Part shown: one piece after another, positions 1 to 64,000 of the stretch | Layout: each line of letters begins with the position of its first letter | Numbering within the stretch: the stretch's first letter is position 1 | Origin: Tubiluchus corallicola | Taxonomy: Eukaryota; Priapulida; Priapulimorpha; Priapulimorphida; Tubiluchidae | DNA length: 64,000 bases | Assembly: GCA_030141605.1 (NCBI GenBank) | Contig: JAQGDQ010000324.1 | Coordinates: forward strand, 36,001-100,000 | Direction of reading: 5' to 3' | Translations under genes and position numbers: made by a program | The notes under the pieces: generated by a model | What the model was told of the DNA's origin: nothing | Database searches by the model: none | What the model saw: the letters and a program-made list of their open reading frames with translations, nothing else

Positions 1-98
1 CGGTGGTATCGGTCACCGGAGACCCTTTTGACCGACGGCTATTATGATGAAAAAATGGACATATGGAGCTTCGGTTGTGTGTTCTTCGAGGTGCTAAC
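1..98 (+). CDS. MOK: MOK exon A (partial at window edge)
   Basis: Reads in frame from base 1 as [15 protein letters not shown] and on to G-C-V-F-F-E-V-L, ending with two bases of a split threonine codon before the donor at 99 (GTAAGA). It contains the end of the activation segment and subdomain IX. The exon begins upstream of the window. Confidence 0.88.
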
Positions 99-1509
99 GT
101 AAGATTTTGCTTAGTAGTACAAAAGTAAAGGTCATCGTTACCACAAGCAGTTTAGACTGTTGGCTTAACGGACCAAATACAGTAGGCGCCATTTATTAGA
201 TCCACGGTTAATTGACTCAATCACTTAATTGACCCAAAAAACATCTGGTACGGACTGCTCCTATTCAAATGTATATAAGGTGTCTATAATTCATTCAAAT
301 AACTCTACATAATTGACTCAAATAACTCTACATAATTGACTCGAATAACTCCGCATAATTGACTCAATAACTCCGCATAATTGACTCATATAACTCCACA
401 TAATTGACTCAAATAACTCCTCATAATTGACTCAAATAACTCCACATAATTGACTCAATATTTTTCCTTCACGTACTTAAAATAAGACACTTGTGTGTGT
501 ACGCAAAGAGCTTTTAGTACTTTTAAGTCCTCTTTACGTCGATTTTGTGCACTACAATATACGTAGAAACATTCATGTGAGGTACATCTTTGTTTATAAG
601 CAGCTAGAGTAGCATTTATCGCATTGCACTAACATGTTAGCATAGCAGTTTTGCTTTGAATCTGTTACCCACTTGTCCGCTGCTGTTAACCTCTTTGTTT
701 CTGGAAGCTAAACATTTAATCACTTGCCCAGGAGTTTACTTTTGAAGTCTCCGTTGCTTTTCACATTGGAAACAAGGTCATCACCAACTGCAGGATAAGC
801 ACTAAGTGACTAGGTTTTTGTTGTTTTTATTATTATGAGAATTTCATAAACCAACTTCTTTGTGAAGAAATGACACAATCGACCTCGCATGAATTTTTGT
901 AATTTTTAATGGTAATAATGAGATTTGCCAGGATTTTTCCTTTTCTTTTTTTATTAAATCACTTATACAAATTAGTATTCTTAAATAATTGCACAGAGGG
1001 ATTTTGACATTAATTTGTTTCTGAAATTCATTTAAAGCATTTGCGATGCATAATAAGGTGATTTGTGATGACTCATACTTCTATGGTAGTAATAGACTAC
1101 ACCCTTCAGCTAATTGATTCAGTCGGTTAATTGGGTGAAAACACTTCCATCCCGAAGTGAGTCTATTAAGCGGCACCTACTGTAATGATCCATGGTTTCA
1201 TATTTATTACTGTTATTTAAAATTTCAAAATCTGTACTGTTGAAACTTTGGTAAACTGACCAGAGTTTATTAACCCTTCTCCTGAAGTTGCTGTTTCTTT
1301 CTTCGTCCCTACTCCCTTTGCTCTCTGCCCACAAGCTAATTTTTGTTCAGCTTAACAAATTTGCCTGCATAAAACTTCATGTGTGAAGTTCAACAGTAAT
1401 TTTCATATGTCCAATTGTGCTTCCAAATAGCATGCGTAATCCCAAAAACTTAAAAATTATAATATATTGTAAAGCTGTTTGGTCTAGCTATCAGAGTGAA
1501 AAGATTAGT

Positions 1510-1608
<99 letters not shown>

Positions 1609-1632
1609 GAGGGAGGGAGGGAGGGAGAGAGA

Positions 1633-1675
<43 letters not shown>

Positions 1676-4600
1676 AGGGGAGAGAGAGAGAGAGAGAGAG
1701 ACAAAGGCAGAAGCTGAAACTGCCCACAAGCAATTTTCCTGGTTAATATCCATCCATTTATTAACCAAGCTCAGCAATGCATAACTTTAAAGTCAAACTT
1801 TAATTCCGTCACTTTAGTTATTTTGCAAATTAGGTAATAGTTGTCTACTTTTTAGGAACAGACCGCTGTTTCCGGGAAGTAACGAAGTTGATCAAATCAA
1901 CAAGATTCATGAACTCTTGGGCACCCCGAACCCAAAACTCATGCGCAAATTCAAATGGTAAACAAAATAATTTATTATAGTGAACAACTAGGATCATTGG
2001 CGTGTCTGTCTCTACGTCTGTCGCCAACTTCTCTCTGCTCTTGGGTAATCTAGGAAGTTAATCATTGGCAGGTGCGTAGAGTGTAAGTCAAGCTCGGAGC
2101 CCCTTTGATTTTTGCATCAATTAGCAAAATTTGAATTCTTTACAATTTCTTAATGCCAAGTATTCAGTGCAAGTATGTATGTAATTTATTTATCATGTTT
2201 TAGACATGCAACACGTGCATTTATGATCAGATTAAACGAAATTTCACGTTTAAAAAGTAATAATGAAAGTACACTCATATCTCAGTGTGTCTCACCTCAC
2301 TTTTACGGTTATCGGGAAATTCGGTCCATTGCACACAGTTTTTATTTACTTTTGCATAGAAGTGGCCCGCATTAGTCATCTTTGAGACAATGAGGCGATT
2401 GATTCTACATAACCGTGAGTCTAATACACGGCGCCTACTACAGTCATACCTCGGTTTTCGACCATAATTCGTTCCTAAAAGTGTTTGAAAACCAATTTGG
2501 TTGAGCACTGAATCATTTATTCCCATAAGGAATAATGTAAAAACAAATAATCCGTTCTCAAGCACCAAATGAGCTGTAAAGTATTACTAAAACTAAATAT
2601 AATAACGCAAAAATGCTTATTCAAACAGTAGATGTGATATTATTGATAAGAAAAACATAATAGAATTCCTTAGAAAGAAAAACATAATTATTCCTGCATG
2701 AAAAAACCCTACGTGTTGGTAGCAGTGTGATGGTATACGTACGCAAGAGCAGAAACACATGTGTGACTACTCTCGGGTTTGGTCGGTTACGCTCGGCTCT
2801 ACTCGGCTCGCCGCGTATCCGTTCATCACGTGCTCGGCGATTGGTCGAGTACCGAAATTCTGGTCAAAAACGGAGATAATTTCAACCAGAATTTTCTGGT
2901 CGGAAACCGATTTGTACGAGTGCGGAAATGCTCGACAACGGCGGTTTGACTGTATATTACCTTAGTATTGGAAAATACGGACAAGTCGGCGAATTCGAAG
3001 CCAGATGTTTCCCCGCTTTTATCTGGCAGACATAGATATATGTAGTTAGGGTTTTGATTATAACAGCCTTGGCACTTGTATGAGTACAGTATGCCTTAAA
3101 CGTTGCTGTAAACTTTGATTTCTAATTTTCTTTTTAAATTTTTCTCCGATTTCTGCAAGCTCTTTCATGAATCAAAAGGGGTCTGTGACAATTTTTTTAT
3201 TTGTTTTTCTGATTGAAACTCCATTACTATGACGACAACAGTAACATTAGAAATGACGTGCAGAATCAGCTTGGCATGAAATCCTTATAGAAATTCCGAG
3301 CACCGTGTGGACCACACTTCTCTCAGTATTAACAATGTAGTTCTTCAACAAGATGCAGCCTTTTCTCCCCACTCATGAGTTGTGAGAGACTTTTTTAACG
3401 CAAGATGCTCGAGTAGCCAATGAATTAGCATATGAAACTTACCGTATTTTCCCGTGTATAAGAGACCCTTTTTTGCTCAGAATTTTCACTTTAAAAATAG
3501 GGGGTCTCTTATACATGGGAGTAAGTCTTTTCAATAAGATGCATAAATTGTGACACTAATGATTTTAAAGAAATAAGTGCTCTACAACTGTTTTGCGTGT
3601 CGCGTTCGACTATGAAGCGGTTGTAAGCAATACAAGCATCGTGACACAGGCATTATCTCCTCGTTTTCTCTTTTCCTGTTACAGGTTTGCAGGTACGCAC
3701 TTTAATATATACCAGTACTCTTTTTCTACAACACATTAACTGGTTTTATTTTGTTTTCAGTACCGCACTGAGTTGAAAAAAGTTGTACTCTACCCTCTAA
3801 AAATGTCCGTCTGAAAAAACTTTTTTCCAGAATTTTTGCCTAAAAATTGAAGGGGTCTCTTATACACAAGGGTCTCTTATACACGGGAAAATACGGTAAT
3901 AAAGTAGCAAAAATAGCAAAGCCTACTAGTGCAGTACTTTCATGTACAGTCAACCTCGGATATAAGGGACAACTCGGAGGGGAAAAAACGTCCCTTATAT
4001 CCGATGTCCCTCCGAAGTTGAGTCAGACCGAGCATGTATCTAGACCTGTACTTTTCTGTACTTTTACCCATATTGTTATAGAATATTGCTACACATTCAG
4101 TGCAAACGATATGTAAAAAGCTCCTTCAGTGATGCGAGATGTATGTGACCTCAGAAACCGAGCTGTTCGAAGGCCGAGCTTGCGAAAAATTGAGGTGAAA
4201 AATCGATCAATTTCGCTTTGATCATAGGGTCCCTTATGTGCGAGGTAATTTACCTTGGTTTCTATTCCGCGGGACCTGAAGATATCATCCCTTATAACCA
4301 AAAGTACCTTATATCCGAGTACCTTAAATACAAAGATTTTTATAAGGAAAAACATTACGAAAACTCGGGACCGGTGTTGGTGGTCCCTTATAAGCGAGTA
4401 CCTTATACCCAAGGTTAACTGTAATTTGATTAAAAGAATTGTCCAAGACTTTAGTTCATCTGCACCAATTTTCAAACATTTTGCTTTGATCGCGAAAAAT
4501 ATATAGATAATGTAAAGTGTACCGTGACTTTTGACACACCCTGTACCTTTTCGTTTGCCGATTGTGGTTTACTATTTTTGTTTGTTTATTCATTCGCCCA

Positions 4601-7600
4601 CTTTTCTGTACTTTGTCGTAGGCGCAGCAAAAGGATCAACATGAATTATAACTTTCCGCCGAGGCCATACAAGGGCTTCAAGAATCTAATTCCTCCGGAC
4701 ATGAAGCCGTCCACTGTTGACATTATACACAAGCTGTGCACTTACGATCCTGATGAACGACCTGATGCAAGACAGGTTCTTCACTTACAGTGTTTTGCCG
4801 AACACAGGTACACGTACATGAATTTTACTTGCCATTAACTTAAAGGAAAAGCCAAGGGTGATGTTTATGTTACTTTTATCACTTAGCCCTTTCACTACGG
4901 AAAGCGTGCCACACACTGCTGCCTATGTTTTTCTTGTAAGGAACGGAAGGCGGCAGACCGCCACCCAAGCTCAGCACAAAGCGCAGTTGTTTATTTCCCT
5001 GCTATGGCCATGCAAAAACATTGTAGAAAAGTTTAAAAGCCGTGGGATTGGGGTTGCTTCGTAACAAGTAACACTAACCAGCCAATCAGCGTTTGAAGCC
5101 AGGTGCATTCCACAATACTCTACTGTATAGTACGTTCTCGTGTAAAATTGCTTGTTGATAGTTGGTGTAACGTGTTTAGTAACTTATATTTAGTAACTGC
5201 ATTCTTATAACATAATTGCGTATTATGGATTAGTAATATGACTTTTGTGAAAATTGGCTTCTAAATATAAGCATGTGCTTATTTGTGCGGGTGTGCACAT
5301 GTGTGTGTGCATGAGTGCATATGTGTGCACGAATGTGTGCGCATGCGTATAAATAAAACTAATATTCAATATTAGTGTTTAATAACAAATGGCAATTTGT
5401 TTATTTACAAGCTTCTCTTTTAATAACACACCACAAGAAGTTATTGTCAAAAGCCACTGCGGCCCTGCAAAAAAGAAACTACATAGTGAAAGGGTTAAAC
5501 TTAAAAAAAGCAAAAAAGAAACCACGTAGTGAAAGGGTTAAACTTAAAAAAATAACAAAAAAATTTGCAAAACATGGTCTATAAGGCATAAAGTTAATTT
5601 ACACTAGTGGTGTATAGAAATTTTTAGGCGCGGAGGTAGCCGCCATTCACTTTGAAAATTATGACGTAACTGGTGGACTTTGGGATTTTTTGTAAGTGCA
5701 TCGTCGCTTTCCGTAAGAGCGTGCTTGATTAAACTAATTCAAATTTCTGCAGCTATAAAATGTTTATACAAAAGTATCACATAATTAACTATCTAAATTT
5801 TGTAAAAACTTATTATGCCTTCAACAGGAATTGACAGTGCACTGCATTTTTCAGCCGATGAATGTCAGTGGTGGAAGAATAGGCACTAAAATGGGAATAC
5901 TTAGTACACAAATGTATGAAATGATCGCGATCGCGAAGTAATTTTAGTAATTACACGAGGCGCTTGTCACACTTTTATTACTAAATTCTTCTAACATTTT
6001 TTGCGAGCATTGAAATAAATTTAACTTCCCAGAAGGCTTGACCTCTCCTTTAAGCATCTGCTGAACAAACTATTTAATGCTGTTTGTTTGACTTGAAGTC
6101 TTTGCTGTGTTTGACACCTTGACTTTCTCAAAAGTTTTGCTTTATTTTCTAAATAAGGTGTCAGTATAATGTCGTAAATAATCTCTTATTGCAACGGCGC
6201 CTTAAGGCTGTGGCACCGAGGTTTGGGGTATTGCTTTCAAAAACCTGGGTTTGATTCTCACACGGGGGGGGGGGATTTCATTCGCCATGCTGATTCTGGC
6301 TGTTTGCTTTTCATAATTTTGGCATTTTTGCACAAACAGAGCTTCCATACAAAAAAGAATTTTCATGAAGCATCAACGAAGCGAAGAACAGTCTCCCTTA
6401 AAAAGGCTTGGATTAAAAGTCCCATTGAGGAGGGTACGTATACTACGAGGGCAAAACGTAAGAAGTCTGATGTTTGCATGAAACATTGCGTGAAGCTTGA
6501 AAAATAATCAGAACATTCGTAACACACATGATACTAACTAACTGAAATTTTAAATTGCTGTATCTTGTCAGTAAAATAAAAATACATTTTTGTTTTGTGA
6601 GTGGTGCACCCTGGAGGGTTAGTCAGCATCATTTTACCAATTGGCGTGAACATTTAAATTATTATTTCTACTTACACAAGTCCTTCCAGCAGGTGAGCGA
6701 AATGCAAAGTAATATAGATTTGATATATTTGCATGGAAAAAAATTTTCGGGACATAATTTAACATTGCCTTTTCTTTCCCTGATTTACATTGTGTGTACA
6801 TGACGTCATGTAATGGTGCGGTCGGAACAGTATTGCAGGACATTTAAAATGAAAACAAACAAAAAAATTTTTCAAGGCGAGTATAATACATGCATAAAAT
6901 TGCTGCAAAGTAATATAATTTTTTAAGGTGATTTTTCTGAAACCTGCTTCAGATACCCCTTTTCTTGTCCTTAAATTGTCTTGAAGAGTTCACCCGGAAA
7001 CAGTGACTAAAACCTACATCTGATGTTACTGTGTTATTTATCATTGCACTAAGAAATTTGATTAATTTTTACTTTTTAATAAAACCTTTGTCGGATTGAT
7101 TTTGTAGCAGCCGATTCAGGTCAGAAACAGTCAGCATCAGAGTTCGGATCAGAATCTGCCTCCTGTGGTCGGCAAACGTACTGATAACCGTCGGTCAATT
7201 CAGAACATGCAGAATGATGCTAGCAAGAACTGGAACGGCGGAGACGACACCAGTAGGACTTGGAATGGCAGGACAACACAGTTGCCGTCGATACAGTTTG
7301 GTAAACAGGAAAAGTTTAAACAGGTAACGGCTAAGAAATGAACTTGGATACTTTAGATTGTAGTTTCGTGAATATTCTGATTCACGAATTTACATAACGC
7401 CACACTAAGGTAAAATTCTTGAAACTCGGTGGGAAGAGTCAATTACTCCCCCACATAGTTCGTGAAACGACTTTCCGGCAGCATGTTGGGTTATTAGCAT
7501 TATTAGCAGGGAAGTCGTTTTTACAAACTTGGGTCACTGATTAATACCGAAACTGAGTTGTCGAGGATTTATGCCGTGAAACTTTGATCAGAAATTTAGA

Positions 7601-8575
7601 TTTGCTTGCTGAATTATATGAACGAGAAATTATAAAAAGTAGAGATTCTATACTATTGTCTACACAGCGCAAATCAAAATTAAGAGGTATTTTTTCTTCA
7701 ACAAGATTAATACCTTTGTTACTGAGATCAACCTGTCCAAGAAGAATTTACAGCTCCCTGCATGAACCTAGAAATTCTACAACTTGTTTATCAAAGATTT
7801 TTCAATTGGTGCAGCATGGCAGCAGACACCACCTGCAAACATGAAAATCAAGAACCCAATGTTGTTTAACCAAATGTGTGTAAAATTGTCAGCAAGTGGT
7901 TGCCATTTGTTTTCCACTGTACCAATTACCCCGAAGCAGGGCCTATTTCAGCCTAGGCGAGGCCCGGGGAAGTGGGGCATGTGAGGCCTCATTAAGCGCC
8001 GGGGGCGGACGCTACCGTGGTTGGCGCCCAGAAAATTTTTGAACTCCTAGTACGTCGGAGAATCATTTTCGAAGAGAAAATATGGAGTTGTGCAGTTGTT
8101 AAAGGAAAGAACAATTGAAAGAAGAACTGCTTTATTCTCAAGACCAGTCCTTAATACTTGTCAATACTGGCAAACGGCGCGCGTGCGGCAAGAGAGAGAG
8201 AGAGGGAGAGAGGAGGCAGAATGTTCGCATAAAGCAAAAAAAATTTTACCTTGGCGCGAGGCCCCGGGGAAGTATCCCCACTTCCCCCCCTTGAAATAGG
8301 CCCTGCCCCGAAGTAGGATACAATACATTTTACTGAACTCTGACTATAGATGTACAAATGTTTATTATACTACTTTTTAGGCGCGGCAAAGAAAGATACA
8401 ACACGCTGGTAATGCGTCGAATGACGACTTGAATCTGCCTTCATTAGATGAAACTCACCCAACAGATACCCCAACTATTGTGTCTACAAATATTCCGCTG
8501 AAGTTACCTCGCCTTGATCCGCCGCCTTCGCCGGACTCGCAGAAGTCTGATGAAAATGCTTGCCGTTTTGGCTAG
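1..8575 (+). CDS. MOK: MOK-like serine/threonine kinase, 3' part (5 exons, partial)
   Basis: Five exons join in phase to give 259 C-terminal residues plus a stop: 1-98, 1856-1957, 4622-4807, 7125-7323 and 8381-8575. All have GT donors and AG acceptors. Kinase landmarks seen are the R-W-Y-R-S-P-E activation-segment end (family form is APE, here SPE), D-I-W-S-F-G-C-V (subdomain IX) and D-P-D-E-R-P-D (before subdomain XI). The order and the L-L-T-D-G-Y-Y and N-E-V-D-Q-I stretches match MOK of the MAK/ICK/MOK group (established family knowledge, recalled, not searched). MOK kinases are proline/serine-threonine directed and linked to cilia. The ATP-binding lobe, catalytic loop and TEY loop lie before base 1. 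The tail after the kinase core is low-complexity and basic, as in the family. Convergent with alpha-actinin. Confidence 0.85.
178..1190. mobile_element. inverted-repeat DNA transposon remnant in MOK intron
   Basis: The left end contains CAGTAGGCGCC and TTATTAGA; near 1163-1182 the reverse form (TCTATTAAGCGGCACCTACTG) appears. Inner blocks match copies at 21250-21500 and 44300-44560. Exact borders uncertain. Confidence 0.5.
297..459. repeat. 22-23 bp tandem array with TGACTCA in each junction
   Basis: About seven copies of a unit reading AATAACTCCRCATAATTGAC plus TC. Six exact TGACTCA heptamers occur. Single or double copies of the same unit sit inside related transposons at 20930, 28610, 35630 and 42420, so this is an internal expansion. 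Confidence 0.85.
1513..1704. repeat. (GA)n microsatellite
   Basis: About 190 bases of almost pure GA with GGGA interruptions at 1604-1625 and 1672-1681. Long arginine/glutamate or serine/leucine frames through it are artefacts. Confidence 0.97.
1856..1957 (+). CDS. MOK: MOK exon B
   Basis: Acceptor TTTTTAG at 1849-1855. The first base completes the split Thr codon, then [20 protein letters not shown] and L-G-T-P-N-P-K-L-M. It ends with two bases of a split Trp codon at donor GTAAAC. The P-L-F-P-G and L-G-T-P motifs are typical of CMGC kinases (subdomain X). Confidence 0.88.
2270..3044. mobile_element. TIR element of family B, carrying a nested insertion
   Basis: The left end has ACACTCATATCTC and the right end ATAGATATATGTAG, matching better-kept copies (42243-42655) whose ends read CATATCTTGGTTTGCCGG and CCGGCAAACCGAGATATGAG. 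The middle is interrupted by a second element at 2450-2956. Confidence 0.65.
2450..2956. mobile_element. pogo/Tigger-like MITE nested in family B copy
   Basis: Begins TACAGTCATACCTCGGTTTT; ends with the imperfect reverse (CGGCGGTTTGACTGTA). TA-flanked. Flanking sequence on both sides continues the family B copy. Confidence 0.7.
3100..3430 (+). pseudogene. decayed mariner/IS630-type transposase fragment
   Basis: Near 3345-3410 the frame reads Q-Q-D-A, then V-V-R-D-F-F-N-A-R after a stop, resembling the Q-Q-D-G-A-P-P-H region of mariner-like transposases. A second decayed copy lies at 57770-58080 with the same landmarks. Confidence 0.45.
3440..3898. mobile_element. MITE with 28-bp-class perfect TIRs
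   Basis: Left TIR TACCGTATTTTCCCGTGTAT; right end is its reverse complement (ACACGGGAAAATACGGTA). GTATAAGAGACCC follows inside both ends. TA duplicated. Confidence 0.85.
3945..4423. mobile_element. family A MITE copy 1
   Basis: TA-flanked, left end CAGTCAACCTCGGATATAAG, right end GGTTAACTG. Internal tracts alternate TATAAGCGAGTACC-type motifs. Other copies: 8846-9207, 17491-17583, 22718-23108. Confidence 0.85.
4622..4807 (+). CDS. MOK: MOK exon C
   Basis: Begins with the last base of the split Trp codon. Encodes the end of the kinase C-lobe: [10 protein letters not shown], then P-P-D-M-K-P-S, then [11 protein letters not shown], with the structural Arg of subdomain XI. Ends Q-C-F-A-E-H plus AG of a split codon at donor GTACAC. 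Confidence 0.87.
5464..5560. repeat. direct duplication, about 50 bp x 2
   Basis: AAAAAAGAAACTACATAGTG and GAAAGGGTTAAACTTAAAAA recur once, with CTACATAGTG changed to CCACGTAGTG. Confidence 0.75.
6488..6975 (+). mobile_element. family E dispersed repeat, partial copy
   Basis: Shares GGTGCACCCTGGAGG, TTTACCAATTGG and the end TTTTCTGAAACCTGCTTCAG to CTTGTCCTTAA with copies at 25150-25815, 32046-32706 and (inverted) 19470-19930 and 48126-48817. Confidence 0.8.
7125..7323 (+). CDS. MOK: MOK exon D (C-terminal tail)
   Basis: Reads [19 protein letters not shown] and later [12 protein letters not shown], ending phase 0 at donor GTAACG. The acceptor was chosen by phase: only an AG at 7123-7124 keeps frame with exon C. 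Other AGs at 7109-7122 would need a different upstream donor or a missing small exon, so the start is less sure than the end. Low-complexity, Asn/Ser/Gln-rich tail. Confidence 0.7.
7937..8305. mobile_element. hAT-like MITE with perfect 8-bp TSD
   Basis: TIRs CAGGGCCTATTTCA and TGAAATAGGCCCTG. Direct CCCCGAAG at 7929-7936 and 8306-8313. GC-rich inside, with CCCCGGGGAAGT-type inner inverted repeats. Sits in the last MOK intron. Confidence 0.92.
8381..8575 (+). CDS. MOK: MOK last coding exon
   Basis: Acceptor CTTTTTAG at 8373-8380, then 64 codons and TAG at 8573-8575. The polar tail contains a proline-rich run (L-D-P-P-P-S-P-D-S). Phase 0 start fits exon D. A polyadenylation signal follows 160 bases later. 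Confidence 0.8.
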   Translation, partial: ARQRKIQHAGNASNDDLNLPSLDETHPTDTPTIVSTNIPLKLPRLDPPPSPDSQKSDENACRFG

Positions 8576-8735
8576 TTGTGTTCCGAAATTTTTCTCAGTC
8601 ATTTTGACAATGTAGTGCTAAAATAATGTCAGTAATTGCAGTATTGTTTACTCTTATATTAGTGATACAATCATGACCTCAATGGTGTAGTTAAAGATGC
8701 AATAATATTTTTGTATATTTTGTATAATTTTCTTA

Positions 8736-8741
8736 AATAAA
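8736..8741 (+). terminator. MOK polyadenylation signal AATAAA
   Basis: AATAAA within TCTTAAATAAATGTG, followed by GT-rich sequence (TGTGCATTGTGC), the usual downstream element of animal 3' ends. It gives a 3' UTR of about 180 bases. Confidence 0.65.
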
Positions 8742-8845
8742 TGTGCATTGTGCATAAACTGCATTTTTTAGACTTATGTAGTTACTAAAAGTTAATTTCC
8801 CCAAAAATGATATGTGTGTAATAATCTTGTAAAGGACTTTCAAAA

Positions 8846-9207
8846 TACGGTCAACCTCGGATATAAGGGACACCCCTGACCGGAAAAAACCGTCCCTTAA
8901 ATCCGATGTCGCTTATAGCCAAAGTTGAGTCAGACCGAGGGTGTATCTAGAACTGTACTTTTATCCATATTTTTATGGATCATTGCTACGCATTCAGTGC
9001 AAACAGTATGTAGGACGTATGTGACCGCAGAAACTGCGGGACCTGAATATATCGTCTCTTATAACCGAAAGTCTGTTATATCCGAGTACCTTATATACGA
9101 AAATTTTTACATAGGAAAAACATTACGAAAATCGGGACCAGTGTTGGTGGTCCCTTATAAGCGAGTGTCCTTTATAAGTGAGTACCTTATGCCCAAGGTT
9201 TTTTGTA
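8846..9207. mobile_element. family A MITE copy 2
   Basis: Starts TACGGTCAACCTCGGATATA and ends in a decayed CCAAGGTTTTTTGTA. Inner sequence parallels copy 1. Confidence 0.8.
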
Positions 9208-9334
9208 ACTTGTTCAAAAACTATAACAATTTTAAAACTAAACGGTAATAGTGATTGATTCTGCTTACAGGTTTACACACCTCATCACAGCTTCCATTGC
9301 ATGTTACAAAAATAGCTTAATGATAAAATAAACA

Positions 9335-9620
9335 ATATCATGATCAAGGTACAGGATACCCATGCACCATCACATGATTAAGGTAGAAGATATCCATCCT
9401 TCATCATGATCAAGGTAGATAATACCCATGCTACATTGAATATTTAAGGTAGAGGATACTCATATTTCATCACCATGATCAAGGTAAAAGATATCCATGC
9501 TCAGTCGAATGATTAAGGTAGATGATACCCACCCATCATCATCATGATCAAGGCAAATGTGAGCTTGACACTCGTTTTTCATCATTTGATCAATCACACA
9601 GAGATCGATTTAATACCCAT
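9335..9620. repeat. degenerate 36-bp ancestral repeats
   Basis: Irregular units of the form ATGATCAAGGTAGA then GATACCCATCC-like sequence and CATCATC, leading into the homogeneous 72-bp array. Confidence 0.75.
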
Positions 9621-9639
9621 CGTCATTGCCATGATATCT

Positions 9640-10725
9640 TTCATCACCATCATCATAAAAGTAGATGGTATCCATCCTTACTGTCATGATCAAGGAAGAG
9701 GATGTGCATCTTTCGTCACCATCATCATAAAAGTAGATGGTATCCATCCTTACTGTCATGATCAAGGAAGAGGATGTGCATCTTTCATCACCATCATCAT
9801 AAAAGTAGATGGTATCCATCCTTACTGTCATGATCAAGGCAGAGGATGTGCATCTTTCATCACCATCATCATAAAAGTAGAGGGTATCCATCCTTACTGT
9901 AATGATCAAGGAAGAGGATGTGTATCTTTCATCACCATCATCATAAAAGTAGAGGGTATCCATCCTTACTGTCATGATCAAGGAAGAGGATGTGCATCTT
10001 TCATCACAATCATCATAAAAGTAGAGGGTATCCATCCTTACTGTCATGATCAAGGAAGAGGATGTGCATCTTTCATCACCATCATCATAAAAGTAGAGGG
10101 TATCCATCCTTACTGTCATGATCAAGGAAGAGGATGTGTATCTTTCATCACCATCATCATAAAAGTAGAGGGTATCCATCCTTACTGTCATGGTCAAGGC
10201 AGAGGATGTGTATCTTTCATCACCATCATCATAAAAGTAGATGGTATCCATCCTTACTGTCATGGTCAAGGCAGAGGATGTGTATCTTTCATCACAATCA
10301 TCATAAAAGTAGAGGGTATCCATCCTTACTGTCATGATCAAGGAAGAGGATGTGTATCTTTCATCACAATCATCATAAAAGTAGATGGTATCCATCCTTA
10401 CTGTCATGGTCAAGGCAGAGGATGTGTATCTTTCATCACCATCATCATAAAAGTAGATGGTATCCATCCTTACTGTCATGGTCAAGGCAGAGGATGTGTA
10501 TCTTTCATCACCATCATCATAAAAGTAGATGGTATCCATCCTTACTGTCATGGTCAAGGCAGAGGATGTGTATCTTTCATCACAATCATCATAAAAGTAG
10601 ATGGTATCCATCCTTACTGTCATGATCAAGGTAGATGATGTGTATCTTTCATCACAATCATTATAAAAGTAGATGGTATCCATCCTTACTGTCATGATCA
10701 AGGAAGAGGATACTTATGATTCATC
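9640..10725. repeat. 72-bp minisatellite, about 15 copies
   Basis: Unit begins AAAGTAGATGGTATCCATCC and continues through TGTCATGATCAAGGAAGAGG and TCATCACCATCATCAT. Few-base variants (GAT/GGT, GAA/GCA, TGC/TGT) recur in blocks. Because 72 is divisible by 3, both strands stay open for over 360 codons (24-residue period); I do not regard this as a gene. No splice or promoter context. Confidence 0.95.
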
Positions 10726-11793
10726 ATTATGATCACGGTAACGGATACCATTGCCCATCATTGTGATCAGTGTGAACAGCTTAAATACCTTAGGCCTATA
10801 TACACCAAACACTCATCTGGTGCTGACTGTTAGAAACACAGAATTTAATAAGCAAAACTTTATATGTTATTATTTGTGAAGAATGTTTATTAATAGAGTC
10901 CGAAATGAAATTACAAACTATTAACCGAATCCGAGGAAAATAAAATATCTAAATAAATACAAACGTTGGCTTACTAATGGGGAAAACAGAAACTATACAA
11001 AATGTTCACGAGATTATTAAATAGATTAATAACATGGGGGAGAAGCCTTCACCCACTAAGTAATAAATAAGAATATAGCATCAGCTTCAAAATCAAATGC
11101 ACCGGTTGGAACTTTGTTAACTACTTGTATAATTACATTAACGTTTTAATTTATATTGAATAATATAAATTTTCTTTATTTCGTTAAATGATAGCGTCTC
11201 AAGAAAGAAATTGTAGATGGCTTACGGCTAATTTGTCTGTCCTATTACTGTTTGGTTACACACATTGCCCACGTTGGTTCCTTGTTTTTCACAATACTTT
11301 GTGTCACAATGGAATAATCGAAGGCTGTGGACCCACCAAATTATCACTTTATATTCTGAACAGAAAATCGATTTTGACAGTGTGTTAGCACTGAGCTGCA
11401 AACTCACCATTTTGACAACAGAAGTCCAATATAATTTTGCACAATGATTAGGAGGTTTTTAGGAAAACGTCACAATCGTGATCCGGCAGAAAACAAGCTT
11501 TAAGACAGCCAATGACAAGCACGAAAAACAAAGATGTTTCTTTGATAGGAAATTGGAACTTTTCTAAGAAACAACACATTACAAACAAAATTAACAGAAG
11601 CAAACAACTAATGAAACAACATGCAAAGTACAGCTGTTATAGGCCATAGACTTAATACATTTAGAAAACTAACAATATATGCAGTCTTGAAAACTAGATG
11701 GCGATAACGTCAATAACAACAAAAAAGCACAAAAAGCCGACGGGTGCCCCACCTAGCCGAAGAATGTTATCGCCGACATGAAAATTCAATTTC

Positions 11794-11873
11794 GTTTAAA
11801 TAATGCAGCCAATCACGTGATGTTACAGACACAATTTAAATAATGCAGCCAATCACGTGATGTTACAGACACA
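11794..11873. repeat. 40-bp direct duplication with CCAATCACGTGAT
   Basis: AATTTAAATAATGCAGCCAA, then TCACGTGATGTTACAGACAC, twice without change. Each copy holds a CACGTG E-box. Confidence 0.9.
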
Positions 11874-11950
11874 ATTTAAACAATGTCACAAAATGCATGC
11901 TGGTTAAAGTTCCCCAAAGTCCGTTCTTTTTGCTTACATAAAGCTTAATG

Positions 11951-11956
11951 TTTATT
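11951..11956 (-). terminator. candidate alpha-actinin polyadenylation signal
   Basis: AATAAA on the - strand, the first exact one after the stop at 12410, giving a 3' UTR near 460 bases. Inferred only from distance. Confidence 0.4.
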
Positions 11957-12409
11957 GTTCATGAGAGATGAAAGAGATAAGTAAACAGACTACAGTATGC
12001 GTATATAGTGTGCCACTGTACTAGGCCGATAACCATTCATTAACAACTTTGCTACAGGCTGTGACTCAAATCAATGTTAAGGTGATATAAACTTGTTAGA
12101 GAACCACAAATTACGATCAATTCATTAATGTTCAGTAACGTAATCAAACAGCATGGCACTTTTTTGTGTAACAGACTGGCTGGGCCATCTCGTTTAAAAG
12201 CGTATGAACCGTATTAGTATAATAGTTGCTAATAGATGGCTAAAACATTGTGCTGAAGTCAGTCTATTGACGTTCCCATTATATGTGAATAAACCGCTGC
12301 ATTAATTCACAGCAGTGACATTGTTGACACCACCCATTCTTCAACAAAATCAGTTTCACTACAAAAGTAAAGGGTCCACAGGAGTAGAAAAAGTTCTATA
12401 ACTGATCAT

Positions 12410-12568
12410 CTACAAGTCGCTTTGTCCGTAGAGAGCCATCGAGAAAGATTTGTAGTCATAAGCACCCGGCTCTGCTCCCGGACCGGTGTAAGGAAGCATC
12501 CGCTCCACGATGTAATCCACTTGCTCCGGTGGAATTTCTGCTTGCATGTCTTTAACTGTGATGTACGG
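12410..12568 (-). CDS. ACTN: alpha-actinin exon 23 (residues 840-891 and stop)
   Basis: 52 codons plus TAG, starting [16 protein letters not shown] and ending L-Y-G-Q-S-D-L. The terminal S-D-L is the family's characteristic end and a PDZ-type ligand. Confidence 0.96.
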   Translation of the reverse strand, partial: PYITVKDMQAEIPPEQVDYIVERMLPYTGPGAEPGAYDYKSFSMALYGQSDL

Positions 12569-15500
12569 CTAAAGTATAATTGAGAAGAGTGTTAGAGGAT
12601 AGCTAAAAGAACAATCAGATACATTTAAAGGCCTTTGTTACCTTTTCCCTCCAAAAAAAGGCCTGCCAACATTTGTACTTTTTAAGAGAACTCGAATCAT
12701 TTAAGATGGCCACTGATGTGATGGAGAGTTTTTATCGTGCAGTAATTGAGAGCATCTTAACAACATCCCTCACTGTTTGGTATGGTGCTACCACGCAGGG
12801 AGATCGTAATGATCAAATTGTTAAATCCGCCTCAAAAATGATAGGAGTTGAACAGCAATCTATGGCATATTTGTAAAAAAACTAGGGTCACAAAGAGAGT
12901 GCAAGTTATCATGAAAGATGAATTCCATCCAGGTAATAAATATTTTGAAATGCTCCCCCTCTGGTCGTAGATTCCACTCAATTAACGCTAAAACCACAAG
13001 AACTTTAAATCCTTTCTATCCCGTTGCAATTCGCACCACCAATAGTAAATTTCAGTAAATCTCCAATATTAATTCTCTATGTCACTGTACAACTGATTGA
13101 ATTATTTGTGTCAATCTCCTTGTTGTTTCTATAAGTTATTGCAGTACGTAAAATCACATACGTTTCATTGTACGTATAATAACAATAAATTGTGCTTACT
13201 TACTTACTGTTTTTAACGTTTTTTGTCAATTCCCAAAACCAGAACTTGAACAAAAATGAAGCAAAGACGACATAATTCTAAACCGATTACCTTATCGCAA
13301 GCCAGTATTCGGAATGACTCGATCATTTGGTCGACATTATCTTGATCCACATTTTCCCTCGTCATGAAATCCAGGAAGGCATCGTAGGTGACGTACCCGG
13401 TCTCGTTTGGATCGACAATCGACATTATCCGCCTGAAATCTTGATCACCCTGCAAAATCAAACTTGGGTGAGGACTATGCCGAGCACAACAACAATTTAG
13501 CAAACCTCATATGACACTCGCTGTAACAACAGAATGTCTTCTCTGTAGTCATCAATAAGCATTACAAAATCATGATGGGATAACCGTACAAAACATTTAG
13601 AACTTCTTTTCTACCAGAAATATATCCCTTATTAATTTATATATGTGTGCATGTATAGCAAAATCGTCCATAAGTCGGCAATTAAGTTTTTCTAGTATTC
13701 ACATATTCTGAATCTCAATTTCACGAGGATCATTTTGATACCAAGCTCATTGCTCTATGTTATTTCTAAGCTGAGATAATCCACGTTGAAGTTGAGGTGC
13801 TGGCTGTCAGCCATTGTTTTTGTCGCATTTCTACAAAACAGTTGTCAACAAATGTTGGTTGCTATGGACTTTGCAACAACACATTAAAGTTATGTTTAAA
13901 TCCTCACTGACGAAGATCTGGGCCTGGCAACAGAAAGAACCTGAAACAAAATGACTGCTTCCACGAACTACTATGGGAGTTTGAAAATACACGTCTTTCT
14001 CAATTGTTTCTAGACAAAAAAGTGGGTACGAGATTAGAAAATCAGATTTTTAGTATTTTTTGGACATTTTCTTCACAATTCGATGCTAGAATATAAAAGT
14101 CTAATATATTTAGCGTTTGTTTTTACAAGAAAGAAAAAATTGACATTCGACCAAAATATTGGTACGTAGTTTTAACAACGCCGACTTATGGACGGCTTTG
14201 GTTTGCAAGCACACATATGTAAACACGTAACACATACTAACGGCTACTGTAAACGATGCTGACAAGCCACTAGCATAGCAGCGTACAGCGTTTGTTCAAT
14301 TAATTGCTGCATCCATCTGAAGACAGATTTTATTCATATTAAAATTCTCAGTAACAATAACTGGCACAGAAATTAATAATTCGAAATAATATCATTTTTC
14401 TATAACTGCCAGTTCATTGCATACATTATTCTTGAAAATAAAACTAAAGAAAAAATGCTTCTATATAACCAGACATGATTGCAAATGCCGATCAAGATTA
14501 CACAGGTCAATTTAAATATGCCTATTGAAAAATTTTACACCAAAATTTGAAATTTACAAAGTTCCCGATTTTATGCCTTTATAGTAAATGAAATCACAGT
14601 TAAACTTAGTTTATTGTACCGCGAGAATAACTTCGTAACTTAACAGTATAACTGCAATGCTGACTGGTAATGTAACCAGAATGAAACCAACTAAACAAAG
14701 TTATTATTTCAAGACAAAATTTTGGTTTATTTTATTTTATTCCGTTAACCAATTACCTCAAGTCTCCGATGTGGTGCAAACTAAACAAAAAATTCTTATC
14801 GTTAAGAAGAAATTCGCTGAATTTAGGGGGTACTAAAAATAAAACACGTTGTTATGACTTCACAAGCAGCAGGCTAGCTTTCCTTTCATTACTACATAAC
14901 AATAATACATACTCCAAGGATAACACTTTAAATAACTCAATACAGTAAACTTCGTGTAATTCAAAATATATAACTCAAAATTTCACCTAACTCAAAGAAT
15001 TTCAATGAAACGGATGAAATCCTTCATTTTCCAACAAAAACACATCATTTAACCCAAAATATATAGCCGAGAATTTCATCTAACTCAAAAAATTTCAGTG
15101 GGACGGATGAAATCCTTTATTTTCCCGCAAAAAACATCGCTTAACCAAAAAAATATATACCTCAAAATTTCTCCTAACACAATTAAAAAATTATTGTCCA
15201 TTTAATCAAAATACATGTAATTTGCTTCACCTAACACAAAAATGCAATTTATACTCTAGAAAAAGTGTCGTACAACTCAAAAACAGTATCGTTGTTACAA
15301 AAGGACATGTACACAACAGTGCATGGTCAGCATTGCCTAACTCAAAGTTTTTTCGGTCTGGTTGGATTTGAGTTATGCTAAGTTTACTGTACTTATTTTC
15401 AAGGTGGTTCTAATTATTATTAACCCGCTTGCTTGGTTGAAGAACCAGAAGCAGTATTTTTTAGGTCTATGTATGACTCGATCGGGAGTTGAACCAGCGA

Positions 15501-18500
15501 CCTTCTGGATGGGAAGCGACCACGCTATCACTGACCTACACCTAAATGAACAGTGCCTTTTTATACCCAAAAATATTTTCCGACTTCACAGAAACCAATT
15601 TTCTCAGTGAAGATTGGCTAACTACATCTACAGCAAGCTCTTTGCTGATAAAATCGGAAATCAATGAGTCAATTTTCGCCCCTGCATTGCCGTTCTGATT
15701 ACTGAGGTCTTGTGAAACGCCACCCACCTGAGCGTCGTCCTTAATGTTGTATCCCAAGCTGAGCAGACAAGCTTTGAACTCGTTCGGTTCTAGAGTGCGG
15801 CTGTGATTCTTGTCAAAGTGATTGAACGAAGCGCGGTATTCGTTCATTTGCTCTTCGCTCACACCCTTCGAGTCTCGCAATAGGATCTACGAAAGAGAAA
15901 ACTGATTAGCATTCAGTGGTAGTAGTCTACGCAGGGCAGCGTAACACGAAATCGTTAAACCACCGATGGTAAGTCAAAAGTGAAGCAATGCTAATGAAGT
16001 GCGAACAGTTTAAATTATTCAAATTTCACGGAATAATTTCACTTCACAGAAATTTGATCATTCCAATTTGATCACAAACGCATTTGCCTCGAAAATGTAA
16101 GGCGCATTTGTTCGACAAAGAGAGAAAACCAAAGAAAGTACGTGTGTGTATGATAAGAGAAAACTAAAGATAGGACTTCAAGTACGTATGTGTATGACAA
16201 GAGAAAACTAAAGATAGGACTTCAAGTACGTGTGTGTATGATAAGAGAAAACTAAAGATAGGACTTCAAGTACGTGTGTGTATGACAAGAGAAAACTAAA
16301 GATAGGACTTCAAGTACGTGTGTGTATGATAAGAGAAAACTAAAGATAGGACTTCAAGTACGTGTGTGTATGATAAGAGAAAACTAAAGATAGGACTTCA
16401 AGTACGTGTGTGTATGACAAGAGAAAACTAAAGATAGGACTTCAAGTACGTGTGTGTATGACAAGAGAAAACTAAAGATAGGACTTCAAGTACGTGTGTG
16501 TATGATAAAGTTTGCGCTTAAATACGGGCGTTTTCGCACGTACGTAATGCGCAGTCTGTAACCCGTATTCATTCGAACCCGGTCGCTACTGCACGAATAC
16601 GCAGCACGAGATGCGAAGCAGACGCTGTATAGGTGATATAGCAAGTTTTCAAGCTTCCGGTGAGCATTCCGGTTCCCTGGCCAGGTGAGTTTCCGTCACT
16701 TCAAGACCTTTAAACCATAATATTTCTTCTGCCTGAGTTTTTGAGCAGTGAAAGAAACGTACAATTAGGCGTTTCAGCATTTACTTGTAGTTCTTTCACT
16801 AAATGATGATACGTGCGGTTTTCTCCCCTCTAAAATGTTATGTGCTTTCATTTGAATTTTTCCGTCTAATAGTGATAAGCTAAAGCCACCGCTGCGATCA
16901 TTTACTGATCACTGTTGCTGTGAAATTTTGACAGAAGCATGGCTTCCAAAAATTATTACTTGCACTTTTCATAAGCAGCAACCAAAACAGACAAAACGAC
17001 CATCGTTAATATGTATAGCATTCACGAAAACACGAGGAAAGGGTGAACACGCATCATGGATCATGAATTATGCCCACACTGAGTCCTAAAGGTATTTTCA
17101 ATGCACTAGCATCATTAGAAATAACTTTTTCTTTCATTAAACAACACTAGTTAGGGTTAACTGATAAAGATAGAACTAACAAAAAATGAATTTACTTGAT
17201 TATCAATTTCACTCATGCATTTGGCAATGGATGTCTGTAATTGTTCCCAACCAACTCTCAAAGTCTGAAATGAAAAGCAAGTAACACATACATGAGCATG
17301 TTCCACACCAAGCTGGAGAAATTTACAATCTAGACTATACAGTACAGTATCGTTATAATGAACCTACTAGAGACTGTTAAAAATTGTAATCTACAACCAA
17401 GGTACTCTTACAAGCATATGCGGCTAATTACACGTACACGAACTACCAGATGGACAAGCAAGTATCAATAATAAAAACGTATAAATAATATACAGTCAAC
17501 CTCGGATATAAGGGACACCTTGGTGGTCCCTTGTAAGCGAATGTCCCTTATCAGCAAGTACCTTATACCCGAGGGTGACTGTACAATCATAGAAGATGCT
17601 ATCAAGTATCAACACTACTTTGCAGTATATTTAAAATCAATGAAATATATTTTATGTGAATTCTAAAATTAAAAATTGATGAAACAAATTGATTGATTTC
17701 ATATTAAATTGAGTGTACACATTCACTTGTAAATTTGCGTAACATGTTTAGTAAAGTCATTGACATTGAGAAAAGTCAGTCAATTTTCTGTTTGTCTCTT
17801 GTGCAAAAAGTATTTGCAGGCCAATCTCAGCAATGTGCTGCCAGTGTACACGCACATAAAACAGCTGGGTGCCAAGCTGCTGAGTGACTCATTGTTTTTA
17901 CACAGTAGTAGACAAGATGAGCTCTCGACAAGACGTGTTAACAACTCTGCATGCAGCAGGCACAACGGTTTTTTCCAGCACCAGGAATGAAAGGTAAAAT
18001 TTAACTGTAAAATAATTTAGAAATGGCTGGCAAAGGTAAAGTAGTGTGCAATAAACGCATAACGTATAAGTGTATAGTAATGCAGGCAAGGGGCCCGACA
18101 AAAAGTCCGCAATACTCAATAACCGAGTATACTGCATTCAAAGCTATTACACTAGTTAAATGAATGCTGAGAGTTCGTTTTTTAGTGAGTTAAGTTACCA
18201 GTGTGTTGCCTATAATTGCGCTATACTGTACATGAAGAACCTGGGCTTTGAAAATAAATTATAAATTTGCTGCACTAATCCAGTGTGGATTTCAATAACA
18301 TGTGCTAGCAGCGTGGCGATGGTTACAAAACAAGAAATATGTAGATTGTCAAACATCAATCATTGAATCCGCATAGAAGTTAAAACAGTTCCACACTTCA
18401 CACTAGACGAAAATGGTTTAAAACCCTTTTTCAAACCAAACAAAAATCATTCATGCCTTACCTCCATTGTGTATTCTGTGTACTTATTTTCGAAGATGAG

Positions 18501-21500
18501 AGCTTCCTGAACTTCCTACAAACAAACAAACAAACAAATAATGCCAAATTACAACCTTATCATTTTATTTTAAATAGACAGCATGTAGACCATTTCTTTT
18601 TCTTTCTGGGGATTTCTTTTCTTACTTGTTTCTCTTTGGGGCACATCAAACAGTTGCAAATAACGGTTTTTCTACTGGGTAGTTTCCAAATATATTTTTC
18701 ACAATTTAGGCGGGTCTAACATGAAAATGTCTTAGTGCAAGATCTCTGGAATCTTTCTCTGAAAAATCAGCTCACATGTTACATGTTATACTGAATGGGC
18801 CATCAACAAAGATACAATTATCTCAAAAAGCAGCAGAAAACCTATTTTCAGATAGCCTTAAAGGAAAAACAAATGATTGTGTAAACATTAGTTTAGAATA
18901 AGGAATGCTCTAAAATATTGAAAACTACAATAGCTTATTTTAAATTCAAAGCTACGCGCGGGGCAGTTAATCTAGTAAGATTGGCATCGGCGCCTTTTTG
19001 TCACGTTCGCGTGGCAGATAAAAGAAGGCCGATACTGTGATAACCATGACCATGAAATGCAGTGTTAGTTTCTGACGTCATATGTTGTAGAGCCCATTTT
19101 CGTGACATCACGCGTTTAAGTAATAACACTTACGCAATCGTGCTTGACGTGCAAGGGGAGATGCCTGCCATTGCACAAACTGTGGTTAGTTTCTGATGTA
19201 AGCAATAGCTGTGTTCGGTTGCCATTAATTAACATTCTAAGCTAATTATTCAAATATAAGAAACAATTGTTAACTTTTGTAGGCAAGAAAATGTATATTT
19301 TGGACAATAAATTACAATGAGATTGAGTCTAAACAATCGTTCGGTCTTCCTTTAACGATACAACACGAGCCTTTGATTAATGGCCGAAAAATAGCAAAAA
19401 TAGTATCCAAATGCCTAGAGAATTAATGTACAGAAAACATTTCTAAGAGGTCCATTCAACTGTTTAAAGGGGTAGAAAGGAAATTATAAATAATATCACA
19501 CAAACAAGTATTATTACATAGCATTATGCTTACCTGCTTTAAAAACTTTGTCACTAGAAAGGAAAATTCTTAGCAAAGTAAAATACTCGGCCTACTTGAC
19601 AAAACCTCACTGACTCACTATCCCAGTGTGCACCAATGATTTACCAAAAAACACATTATTGATCTTATTGACAATATAAAAATAATTTATACTATATATT
19701 ATAATTTATGCTGAGTTAGCGAACACTCTGATTATTTTTTCAAACTTTACATGGTGTTATTTGAAGCCATTTCAAACGACTTGCCGTTAAAATAGCTGCA
19801 CGTAACAGTCATCGCAGGAGTTTAAATTTACAAGTTTTCACCAGCGTTATTGCTAATGCAAGCTCTGTATGCACAATGCAGTAATACAGCATGTAGATGG
19901 TACAAAAGATGAACTTTTTAAACGTTATTTATGAAAAGTGAATTCGTGTTCTTTAAAGCAGTATAGACACTAGTTACTTACTGGATTTAACCATAGCAAA
20001 ACTATAATATACTGTACCTGATTAATTTTTTCTAACTCGTCAAAATCTCCGACGTACTGCTGAACAAGGGTCTCGTAAGATTTGACTTTTCTAAGCTGTT
20101 CCTCCAGCGAAGCGTTACTCTGCAGACCCATGTTCGACACGGCGTCCATCTGGCTCTCGATCCATCGTCCAACCGTGTTGGCCTTCTTTGCAAACTTTTG
20201 CCTAAGCGCTTCATTAGCTGCACAGACTCATTAAGGAGCGATACGAAAAAAGCGTGTTGCGATTACTTAAAAGACACAGTTAAATGCACAGCATTTGGAA
20301 ATACAGGGAAAAATTTTGATACTCATAGAATGTTTAACTTATATGACTTAAGCAGAATTGATTTTTGCCTCTGGAATGCATGTCAATTCTTTTACATTAC
20401 TTTCTACGGAAGTCTTGGCTTTGCTTAACGATGTTTCGCTTAACGTCGCATTTTGTTGGAACCCATTAGCTTCGTTAAACGAGGACTTACTGCACAGATT
20501 CAAAATCAAAACGCCACCACTTCAGAACTCTGACATCGACTTTGAAACCAAAGTAAAACTAAAAATGTAAAAGATACATTGCTGTTTTGTGAGTTCGTCG
20601 TACAGCGAAGCGTCCCGTTCCGGCACCTGGCGTTGAACTTGTTCCCACATGTTCTCTAAGTGCTGAAAGTAATGAAAAATTCCCGATTACACACATATCT
20701 CGGTTTGCCGGACCTCGCTATTACGGATGTGGGAAAAATCGAACGAAATCTGGACAGTTAAAAATAAACCCGCATTTTACGGACACGGTCCGTTGTTTGG
20801 CGAGCTGACCGCTTGTCGGGGGGACGTCACTTTGTTTACATCATTACGTTAGTGTAACCCAAGCAGCGTATAGGGACAGTATGTAAGTCAGTGTGTTCAA
20901 GCGGTTTATTCAGCATCAATTATAGAGTCAATTATATAGAGTTATTTGAGTCAATTGCAAACAGTTTTTATATACTTTTGCATAGGAGCAGCCCGTACTT
21001 GGCGTTTTTGAGACAATTAGGCGATTGATTCTACATTACCGTAAGCCTTACCTACATTACCTACAAAAGCAACAAGAGCTTCAAAAGGAAACCACTAGAA
21101 ATGTGATTAAAGTTTAGCTCCCATAAATTCTTTGGTAATGAGGTTAATTACAGAAGACAGATTCATAACAAAACTACCACGCTTCCCATGATAAATGTAC
21201 TTGCTTTCCAAAAAACGGTAGGCCTACTTAACACGACTGTTCCTTAGATTATTTCTGTGTATATAAATAGTTCACAAAAGCGAAGTAAAGACGACACGAC
21301 AGTAGTAAAAGCTTTTTGATCGCACAAGTGTCTTATTTTAAACAGCTGAGGCAAAAATATTGAGTTAATTATATGGAATTATTTGAATAAAATGTTTTTA
21401 CGTACATTTGAATAGGATTGCAACATAACAGATGTTTTTTAGTCAATTAGGCGACTGATTCTATTATCCAAGAATTTCATAAATAGTGCCTACTGTATTA

Positions 21501-24500
21501 AGACTTTACAAAAAATAAAGCAATAACCAAGTTGGAGAGTAAGAACAATGGAACAGCTGGAAAATGTACAGCGTTAAAAATCAATAATTGTACAATGCAA
21601 GCAAAAACAAGTTAATAACTAAATTGGATCCTAAGAACAATGGAACAGCTGGAAAATGTACAGCGTTAAAAATTAATAATTGTACAAGGCAAGCAAAAAC
21701 AGGGCAATAACTAAATTGGATAGTAGCAACAATGGAACGATGCAACAAGAAAGACAAATTCGAAAATGTATAGAGCTATACATGAACAATTGATGCCAAA
21801 AACAACATATTACTACTAATATGAACAATGGTTCACAATCACAATTTCTTCACTTTTATAAACAGAACAGCACAATCACAATTTTGTTACCAGCTTATCG
21901 GAACATAAATATGTGTTTTGCAAATGATCAGAACAGAGTAATTTTGTAATTCATAACATGTTGCACAACCACCTATAGGTCTAATAATGCATCAAACTGA
22001 GGAAATAAGATATAATCATTTCTCAGTCCTGCAGGGCCAACTCTAGCCAATTTGACATCCTAGGCAAAAGTATTTTTGCACCACCCTTCAACAGGGTCCC
22101 ACCTCTAAAAATATATATAATATAGTATAATTGCGTGTCAGATGCCTTCATGTATTCCATAATAGTGTACTAAAGTGTCAATTGATGCTCATTGGATTTG
22201 AAATTGAATTTATGATCCCATTAAATGAGTCTTCAAAAGTAATCAAAATTAGTGCAATTTCTGCAGCACGTTCTACATCCACTTCCAGAAATTCCACACC
22301 CCAGGCCCAGTATGCCTAGTGGTAGATTCGGCCCTGCGATACTGAAGTTTGATTCTATCATCAATTACACAACAAATTCGTTGAAACATCAACAAAACAA
22401 CCATGCAAAAAAAACGACAAAGCGCACCGTTCTGGTTGCCGTTTGGCTGGAATCTCTCGTACAAATCGAACGTACCACCGTGACGCTATCCGAACTTCTG
22501 TAGTGCATCACATACTGGGGAAGAGGAGTGGTAGATTGGTAGGCTAGGCTAGGAAAGATTAGGTCAACACACGTATACAGACATGCACTGTTATAGCAAT
22601 ACGTTATTTAGCTCAACAGCAAGCTTACAGGTAAATTAAATTAAATGCAGAAAAATTTGCTGAAACTCACATTTTAAATATAAATAAATAAACAAACATA
22701 TCACGTTTCATGTATGATACAGTCAACCTCGGGTATAAGGGACCACCAACGCCTGTCCCGATTTTTCGTAACGTTTTTCCTATGAAAAATCTTCGTGTAT
22801 AATGTACTTGGATATAACAGACTTTCGGTTATAAGAGACGATATCTTCAGGTCCTGCGTAATAGAAACCTAGGTAAATTACCTTGCATATAAGGGACCGA
22901 AAGAGATCGATTTTTAACCTCAATTTTTAACTGAAGGAACTTCCTACATACGGTTTACACTGAATGTCTAGCAATAATCCATAAAAATGTGAATAAAAGT
23001 ACAGAAAAGTGCAGATCTAGATACACCCTCGGTCTGGCTCAACTTCAGCTATAAGGAACGAGTTTTTTTCCAGTCGCGAGGTGTGCCTTATATCCGAGGT
23101 TGACTGTATAATCATTTTTTGTGACTATTAGCCATATATACGCAAGCAAATTTATGGTTTCGTATTGAGAACTGGGAGACCAGCTGCGGTTAAGTGTAAT
23201 TGCTTTTTTAACTTTCAATGATTTACATTAATATCTATGTAATCTGTTTTATCTAATTCTCGTCAGTTTTCTTCCACGCTTCATGATTCACAAAAAAACC
23301 GATCAGAATAAAATGCTCTTTCTTACGGTTTCTCCATTTTTTTATTTATTCCCTTCAGTTTCTTCAACATCTTTTGATGAGATGTAAATACTCAGGCTTC
23401 AGCTAGTTAATTAACGCAAAACCGGACCCAATCTTCAACTGTAGCACAGAACAATTCACTCTTTAAAATATTGAAAGGAAACATACTATTTTCTCAAAAA
23501 TGACTTACGTGAAGAATTATTACCGCACAAACGCAATTTCACGTTCGCGCCACTAGTTCTTTGCTGTTACATACATTTCGCCACTCGCTAGTTAGACGGG
23601 ATCAAGCGCCTACATTTTGGAAATGCATTGCACAAAAAACAAGTGCTGAACTTCTCAGTTCAGAGGTGTTACTTTGAGACGAACTACACATGCTGTACGT
23701 TCGTCAGTTCATGCGTGAGCAAAAAATTTGAAATTTGAATTTTTATCTTAAAACTCGCCTAGTTTTAGTACATCACACTGAACAACATTTAGTAATGCTG
23801 TACTTTAATTTTTGCTTTCACAAACTCGAGCAACATGCTCATGAAATATTTTTGTTGTTAAAAATAATGTTAGTTTGTGATGTGATCAAGTTGTGTTCAC
23901 CTGCCATAAATTAAGGTTTTAATCTATTATTTAATTACCAGAAACGCTTTTGCAGTAGTAATTGCGTTGAAGTGCATACTTTTTATCGGACTTGAAAATG
24001 GGGTAGCAAATGAAAAATCATCCTGTCTTCCTTTAACCTTTGAGTGGTTAGAAAACAATGTCTTGCTATGGAAAATGCAACCTTTTGCGACAACAAAGGT
24101 TCACAAAAGTTTGTGACTTGAAACCTCAAGTACAAAATACGTAAAAATCAGAAAAGCTTCTGACTTAAAGTAGTGCCCACCTCCGGGTCAATATTAGTAT
24201 AAGGATTGTCCAGTGGTCCAGGTATCTCGTGGTCTTGCATTATTTTCTGAATCTTGCCGTCCAGAGCCAGAATCGACTGCAGCTCTTTGTTGGCTTCCCC
24301 AAGCGTCATTTTGAATTGCTCATGAGCATCAATTAAACCCTGAAATTTTACAGACAGAATTAGTATCTACACCGATTTATGTTACTACTGTTTTTTACGT
24401 CGATGTAGTATCTACACCGATTTATGTCATTACTGTTTTTTACGTCGATGTAGTATCTACATCGATTTATGTCACTACTGTTTTTTACGTCGATGTAGTA

Positions 24501-27500
24501 TCTACACCGATTTATGTCACTACTGTTTTTTACGTCGATGTAGTATCTACACCGATTTATGTCACTACTGTTTTTTACGTCGATGTAGTATCTACACCGA
24601 TTTATGTCACTACTGTTTTTTACGTCGATGTAGTATCTACACCGACTTATGTCACTACTGTTTTTTACGTCGATGTAGTATCTACACCGATTTATGTCAC
24701 TACTGTTTTTTACGACACTCTAGTATCTACACCGATTTATGTCACTACTGTTTTTTACGTCGCTATAGTATCTACACCGATTTATGTCACTACTGTTTTT
24801 TACGTCGCTGTAGTATCTACACCGATTTATGTCACTACTGTTTTTTACGTCGATGCAGTTTCTACATCGATTTATGTCACTAGTGTTTTTTACGACGGAT
24901 AGCTTCCACAGTATTTTTGTTTACATTAACCGAAATTTGCACCAGCACATGTTAGCATAAGATCTACCAATTTAGTTTTCACATTAAGGTACCATTATTA
25001 TAGCCAAGATTGTGTACAAAACTGCAAATTGATGCATCTGTTTTTGACAACCAAATTGCAAGCCTACAATACAACTGTTACAACTAATGTCAGAAGACCC
25101 AGTTTATTACAATAGGTGAATGTAGACATATTCCCTAGGGCTTAGAGGGCTTAGGGCTAAGAAATCCTTTCACTTACAAAAAGCTTAAAAATTTCCTCTT
25201 GAAACTTTGTACCATTTATATGCTGTCTTTTTGCTTGCATTAGCAGTAACGCTGTATAAAACTTGAAAATTTAAACTCGCGTGACGACCGTTAAGCACAG
25301 CCATTTTGACGATAACTTGTTTGAAATAAGTTTAGATACCACTGTGTAAAGTTTGAAAAAAATAATCAGAGCATTCGTGGTGAATACGTCACTAACTAAA
25401 TAAAATTTAAAATTACTGCATCTTGTCAAGATTAAAAATAGGTTTCTGGCCAGTAAGTGGCGCACCCTGGAAGGTGAGTCAACGACATTCTACCAATTGG
25501 TGCAGACATTTAAATTATTAAGAAATTTCTTTTCTAGTTACATAAGTCGCTGAAGCAGGTAAACGAATGCCAAGTAACACAACCTTGCATGGAAAGTTTT
25601 TTGGGACGTAGTTTAACATTGCCTCTTCTTCACCAGATTTAATGGCAAGGTTGGAACAGTATAGCGCGAAATTTAAATGAAAACAAATGAAACTTCCTTT
25701 TAATGCCAGTACAACATGTACAATATATGCTAAAAATTACTATAAACTAATATAATTTTAAGGTGATTTTTCTGAAACCTAGTTCAGGAATTCCTTTTCT
25801 TGTCATTAGTATTAAAGCAATCAGTTGGCAAGCTAGCTCAATTAATAGAGCACTTAATCAGTTGCTTACTGCTCATACCAGTCAACTAAAAAACCAAAAA
25901 ATAGGCAACCACTCGAACGACCAATTAGACAACTAACTAAATAACATTAGTACAAAATCCATGCAGGAATATTTAACATAAGTAAGATTAATTTTTTTAA
26001 TTTTGTGTAGTTTCTGAGCAGCTGCTACACTCAGAAGATGATGTGGACTCTAAACAGATAAGATAAAGTGGTCACTGCAGCTGGCTTTGAGTTGAATAAG
26101 GAACACCTTCACTAGAAACCACCAATGTGTGGCACCACTCAACATGAATAATTGGCTGCTCTTGTGAACGCACATTGACTTTTGCATATTTGACAATAAC
26201 TTCTTGTGGTGTGTTACTGAAAGAGGATCTTATAAATAAACAAATAGTTATTTGTTACTGAGTAGTGAAAGGGTTAACATATGCTTCATATGGTGTATTA
26301 CAGAATGTTTGTGGCACCGGTGTCTCCATCTACAGAATTACTCTGAAACTGAAACGAGTTACTGAAACTAATCGTGGATCATTTTGTGAGTGGACTTTAC
26401 CATACCTGAATTTCATCAATCGTATGAACAATAAACATGTCGTTCAAATCCTCTTTCGTTCCATCCATCCAATTATTAAACGGTGCAGCGCGTTTTGCAA
26501 ACTCGAGATGCAGCTGATCGATGCTTTCAAGAATCTTCTCTTGTTCCTATAAAGTCAAACTACATTCTAAATGCAAAGTAACACACAACTACTTCATAAC
26601 TACTTTGCTTACTACCGTTGATTTATCGTATTAGGCATAACTTTATGCTCAAGATGACTTAAGGAACAAGTTTGCCATCCCTTTTTCACAAATTCGGCAA
26701 ACACAAGTGACCACCTGAAAATTTCCGTTTAATGTCGGTTCGGGTGTGGTTTCTTGTTCTCATAGTCAAATGAGCAAACGGGTTAACATCTCAACGATCT
26801 AATGAAAGGTGACCATATTTGGTAATGACACCAAAATGTGTAGAAAAGTAATTGCATGACCAGGATGTTACCGGAAATTAAATTTACAAACCAAAACGGA
26901 AATTTATAAATAATAGGCTATCGGTGCTGAAACGAAAACAAAGCAAAACAGTTTTGCAAAACCAACTATTATTAAAACTAAAAAGAAAATTCTTAAATAA
27001 GTAAAATATTTTGTTTGTCTGTTTTCATTTTTCTGTGATGCAAAATTATTGATAAAATTATTGATATTTTACAGTATAAAACATCAAGTTTGATGGAGTG
27101 GTTTGCATTAGAAAAATTAATAAGTTGCCTTTGTTTCATAAATTATAACGTTAAACGTGATTTTGCTGGAATGAATTCAAACATGGTATGATATTTCGGT
27201 TAATTCGGCCCGGAGACAATAAAACTTTACAGTGGTCAGCAATGAAGATATGCCGCATTGCCGGTAAAAGCACGTCACAAACTCTGATGTAAACGAAATT
27301 GTTGCTTTATTTGAGCTAATTTAGCCAAGATTTTTCAGCGGTTTTTGACATCTAGGAGAAAAGAAAAGGTAGATTGGATAAACACTAGTAAACCTCTGAA
27401 AAAAGCTACAGAAAATTATCAGAAATTTCATCTATGCAACTCAGTAAATTTCGCCAAAACCAAAAATTTCGTTTCGGTAGCATCCCTACGTGCTGTGTGA

Positions 27501-30500
27501 GTAAGAAAAATTGAAAACTTTACCTCAATTGCCAATCTTCGTTGATGTATTTTGGACCTCAAATCATCCCAGCCATCACAGATCTCCTAAAACGAAAAAC
27601 GAAAAAGTTGCGCAAAGCAAATTACCTTGAGTGCAAAGCAACATTAGCTAAATTTAACCTAAATTGCTCTCAAAGAAGCAAACAATCACTAATAAGCTCG
27701 GCTCACAGCATAATTACAGTCACACCAAGGCCGGCCACAAAAAATTTGTTTCTGTCTTACCTCATGAGCTCAGGTGATGTCAGAAGGGAAGGAAGAAAAA
27801 ATGCTTCTTTGTTTTTTTTCAAAAAAAATTTTCCCTCCCTTCATGAGTATTTAAAATTGTATAATTATTAATTATTGTATAGTCTCTTTTTTGCATCATG
27901 AATATATGCTGCTTATTATGCTATAAGTGGCAACACTACTCAGCCGGTAATTTGGCAGAAAATTCGATACTTTTTAGTCTCCAATACAATGAGCACCATA
28001 CAAGACGGCAATCCTGGCCGAGAGTTAGCCGTGAAAAAATGTGGCCGCGTCCTACGTTCCCCGAAAGAACGATGTTATAATAATGATTGTGTTTTACATT
28101 TTAAATTAAAAAAAATGTTTTATATGACTGTGTCAAGTAAGCATACGAATGTACAAAAAAATTATAAAATTCGCGGCCGGGTGTGCGATGAAAAAATATT
28201 ACTTGGACGATTAGATGGAAACAAATTTTTACTGTCGGTCTAAACGGAAAAATTAACATGAAACAAACAACCAGAAATGACTAAAATAACTTGGCCACAT
28301 AAAATATTGTAAGCATGTATGAAGCCAAACCTTGCAACGTGCATTGATTGCGGGAGAATCGTGGTAGCCAAGCGAACTGCAAATAAAAACACATATTCAA
28401 GTGAAACTGCAACTTATGCAAGAAGCAACGTAATTCCTGTGGCTGAAAAGCATAAAAACAAGTAAAAACGTTCTCAGTTAGGTGTTCGCTCTAATATGTG
28501 ACCTAACATGGTACGGTCAATAGGTTATGTACACTTATATATCGGTTTGCCTCAAAACTCAAAAGTGTTTAGTACTGGTCGCTTCTATGCAAAAGTATAT
28601 AAAAGCTGTTGGCACTTGACTAAAATAATTCCGCATAATTGACTCTAGATACATTTTTTCTGCACATGCTTAAATAACATACGTTTGTGTGACCAATGAG
28701 CTTCATTATCTTTATATAATCTTAATTCGCTTTTGTAGGCCATAATATACGTAGAAACAATCATGTTAAGTACAGTCATTACACGCTGCTTGGTTACACT
28801 CATGTAGCCAACCAGCGGGCAGCTCGCAAAACAACAGACTGCGTCCGAAGCACGCGGGACTTTGTGGATTTTGTCTGATTTTTCTGATATCCATAAAAGC
28901 AAGGTCAGACAAACCGAGATATGAGTGTACCGTGATTTAAGTTGGTAAATTTTCAAAATTTTTGTATCCTGGCACAAAATTTCATGTAAAACATGATTAT
29001 GTTGCTAAAAATTGTTCAGTTTGTAACAGAAATATTATTTTGTACTATACTGAAATCCTGCTTTGAAATCACCAAATTTTTAAAAAGCAAACCAGAAAAG
29101 GGCACAAGAATAATAGCCTAAAGTATGAAAAATGCAGCCAGTTGACTTATTTTGAGGAAAAGTATGTTGCAATGTCAACAAATGCCATTATGGATTTATT
29201 CAACATTGTGCCCTTATGTTTTTTCTGTTGATAGTTTTCTCTATGACAGCAAACTTGCTAGTGTGAACTGCTCTGCGAGTTACTATCGACAAAAAATTGA
29301 AAACTCTCTTGACAATTGCTGAGAGTTGATTTACTGTCTCGAGTACATGCCTCACACTCTGGTGTGATCACGTGAGTTACATGGCTAGTTAACTGGCTAG
29401 TCTGAACGCTCATTACTGTCAGCAACATTCCCACAGAATTTTAAAATAAATTTCCCTGACTTTTCCCTTACCAAATATTGATTTTCCATGACCAAGGTAA
29501 GCAGAAATTGCATCACCAGTATACATATTCAAACATTTTTGTGTATGGACATTCATACATATACTGATGTATAACGTGTTGGCAAATCATTATTTTTGAA
29601 ACAGAAATCTACACTGGGAGCCTGCCATAGCAAAATTTTATTTGAAGACAATCTCTGAAAAATATTTTTTGGAAAAATATTGGTTCACGGTGATTATTTT
29701 TGCAACCCTTTCCGATTTCCCAGACTTTTTACCATATTATCTTTTTCTCTGACTTTGTAGGATACCCTGTATTTTGCAGGACTTTCCCTGACCGTAAAAA
29801 CCTTGGTTAATCCTGAGGTAAAAGGACACATTTAGGCAAGCGCAGGTAAAAACTTACTTGAGTTCATTAGCGATTGCTGTAATTTGTTCAACACGTTCTT
29901 GATGCGCCGCTACTTCGCTTTCGTAAGCTTCGTGCTTCTTTTTGTGCGACTAGGTAGATAAAAAACAAATATATTTCAAGTTACTAAACTCGCTCTTACA
30001 AAATACTAAAACCGTACTTACAAACCATAAAAAACACATATAACGGGTGGCACAAAAAATGTACCGACGTTCATACTGCACTAACATTAGAAACAGGTAC
30101 CCTACAGTTGAAATATCACAGCAGGACATGACAGTACACTAACTTTTAGCAGCGAAAGTTAAACATTTATAGTTTTAGATGTTTATAATAAAAATTTAAA
30201 TGCCGGAACAATGTCAGTTAATCATCAATTGTGTGCTTGCAAACCAAAATCGTCCACAAGTCGGCATATTTAAAACTACATTATGATGCTTGAAAGTAGA
30301 ATGCACCAATAATTTGGTCAAATGTCAATTTTTTTATAAAAACAAATGCTAAATATATTGCACTTTTATATTCTAGCATCAAATTATCAAGAAAGTGTTA
30401 AAAAAACACTAAAATTTAATTTTATAACCCTCTACGCACTTTTCTAGCTAGAAACTAGTAATGCAATTGTAAAAAACTCGTATTTTCAAACTCTGATAGT

Positions 30501-33500
30501 AGCTCGTGGAAGGAGTCATTTTCCTTAGGTTTTTTCTGTTGTCAAGCCCAGATCTTCGTCTGGAAGAGCCATCTATTAGATTTAAACAAAACTTCAATGT
30601 GCTCTTGCTAAGTCCATAGCAACCACACTTTCGTACGGTAGTTAACTGTTTTGTAGAAATGCGACGAAAAACAATGGCTAACTTTAACAGCAATTTTCTC
30701 AAGATTACGTTTTTCAGTGCATAGTAAGCACCTCAACTTCAATGTTGATTATCTCAGCTTAGAAATAACATAGAGCAATGAGCTTGGTATGAAAATGATC
30801 CTCATGAAATGGAGATCCGAAATCAGAAAGTTTCAGCACATTTTATTGTGTAGGGATGTCACGAAATTACAGAATCCGAATCTACACCGAATCTCACTGT
30901 CAAAATAATTTTCGAATCCGGATCGAAGCCGAACCTCAGTTTAAAATACTTTTCTCGAATTTGAATCTCAATGTTCAGATTGTTCTTTCAACAGAATTCC
31001 GTTTCGAATCTATGCAGTTTTGAACCAAATTATAGCAGATTGGTAAGACAGAAGTGTTTTTCATGAAGATTACAGATGACCTGTCTGAGCAGCATGTTTG
31101 ACTGTTATTCTGCAGTACTAAAGACTATACACGATCTAATCATTTTGTGACAGATTTTTTATGACTAACAATATAATGAGATCTGTTAGTCAAAAAAATC
31201 CTTGGAGTGCCTTTACCTACGCTCCATAAGTCCGAGTAATGTGAATGACAAAAAAACAAGGCAGTTTAAACCACAGCATGTGTTGTTAGCGAAAGAAAGT
31301 TCTGTCAAAGTAATACAAGAAATCTTAACATTTTTGTTGAAAAAGAAGTTAAAATCGTAATGTGATGCGTGTTTTCGCATAGGATTTGATGAAGTTGGAC
31401 ATATGCCGAAACTGAATATGTTAATGTGGGGCAAAATTATCAAAAAAAAGGCAGCAATTTCAGGATTTTTCAGGTAAATGAGCATATAATGCATTTATAA
31501 TAAAGCGCTACCGAATCGCCTCTGTTGCCAAAGCTTAACCAGATTTTTTTTCAAAAGTCTCTGCTCAATCGGGCTGGATCTAAAGCAACTTAGAACGTCA
31601 GCGAATTGAACAGGATCAAAGCTCTGATTCGGATTCGAAGCTCCGGTTCTGTCGAAGCACCGTGACATCCCTAGCCCCCGATATAATGCCTGTTCAGAAA
31701 ACCTGGTTTTTAATTTTAGAGTTTGTGGCAGTTTGGTTCACAAAAACTATGAGAATTTGGCAAAAGATACATTTACTGAAACAAAAATAAAAACCTTCAG
31801 ATCTAAAAGTTTGCTCTTGCGATAATCTTCATTCTCTAGGTAACTGAGTTTGTTCATCGTCCAATCGTCGTGACTGTTTGCTTTCTGTCTGAACTTCTTT
31901 GCAAGATGATCTAGTCGCTCCAGTCTAGGAAAAAATAGTAATCGGAGTCACATATTTTAGTTTATTTTAGTTGGCAACCCAAAAATGTCAGTGGTGTGGG
32001 AGGAAAATGTTTCTAGAGCCTTGCAAACGTTTAAAACGGATATATTTAAAGCACAAGAAAATGCTCCACTTACATAAAGCTTAAAAAATTCGTATTGAAA
32101 GTTTATGCCACTTACATACTGGCTTTTTGCATACAAAACTTACATACCAGCGTTGGCAGTAACGCTGTATAAAACATGTGAATTTTAACTCCCGCAATGA
32201 CCATTAGAAGCGGCCATCTTGACAACAGGTCATTCAAAACAAGTTTAGGTAACACCAGGTAATGTTTGAAAAAATAATCAGAATGATTCGTAGCTCACAC
32301 GTCACTAAGATTTTAAATTACTGTATCTTGTCAGTAAGATTAAAAACATGTTTTTTGGTTAGTGAGTGGTGCACCCTGGAGGTGAGTCAATGACATTTTA
32401 CCAATTGGTGAAAACATTTTAAATTACTAAGAGTTTTCTTTTCCAATTACACAAGTTCTTTCACGCATGGAAAGTTTTTGGTACATAGTTTAACATTTCC
32501 TTTTCTTCCCTTTATTCGCATTCTGCATGTATGACATCGTGTAAAGGAGCCGTCGGAACAGTATTGCTGGAGATTTAAAATGGAAACAAACAAAAAATCC
32601 TTTCAACACGAGTACGATATATGCATAAATTCGCTATAAAGTAATACAATTTTTTAAGGCCATTTTTCTGAAACCTACTTCAGGTAACCGTTTTCTTGTC
32701 CTTTAAGTTTATTTCCAAAAATATCAACACTTGTAATAATTGCGATTTTACTAGTTCATAAGGCCGGTGAACTTTATTAGAGATTTTCAAATTACAGCGT
32801 TTTGACAGCTATTAAAACTTACTCCATCACTTTTGCATAACAGAACCAGAGGTTTTTAAAAGCAAGGATGCAGTATAGTGGTCGTATTATTCAGTAAATT
32901 AATCGTGTAAATATTTTTACTCAGTAATTACAAACATGGGGTAATGATTTTCAAAAATATTTAACATAAAGCGAAGGCTGAGAAGCCGAGTGAAAAATTA
33001 ACACAGTTTGATATCACACCTCATCAATTCAGAAAGAAGCCACTCCTCAAAACCTTGCTCAGATTTCTCTAAATCCTTCCAACGATTGTTAATATCCTGC
33101 AAAGATGTTCACACATTTATGTTGCACATTCTCAAAAGTACAGCAAGTCCTCGCTTAATGACTCGCCGCTTAGCGACCGTTCGTTTTAACAATGCTAATC
33201 CAGTGGTTCTTAACCTTGTTGGAGGTAGCGAACCCCACCAGTTTCATATGCGCATTCACCGAACCCCTCTTTAGTGAAAAATAAATGTGATTTTTTTCAA
33301 ATTCAAGACATAGATGTGTTTTTTACTGGTACACAAAATGAGCCATGCATGAACATCACCTTGTTCTCAGGATTTTCTCAGGAATGAGCTTAGGATTTTT
33401 GAAGCAATCTGCATGACAGTGTTGGTGCTCTTGCAAAAGCAGGGTCATCACGAATTTACACGATAATTCAAGTGTGTCCGGACCTCCGCGGCGGAGGCTC

Positions 33501-36500
33501 TGCCGAACCCCTGAGATCGACTCACCGAACCCCTAGGGTTCGATCGAACCCAGGTTAAGAACCACTGTGCTAATCAATTAACACCTTTTTCGCATAACGT
33601 CGCATGTTTCGCGCTTTAACGATGATTTTTTTGCCTTACTTTAAACACTAATCTTATTTACAGCGCTTCTACTCTATCAAGAAGCCCGCCACTTGACCCA
33701 GATCACAATAGCATAACTAAATGGACAGCAGACAATCAGCTACAGCTATAGGCAGGCCATGATTCATTGCTTTCTCACATTTAAATAAAATTCTTTTCGA
33801 CAAAACGCAAAAGTTTCAGCTGATAAAACTATCTCTTGTTACAGTGTTAAGTGCCAAGCACTACTGACTTTGCTCCTGGAACGCAACTGAATGCTTTTGC
33901 ATTTTTCTTACGGAAAACAATGTTTCGTTTAGTGACGCTTCGCTCAACGTCGCATTTAGATGGTAGCCATTAGCGTCGTTAAGCGAGGACTTATTGTAAA
34001 TGCAAAATTGTGCATTTCGTCAAATACAGCATATACTAGAAACTTTAGCAGATATACTATAAGCATGTAATGCAGAAAATAGGCAGAGACTTATAAATCA
34101 GAATTTACTACAGCCAATAAATCATGTGATTGCAAATAGTGCAATTACAAGTTTCATTGTTGTGCTTGGCTAACTTGCTGGCCATTGAGAAATTCCAATT
34201 CTTACACATTTTGTTACAATGAGTTTTTGCAGGTAAAAACAGCCAATGGATCTATTAAGAGGGGTTCTTAAGTTTTATGATTATCACAAGATCATTTTTG
34301 CATTTTCCACATTTTTGGTAAATTTATTAAGTGTTTTAGGTTGTTTTGCATAGTAAATGAAGCATTTTTCATGGGGCACCAGTGGATTTTTTCTTGTGGT
34401 TACACTATTTGTATACTTAAAGAAAAACAGTCAGCATTTTCAAATAGCTAATGAAATATCCAACCGGAATATGTTATTTATGCAAATGCAGGACAAACTT
34501 TTGTGCGCTAATGATATTTGTAAAAAAATTGTGTAAAATTTCATGTGGCAGTAGGCCACAGCTTAGCTAGAACAATAGGAGTCCACGGTGTTTGTGACAC
34601 GCAGCTGCTATGTTCATTGTCCTGCTGTAGCTTATAACATCACCCTGCCAGCATGGGCATTGCTATGGTGACTGAGCAATTTTTTGACTGCCATCTAGGG
34701 GCGATTTAAAAAAATAACAATGCAAGTATGTAATTGCACCACTTGCAGTCGTATGTATACGTACAACTATATTTTTTCATAAATCCAACAAATTCTTTCT
34801 TAAACAAATCGTCAAAGGATTTCAGCCGTTTGTCAGGCTGTGCGCACCATGTGAAGTTGCAGTTAACAAGAAAACAATTTTCAGGTAAAAAATTCCACAG
34901 ACAAGCAGCCAAAGGGCAAAACTGGATTTAGTTTTTCTGATAAAACATTTATGGAATAAAAAACAACGCAAAAAGAAAGGTAACAGCAAACTTACACTTA
35001 AAAGTTTCCCCTCGCTCGGCATGAACAACGGCCGGTTGCTCAACCTCAGTTTCGTCTGTATGTTGTTAAACATCGTCTCCAGTCCGGCTTTCTCCTGTAG
35101 CTTTGGCGGCTTGTGCTCACGACGGTAGTCACGGAACTCCGCCTGCTTCTGCTGCAAGGCAGCCATGGTGTTGTCCGAGGTGCGGTCTTCCAGCCACGGT
35201 ATCGTCTCGTCGATCCACTTCAGCAACTAAACAGTAAGTGATTTGCTAATAACGTGTTTGTTTATGATTTTAATCGGTTCCGTAAGCAAGCTTTAATAAT
35301 TGCACAGCTTAGAGTTTTTGCTGCATATCAGATATTTCGACTCGATGCACTGCTACTACAATACCTACTGTTGCCCCCTATACCTATAATTTCATGTATT
35401 GTTAACCGTATAAGTGTAATTACACTCATACCTTGGCCTACCAGACCTCACTTTCACAGATATCGGAAAACTCAGACGAAATATGGTCCACTAAAAAGTC
35501 CCGCATACTACGGAGTGTGTCCGTTGTTTCGCGAGCTGACGGCTAGATGGCGGGCCATCACTTCGTTTACATCCCAGCAGCGTGTAACAACACGTGTAGC
35601 TTGTATGTCGGCGTGTTTCATGATTTAGAGTCAATTATGCGGAGTTATTTGAGTGAAATGCTGGCCGTTTTTTGTACTTTTGCATAGAAGCGGCCCGTAC
35701 TAGACGTTTCCGAGACAATTAGGTGATATAGCGCCCACTATATTAGCTTAGTATCGGAAAATACGGACAATCGGCAAATTCCGGCCAATGTCTCCCTGCT
35801 TTCATTCGGCAAACCGACAAACATTGAATTCAATTCGCTAATAATGGGTAATAATTTCATTATTAATAGTTAGTAATAATGGGTAGTAATAATTTAATTC
35901 ACTTATGAGTAAGCAATCTTTTGTGCACGCTTTTTTACACTGCATTACACGTTCATTAATAAACATTTCAGAGTTTCAGCAATTCATGATGACCGTGAAA
36001 AGTCAAAAGTTATTTGTGCCTTGTAACACGGGTTTGTGTGAAAGGACAACGCCATGCTTTTGTTGTTGTTGTGGATGAAGAGACGTTTATTTACACCTGC
36101 CGACTGCTACAGCATTTAGTTATGCTACTCAAATAAGAGTATCAACTCAGATTTAATTAACATTAGTCAAAAAATCCAATTTAGCTGTGAGATTATCTGA
36201 TACCGACATTTGCTAAATTGTGACAGAAAAGTTGTGTTTTGTGTTATACTGTAGAAATCTCAGTAGGGTTTCCAAGAGTAAGGTCAGGTGATTACAGTCA
36301 CGTGAGAGTACCAAGGTTCCCAGGTTATGGGCAGGGATGTTACCGAAACTGAAATATTTTTGCAAAATCAACTATTATTAAAACTGAAAGAAGAAAATTC
36401 AAAAATAAATAGGAATAAAACATTTTGTTTTTTGTTTGTCTGGTGTTACTTGTTGTGATGTAAAATTATTGATAAAAAAACACAAGGATATTTTATAGTA

Positions 36501-39500
36501 TAAAACCTCCAGTTTGATGGAGTGGCTTACAATAGAAAAATTAATGAGTTACAATGTTTTTGAATTTAAGTATTCCTACTGATTAACGTTTAAAGATCAT
36601 AATACTTCATAAAAAATAAACAAATTTTGTAGATCTTTTGTTGCCTATATTTCATAAATTATAAAATTCAACATGAATGTGTTCAAATAAATCCAAACGT
36701 GCTTTGATATTTCGGTTGATTATACCTGGAGATCCTAAAACTTCACAGTGGATATGCCGCAGTACTGAAGATATGCCACCTTGCTGTGAAAGGCACGGCA
36801 CAACTATTATTGTTTTTGTTTTATCGAACTATTTTAGCCAAGACTTTTCAACAGTTTTTGACATCTAGGAGAAAATTTTGTTTTGGTAACATCCCTGGTT
36901 ATGGGTGCAAATAAGCCTTGACCTACTGCAACTGCACGTGCAGGTAGTAAAACACTGGATCTAAAATGGTTTCTTATACTTGCATCACTGCTGTTGTTAC
37001 TCGTCATAAAGGAAGAAAAGCCAGCAGTTTGAAATTCATTACACAGTTCCAAGTTTGAGAAAAAATTTTCATTCCAACCTGACGAGGATTTGAACTCAAA
37101 ACCTCTTACATGAGTTAAGGTCAGCTAAGCTTCGCTATACAGGAGTATAATAGCATGCCAGACACATATGATGTAATCCTTAAACTAAAGCCGAAATTAA
37201 TTGCTTACGTCACTCGTCAGACTCTCGTATTCTTGCATACGTTGCTCGTTGCCCTGATTCACTGCCAGCACACGACAAATACGATTTGCCGCCGTCTCAG
37301 CCTGAAAGAAAAACCGCCATTAGCGAAAATAATGATAATAAACAATCAATAAATAAACCAATTTTGGCATTTATTAAAATTTTATATGAGCTTGTTGAAT
37401 AAATGAAATGGAGATGTCATATCTTCCATTTCAGATGCGTTCAGTTGTGACGTAGTGCACATGTTCGTGGAGCTCATGGATACGCACAGTGGTAAACTTG
37501 AATTTAATTTTCAACTTAAAATTTGACGAGCTTTTGTGTATCACACTGTACTTCAATTTTCGCTTTCACAAAAACATGCAACACTCGTGGAATGTTTGCG
37601 CTGTTCAAAATTATGTTCAGTCTCGATATCATCACTAAATGGTTTCGCCCATCGTTAATAGTTTTTAACCTATCATTTAATTACCAGAAACGTTTTGGAA
37701 TTATTATAGGTGTTAAAATGTATACTTTTTACCGTACTTCAAGATGGGATAGGATGTGAAAAATCATCCTGTTTTCCTTTAAGGTTAAAATATTGCTGTA
37801 CATGATACCTTCTGAGCACCAGCAAACGCATGGTAGTAGCAAGAGACGTAGGTCATCACGGCTCTCTCGTCCGGCTTAACTGTATTCAGCATATCTACGC
37901 ACATACAAATGAAGAACAATAATTATTGTTTGTATAGTTCTACATTTAAACTAAAATGTTTAAGAGTCTAATCTAGTCTAATTTTACAACTTGGTTGGTT
38001 CAAATTTATTAAATCAATACTCAAGACATCAGATGCTTCGCAATTTATGCAATAGGTAGTTTAGTGATGGGCAATTCTGAAATTTTGGATTGTTATTATC
38101 TTGCTCTTGTAATTTGATATCACGATTAATCCTTTGTGGCAATTTTTAGTGCTTTAGTCATATTTTTCAATGATTGCAGTGAAATATAATCTACAACATC
38201 TTCACAGCTTCCTCATTGCCTGCCGCTTTCGTACACAGAAACTATTTCTATAGGCACATACCTGCTTTTTCGTCAACTACTCTAGACCACGTCACTACAC
38301 GCGTCACATGTCAACGAATTTGGAGACCACAGTTGGCAACACTGCGGTTCACAATTGTGTGCATCGCGGAATATGAGAAAAAAGAAGAAAAAATGCAACG
38401 ATTCGGTTTATTTGTGCCAACATACTTCCTTTTAGACAGTGTGTGTATATTTTGCTCTTGATTAATAGAGTTTCTGTTCAATCATCAAATAAATTGATTT
38501 GTACAAGGTTGTAATCGCAATTAATTTGATTATCTATTAATCGCCCATCACTAAAATAGTTTATAAAAACGCAGCCACCAGTACAGCTCAGATTTACGTG
38601 CAAACACATATAAACACAGCAAGAACACATTTTAATCGCAAATATGCACAAGCGTACTAAGCAAGCAACTTTATGTGCAAAACAAAACACAATCTCCATT
38701 TTTTATTGTCGTGGTTAAGCGGGCTCGACAAAATTTGAATGTTTAAAAGACCGACTTGCCAGTGAAAAATGGGAAACTTTTACGAGAAACGTATCATATT
38801 TCGAAACAATTGATCATAAAAATTAACATGTAATAAAAAAGATATGTAAATTTTATGATATTGAAAGAGAATACCAAAATGCTACAGCATAGGCCTAATT
38901 TTGGATACATCAAGTATAATATCGGGCTAGAGCATAGACCTAATTTTGGATACACCAAGTATAATATCGGGTGGCGCAGAAAAAATGCACCAAAGTTCAG
39001 AATACCATAATATTAGAAAAACAAGTGCTGCTCTATAAAGTTGAAAATTTCAGTTTTGCATTACAATACATAGGCTTTTGGCTGCAGATGTTTTAATGGT
39101 TTAGTGGTTATAATTTATGGGTGAAAAGCTTTTGCAAACTGAAAACTTAAATACTGGAACAATGTCACCTAATCATCAATTGAAAAAGAAACAGCCACGT
39201 TGATATGCAGAGCACTTAACAGGTAGCAGCAAAACAATAAAGAAGTCAACCTGTTTACATCATAGTTTTCATCGCAGAAAATGAAATGGTAATAAAAATG
39301 TGTTGTCAAGAAAAAACAGGACTAGATCGGCTGGGTGCAATGTTGGATAAGATGCCATTTCTAAACTTACTTTCATCTTGCACTTTTACACTTTGATTTT
39401 AAAATTTAAAATGAAATAAAACTTCCAAAGGGGTACGAGAAACAAATTAATAAAGTTCGACCAAAGTAAGAATTGAACTCAAATATGCATTTGCCGCTTC

Positions 39501-42500
39501 ACTGTTAGTATACCTTCAGCGTCCAACATCTTCGGGATATCAAGATGCTTCTCTGCTACCTCAAAAGCTAAGTTCAGGTTATCGCCTGGTTGATCCTGGT
39601 AGAAAAAGCAGACTCCACAGTTAGTGTGATCACGATGCATACAACATCTCACTGTACTTGCAATTAATAGAGATTATAAATCAATCTCTCTCTCTCTAGC
39701 ACACACGACAAGCTAGTTGACGGGACACGTCAATTTGTAACGTGCGTCAATCATGCAAGAACTTGATTATAAAACTGTAGGACGACATGATAAAATTACG
39801 ATTTTGAAATCCACATGACAAATGAAATAAAAGATGCAGAAATCGATTTGCATCACAATTACAAACTCAAGCAGGTTCATCATACAGCATGCTGTAGAAA
39901 AATTCTCATTGTTTTACAATAAAAATCCCAGCAGAAACTGTTTTGTTTTTTGCAATCATTTGTAATAACTTTAACGATTAGAAATAAAACCTTCAGCTAT
40001 TTCACTATCTTGTATCTTGAGTCGGCAAATCCTGTACAATATGCGAATGAATTTTTTTTTGCAAAACCAACTACACATTAATGGTTCTTACATTAGATCA
40101 ATATGAACTGATGATGTTTAATATGAAAGAACCAAAATCTGTACCACAGAATTTGCTAATAAACGTCTGTTTTTCAGTAAATCAGGCCATTTGTACCTTT
40201 GCTTACACAAAGTCATTCGTACAATGTAAATATACATATAATACCAAAATTGTCATCATTACTTATTAACGATTCTAGTTCAAGATTATCAATTAATTAT
40301 GGAATGAGGCAGAGCCCTCAATCAAGTTTTTTGAAACCAAATTACACCGAAGAGAGAAATGTGCAAAAGTCAGTAATGGGCGTGGATTCGAACCAGTGAC
40401 TCCCGGATAACACAGAACCCTATGTGATCAATGGAGGCCTTAATTAAGTCCTAACAGCTCACTTATGAGGTTATATTACATTAAAAGATATAATTGCTTA
40501 ATTAGAAATACTGTAACGTGTATAAACGATAGTGCAGTCATGAATAATCAATTTTTTCGAAAGTCGATCGATTGTGGCATTTGACTAAGTGATCGACCAT
40601 AAATTACATGATCCATGATTGGTTGACAGAGTAAGAGCAGATTTTGAACACTTCACTACTCATTTCTGCTATTTAATTTCAGTAAGGCAAAAAATATGTG
40701 CAGCGTCAATAAGAGATAGGATAACATAAGAGATAAAATCACAGTCAAAAGCTTAACCTTCTGATTTCGTGCTGACGCACTACTGTCAGATATTATGATC
40801 GATCAATAGTATACGATCGATCAGTAGTAGATCAACGATCATTTTTAAATGTGGATGATTGATCATAGAAATGAAACAGTTTCCCAACACTAATAAACAA
40901 ACACTTGAACATGCTGGATCAGTTCATGTCATTATCATTAAATTTAAGAATTGTCTTGATGAAAAAGGGTCGTGTGGTGTTTGTGGTTATGGCAATTGAC
41001 TTGCAATCGGAAGGCACCTGGTTCAAATCCAGGTCCAATCCAAACTTTTTTCACGCTTCCTCACTTCTGACCCATCCTGGCAAACTGGTTTCAAAAATCT
41101 TATAAAAGAGGGTTTGTCCCATCTGTAATTTAATCTATTAAACATATTTGCTAAACTTAATGAATTTTACGTTAAAAAGAACACGCAGAAATTAAGATGA
41201 CAAGCAATCCCATGCGTTATTGAACATTTAAGCAGAAGTGGTTTTATTTGCAAATTAGTCGACAAGCACAAAGTCGTAAAAACTGCAAAACATATTACAT
41301 GCCATTAAAAGTCTGTAAAATGCAACAGAAAAACCAGACTTTGCAGCCAGAATAGCAAGAATGTCATCCAAGAAACAGACGACAAGTCAGATCTTTGCAG
41401 ACAGACAGCTGTTGTTGCGCATGTTAACGACAATAACATTCATAATGAAGGAAGGAACATTTTTTTACGAAAATAACTATAGCTCAGCAGCAAATAATCA
41501 CACAAATAACACCGTCATCTTTAAATACTAAAAAGCAGGGCTGGAAATAAAGTAGAAAAATTCCATCTACAATGTTCTGTTGAAGATTTCCCATAGTACT
41601 AAAAAGTATGGTTGGAAATAAAGTAGAAAAATTCCATCTACAATGATCTGTTGAAGATTTCCCATAGTACTAAAAAGTATGGTTGGAAATAAAGTAGAAA
41701 ATCTAAATTGATTTGTTGAACATTTAGTGTTCGTTAGACGTAAAAAATTGAAAGAAAAGGGAAATTTATAAGCTCCAAAATAACACAGAGTAAACAATTT
41801 GCAAAAGTTACGTCAGACGATGAAAACTGACTGGCACAATTATTGATTTTTCTACAGGTTTTCTATAGAAAGAGAAAGGCAAGGTTGTTGATTGTCGCTA
41901 CACAACAGGAAGCTATTATGACTGCATAGTTTGGTCACGCATTTAACACGAGAACGAAACCGTCTTAAACCAACCCGCGAGAGTGAGTAATAGTCGATGA
42001 GCTCCGGCCGATGCCTGTGTATGAGCGCACACAGCCCCAGACCGTTTTTCCAGCTGAAAGATACAGTGAAAGAGATAAAACAACAGTTGGTGCATGCAAG
42101 AATACAACAAGGACCACAGTGTGAAGAGCGACAATACGAGATGCACGTGAAATGGGTTTCTGTCAAGCGTTTTGGAAGACATTTTTGATTTAAATGGCTG
42201 GATTCTAAATAAAACACTGAAAAAATCTCTGATAAATGCATTCATATCTTGGTTTGCCGGACCCCGCTTTCACGGGTATCGGAAAATTCGGACAAAACCT
42301 CTGTTAAAAGTCCCGCATGTCCGTTGTTTCGCGAACTGACCTATAGTTGGCGGGCCGTGACTTTGTTTACATCACGTACATCAGTGTAGCTGCGTGTATA
42401 TCTCTACATATAAAAATATAGAATCAATTATGCGTAGTCATTTGAGTCAATTGCCGACAGTTTTTATACACTTTTCCATAGGCACATTCCATACTAGATA

Positions 42501-45500
42501 TTTTTGAGACAATTAGGCGATTAATTCTGCATTACCTTGAGTCTGATACATGACAATCTACTGTATTAGTTTACTATCGGAAAATGCGGACAATCGGCAA
42601 ATTCGGACCAACGTCTCCCCGCTTTTGTCCGGCAAACCGAGATATGAGTGTAGTTAAACACGATACCTAACTGCCTGACTAACTAGGTAACATGCTGTCC
42701 AAGTCGACCCCAAGGAAGAACTATTACGGTTTTACGTTTAAGAAATCAAAAGGAGAACTAACATTGAAAATCTATTATCGAATATTTTCAATTCTTTGAG
42801 TTTGATCTGCCTCAAAACTCGATACTTCAAAATTACTGAGAATCACAGCAGCACAATATGGATATCAAAAATATCCCGATAGATTTTAATAACCTTGCCT
42901 CTTAAACCATCTACTTTACTGTGATTATAGATAAAACGAATGCATATTGCAAATATCAGCATACGGATTTTCAAATCGGATTTAACTAAATTCAAAAATG
43001 TTGACTCAACAGTTCTAATTCAGAATATGTTCATTTGTAATTCGAAAAGTGCTACAATGTCTTTCCCGGCACAAACACCCATTTCACGTGCAATTAAAAT
43101 TAAATGCATTAAAAGTTCATGACAACAAAAGGCTGAAAACTGTGAAAGTTTTTAAGAAGCTGAAAGAACGAATGCATGTGAAGGACGATGTACCTTCCGC
43201 AGGTCATCATAATCAATAAGTTCGGGACGGTGGCGATGTATGAGGGCGCAAAATGCCAGCCCATCCTTGAAACTAAAATAAAACATCTTTTCATTTTTAC
43301 CACCGGCATTTGCATTACTGAAAAGGTAATCTCACACGCCCCAATATTATTGTTACTACATTTTCATCATTGATAAAATATGCCACAAGCGCTTAGAAGC
43401 CCCAGGTATCATAGTTTAATGGTAGAAATATTACACACGTGTCTTAAATATGATGTCAGTTTTTGGATTTCGACATGATAATCAAGGTTGTGGAGTTGGT
43501 ACATTAAACTCCTGACTCTGGCTCCGACTCCTAAAATTTTAGAAGCCCCAACTCCCGACCCCAACTCCGAGTTCTGCTTTAAATAATAGTTTGTAGTACT
43601 CTCAATATTTAGCTACAGTGGCACTCTATCACCACTCGAAAAACAGTCTAGCTGCATAGACACCAATACAAAGTGTCCCAAAATCGGAAATTGTGTATAA
43701 AAGTAAAAGTTCAAGGTAACTACTGCAGACTCCAACTCCACATCCCCTAATGATAACCATAAATTTCTTTATGTTTTTAGCTTACTGAGAACGGTTACCA
43801 CTTTAAATGAAATGGTGAGAAGTCTTGAAAGTTGATCTTCTCACAAACTTATGACAAATTATGTTGAATGAACTATTGGTCACACTTTTTGGGAATAGTA
43901 AAGTTTGGCACAGTGTGTACTAAGCAATAGAAATCACGCAATGATAGACCTAGCTAATAAATGGAAGAGCGACCAACAGGACAATCACTTCCGCGTTCTT
44001 TTATCTGTCATACTACGTCTGGCTACGTGTTCTGCTAAAAGTGCTTACATTCAGAGATTGCTAAGACAACTGTGGGACTTCAATATCTCATGTTATACGA
44101 TTACTGTTATCATTATCTGTAATAAAGAGAAAGGTGCCAGTCCTTCTACAACTATAAACATAACAAGTAGGTCTCGCTGTTGAGGGATGCATACTGGCTT
44201 GGCGCACCAAAACAGAACATCAAGGAACACAAAACAAAAACGCCAGGCCCAGCATTTAGCTGTTCGATATAAAACAAACTTGCTTACAAAAATGATATTT
44301 CTAATTATTGTTTCTAGTGCACAAAAACGAAGTAGTGATGACATAAAAGTAGTAAAAGCTCTTTGATCACAAGCAAGTGTTTTATCCACGTGAAGCAAAA
44401 ATAACGAGCCAATTACGCGAAGTTATTTCAGTGAATTACTGAAAGTTTTTATACACATTAAAATAGGAGCAGCCCTCCTATTTTGTTTCTGAGCGAATTA
44501 GGCGACTTATTCTTTTAACAGTGAGTCTAATAAATGGTGCCCACTGCATTAGCTAGTGGGTCCTTTGCATTTTAGCATTAACTGCTGGCAAAATGCCAAG
44601 ATAACGTTGCATCAATATGGCAGAAGTCAGAAACAAATAATGATTTCATCTCGTACCTCATGTGAAAGTTCTGTATGTTTACATTCTTGTAAGGAGCAGT
44701 CTTTCGTTGACACCATAACAGCAAGCCTTCTTTTGCTGTTGATTCTAGACAAATGAAAACAGAAATGATATCATCAGAAAAACCAGCATGTAAAACAACT
44801 ATATCATGAGCTATAAAACAGTTCAAGTCTGTCGCATACAAGTTGCAGTATTAGTAAGCACAGTTATACCTCTCTACCTGACTAGAAAATTTTCTGAGGC
44901 AAGAAATTTTAAGCTCTACAACATTTACTACGAGTTGATTTACAGTCTAGTGTGAACGCTTCAACCAGTTACTTTCGACACTTCTCGCGGTGACAGTGTC
45001 ACCTTGCACTTACTGTCGAGAGAGTAACTTTCGGCAAGTTTTGCTTTCTAGTCTGAACAGGCTAGCGAGTTTCTCAGTGAAAAAACTCAAGTATAAGTAT
45101 AAGTTTATTTACGATTATTACAACAAAAAATTTTAATTACAGTACATCACAAAATTGCAATATAAAAAGAATAAGCAAGGTAGAACATACAGCAATAAGC
45201 ACTATTACATCGTTACAAGATACATAAACAAAGTAAATTAAAATTAAATGAGTCAAAACTGAAGTTTGGAAATTAAATTAACCACAATGAGATAAAACTG
45301 TTCTTGCATTTCTCTGTTCCGCGTCTAGGTAAGGGGAGTTTCAAACTGTGGCGAGTACAGTATCTGGGCATCTGAACTCGCTAGTTTGAACCGCCTTAAC
45401 GACGACAATTAGGCATTCATTTAAAACATTCAAATCTTAAATTTTTCAGTTTGGCTTGAATACACTAAGACATTGCGAAGTTACTAAAAATAGTAGCCGA

Positions 45501-48500
45501 CAGATCGAAATTTCATGTAAGCATATAACATTTCTTTAGAAAGAAAATAACAGTACCAAGTTTCACTAGACAGATAAATGAGAAAGAATGTAGTTGTAAA
45601 TACTGACTTTAAACAATAGGAGCAATTTGGTGCAATTAAAGTTTTTATGATAAACAAGCATGGGTCACAAGTCATTTATTTCACATAATGATACCTTCAA
45701 TGCTGATGTCTTGTATAGTAAACCTGAGAATAATGGTCCAAATCAACCCAAGTGTCATTTTTACGTTCCCGTCAACAATTTCTGCAAAAGAGAAGGTTTT
45801 TGTTTGGTTAGGATTAATGGAGAAAAAAACCACAAATTTTGAACTTAACAATAATCAGGCATATGTTGTTGGAATGTAATAAAACTAAGGCTAATAACGG
45901 CAAGTGAACTTTGGCATTCGAAATTTGTAAGTAAATAATGAATAAGGAATTGCATTACAGCAATAATTACAACCTAATTCACAAAAGAATTCTCTTTAAT
46001 CTGTTTATAAACATGATTCCTTAGTGAATTAAGTACTAATACCTGGTAATCAATGTCTGATTAATTATCATTATTTTTCACTTTGGAATAGAGTTGAAAT
46101 CCAGTATTTAATGGCACAACCTACTCAACGCGATGTTTGAGATGAGCTACCCTCTGAGATGAGCCACTGAACTGGCAGCTGTGCCTCGGCCACATTTGAA
46201 TACATAATTACCGAGCAGTCCTCGCTCAACGAGCTCAGAGCAAGCATTGAACCTACATGGGCACTATCCACCGACCAGTCTCGGTGTGGCTTAACTTCAG
46301 TCGAGAAGCACGCACATGCGCATGACCACTCATGTATGAACAGCGTGTGCCCACATTCACTCATCAGGCTTAACTCTATTTTTGTGAAAGATAGGTATTG
46401 GCCATTCTTCACTACATTTTCTGACAGTAGCAACAGAGCGACTCGCATGTTAAAATGTTAAAGTGGCTCAGACAGCATTAGCAGACAGATGGCTAGAGAG
46501 CAAGAAATATGTGCTTTAACTATTAGGAAACCGATTACAGCACGTTCCAGCATTTCTACATATAAAGACAGATTAATTCCTTGGTCCCATTACAAGATTG
46601 TCTTATTAAATTGTTGTGTTTCAATGACAATTCTAAACGATTTGATGATAATTTTAAACGATTCGACATCCATCATTGACACAAAAAAATCACAGACGGA
46701 TTCATTGAAGGTAAAGTTTTATGTTTTCTTTATGGGTTTTACCATCAGTGCATCAATGACAAATACCTGTTTGTTGTTTGAATTTCTTACAAATCATAAA
46801 CATGACAACCCACCGTGTCTGTTTTATAAATACAAATTCATATCATCTTGAGTACTAAACAAAACATTTGTTAAACCAGTGCTATAAAACACCTATGCAC
46901 AACTAACTTGATTAGTTCATCGGGTAACTTACCTTCAGCACCAATAGAAACTAGGTACACGCCCTTGCTGGCGATGAAGTCCAGAGCTTTGTTGACGTTG
47001 GCTATTTTGTGGAAGCGCATTTTACCCTTCTCCGGCTTCGGCAGCTGTTCCCCGGATATGACTTCCAGGAGGAGCATGAGTTTGAGCCCGTTACAGAAGT
47101 CCTGCCCGATGTCCTCGATCTGGGTGCCCGCCTTGCGTAGATGTGAGTTGCACCATGCTGTGAATGTCTGAAGAAAAAACAGATTTTTGATTATCTGGAC
47201 CGAGTACTGGTCACATCAACTGCTGTTTTGTACTTATTATAACTTATTTTGAGTCTCGCATGATTAGCATACAGCAAACTGTTACTCCTTCAGGAAAACT
47301 CCAAATCAACCAGTATGGAATTGGATTTTGGATTTTACAGAATTGAACTGGAACTAGTTACTATTTATTAGATTAATTTTTGTGGGTTTACAGGTAGTGA
47401 CGACTGACCACATATGCATTACTGCTAAGCATTACCAAATCGTTAACGCAGGTTGGCATGTGTCGCTAGATAATTCAGTAATGGAATGCATGAGTGAAAT
47501 ACTCGATTGTTTCCACAGTCCACATGCTGACAAGCAGACTTAAATGCAACTAGAAAACATGAGAAATGAATCAGACATTAAACCGTATAACGATATTTTA
47601 TCAAACCCACGGCAACGATCGAGCAATGCTTGTCAAATTGCTAATATATGGGGCACGATCTAGCGACACATTGCTAATACATGGGGCACGATCTAGCGAC
47701 ACTTGTCAACATACGGGTAATGATCTACTGATGCTTAGCAGCACATGGTCACCACTAGTAAAGCCACAAAACTTTAATGACTATATGTAACTAGTTCAGG
47801 TTCAACTTTGTTGACTTGGAGATCTCAATCCTCAGAGGTTGACTTACAGTTCTTAGATAAGTTTCATAATTAATATAAACCTTTTCAGTGAAAGATAAGT
47901 TCATATAAAAAAACCATCACTTCTAAGTCCATAACAACTGATCAACTTGTGTTCACACTGTTGAACAAAAACAACAAAACAAGTACGTTCAGGCGTCCTT
48001 TGCTACATAAAAACATTGAAACCATAAAGCAAGCTAATGCATCTCCTTAATGCCATAGAGATGTGTTTTTGACGGCAATTGACTGGAATTTGAAACTGGC
48101 TCACAGGTGCAAACGAGCAAATATCTTAAAGGACAAGAAAAGGGGTACCTGAAATAAGTTTCAGAAAAATCGCCTTACAAATTATATTACTTTATAGCAA
48201 TTTTATGCGTATATCGTACTCGCTTTGAAAGGAATTTTTGTTTGTTTTCCTTTTAAATCTCCCACAATACTCTTCCGACTATGCCGTTGCATGACGTCAT
48301 ATATACACAATGTAAATCAGGAGAAGAAAAGGAAATGTTAAACTATGTCCCAAAAAACTTTCCATGCAAAGTTATATTACTTAGCATTTCGCTTACATGT
48401 GTGAAAGACTTATGTAACTAGAAAAGAAAATTATTAATTATCTAAATGCTTTCACCAATTGGCAAAATGTTGCTGACTCACCCTCAAGGGTGCACCAGTA

Positions 48501-51500
48501 ACCAAAAAACCTATTTTTAATCTTATTGACAAAACACAGTAATTTTAAATTTTATTTAGTTAGTGACGTGTGCGGTACGAATGCTTTGATTATTTTTTCG
48601 AACTTTACACAATGTTATCTAAACTTGCTTCAAATGTTTCAAAATGGCCGCGTCTAGTTTGAGTTTAAATTTACATCGCGGGAGTTTAAATTTACATGTT
48701 TTATACAGCGTTACTGCCAACGCAAGTCCTGCATGCAAAAGGGCAGAACGAATGGGTATAAAATCTCAAGACAATTTTTTGAGCTTTATATAAGTGGAGG
48801 GTTTTCTTGTGCTTTACCATCTTACTTCAAACTCATACTTCAGGTTTGCTTTTGCCTTTGCCTTGAGAAATAACAGTTCACACTGTCAGATGTATTTGCT
48901 TTACCACCTGATTCTAATAAGTGGCAGCCTTGCTAGCAATATTCTCCAGTATCATGCAAATATTTGACATAGCAATGTTACATACATTTATGTATCTTAT
49001 ATACATATCAACTCACTGTATTATACCAATTAACAAATATTGAAAACATTAACAAGCATTTAAATAAATATTAATGAATATTGTGTTTCAGCAAAACTAT
49101 ATTAAAAGACAAAATTTGCACAAAAGCAATTCCAAATTATTAATAACACACAAAACTTTCTTATTATAGAAAAAAATTAATATATATTCGTATAACAATT
49201 AGCTATCTTATTGCAGTAAAAGCTAGGTAAAATCTAGTTAAATAAGAATTATGCTGACTTAACTGCTGAAATACGGTTACTCCAACCACATACATGTGTT
49301 TTATGTAGGTTGTCACATATTGTATTACAGAAAAAGAAAAATACACAAGGGATGGGTGCAAAAGTACAAATATGAATGGAAAAACTCCTCAAGGCCAGTA
49401 AGCGTGGCTTACAAATCAGCCAGTACAATTTTTCTTTCATGCAAAACTGAAGCTGGGGCATCAGTTGAACAATTGCACCATGTAATATTCAGATATTTAA
49501 AAGACTCACATGAATAATCACACTATGTAATATTCAGCTATTTAAAATACTCACTTGAATAATCACACTATGTAATATTCAGCTATTTAGCTATTTAAAA
49601 GTCACTTGAATAATCACATCATGTAATATTCAGCTGTTTAAAAAACTTACTTGAACAATTGCACCATGTAATATTAAGATATTGAAAAGACTCACTTGAA
49701 TAATCACACTATGTAATATTCAGCTATTTAAAATACTCATTTGAATAATCACACTATGTAATATTCAGCTATTTAAAAGATTCACTTGAATAATCACACC
49801 ATGTAGTATTCAGCTATTTAAAAGATTCACTTGAATAATCACACCATGTAGTATTCAGCTATTTAAAAGATTCACTTGAATAATCACATCATGTAACAGT
49901 CAGCTATTTAAAATACTCACTTGAATAATCACGCTATGTAATATTCACCTATTTAAGACTCACTTGAATAATCAAACCATGTAATATTCAGTGAGTTGTG
50001 TTACTATGTGCATAAACTATGAACACGTGAAGGTAGAACGACAGTGATGAATGTATAATCTTAGCCTACCCACAAAAAAACTATAATCACCAGATGCCCC
50101 TATTATAAATTTTTACAAGCATTTATTAGTAGTCAAGACGTTGAACTCGTATCTCAGAGATCGGGGTTCTAACGCAGGTTCAAATAGTATTTTCTCACAT
50201 TAAATTTTCTTTCTGTTAACTAAATGTGCGGCCCGGATAGCAGAAGGCCTGGGTTCGAGTCCCAAAACTTTTTTAGATTTTCTAATTCAGTAATTCAAAT
50301 AAAATAAAATAAAATAAAATCAAAAACTTATTATTTTTCCCAACACATAACGTTAGTTAAAATTTAGTAACGTATATAGCCTCACGTGGCAAGAGCCCGT
50401 CAAATGGGAAGGGGTGACGAAGAAGATACATTATCGAATCAGCCACCCCAACTCAGTTCTGTTTTTCGCATGGAGTGCCGACGATCACTAATCAAAAATA
50501 ATAATTAATATTAATATTATTACGTATTAATACGTAAATGAATTACGTACTTGTTTTCACCTATATAACATTAAGCATATAATATATAATTCAGTACTGA
50601 ATAAATAATTTCAAGCAAGTTACACCAGGAAAACTGTGTGTATGTTATTTTTCTCCGCAAACACCTCATATGCTTTTACTGTGATGAATACACTAGAGAA
50701 GAAATCACCTAAACAAAACTGGGTTAAACTAGCAAATCATTTTTAAATATCTTACTCGGCAGAAAAGGTAAAAAATCTAGACTCTAAATGCGTGGTCAGG
50801 CATTGAACAATCTATGCCTAAGAATTGTGAGAATAAGGAAAGGAAATACAGTCAGCAAGTCTGCAGCTGAAACAACAATAATTCCAGGATACAGAGGAAC
50901 GTACTTTGAATTGTGGACATACAGCATTGCACGATCAATTTTCCTGTGACCAAGCCTGGCAAAACCACGAATATTAGCTCCATTAGAGAAAGCTTAACAC
51001 CCGTATGCATAATCATTAATCAGACCAATCTGATTTAATTCACCCATTCAGGGGGAGGAAAATTAACAGTTTGGGGTGACAGTAATTTGAGGAAGCGACG
51101 CGGATAAACCTTTGATCACGAAGTTTACGTGTTAATGACATAGGTGACACAGTGTTTATATAATTTGCAGGTAAGAGGCATGCATGTGGGTCAACGCTCT
51201 TTAAACTTCACAACACTGGCTTTACTATGTTCATCTGCTGATAATGTGCAGCACAACAGAGCCTCAGAACCCCGGGGGGCAAAGCCGGCGGATTTGTTTA
51301 ACGTTGTTCTTTAAGAAACGGTAATGGTTTGGGTTTGACTGATCTCTGGCAACCATTAAGTGCAGCAAGGGCAGTGGCCACTGATAAATTACAACGTTAT
51401 TTTGCTGTATGTCGAGACACCAACGATCTCAAGCAGACTACACAATTATTGATTTTCTGAAACCAAACTGCACCGAAGAGAAGAAAATACGAAAAGCGCC

Positions 51501-54500
51501 GGATTTGAATCAGCGACCTTTAGATCATAAATCCAAAAACATGACAACTGGACCACACAGCACCTTGTGATTGTGACGAATCTAAATTCGATCCTAATCG
51601 GTCAAAACTAATGTAACTGTTAGTTTACTAACACAATCTTGAGTAATTACTGACTAATTAGATTAAGTTTTGCAATTAATTTAGTGTCTAGAATAACTGA
51701 AAGATAATTAATTAATTATTTTGTCCTAATCACAAAACCTTATGTGGCCTAGAGGTTATGACATTGGACTTGTAATTTAAAGAAACATGGTTCAAATCTT
51801 GGCTTTTCACATTTCCTTTTGGAAAAGTTTGGAAACGTAAGGACAAAAAACTCAGAATTAAAATGGTTGAAATTTCTTTGAATAAAATTACTGATATTTA
51901 TAAAAGGATGTAAAATCAGTTTTAAAATTCATACAATTTACAGCATCTAGTTATTGAAAAAAATGATATGCAGGTCTATGTCAAAAGTGTAAAAAATTCA
52001 CACATTAATTCAGCAATTTCGAAAATGATTTTGTCAAAATTGTAATATAACCTGTTTACCCTTTCTATTCTTACACACAAACACTAAAAAATTCTGCCGC
52101 CAATCTATAATAAACATTTCGTCCATTGGCTTAGCATAATAAAATGTGTCACCGTATGCGTGATGCAATGTTAAAACTTCAACAAATTCTGTTTACAAAT
52201 TCTGCACATGTAAAGAAATAAATAAAGGTGTGATGTGTGACAAATGGGCCATTTTGTGACATACTTATTGCTAATAATGACGCAAATTCATAAAGCAAAG
52301 GTAATGGGTAATAAATTTTATTTAACAATGGCAATTCGGTGGTGAACTTTGCACACATTCTCTGCACTTAAAAGCCATAATAGGTACGTTTTACTTTTGA
52401 ACCAAATTACACAATAATAAATGCCTTAAAATGTGTTTGCCAATGATCTCAAACTAATATGCAGTAAGACGAGTGCAGAAGATGAATAAAAAATCATAAA
52501 TCATAAATGTGCCCAAAAAAAATTTAAATCATATTTTGCACAGAAAAAGAAAGACGAGCCTAATTCTACAGAGAAAGATTGTATAGAGATACATCAAATG
52601 CACATTAAGTGACTGAATGTATCAATGCTGAACACGGTGGTATTATGAGTATGAGTCACAACAAAGGCATACAAACATTGAGCAACCTTTGTGCCGGAGT
52701 TTGTTTAATCAAAGCACACTTACATCTAACCGGTAGCGCTTCAGTGGTGCAGATGGCGGAGACCAAACTCCCAGCCAGATACTCATTACATCACTATATC
52801 TATGACAAATGCTGACATATTAATCCAACTGATTGATTTCCATGCATGTTCCACTGGACTGTTCCAATAACATGTTCCATTATTATCCACTGGATTGACA
52901 GACAATACTAAGCACATTCCGAAACTTTGAAAAAAGCTCTAGGTCTGCTAAGGCTCATAACATCGAAAAAAAGATGGCTTTAATTTCCGTAACGGAATTT
53001 CTGGGAAGCTCACCATTCGGTAGTTTGCCTCTCACAAAAGAAAATGCAATATCTATCAAAGAGAAGGTTGCTAAAGAGAACCAAGAGCACGCAGACAACA
53101 AGAAAAAGATGAAGAAACATTCAAAAGCTCGCAAAAACTAAAAGAGAGATGAACAAAGGTCCACGATTCCACAGGATGATTCCAATTCCACCCAGTCACC
53201 AAGAACTAGCAAATCTCTTTCCCAAGTGCTCATCAAAAACCAGCAAACAGATAACACAATGCCTGACGTCCTCATTTTTCTGACTAGACCCGGCACATTG
53301 CCACCTCTGACTAGATGAATTCAGGACTCTTGAAAAAAGCGAAGCGACACAAGGAAATTGCAAATCTAAAATAGACTAAATCTAGGACGGTCACATGAAC
53401 GTTAGACAAGCAAAAGGCTTCGCTAATAATATTACAAAAATAAAGGCAAGTCATAGATAACGGTTCACACGTGCACTCACTCATGCTTCAAACCTAGCCG
53501 ACGAGTTCTTTTCCTAAAAGAAAATATTGTTGCTAATCTGAAAAACTCAAACTGTAAAAATACATTTGAATCGTTGTGGCACCATCCTATTTTTGGAAAG
53601 GCAAAAATGTAGAAGAAACAAATTAATAACTGGCCAAGAAATCAAATCATTAACACGAGTTATAATGACATTTTAAAATTCTTATTAGAATTTATTTATT
53701 ATTATGACCTTGCATCGATGGAAGACAGCACACACACGTAAGCAGGTTCCTCAATTTATTAACTTCAAGCACATCACCAGATTGCAAAACCTACTGCCAA
53801 TCTAATCTAGTTGACTATATCATCGAAGGTCAGCTACAACATCAAGTCTCTTAGAGGAGGTACCCCCATTACTACGTCTCCTCTTCGGCTTCGATGTTGC
53901 GTCTTACATTTTTCTTTGGAAATTCTTAATTTTTTTCCTTTGGGTCTCTCTTAACTTTGCATGCTTCATGAAAATGTTGCTTTCCTGTCAACTTCCAGAA
54001 GAATAGTAACAGATACTTTTTCCCACCAGCAAAGTGTGAGGTAGTTATAATTCAATCTTTAAAGAGCGGTATTCAAATTTTCACTTTGAAACTGCAACCC
54101 ATTACTTTGAGGGCTGTTCTCCTTACTTGGTAGAATCTATCACACAAGTTTGGGGTGATTTTGTATGTAATAACTGATTTCCGCAGCAAATTTTCCGATT
54201 TCAGAAATACTCGTTTTACTATATGTCATTGTTATCAATCTTACTGAAGTTAAGCCTGGTTAGTGGTTTTTTGTAGATTATTCTTAAACTACTTATAGCT
54301 CTTACACAAGCTATCCATTTGACATCAGTTATTTCATTTATTACAATGCTTTTTTTGTAAAAGTAGATGGCACTTTAGGGATGGCAGACTAGATGACCGT
54401 TTTGGTGTTTTGCCATCCCGGCATTCTTTAAATATTGTTGAACGTGCTATTATAGTTTTTTGTGTTTATTTGCAAGGCAAACAAATGAATCATTCTTATC

Positions 54501-57500
54501 ATTAGTAGGAAATGTTCTTTTTATAACTGTAAGTGTATCTCGTTGTCTTTGTAGCGGATGCAAATGGATATTAATTTTTTAACAGTTATACAGAAGAATC
54601 TTGAGCTTGAGTTAAGCAGCTTCCTGCTGTATTGACAATACTGCAAATCTAAATAAATATGTTTATATGAAAATTTTTTTCAATCTTTACATCATGCAGT
54701 TGAAAAATGAACACCAAATGAAATTTTTTACACTAGAAATGAAAACTGCAAATTATTTCATCTAAAATACTTCACTAATGCCAGTTATTATAAGAAGTCT
54801 CTTATAAAATATTTCAGAATGCGATTTCTAATAAAATGCTTGCTAGAGTCAACGACATTGAGACGTTCTCGTAGAGAAATACAGCCCAGACTTCAAAACA
54901 GCTTCCTTAACCAGCCGCAAACATGTAAATTTGTTTATCCAGGGCAAACACAGGCTTTATTCAGGCTACGTCTGCATGCAAAATTACACAAATTAGTTTC
55001 ATTTGGGGGGCCTGACTCCAAAAAGGTGTCATTACATCTGTTTCCGGAAGTAGACGAATGGCTGCAAAAACCACCGATTAACTTTCCGCGCTCGAACCGT
55101 CCAAGTTCACATTTACAAATTAAACTACTTTTCACAAAAATGCTCACGATGACAGGTATCTGGCACAGACCACAATATTTAAATTCCAACAAAGAGTAGA
55201 ACAAAATTAATCATTTTAGCAGGTAAAATTATATGTGTTAATTAATCAACATAGAACTTCCATAATTAGAGTGCCCAATTTATCTATATTCGGTAAAGGA
55301 TAGCAGACTAGGTGACTTTATAGTCCTTTCGCTATCCTTTCTAGACCTATCTATTCATTTTAACCATTCTTCAAAACTTATTAGCGATTCTTTTATTAAT
55401 CTTGTTTTATCGTTGTATTATAGAGATAAATAAATTGAAATTGAATTGAGTCGAATTGTCTTTTCGCTATCCTTTCTCTAGTTCTAGATCTATCTATTCA
55501 TTTTAACCATTCTTCAAAACTTAGTAGAGATTCTTTTATTAATCATGTTTTATCGTAGTATTATAAAGAGATAAATAAATTAAAATAGAATTGAGAAAAA
55601 ATTGAAATAATTATGCTTTTTACACACTACCATATTTTGAAAAAATTTTACTTATAATAACTAAAATGACAAATGGCATCTTGTAAGTCGCACAAATGGC
55701 TGCAATAGCAAATATGTAATATTCTGCACAGCAGGTATTAACTTTAATGAGATCAGTGATCTAGGTCCATCCTTTTCCAACGTTTACTTAAAATTAAATA
55801 ATAAATGAATAAAATTAAAATTTAAAAAAAAACTTAATCCCTTATTTAAAATAATCTAACTATTGTGATTTGCAGGTTGGTTTTAAAGTGTTACTTAAAT
55901 TTTTTTTAGAGATTAAATGCAACATTATTATTTGCTTCTGCACATTGAGAACGAGATCAGCTTGGAAATGATTGCCTTTGCTGGATGACCATTTTGAACC
56001 TCATACCATGTCAACTGACCCCCTCTTCTCTTCCTTCTTCGTCTAGAGTATCAACTCAGTACATGTATGTAGTAGATATACACATTTTTGCAACCTAATG
56101 TTCAATAAACATATCAAATAATTCAGCACTGTCGTCTTGCACATCATGACAGGAACCTTCCTAGCTCAATTTGCACCTATTTTTTCTATTTAATGATTAC
56201 ATTTTATTTTATTTGTTGGGTTCTTTTCTGCATAAGGAAAAATTTACAAACGCTGATCCACAAGTCTGTCTTATAGGATGTAGGTAACAGGTTGAACCTC
56301 TCGAAGGCTAAGTAATTATACTGTACTTTGCTCTCTGTGGACATTTTTTATAAAGGATCATAAATGCTGCTTTGTTTAAGTCAAAGCACTCACAGCTAGG
56401 AGTGAGCATTCTCTATGAAAAATTTCCATCGAATTTCTCACTTTCGAACTCTAATCAAGCCGAATTCCAAGATTTCGAATTCAATTTTAAAGAGTTTCGA
56501 ATCATTAACAAAAAATTGCAGAGATCATGATTATCGGTACATTTTGTTCTCCAGTACAAACACCAACAATTTATTTAAAGATTGTACACAGAAATCGCAT
56601 TTAGAACATGCCGATTGAGTGCTGTTTCAAACATTATAATGATAAAAAATGACCTAGATGAAGTAGCGGATTATTTGATACATAGTTTTAGGTTCGAATA
56701 GAATTCGAATTAAAAAACTCATTCGAGTCGAATTCGAACATTAATAATTTATTTAAAGATTTGCACAGAAATCGTACCTAAAACATGCTGATTGCATGCT
56801 GTTTCAAACGTTGTAATGATAAAAAAATTATGATGATGAAGAGATGAATTATTCGAATCCATAGTTACGGATTAAAAACTCATTTGAATCGAATTCAAAC
56901 GTTCTATCCTCAGCCCTACCCTCACACCTGTCACTGATAATAATGACGCTATTAAGAAAGAGTAACTAAAAGTCACTTATGCTGTGTACTCAGTGCAGTT
57001 TTGTTCTTAGCTTCAACAACCAGATATAAATCACTTTATCTGTAACTGTCAACAAGGCAATGCCCCCAAAGAAATATCACCAAACAAACAACCGAAATGA
57101 TAACCAACTGCTGAACATTTTCACAGTGCAAACTACATGTCAGCTACTCATTGCTACATGAACAAAGGCTACATCGTCATCCAAGTGAGTCACTACAGAT
57201 TTAATCCAAGGCGTACTACTTACTCATCAGCAGTAACATTCAGGTAATAACAAAACAGCCAAACTATAAAAAAAAATTAAAATACAAGAAATTGATTACC
57301 AGAGCACATTAATTACAGAGACTCAGTCAGATAATTGGCAGTTAATAGAAAAACAGGTGTACACTCCTTGGAGCTGCAGATAAAAATTTTGGGCTCTTTG
57401 GAAGGTCTATTTTCCATTGACTAAAATGATTTAATATCATTGGGCAACTAAACCTGTCAAATGATGGTGCCTTCATCTAACGAGTGCTTTTGTTTCCAAG

Positions 57501-59149
57501 AAGCAGAAATGGACTGGTTACTAAAGAAATATTAATTACGAGTTTTAAGGTTGCTAACATAATCTACTTGATCAACTGTTGATTTTCACTGAAGACAAAA
57601 GCTAACTGTGTTTTTAGCAAATTGGCTAGGCATAAGACTTTATCAGTCGAAGTTATCAACAAAATAAATACAAACGAGTATTACAGATAACAGGTGAACA
57701 TAGTTTTACTAAGCCTGGGACAAAGTTTGAACTTTCCAAGCCAAATCTGGAGGGAATCATTAACATACAGGATGTCTCAAAAGTCACCATATACCTTGAT
57801 TTCTAATTTTCTCTTAATTCCTCTAGACAAGCCCTTACGTGAATCAAAAGGGGTCTTTGGCAAATGTTTTTATTTTTTGACTTGAACACCATTGCTATGG
57901 CGATGACAGTAACATTAGAAATGAGGTCAAAAATCAGCCTGGCCCGAGGTCCTTTGACCATCAACTATAATTCAGTATAAGGACAACAGTATGCTTTCAT
58001 TATTAACAATGTAGTTTTTTGACAAGATGCAGAAGTACCTCATGAGCTGTGAGGTACTTTCTCAATGCAAGATAACATTTATCATTATTTTTTTTGATAT
58101 AGTAACTGCATCTAATGTAATTGCACGATTCAGACAGCTACCGAAACATCAATCTCAAAATTCATGAATTGCATCTTTTTGGGAAAAAACACCAAGCTGC
58201 TATGCCCTCTTAGGATAGGTCTACATCATAATAAGTTTTTTAACAACTTTAAGTTTCATACAAGCTATCGCGAATATTTTGCATGGCATGAAATGCAAAT
58301 TACCTATATAGCATAAATTACAATGGTGTGGCTAGCTATTAAATCAATTTGGCAAAACTATATATAAGGCCCTGGAAATAACTGTTCTTACATATAATTT
58401 AACTGAGTGTTATTGTCTTATTGATATGTAGATACAATCATACAAATAGAAAATGTGTCCAAGTGATACTATTGCAACTAAGTTTAATAACAGATGTCAG
58501 ATATCTTAAAAAGCTATGTAACCTTACCTGCTGTGGATAAAATTTGACTAGAGTATCGAAAACTAAACAACTTCACACGTTTGGTTTTCTGAGGTGGGCT
58601 TAAAAAAACTCGAGTTGCAAAGGTTCTGAATTTGGCTTGTTTGCAGTTAAATAATTGAAGATACAAGACCTTAGAATTTGCAAATTTCCAACACTTACTG
58701 TAATTTACAGTATTCTGTAAAATATGGTATGGATGTTACCGGGCAAACGTATCTTAGATCTTCATCATCATCATGCATACCCCAAAATTTTCATACAGCA
58801 GAAGCAGTATGTGTCAGCAAATTAGAATTTGGCAGCCCTAAAAGTGACGTCCTAATAGTAATAACTGCACAACCGGCATCCAAAAAAAAGCCTAATCACA
58901 ACTTGACACAAAATCACATGTAACATTGACACAATATAAAATGAAAAGAATCGAGAAAAATTTAATGAGATTATCAATTCATATCCATAATGTATGAATC
59001 GGAAACATATTATTACTCATCGATGTCGTTAACATAATGATTCACACCTTTCTTTGCTGTTTTTCCCAGGCAGGGTCGAGTAACAGGTCCCTCTCCCATT
59101 CGTCCTCCTGTTTCATGTAGGCCTCATCGTCGTTGTTGTTGGTAGTCAT
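12410..59149 (-). CDS. ACTN: alpha-actinin, complete gene, 23 coding exon positions with one mutually exclusive pair
   Basis: Cross-links actin filaments as an antiparallel dimer at Z-disc-like structures, stress fibres and adhesions. Exons on the - strand, 5' to 3': 59149-59048, 47167-46933, 45781-45695, 44744-44657, one of 43272-43194 or 42053-41975, 39595-39514, 37894-37809, 37301-37209, 35226-34996, 33096-33020, 31924-31795, 29949-29858, 28376-28331, 27586-27524, 26546-26406, 24339-24181, 20662-20578, 20217-20018, 18515-18462, 17264-17196, 15886-15728, 13449-13291, 12568-12410. Every junction has GT/AG and compatible phase. The total is 2676 bp, 891 residues. Approximate domains: CH1 31-135, CH2 148-250, spectrin repeats 275-385, 395-500, 510-620 and 630-735, EF hands 745-825, C-terminal domain to 891. 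Identity to the family is plain in every exon. The start Met has A at -3. Vertebrates carry four paralogues; only one copy is seen here. Confidence 0.95.
12667..13203 (+). mobile_element. LINE (CR1/L2-like) 3' fragment, 5' truncated
   Basis: The frame reads [26 protein letters not shown] and [10 protein letters not shown]. After a frameshift it reads [13 protein letters not shown] and [11 protein letters not shown]. These are the C-terminal motifs following reverse transcriptase in CR1/L2/Rex-type LINEs. The 3' tail ends AATAAATTGTG then TTAC repeats (13193-13206). Inside intron 22 of alpha-actinin, opposite strand. Confidence 0.85.
13291..13449 (-). CDS. ACTN: alpha-actinin exon 22 (residues 787-839, EF hand 2)
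   Basis: 53 codons starting [20 protein letters not shown] loop 2 ([12 protein letters not shown]) lacks an acidic residue at position 12, as in many alpha-actinins. Donor GTAATC. Confidence 0.94.
13645..14215. mobile_element. family H TIR element
   Basis: CGTCCATAAGTCGGC at 13665 and its reverse GCCGACTTATGGACG at 14180. An inverted second copy is at 30230-30830. The inner CTCATTGCTCTATGTTATTT block is shared. Confidence 0.75.
14941..15391. mobile_element. TA-flanked MITE, CAGTAAACTT ends
   Basis: TACAGTAAACTTCGTGTAAT at the left and TATGCTAAGTTTACTGTA at the right. The inside is built of decayed AACTCAAAATTTCACCTA repeats. Confidence 0.8.
15465..15545 (-). mobile_element. tRNA-like SINE head
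   Basis: On the - strand a GGTTCAACTCCC B box with a tRNA-like run-in. No tRNA acceptor stem. Confidence 0.45.
15728..15886 (-). CDS. ACTN: alpha-actinin exon 21 (residues 734-786, EF hand 1)
   Basis: 53 codons starting [12 protein letters not shown] loop 1 is [12 protein letters not shown]: ligands D1, N3, S5, T7 and E12 are present, but the usual Gly at position 6 is Arg. In vertebrates this position has tissue-specific alternative exons; I saw no second copy in the flanking introns. Confidence 0.94.
16117..16510. repeat. 44-bp minisatellite, about 9 copies
   Basis: Unit AAGTACGTGTGTGTATGATA then AGAGAAAACTAAAGATAGGA and CTTC; copies differ mainly at GAT/GAC and GTG/GTA. In the intron between exons 20 and 21. 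Confidence 0.95.
17196..17264 (-). CDS. ACTN: alpha-actinin exon 20 (residues 711-733)
   Basis: 69 bp encoding [20 protein letters not shown] and D-N-Q; R-V-G-W-E-Q-L is near invariant. It leads from the rod into the EF hands. Confidence 0.94.
17491..17583. mobile_element. family A MITE copy 3, 93 bp minimal form
   Basis: Both TIRs (TACAGTCAACCTCGGATATA and GGGTGACTGTA) with almost no inside. Confidence 0.85.
18462..18515 (-). CDS. ACTN: alpha-actinin exon 19 (residues 693-710)
   Basis: 54-bp exon encoding [18 protein letters not shown], matching the conserved Q-E-A-L-I-F-D-N-K-H-T-N-Y-T-M-E of the family. Phase 0 at both ends. Confidence 0.94.
18858..19355. mobile_element. TTAA-flanked MITE (family F)
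   Basis: Left TTAAAGGAAAAACAAATGAT; right end reversed reads TTAAAGGAAGACCGAACGAT. TTAA at both borders. Relatives end near 24035 and 37782. Confidence 0.75.
19470..19930 (-). mobile_element. family E dispersed repeat, inverted decayed copy
   Basis: Carries ATTATTTTTTCAAACTTTAC and GCAGGAGTTTAAATTTACA, the reverse of family E landmarks. Confidence 0.65.
20018..20217 (-). CDS. ACTN: alpha-actinin exon 18 (residues 626-692, spectrin repeat 4)
   Basis: Starts with CT of the split Ser, then [20 protein letters not shown], then [13 protein letters not shown], ending L-E-K-I-N-Q at GTACAG. Clearly repeat 4, though more diverged than the CH exons. Confidence 0.93.
20225..20497. mobile_element. Tigger-like MITE remnant filling intron 17
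   Basis: The right end CGTTAAACGAGGACTTACTG matches the end of the 33141-33996 element (CGTTAAGCGAGGACTTATTG). Inner TTTCGCTTAACGTCGCATTT also matches. The left end is decayed near exon 18. Confidence 0.7.
20578..20662 (-). CDS. ACTN: alpha-actinin exon 17 (residues 598-625)
   Basis: Encodes [20 protein letters not shown] and Y-D-E-L-T-K-Q-Q, entering repeat 4. It appears one residue longer than the human copy around the W. Ends with T of a split Ser codon at GTATCT. Confidence 0.9.
20688..21060. mobile_element. family B copy, right end lost
   Basis: ACACATATCTCGGTTTGCCG start, then GAGTTATTTGAGTCAATTGC and GACAATTAGGCGATTGATTC as in 42243-42655. Confidence 0.7.
21250..21500. mobile_element. 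family B-prime inner fragment
   Basis: GTAGTAAAAGCTTTTTGATC and AATTAGGCGACTGATTCT match 44330-44530. Confidence 0.6.
21520..21780. repeat. tandem repeat, about 95 bp, 2-3 copies
   Basis: AAGAACAATGGAACAGCTGG followed by AAAATGTACAGCGTTAAAAA recurs at 21541 and 21634; a decayed third follows. Confidence 0.8.
21780..22717. other. intron 16 stretch without gene
   Basis: AT-rich. The two short open frames at 22131-22503 carry no recognisable motif and look like chance. Confidence 0.5.
22718..23108. mobile_element. family A MITE copy 4 (inverted relative to copy 1)
   Basis: TACAGTCAACCTCGGGTATA start and CCGAGGTTGACTGTA end. The inner GATATCTTCAGGTCC tract is the reverse of copy 1. Confidence 0.88.
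23460..24035. mobile_element. family F-like repeat
   Basis: Right end GAAAAATCATCCTGTCTTCC then TTTAA, shared with 37400-37782. The left border is unclear. Confidence 0.5.
24181..24339 (-). CDS. ACTN: alpha-actinin exon 16 (residues 545-597)
   Basis: 53 codons, starting [13 protein letters not shown] and ending P-Y-T-N-I-D-P-E. The A-H-E-Q-F-K and N-P-Y-T motifs are repeat 3 markers. A 45-bp minisatellite begins 22 bases upstream of the exon in transcription direction. Confidence 0.95.
24361..24897. repeat. 45-bp minisatellite, 12 copies, abutting exon 16
   Basis: Unit TAGTATCTACACCGATTTAT then GTCACTACTGTTTTTTACGT and CGATG. The first copy starts 22 bases from exon 16. Copies are nearly identical, with a few CGATG/CGCTG variants. 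Confidence 0.97.
25150..25815 (+). mobile_element. family E dispersed repeat
   Basis: Full-length relative of 32046-32706; ends degraded (CTTGTCATT instead of CTTGTCCTTTAA). Confidence 0.75.
26406..26546 (-). CDS. ACTN: alpha-actinin exon 15 (residues 498-544, spectrin repeat 3)
   Basis: Starts [20 protein letters not shown], then A-P-F-N-N-W-M-D-G and [10 protein letters not shown]. Near-invariant [11 protein letters not shown] marks repeat 3. Confidence 0.95.
26861..27488. mobile_element. hAT-like element, GGATGTTACCG ends
   Basis: CAGGATGTTACCGG start and CGGTAGCATCCCTA end. The inner CAAAACCAACTATTATTAAA matches the 36332-36897 copy. No clear TSD. Confidence 0.65.
27524..27586 (-). CDS. 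ACTN: alpha-actinin exon 14 (residues 477-497)
   Basis: 63 bp encoding [20 protein letters not shown] plus E, the end of repeat 2. Phase 0 at both ends. Confidence 0.92.
27590..28320. other. intron 13 stretch without gene
   Basis: AT-rich with three short unrecognised frames. Nothing supported. Confidence 0.45.
28331..28376 (-). CDS. ACTN: alpha-actinin exon 13 (residues 461-476)
   Basis: Only 46 bp: T completes Asn, then [15 protein letters not shown], matching the family's Y-x-D-S-P-x-V-N-A-R-C motif. Donor is GTTTGG. Confidence 0.92.
28530..28930. mobile_element. family B copy
   Basis: ACACTTATATATCGGTTTGC start and CAAACCGAGATATGAGTGTA end; contains AATTCCGCATAATTGACTC. Confidence 0.7.
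28931..29857. other. intron 12 stretch
   Basis: Repeat-like TTTCCCTGACTTTTCC tracts at 29450-29470 and 29755-29800 suggest another inverted-repeat element (about 29450-29800). Otherwise nothing. Confidence 0.4.
29858..29949 (-). CDS. ACTN: alpha-actinin exon 12 (residues 431-460)
   Basis: Encodes [20 protein letters not shown] and [10 protein letters not shown]. The K-H-E-A-x-E and A-A-H-Q motifs place it in repeat 2. Ends with AA of a split Asn codon. Confidence 0.94.
30030..30240. repeat. dispersed repeat shared with 38955-39185
   Basis: CGGGTGGCRCA then AAAAAATG and the end GGAACAATGTCA to TAATCATCAATTG are common to both. Confidence 0.6.
30230..30830. mobile_element. family H element, inverted copy
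   Basis: Starts TGCTTGCAAACCAAAATCGT; inner blocks mirror 13645-14215. The other terminus is degraded. Confidence 0.65.
30851..31673. mobile_element. hAT-like TIR element
   Basis: TAGGGATGTCACG start and CGTGACATCCCTA end, with CGAATCCGGATCGAAGC and its reverse inside. No matching 8-bp duplication seen. Confidence 0.75.
31795..31924 (-). CDS. ACTN: alpha-actinin exon 11 (residues 387-430, spectrin repeat 2)
   Basis: Starts with A of the split Arg, then [15 protein letters not shown] and later [19 protein letters not shown] is a strong repeat 2 marker. Confidence 0.94.
32046..32706 (+). mobile_element. family E element with TTAA at both ends
   Basis: Left TTAAAGCACAAGAAAATG, right CGTTTTCTTGTCCTTTAA: 14-16 bp TIRs inside a TTAA duplication. 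Best-bounded copy of the family. Confidence 0.85.
33020..33096 (-). CDS. ACTN: alpha-actinin exon 10 (residues 362-386)
   Basis: Encodes [20 protein letters not shown] and L-S-E-L-M, closing spectrin repeat 1. Ends with AG of a split Arg codon. Confidence 0.94.
33141..33996. mobile_element. pogo/Tigger-like MITE with nested hAT
   Basis: TA-flanked; left CAGCAAGTCCTCGCTTAATG, right GTTAAGCGAGGACTTATTG. Without the insert it is about 480 bp. Confidence 0.85.
33201..33567. mobile_element. hAT-like MITE nested in Tigger-like element
   Basis: TIRs CAGTGGTTCTTAACCT and AGGTTAAGAACCACTG. Perfect 8-bp TSD TGCTAATC at 33193-33200 and 33568-33575. The TIR type is well known from animal hAT MITEs. Confidence 0.95.
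34000..34990. other. intron 9 remainder
   Basis: AT-rich unique-looking sequence; no gene or bounded repeat seen. Confidence 0.45.
34996..35226 (-). CDS. ACTN: alpha-actinin exon 9 (residues 285-361, spectrin repeat 1)
   Basis: The largest rod exon, 77 codons, starting [15 protein letters not shown] and ending [17 protein letters not shown]. Both motifs are hallmarks of repeat 1. Phase 0 at both ends. Confidence 0.95.
35425..35818. mobile_element. family B copy
   Basis: ACACTCATACCTTGGCCTAC start and TTCATTCGGCAAACCGAC end. The overlapping 124-codon frame at 35254-35628 is largely this element. Confidence 0.7.
36332..36897. mobile_element. hAT-like element with perfect 8-bp TSD
   Basis: CAGGGATGTTACCGAAAC start, GTTTTGGTAACATCCCTG end; GTTATGGG at 36324-36331 and 36898-36905. 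Confidence 0.93.
37080..37145 (-). mobile_element. tRNA-like SINE head
   Basis: - strand B box GAGTTCAAATCCTC and a tRNA-like head. Confidence 0.45.
37209..37301 (-). CDS. ACTN: alpha-actinin exon 8 (residues 254-284, neck)
   Basis: Encodes [20 protein letters not shown] and [11 protein letters not shown], the helical neck between CH2 and the rod. Exact 93-bp exon, phase 0 at both ends. Confidence 0.94.
37809..37894 (-). CDS. ACTN: alpha-actinin exon 7 (residues 225-253)
   Basis: Encodes [20 protein letters not shown] and H-A-F-A-G-A-Q-K, the end of CH2. Begins with AT of the split Asp codon; ends phase 0 at GTATCA. Confidence 0.93.
38062..38553. mobile_element. hAT-like element, TAGTGATGGGC ends
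   Basis: TAGTGATGGGC and GCCCATCACTA; flanks AGGTAGTT and AAATAGTT agree at 6 of 8 bases, a worn TSD. Confidence 0.75.
39514..39595 (-). CDS. ACTN: alpha-actinin exon 6 (residues 198-224)
   Basis: Encodes [20 protein letters not shown] and P-K-M-L-D-A-E of CH2. Phase 0 start; ends one base into a split Asp codon. Confidence 0.94.
40375..40450 (-). mobile_element. tRNA-like SINE head
   Basis: - strand tRNA-like region with GGTTCGAATCCACG. Confidence 0.5.
40968..41042 (+). mobile_element. tRNA-derived SINE head
   Basis: B box GGTTCAAATCC at 41020-41030 in a perfect 5-bp T stem (CCTGG/CCAGG) and an A-box-like GTTTGTGGTTATGG. No acceptor stem pairing, so not a tRNA gene. Confidence 0.65.
41530..41705. 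repeat. tandem repeat, about 75 bp x 2.3
   Basis: GGAAATAAAGTAGAAAAATT and GAAGATTTCCCATAGTACTA recur. Confidence 0.88.
41975..42053 (-). CDS. ACTN: alpha-actinin exon 5b (mutually exclusive CH2 exon)
   Basis: 79 bp. Acceptor CTTTCAG, then C (completing Ser) and [20 protein letters not shown]; the last residues are Y-Y-S-L-S-R, donor GTTGGT. It differs from 5a at 8 of 26 residues (F/W, D/N, A/G, F/L, D/Y, D/S, R/S, K/R), while [14 protein letters not shown] is identical. An open frame and intact splice sites argue against a dead duplicate. Confidence 0.88.
42243..42655. mobile_element. family B copy between the twin exons
   Basis: CATATCTTGGTTTGCCGGAC start, CCGGCAAACCGAGATATGAG end. Lies in the intron separating exons 5a and 5b. 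Confidence 0.85.
43194..43272 (-). CDS. ACTN: alpha-actinin exon 5a (mutually exclusive CH2 exon)
   Basis: 79 bp. Acceptor ATTTTAG, then T (completing Ser) and [20 protein letters not shown]; the last residues are Y-D-D-L-R-K, donor GTACAT. It is in phase with exons 4 and 6. It has a sister exon 1140 bases downstream (41975-42053) of the same length and phase. The D-L-R-K end is the form common to most animal alpha-actinins. Confidence 0.93.
43480..43760. repeat. CTCC/ACTCC-rich inverted-repeat-like block
   Basis: GTTGTGGAGTTGG near 43488 and CTCCAACTCCACATC near 43731, with GACTCCGACTCC-type tracts, as in known hAT-type MITEs. Borders unsure. Confidence 0.45.
44300..44560. mobile_element. 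family B-prime fragment
   Basis: GTAGTAAAAGCTCTTTGATC through GTGAGTCTAATAAATGGTGC, parallel to 21250-21500 and inverted to 178-640. Confidence 0.6.
44657..44744 (-). CDS. ACTN: alpha-actinin exon 4 (residues 142-170, start of CH2)
   Basis: Encodes [18 protein letters not shown] and [10 protein letters not shown]. The T-A-P-Y-K-N-V-N stretch is the known phosphoinositide-binding region of alpha-actinin CH2. It ends with AG, which makes Ser with the first base (T or C) of either exon 5 version. Confidence 0.94.
45090..45290 (-). mobile_element. LINE-like 3' tail
   Basis: On the - strand the end reads GTAATAATCGTAAATAAACT then TATACTTATACTTG, a simple-repeat tail typical of non-LTR retrotransposons. 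No coding part remains. Confidence 0.5.
45695..45781 (-). CDS. ACTN: alpha-actinin exon 3 (residues 113-141)
   Basis: Encodes the CH1 end and linker: [20 protein letters not shown] and Q-D-I-S-I-E. Begins with two bases and ends with one base of split Glu codons. Acceptor CTTTTGCAG. Confidence 0.94.
45900..46880. other. intron 2 stretch
   Basis: Two open frames (46125-46448 -, 46489-46851 +) show no known motif. 46130-46440 is noticeably more GC-rich than its surroundings; origin unknown. Confidence 0.35.
46933..47167 (-). CDS. ACTN: alpha-actinin exon 2 (residues 35-112, CH1)
   Basis: Starts [14 protein letters not shown], the first actin-binding site of CH1. Continues through [11 protein letters not shown] and [14 protein letters not shown] to I-A-S-K-G-V, ending one base into a Glu codon. 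Vertebrate genes split this stretch in two after E-V-I-S; here it is one exon. Confidence 0.95.
47590..47755. repeat. decayed short tandem repeat
   Basis: CATGGGGCACGATCTAGCGA recurs with partial copies either side, spacing about 33 bases. Confidence 0.65.
48126..48817 (-). mobile_element. family E element, inverted
   Basis: TTAAAGGACAAGAAAAGGGG start; the right end reversed reads AAAGCACAAGAAAACCCTCC, matching the 32046 copy's left end. One TTAA kept, the other worn to TTAC. Confidence 0.82.
49466..49992. repeat. about 45-bp minisatellite, about 11 copies, in intron 1
   Basis: Unit CTTGAATAATCACACTATGT then AATATTCAGCTATTTAAAA and TACTCA, with small length variants. Confidence 0.93.
50224..50322 (+). 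mobile_element. tRNA-derived SINE with AAAAT tail
   Basis: GGGTTCGAGTCCC B box at 50251-50263 and an (AAAAT)n tail at 50298-50321. A further GGTTCAAA box lies just upstream, near 50178. Confidence 0.65.
51478..51575 (-). mobile_element. tRNA-like SINE head
   Basis: - strand tRNA-like run with GATTCAAATCCGG. Confidence 0.5.
51733..51802 (+). mobile_element. tRNA-derived SINE head
   Basis: A-box-like TGGCCTAGAGGTTATG and B box GGTTCAAATCT at 51789-51799; opposite orientation to the unit at 51478. Confidence 0.6.
52974..53318 (+). pseudogene. unrecognised coding-like frame with one internal stop
   Basis: ATG at 52974 opens 55 codons ([15 protein letters not shown]; then a Lys-rich stretch ending K-A-R-K-N) to TAA at 53139. 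The same frame stays open for another 58 codons ([15 protein letters not shown] and on) to TGA at 53316. Composition is coding-like and less AT-rich than surroundings. Probably a decayed retrocopy or transposon gene; family unknown. Confidence 0.4.
54370..54480. mobile_element. hairpin and tail resembling a LINE 3' UTR
   Basis: GGGATGGCAGACTAGATGAC pairs with TTTTGCCATCCC; the same layout recurs at 55300-55345 (GGATAGCAGACTAGGTGAC with TTCGCTATCC). Confidence 0.45.
54819..55199 (+). other. 126-codon open frame, no recognised domain
   Basis: Long for this AT-rich intron and more GC-rich than its flanks, and also open on the - strand for 89 codons. No motif, signal or membrane segment seen. 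It lies between two LINE-like 3' hairpins, so a transposon origin is possible. Confidence 0.25.
55300..55600 (+). mobile_element. tandem LINE-like 3' tails
   Basis: A block ending GATAAATAAATTGAAATTGA occurs at 55320-55450 and again, slightly changed, at 55458-55590. Confidence 0.55.
56395..56910. mobile_element. element with GAATTCGAA-rich inverted ends and inner duplication
   Basis: Two copies of AATTTATTTAAAGATT, CAGAAATCG and GCTGTTTCAAAC about 200 bases apart. Outer TCGAATTC motifs are in both orientations. Confidence 0.5.
57770..58080 (+). pseudogene. decayed mariner-type fragment, second copy
   Basis: AGGATGTCTCAAAAGTCACC start, GTGAATCAAAAGGGGTCT and a worn Q-D-A region at 58020, parallel to 3100-3430. 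Confidence 0.45.
59048..59149 (-). CDS. ACTN: alpha-actinin exon 1 (residues 1-34)
   Basis: ATG at 59149-59147, then an Asn/Asp-rich start (M-T-T-N-N-N-D-D-E) and [20 protein letters not shown], matching the family's conserved run-up to CH1. Donor GTGTGA after Q-Q-R-K, phase 0. Vertebrate exon 1 ends at the same place. Confidence 0.92.
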
Positions 59150-61928
59150 GCTTTTTAAATGTGACGCGTAGATGCGTCAAATTTTCTTACAACACCTAAT
59201 GCTGAGGTAAATAAACTTTGCAAATTCAAAACAAAACAGAATTCAACCAACACGTAAAACACCAACTAACGTGAAGGCCGTGAACGGCACTGCAGGGGAA
59301 GTCATGTGGCGCGGTTTTTAACCAATCAGCGTGCGTTTCCGGAGTGATGCAATTATATGAAAACCTAAAAGAGCTATTTCAATGCCTGTGAAGTTTGAAT
59401 CTGAGGCCCTGAACTATTAAAGCCACAGTATCTGTGGAAAACTTTTGATGCAGTTAACAGCAATAACAGATACCAAACTTCAAATCGAGGGATTGGTCAG
59501 CTCTTACAAATTTGAATCGAGTGTACGTATAAAACCTAAGTTTAATTGTTTTTAAAGAGACTGATTCCAGATTCACACATTAACCACACAAAATAACAAA
59601 TTATTGATTAAGTATGCGTGTAAATTAAAACTACAGAAATTTGGCTTAAGTCGCACATTAACGGACATTCTACTGAACATAAAATTATTTAATTCGGTTA
59701 ATGAAATAAAATGCGTGGAAAATTTCTTTAAATGTTTCTTTGCTAAGTACTATATTCTTGATTGATTAGTTTGCAAACTATTTTGCAGTCCGCCCAATAA
59801 ATCGACAAGCCGCTAATCAATTGCTTATCGATAACGCTGCAGTAAGTTCTGAAAACATTTTTCCATAAGTATGTATTATCATAAATTCTTTTTTTGTTTT
59901 TGTCTCCGATAGGTGGCAGAATGGTGCAGTACAACTTGTACAACTAACACGAGCAAGAATCATTAAAACGAACCTGGAGCGAACTAGAGTGAACTATTGA
60001 GTTGATCTCTGTATACAACATGACTTCTAGTATGTAAGGACTCTAAAATAATTTAGTCGGTGGCCACCGGACTGCACAAACCACAAAATTCCTATACATT
60101 ATAGATCAAGATGTTGTATACATGTTATACAGCTTACACTAATTACATGCATATACAGATAGGTTGATTTATTATCCACCTGATTGCTACATTCCATACG
60201 TTCAATGTTAGTTCACTAAGCAATCCTATATTTACGTTAATGACTTAGTAATAGTACATATTTCGTAGGTAAATTCCTTCACACTAGATTATAAAAGTTT
60301 TCTTTTGACAACTGCGCACATGATTATTCATTAATGGCAACATTACTGAAAGTGTAGTTGACTTTGATAACTTTTAGTTCTTCGTATGCATACACTACCT
60401 TCCTACATACCTACCTACCTGCATACATACGTACGCAGACGTCGCAGAAATTAATTCAGTAAACCTCTTTTAGGAAAGCTTCATTTCTGTAAGAAGTTTA
60501 TGTCATAGATTTTTCTGCTGCTTGGATTTGCCTCAAGTCACCTATCATTTTGACGATATTCAGGGTAAACGTGGATAAAAAAACTCTGAATAGCACATCG
60601 GGGGAATGCAGACCTATGTGTTTTCCTTGCACAGATTTCGGCTATTATAATTGTTACAGTATTCCCATTGAAATGCGTAGAAACCATTGATTAAAATGGT
60701 AAAAAGTGGGGGAATAAGTCTGAACGCTTGCCAACTTGCATTCTAAAAAAATAATGGCAAAGAAGAAGAAAAACTCATAAAAACCATGTTAAATGAGTTG
60801 TATGAAGTTTGGAAATGGATGCGCTTTATTTGCTTTAAATGAGTTATACTTTGAAAATGTTTTCTAGTCGTTCTTTCAGCATACTAGAATTTATGCTGAA
60901 ATTAACGTTACCATTAATACAAAGCGTTTAGCTCTAAACAAACAAAAAATATTAGTCCTTGTTCAAGTGCTGAAATACTGAAAGACCTTCATAAATCTGC
61001 CAAAAACAGGGAGGATGTTTAAGTACTAGACATTGATTGCAGTATATTGATGGTTGAAATACTCAATCCCTCAAGTATCATCAGTACAGAAATTGTCTGA
61101 ATGGAATTGAATGTGAGGCTTTAATTGATCTATTATTTTCACCTGTCACTCAGACTTCCAGGGAAGATAAAACCGACGCAGGTAGATATGATCAGCAGGT
61201 GGATGCGGCAAGCGCACAGTATAATCAGCGACAGGTAAATACAGGTGCGATGAAGCCGGCTTAGTGTTGTGATTGTGCAGCAACCTATACATCAGCTCAT
61301 GCCTACATCATAAACCAGCGGAGTGACTACATGATTGTGTAGCTACGCTTTTTATAATTTTCTGTTGAAATAAAACACTTAAGTTACTCTCAGTAATTCA
61401 TGTGCAGTTTTTTCACCACTTGGTTGCAGTTAACCTTGAAAAAACCCGAAATCTGATGATTTTTTCAAACATACCGCTTCGCTTTCCGTGGTGGACACGA
61501 AAACAGTTATAACACTCTAAATTAAACGTGTCTATGAAAATTGGTGTTGAAAATGCAAACATTTTTTTAATAGGCACGAACGGAAACAACGAAAATGCTG
61601 TTTAATAATTAATAATAATATAATTATTATTTGGCTTGATCACGTAATATGCGATTGTAGTTAGTGTGTGACTTGAAGTGGCAGATGTAGTTCTGGAGAA
61701 CAATTATTACCATTAACAAATACGTGAAATAACAAACATCTTTATTCCTAAATAGCGAAGACATTAGCTTTGTTGGGAAACTATAGGTGGACGACATCCA
61801 TTTTCATCTGAAGTTCTAGAATGTGACGTTCGAGGAAGTGTTTTTACCACAGTACACATTTAGTGTTTAATTTTCGTTAGTAACTGAAATAGAAATTGAG
61901 AAAAAGCTTGTTCTTTCCTGGATATATC
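59150..61928. promoter_or_regulatory. divergent upstream region of alpha-actinin and GPCR
   Basis: 2.8 kb with no supported gene. Near alpha-actinin, a CCAATCAG at 59322-59329 is the only promoter-like box I would name, about 170 bases upstream of the start codon. The stretch is otherwise AT-rich and unique-looking, with a (TACC/TACA) tract near 60400-60432. No TATA box position can be defended. Confidence 0.35.
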
Positions 61929-63440
61929 ATGGAAGACATATACAATGAAACTAGTGGCCATTTTAACCCGGAAGAAATCATTTTTCATTTCTTCAGCAAT
62001 GAACCAGCGAAGTTTGAATTTTCGCTGGCCGGGCGTCGTTCGGTGGCTACTTATCTGATGTTGGTGACTGTACTCAGCGTACTTTTTAACTCGGCGGTGC
62101 TCTTCGCAATAGCTCAAGTGCGACAACGCAAAGAACGCTTTTATCCAAACTTGTTTATTATAGAAATCGTCTCCATTTCGGACATGGCCACTGCTTTGCT
62201 AACCATACCGTTTTTGGTGGTGACGACAGTCAAAGACGCGTGGATATTTGGGGAGGTCTTCTGTAATTTGTCTGCTGGTTTGAATACGCTGCTTCTCTCT
62301 GGTTCTGTCTATAGCGTTTTGGTTTTGAGTGCTGAAAGGTACGTGTCAATAGTCAAACCTCATTTGTATAATAGTTTAATAACGCAGAAAAACTGTTACC
62401 TGGGGATGGGAGCCGGATGGACGCTGGCGGCCATTTTAACTCTTGTACAAATTTTAATGGAGAACTACTTTTTCTACCGCGGTAAATCAGGCTGCTTTAT
62501 GAACTGGTACTCTGGAAGTAGTAATTTGGTATTTAACTACCTACACGTGTGTGTTTACATCGTAACACCAATGGCGCTCATACTTGTACTGGATCTTTTA
62601 ATAGTCCGCGCTGCCAGACACCACCACTCAAACCCCAATCGGTTCTCAAACAGGAGTAACTCCATCGTACCGGTAGATGAGCAACACATGAACATATTAA
62701 AACGAGCTTCGAAATCAATCAGTTTAGAAGCCGATCACAAAGCCAATCAAATATCCTTGTATCAACTGAAAGCTGCCAGAGTTCTCCTAACCGTGGTTTT
62801 GTTTTTTCTCATTTGTTACACGCCATTTTGGACGGTGAATGTTCTCGCGTCGCTGGGGTACTTTGCCGGCGCGGTGATTCCAGCGAGGCTCGACAGGGTT
62901 GTGACTGTGCTCATCTACACGCACTGCTTTCTGAATGCAATGTTCTACGGATTCTCCAACCGTAACATCAAGAAGAGCTTGGAACGAAGCTGGCAGAACT
63001 TCAAGACTCAGTTAGCGTCACCTACCGCTTCCGTGACGGTAGGAGTGAGTACAGGTAACGAAGCGACGACACCTTCCCCGTCTCTGCCGCGGGGTGGTAC
63101 ACCCCTCTATTCCTCTTCAAGTGCTGTATCGACCATGGACATTCATGATCTATTTCGCAAGCTAGAGCAATTGCAAGGTAACCGACAACAACTGAAGGTG
63201 CAGCAAGGATCGACTGCATCTGTGCCAGCTGACATCCGCCAGGAAGACTCCCATTCAAAAGGAAACAATTCCATTGAACCCATACTGGATGTATACGCTG
63301 TGGCAAGAAACTGTATCACGCCTGATTTCAATTCAAGAAATCGCTTACAGCTGCCTCTACATGTGGTGACTGCAAAAAGTGAAATTCTAAACAAAAGTTT
63401 TGCAAACGACGAACAACAGGAACAAGGGGACCTTGACTGA
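61929..63440 (+). CDS. class A (rhodopsin-like) G-protein-coupled receptor, intronless
   Basis: 503 residues from ATG at 61929 (A at -3, G at +4; a non-ATG start 11 codons upstream is not needed). A short N-terminus has an N-glycosylation site (N-E-T at 6-8). Seven hydrophobic segments are visible: TM1 39-64 (N54), TM2 75-100 (S-I-S-D, D85), TM3 from C112 to E-R-Y 136-138, TM4 with W164, TM5 with P214, TM6 with C-Y-T-P-F-W 296-301, TM7 ending N-A-M-F-Y at 336-340. C112 and C189 would form the TM3-ECL2 disulfide. TM3 position 3.32 is Asn, so it is not an aminergic receptor; TM7 has no retinal lysine, so it is not an opsin. The tail is about 160 residues, Ser/Thr/Gln-rich. Ligand unknown. Confidence 0.88.
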   Translation: MEDIYNETSGHFNPEEIIFHFFSNEPAKFEFSLAGRRSVATYLMLVTVLSVLFNSAVLFAIAQVRQRKERFYPNLFIIEIVSISDMATALLTIPFLVVTTVKDAWIFGEVFCNLSAGLNTLLLSGSVYSVLVLSAERYVSIVKPHLYNSLITQKNCYLGMGAGWTLAAILTLVQILMENYFFYRGKSGCFMNWYSGSSNLVFNYLHVCVYIVTPMALILVLDLLIVRAARHHHSNPNRFSNRSNSIVPVDEQHMNILKRASKSISLEADHKANQISLYQLKAARVLLTVVLFFLICYTPFWTVNVLASLGYFAGAVIPARLDRVVTVLIYTHCFLNAMFYGFSNRNIKKSLERSWQNFKTQLASPTASVTVGVSTGNEATTPSPSLPRGGTPLYSSSSAVSTMDIHDLFRKLEQLQGNRQQLKVQQGSTASVPADIRQEDSHSKGNNSIEPILDVYAVARNCITPDFNSRNRLQLPLHVVTAKSEILNKSFANDEQQEQGDLD

Positions 63441-63579
63441 AGGCTGCAAACAACATCAGATAATGATGGATAATAGCCAGTTGCTGGTGGATAACCTAGT
63501 TATAAGCATGGTCCCGTTTGAACTAATAACTCCAACAAAGCAGTTAACATAGAATTTAAAAATCTATTCTTTACATTTC

Positions 63580-63805
63580 GGCTATCCTAGCAGCCATCTT
63601 CAACAAATCGTAACCTACAAACAAAAGCAGAATGGATTTACTTTGGAAACTGAAATTGTAACCGCAAGAACAAACGCATTGCTTGTTATTAGTATCCAAA
63701 CTACTGTGCATTTCCTGGCTTATAATTTCAGTTTCTAAAGTAGATCCATTCTGTTTTCGTTTGTGGGTTTTGATCTGCTAAGGATGGTTGCTAAGGCAGC
63801 GGAGA
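63580..63805. repeat. long imperfect palindrome downstream of GPCR
   Basis: The left arm holds AGCAGAATGGATTTACTTTG and GAAACTGAAATTGTAA. The right arm holds TTATAATTTCAGTTTC and TAAAGTAGATCCATTCTG. Pairing extends outward (GCAGCCATC with GGATGGTTGC). Arms about 80 bases, loop about 60. Either 3' UTR structure or a MITE. Confidence 0.8.
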
Positions 63806-64000
63806 CGCCCAGAACCAATTTCTTGGCGATGATAACTTCTTACTTGTTGTTACTATTTCAAATGGGCATTCTTATAAACAGTCAAATAAGACAGCTGAAT
63901 GAATGTAGAGGGAGGGTTTTATTTTTATTTTGTTGCTAGCTCTCATTTACTGCTAAAACAAGATGTTATACTGTAAATGCAAGTGTAAAATGGATGGGCT

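Follow-up and report, generated by a model that had tools for sequence, protein, structure and literature searches.

A probable pair of mutually exclusive CH2 exons, with a putative intronic stem between them, in two alpha-actinin genes of Tubiluchus corallicola

Introduction

Actin filaments are cross-linked chiefly by alpha-actinin, and the exon pair described here in its actin-binding domain belongs to an already known kind, that of tandem duplicated swap exons. A comparison for the RNA side of such a choice is offered by FGFR2, in which the mutually exclusive exons IIIb and IIIc are accompanied by a long-range stem (IAS2-ISAR) in the intron between them, a stem whose exact sequence matters little. 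Within alpha-actinin itself, the published account of human ACTN4 gives the exchange of exon 8 for exon 8' as N249G, A251L, and S264C, and the FSGS mutations K255E and T259I sit in the same exon. The review literature describes two vertebrate variants of exon 19 in the EF hand (19a and 19b), alternative splicing of Drosophila Actn within the portion encoding the actin-binding domain, and a single alpha-actinin gene as general in invertebrates (PMC4550062). A literature search, outside whose scope the key 2010 paper fell, found no published report of a swap at the alpha-actinin exon considered below.

Results

The window, a 64,000-nt stretch of T. corallicola DNA, carries on its minus strand a gene whose two CH domains are followed by four spectrin repeats and then EF hands, an order that identifies it as an alpha-actinin; the top PDB matches of its CH2 piece are likewise alpha-actinins. 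A second alpha-actinin gene lies in the same genome (contig C24), and with the C-terminal piece as query these two loci were the only ones in the genome to give strong matches. Guide residues 4-892 were matched in the paralogue and also in the window gene, where three unmodelled open frames near 28.4, 27.6, and 20.7 kb are the only trace of residues of about 462-500 and 599-627. Pattern matches numbered 36 in genome_contigs and 81 in viral_contigs, and none was confirmed as a contaminating animal contig carrying the gene. The features of the window gene on which the argument turns are as follows.

12413..59161, minus strand: whole alpha-actinin gene, from the N-terminus to ..LYGQSDL and the stop (gene model and guide matches)
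44657..44744, minus strand: exon 4, common to both forms, ending ..NFHM plus AG (gene model)
43194..43272, minus strand: first twin exon (79 nt), the 5'-most in transcription order, read with the AG of exon 4
41975..42053, minus strand: second twin exon (79 nt), the alternative copy downstream in transcription order
39514..39595, minus strand: exon 6, common to both forms, coding for 27 residues plus G (gene model)
37809..37894, minus strand: exon 7, counterpart of the vertebrate alternative exon 8, single here (sequence match and gene model)

The initial annotation had proposed two mutually exclusive 79-bp exons in CH2, 1140 bases apart, with intact splice sites and the same phases, and at these coordinates on the minus strand the proposal holds. 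The first twin (43272-43194) is preceded by ..ttttattttag and ends in AAG before gtacat, and the second (42053-41975) is preceded by ..tatctttcag and ends in CGG before gttggt; both have GT-AG ends, complete the AG of exon 4 to Ser, and exit in phase 0. They encode the same 26-residue segment of CH2 in two alternative forms, with 18 of 26 residues identical. Of the 8 differing residues, the earlier list of substitutions had left out two, the change of A-F to G-L. The second version is 2 charges more basic than the first. The swap had also been placed just after the phosphoinositide-binding stretch; if that stretch ends in ..FHTSWK, as we take it to do in ACTN2, the twins would instead overlap its last residues.

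Computed translations bear out the claim that using both copies or neither breaks the frame. When both twins are skipped, translation in either gene stops in the following exon; when both are included, it stops in exon 6 in the window gene and in the second twin itself in the paralogue. Tandem duplicated mutually exclusive exons are recognized as adjacent homologous exons of equal length (here 79 nt each) with equal phases and a non-symmetric length, and both genes have them; the paralogue carries a twin pair of its own at the matching position and in the same phase, 497 nt apart. Among the scored slots (17 in the paralogue and 17 in the window gene, leaving out exon 1, the last exon, and unmodelled exons), neither a second copy of any other exon nor a third twin was found.

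The twins of the window gene differ at 21 of 27 third positions versus 12 of 52 first and second positions, so their likeness is more than chance would leave. This bears on the reading in which one copy of a pair is a dying, unused exon, a reading that draws on the poor donor of the second window twin (of 34 other donors in the two genes, just 2 have a lower score) and on the acceptor of the paralogue's second twin, the lowest of 34. The splice sites of the first window twin score in the mid-range, its acceptor above 12 of 33 others and its donor above 10 of 34. We simulated a dead copy drifting neutrally to the observed third-position divergence, or to half of it, for two twin pairs in both directions (eight settings, 4000 runs per setting, with indels and splice-site loss ignored). 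An open frame with at least the observed identity was kept in 0 of 4000 runs at every setting, which excludes a dead exon under this neutral model, and both genes have retained both copies. We therefore regard a dying exon as very improbable. Phase, selection, and the recurrence of this arrangement in a second gene all point one way, and the twins very probably form a working mutually exclusive pair, as had been proposed. Only 3 residues distinguish the paralogue's twins, which makes a large effect on that protein unlikely.

The initial annotation had further placed a vertebrate ACTN alternative exon at this site and raised the prospect of a matching pair. The two pairs do share gene family, domain, and equal exon length. 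Locating the vertebrate swap depends on three structures: within ..IVNTARPDEKAIMTYVSSF.., 2r0o, which we take to be the K255E protein, carries E where 6o31 and 6oa6 carry K, and position 255 can be placed from this difference. On this numbering, the exchanged N, A, and S fall at 248, 250, and 263, one below the printed numbers with equal spacing. This ACTN4 stretch matches exon 7, which lies two exons downstream of the twins, about 50 residues along the protein, and has no second copy in either alpha-actinin gene. The expected matching pair is therefore not seen. The N..A..K255..S263 positions lie away from the twins, and ACTN4 exons 8/8' were rejected as the same pair; that the twins are the vertebrate alternative CH2 exon is scarcely credible.

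Two general ways of keeping neighboring exons apart were considered and set aside. Steric exclusion calls for a very short intron or for a branch point near the upstream donor, and the introns between the twins, at 1140 and 497 nt, exceed the length at which it could act; the AG-free zones before the second twins measure 104 nt in the window gene, where the maximum among 33 other acceptors is 87, and 46 nt in the paralogue. Incompatibility of U2 and U12 sites was rejected as well: U12 donors follow the consensus RTATCCTT, and by-eye comparison with it found no U12-type site among the four twin donors (gtacat, gttggt, gtcaga, and gtaatc).

The intron between the twins contains a perfect inverted repeat in each gene, of 16 bp in the window gene and 14 bp in the paralogue, so that both have the complementary arms within the intertwin intron that characterize FGFR2. 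The arms in the window gene are the following.

43077..43092, minus strand: 5' arm of the stem, TGCACGTGAAATGGGT, 101 nt past the donor of the first twin; these exact letters have no genomic occurrence beyond the two arms
42142..42157, minus strand: 3' arm of the stem, ACCCATTTCACGTGCA, 88 nt ahead of the acceptor of the second twin; surroundings single copy

The corresponding distances in the paralogue are 92 and 120 nt, and the arm sequences of the two genes have no likeness. Each arm sequence is present exactly twice in 343.5 Mb, so the stem is not a transposon end, an origin ruled out also by the single-copy state of the 101-nt surroundings of all four arms. A repeat-like piece is present inside the stem loop.

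In a scan of the 33 introns of at least 240 nt in the two genes, the first 150 nt of each against the last 150, the two intertwin introns gave perfect pairings of up to 16 and 14, the other 31 introns none longer than 10, and with 300 shuffles per intron pairing never exceeded 12. When the twins and their intron were folded together, the arms paired with a probability of 0.83-1.0 in the window gene and 0.70-0.98 in the paralogue. By duplex energy alone, the window intron is barely ahead (-56.9 versus -56.8 for intron B18). As genomic background, inverted repeats of at least 14 bp occurred in 8 of 3109 pairs; a second scan of 12603 pairs left 50 positives once 346 N-run artefacts had been removed, several of them transposon-like or simple sequence. 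In the window gene, the next best partner reaches -26.9 versus -43.2 for the stem itself. The 5' arm of the paralogue scores -34.4 with its own 3' arm, against rivals of -32.7 locally and -31.2 at 262997; the arm pair is outscored by 1 of 2224 unrelated windows, and -31.2 is reached by 5 of 2224.

The stem is probably functional, judging from these pairings. An account in which the exons are truly mutually exclusive and the stem is incidental, exclusion being left to frame, decay of wrong messages, and protein regulators, is one we consider rather unlikely. The frame logic alone would be enough in both genes, and the weak sites (the donor of the second window twin and the acceptor of the paralogue's second twin) would suit protein regulation, as would one TGCATG, presumably an RBFOX-type motif, at 42098 near the second twin. 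That motif occurs as often as chance predicts (2 versus 2.0 expected in the window cluster, 0 versus 1.2 in the paralogue), RBFOX-, CELF-, and branch-point-like words in the twin clusters are near chance in general, and the clusters of the two genes share 12 and 4 11-/12-mers versus 11.9 and 3.4 in shuffles. Such an account would also have to accommodate that both paralogues have a perfect, single-copy stem in the corresponding position, with none alike in the 31 other introns tested.

Discussion

The explanation that we consider probable from the genomic evidence is that frame and a bridging stem together enforce the choice of one copy. Tandem duplication of a mid-CH2 exon would have produced the mutually exclusive pair, with one copy per mature message. 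As a first layer, the computed early stop that follows from both copies or from neither would expose the message to decay. As a second, an RNA stem inside the intertwin intron, with one arm about 100 nt past the first copy and the other about 90-120 nt short of the second, would, given these positions near each twin, fold away the middle of the intron. By analogy with FGFR2 IIIb/IIIc, such a stem may gather intronic control elements, favor one copy, and hinder the joining of twin to twin. That the favored copy is the first is a suggestion about which we are nearly evenly divided, inclining slightly against it.

In the protein, the exchange would affect the beginning of the central helix of CH2 along with the loop that follows, a placement that we assume from the CH fold. 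A changed helix start and loop, together with a second version 2 charges more basic, would point to tuning of how the actin-binding domain opens and not to an on/off switch of binding.

The history of the arrangement can be read in two ways. We lean toward a single origin, in which the pair and its stem predate the duplication that gave the two alpha-actinin genes, the stem sequence having since been replaced with its pairing preserved. In both genes, LRK closes the first copy and LS[KR] the second, and a codon model prefers first with first and second with second (AU 0.97, with 0.03 for the other two trees), although KH gives 0.2 and the three trees are indistinguishable under two nucleotide models. 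If instead the exon was duplicated independently in each gene after their separation, the pair and the stem arose twice; this we judge possible but the less expected course, despite arms unlike between the genes, a His common to the paralogue's twins, and third positions that differ there at 12 of 27, the least of any pair (14-21 in the others), which suggests a later separate duplication or gene conversion.

Each of the two genes retains a swap in the core of CH2, at a position other than the known human one, and stems in the same place with different letters are what a structure kept for its shape is expected to look like. Stem-enforced either-or splicing is thereby directly testable with two minigenes. 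A bolder proposal, which we hold only tentatively and think unlikely, is that a bridging double-stranded RNA element, defined by where it lies and how it pairs whatever its letters, was an ancestral part of the exon pair and survived gene duplication with its sequence replaced in at least one copy. Were this true, a stem of this kind could serve to recognize any two-exon swap cluster, with FGFR2 as one example of a general rule.

Among known systems, the locus resembles FGFR2 IIIb/IIIc, which likewise has two exons and a long-range stem in the intervening intron, and the unlike arms of the two genes here fit the loose sequence need of the FGFR2 stem; the gene is unrelated, and the present stem is known from sequence and folding. 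Dscam-type docking sites and selectors also pair mutually exclusive exons over long intronic distances; a convincing second partner competing for one arm was not seen in the window gene (-26.9 versus -43.2), and in the paralogue a second partner may compete (-31.2 versus -34.4). Exon 19a/19b and Drosophila Actn are further instances of alternative splicing in this family, exon 19 lying at the opposite end of the protein from the twins. ACTN4 exons 8/8' are similarly two equal-length, either-or exons in the actin-binding domain that change few residues, three there and three in the paralogue here; unlike the twins, they encode the end of CH2 and the linker, two exons downstream.

Twin CH2 exons in two alpha-actinin genes

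The window covers positions 36001-100000 on contig C35 of a 343.5-Mb assembly. Its alpha-actinin gene carries two alternative CH2 exons between exon 4 and exon 6, here called twins and numbered in transcription order. Searching the genome against itself revealed another alpha-actinin gene, the paralogue on contig C24, which was modelled across 19 exon slots and has twins of its own.

Alpha-actinin twins and the inverted repeats (stems) between them
about 59161 to 12413, minus strand: alpha-actinin gene of the window
43272-43194, minus strand: first twin, 79 nt, ends in phase 0
42053-41975, minus strand: second twin, 79 nt, ends in phase 0
43092-43077 pairing with 42157-42142, minus strand: window stem, perfect 16-bp inverted repeat
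C24:262217-262295: paralogue first twin, 79 nt, phases as in the window twins
C24:262793-262871: paralogue second twin, 79 nt, phases as in the window twins
C24:262388-262401 pairing with 262659-262672: paralogue stem, perfect 14-bp inverted repeat

Exon 4 breaks off two letters into a serine codon, which either twin can complete, and both twins continue in frame into exon 6 (at 39595 in the window gene model). As the initial annotation had claimed, including both twins of the window gene or skipping both breaks the frame. A stop follows in each case. The annotation's figures are also correct: twins of 79 bp, 1140 bases apart, with 18 residues identical and 8 different.

The paralogue shares 294 of its first 357 modelled residues with the window gene, and its locus (C24:252818-273781) is the shorter, at about 21 kb vs 47 kb. 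Within this genome, only these two loci gave strong matches to the alpha-actinin C-terminal piece; two weaker matches, with identities of 47% and 23%, seem to be other EF-hand genes. A single alpha-actinin gene is general in invertebrates, according to a review (PMC4550062).

At the start of the segment, the second version in the window gene replaces F with W and D with N; it also has G-L in place of A-F and YSLSR in place of DDLRK, taking the net charge from 0 to +2. The paralogue twins exchange three residues, and the charge goes from +3 to +2. We take the segment to be the central CH2 helix together with the loop that follows, outside the main CH1 actin contact, and because of this location we expect the exchange to tune domain opening and stability rather than to act as a switch.

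Between the window twins, 21 of 27 third positions differ, as do 12 of the 52 others. When the fate of a dead copy was simulated, the observed frame and identity were reached in none of 4000 runs under each of eight settings; the simulation left out indels and splice sites and is therefore lenient toward the dead-copy idea. Splice sites were scored against the 34 donors and 33 acceptors of both genes. Those of the window gene's first twin fall mid-range, the donor of its second twin is near the lowest (2 of 34 score below), and the acceptor of the paralogue's second twin scores under all 33. Such weak sites suit regulated exons, or they could signify little use.

Elsewhere in the window, a 515-codon open frame (61893-63437, plus strand) looks by eye like a one-exon rhodopsin-type seven-helix receptor, and another (4455-4835, plus strand) has a stretch resembling, by eye, the last part of a protein kinase domain. 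At 9526-10713 and 24315-24920, tandem repeats contain long open frames on either strand that look like repeat artefacts.

A predicted stem in the intertwin intron

The stem arms lie 101 nt past the first twin and 88 nt ahead of the second in the window gene, and 92 and 120 nt away, respectively, in the paralogue. Against the other 31 introns of at least 240 nt (four shorter ones and two beside unmodelled exons were omitted), the intertwin introns have the longest perfect pairings, 16 and 14, with the next best at 10; shuffled introns gave 12 at most (300 tries each). By duplex energy the paralogue intron is clearly first (-68.5), and that of the window gene is only narrowly ahead (-56.9 vs -56.8 for B18, another alpha-actinin intron).

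Long inverted repeats do occur elsewhere, in 8 of 3109 pairs in a first scan; a second, of 12603 pairs, gave 396 positives, 346 of them N runs and 50 real, several of the latter being repeated or simple sequence. We reject the idea that the stems are repeats of this kind, since each arm sequence occurs at its own two arms only and the 101-nt stretch around each of the four arms matched nothing but itself.

When the twins were folded with their intron, arm pairing probability was 0.83-1.0 in the window gene and 0.70-0.98 in the paralogue. From exon 4 to exon 6 the window stem has no close rival partner (-43.2 vs -26.9), and none of 1957 windows elsewhere equals it. The paralogue stem (-34.4) is beaten by 1 of 2224 unrelated windows and has near rivals adjoining the arm (-32.7) and downstream of the second twin (-31.2), so the case for it rests on the perfect run and its place, not on energy.

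Within the loop of the window stem, a 12-bp inverted repeat (42251-42262/42627-42638, about 365 nt apart) looks like a small transposon. The intron 3' of the paralogue's second twin has tandem repeats and inverted copies (C24:263346-264790, arms of at most 20 nt) that are unconnected with the stem.

Origin and comparison with known systems

A codon model favours the tree in which the first twins of the two genes group together, as do the second twins (AU 0.97 vs 0.03); the KH test does not reject other trees, and two nucleotide models leave the order unsettled. We favour a single origin before the gene duplication because the pairs have in common their place, phase, stem layout, and an R/S difference near the end. 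The paralogue twins show the least third-position divergence of any pair; there was perhaps later gene conversion in that gene. No animal relatives were found in the contig collections searched, and the literature searched, whose reach did not extend to the main evolutionary paper (Lek 2010), yielded no description of a swap at this CH2 exon. PDB 7aw8 and human proteins match the CH2 piece about equally well. The 7aw8 entry presumably corresponds to the alpha-actinin domain that was reported for malletwood, a plant (PMC8329775), and its likeness to animal CH2 makes animal contamination of the plant assembly worth a check.

The vertebrate parallel drawn in the initial annotation fails. Because 2r0o, which we take to be the ACTN4 K255E protein, has E at position 255, that position can be located, and counting from it gives the ACTN4 stretch as IVNTARPDEKAIMTYVSSF. 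According to two papers (PMC7052930, PMC4539665), ACTN4 exons 8 and 8' are of the same length and swap N249G, A251L, and S264C, with K255E and T259I falling in the same exon; the printed swap numbers exceed our count by one, with identical spacing. The 8/8' pair resembles the twins in being of equal length but corresponds to exon 7, which is single copy in both genes.

Exclusion through a short intron or through mixed spliceosomes does not fit the twins; frame and message decay do fit as its basis. A review (PMC6071210) of competing RNA structures at exons of this type sets out both outer introns that pair with inner ones and bidirectional schemes; no convincing competing partner for the stem was found at the twins. 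The second twin of the window gene is preceded by an AG-free zone of 104 nt (at most 87 in 33 others) that contains the 3' arm, which might therefore also mask a branch point; the zone of the paralogue (46 nt) falls short of the arm. In FGFR2, a stem between the alternative exons IIIb and IIIc holds the position that the intertwin stem holds in alpha-actinin. By analogy, the latter would draw control elements together and bias exon choice, probably toward the first copy.
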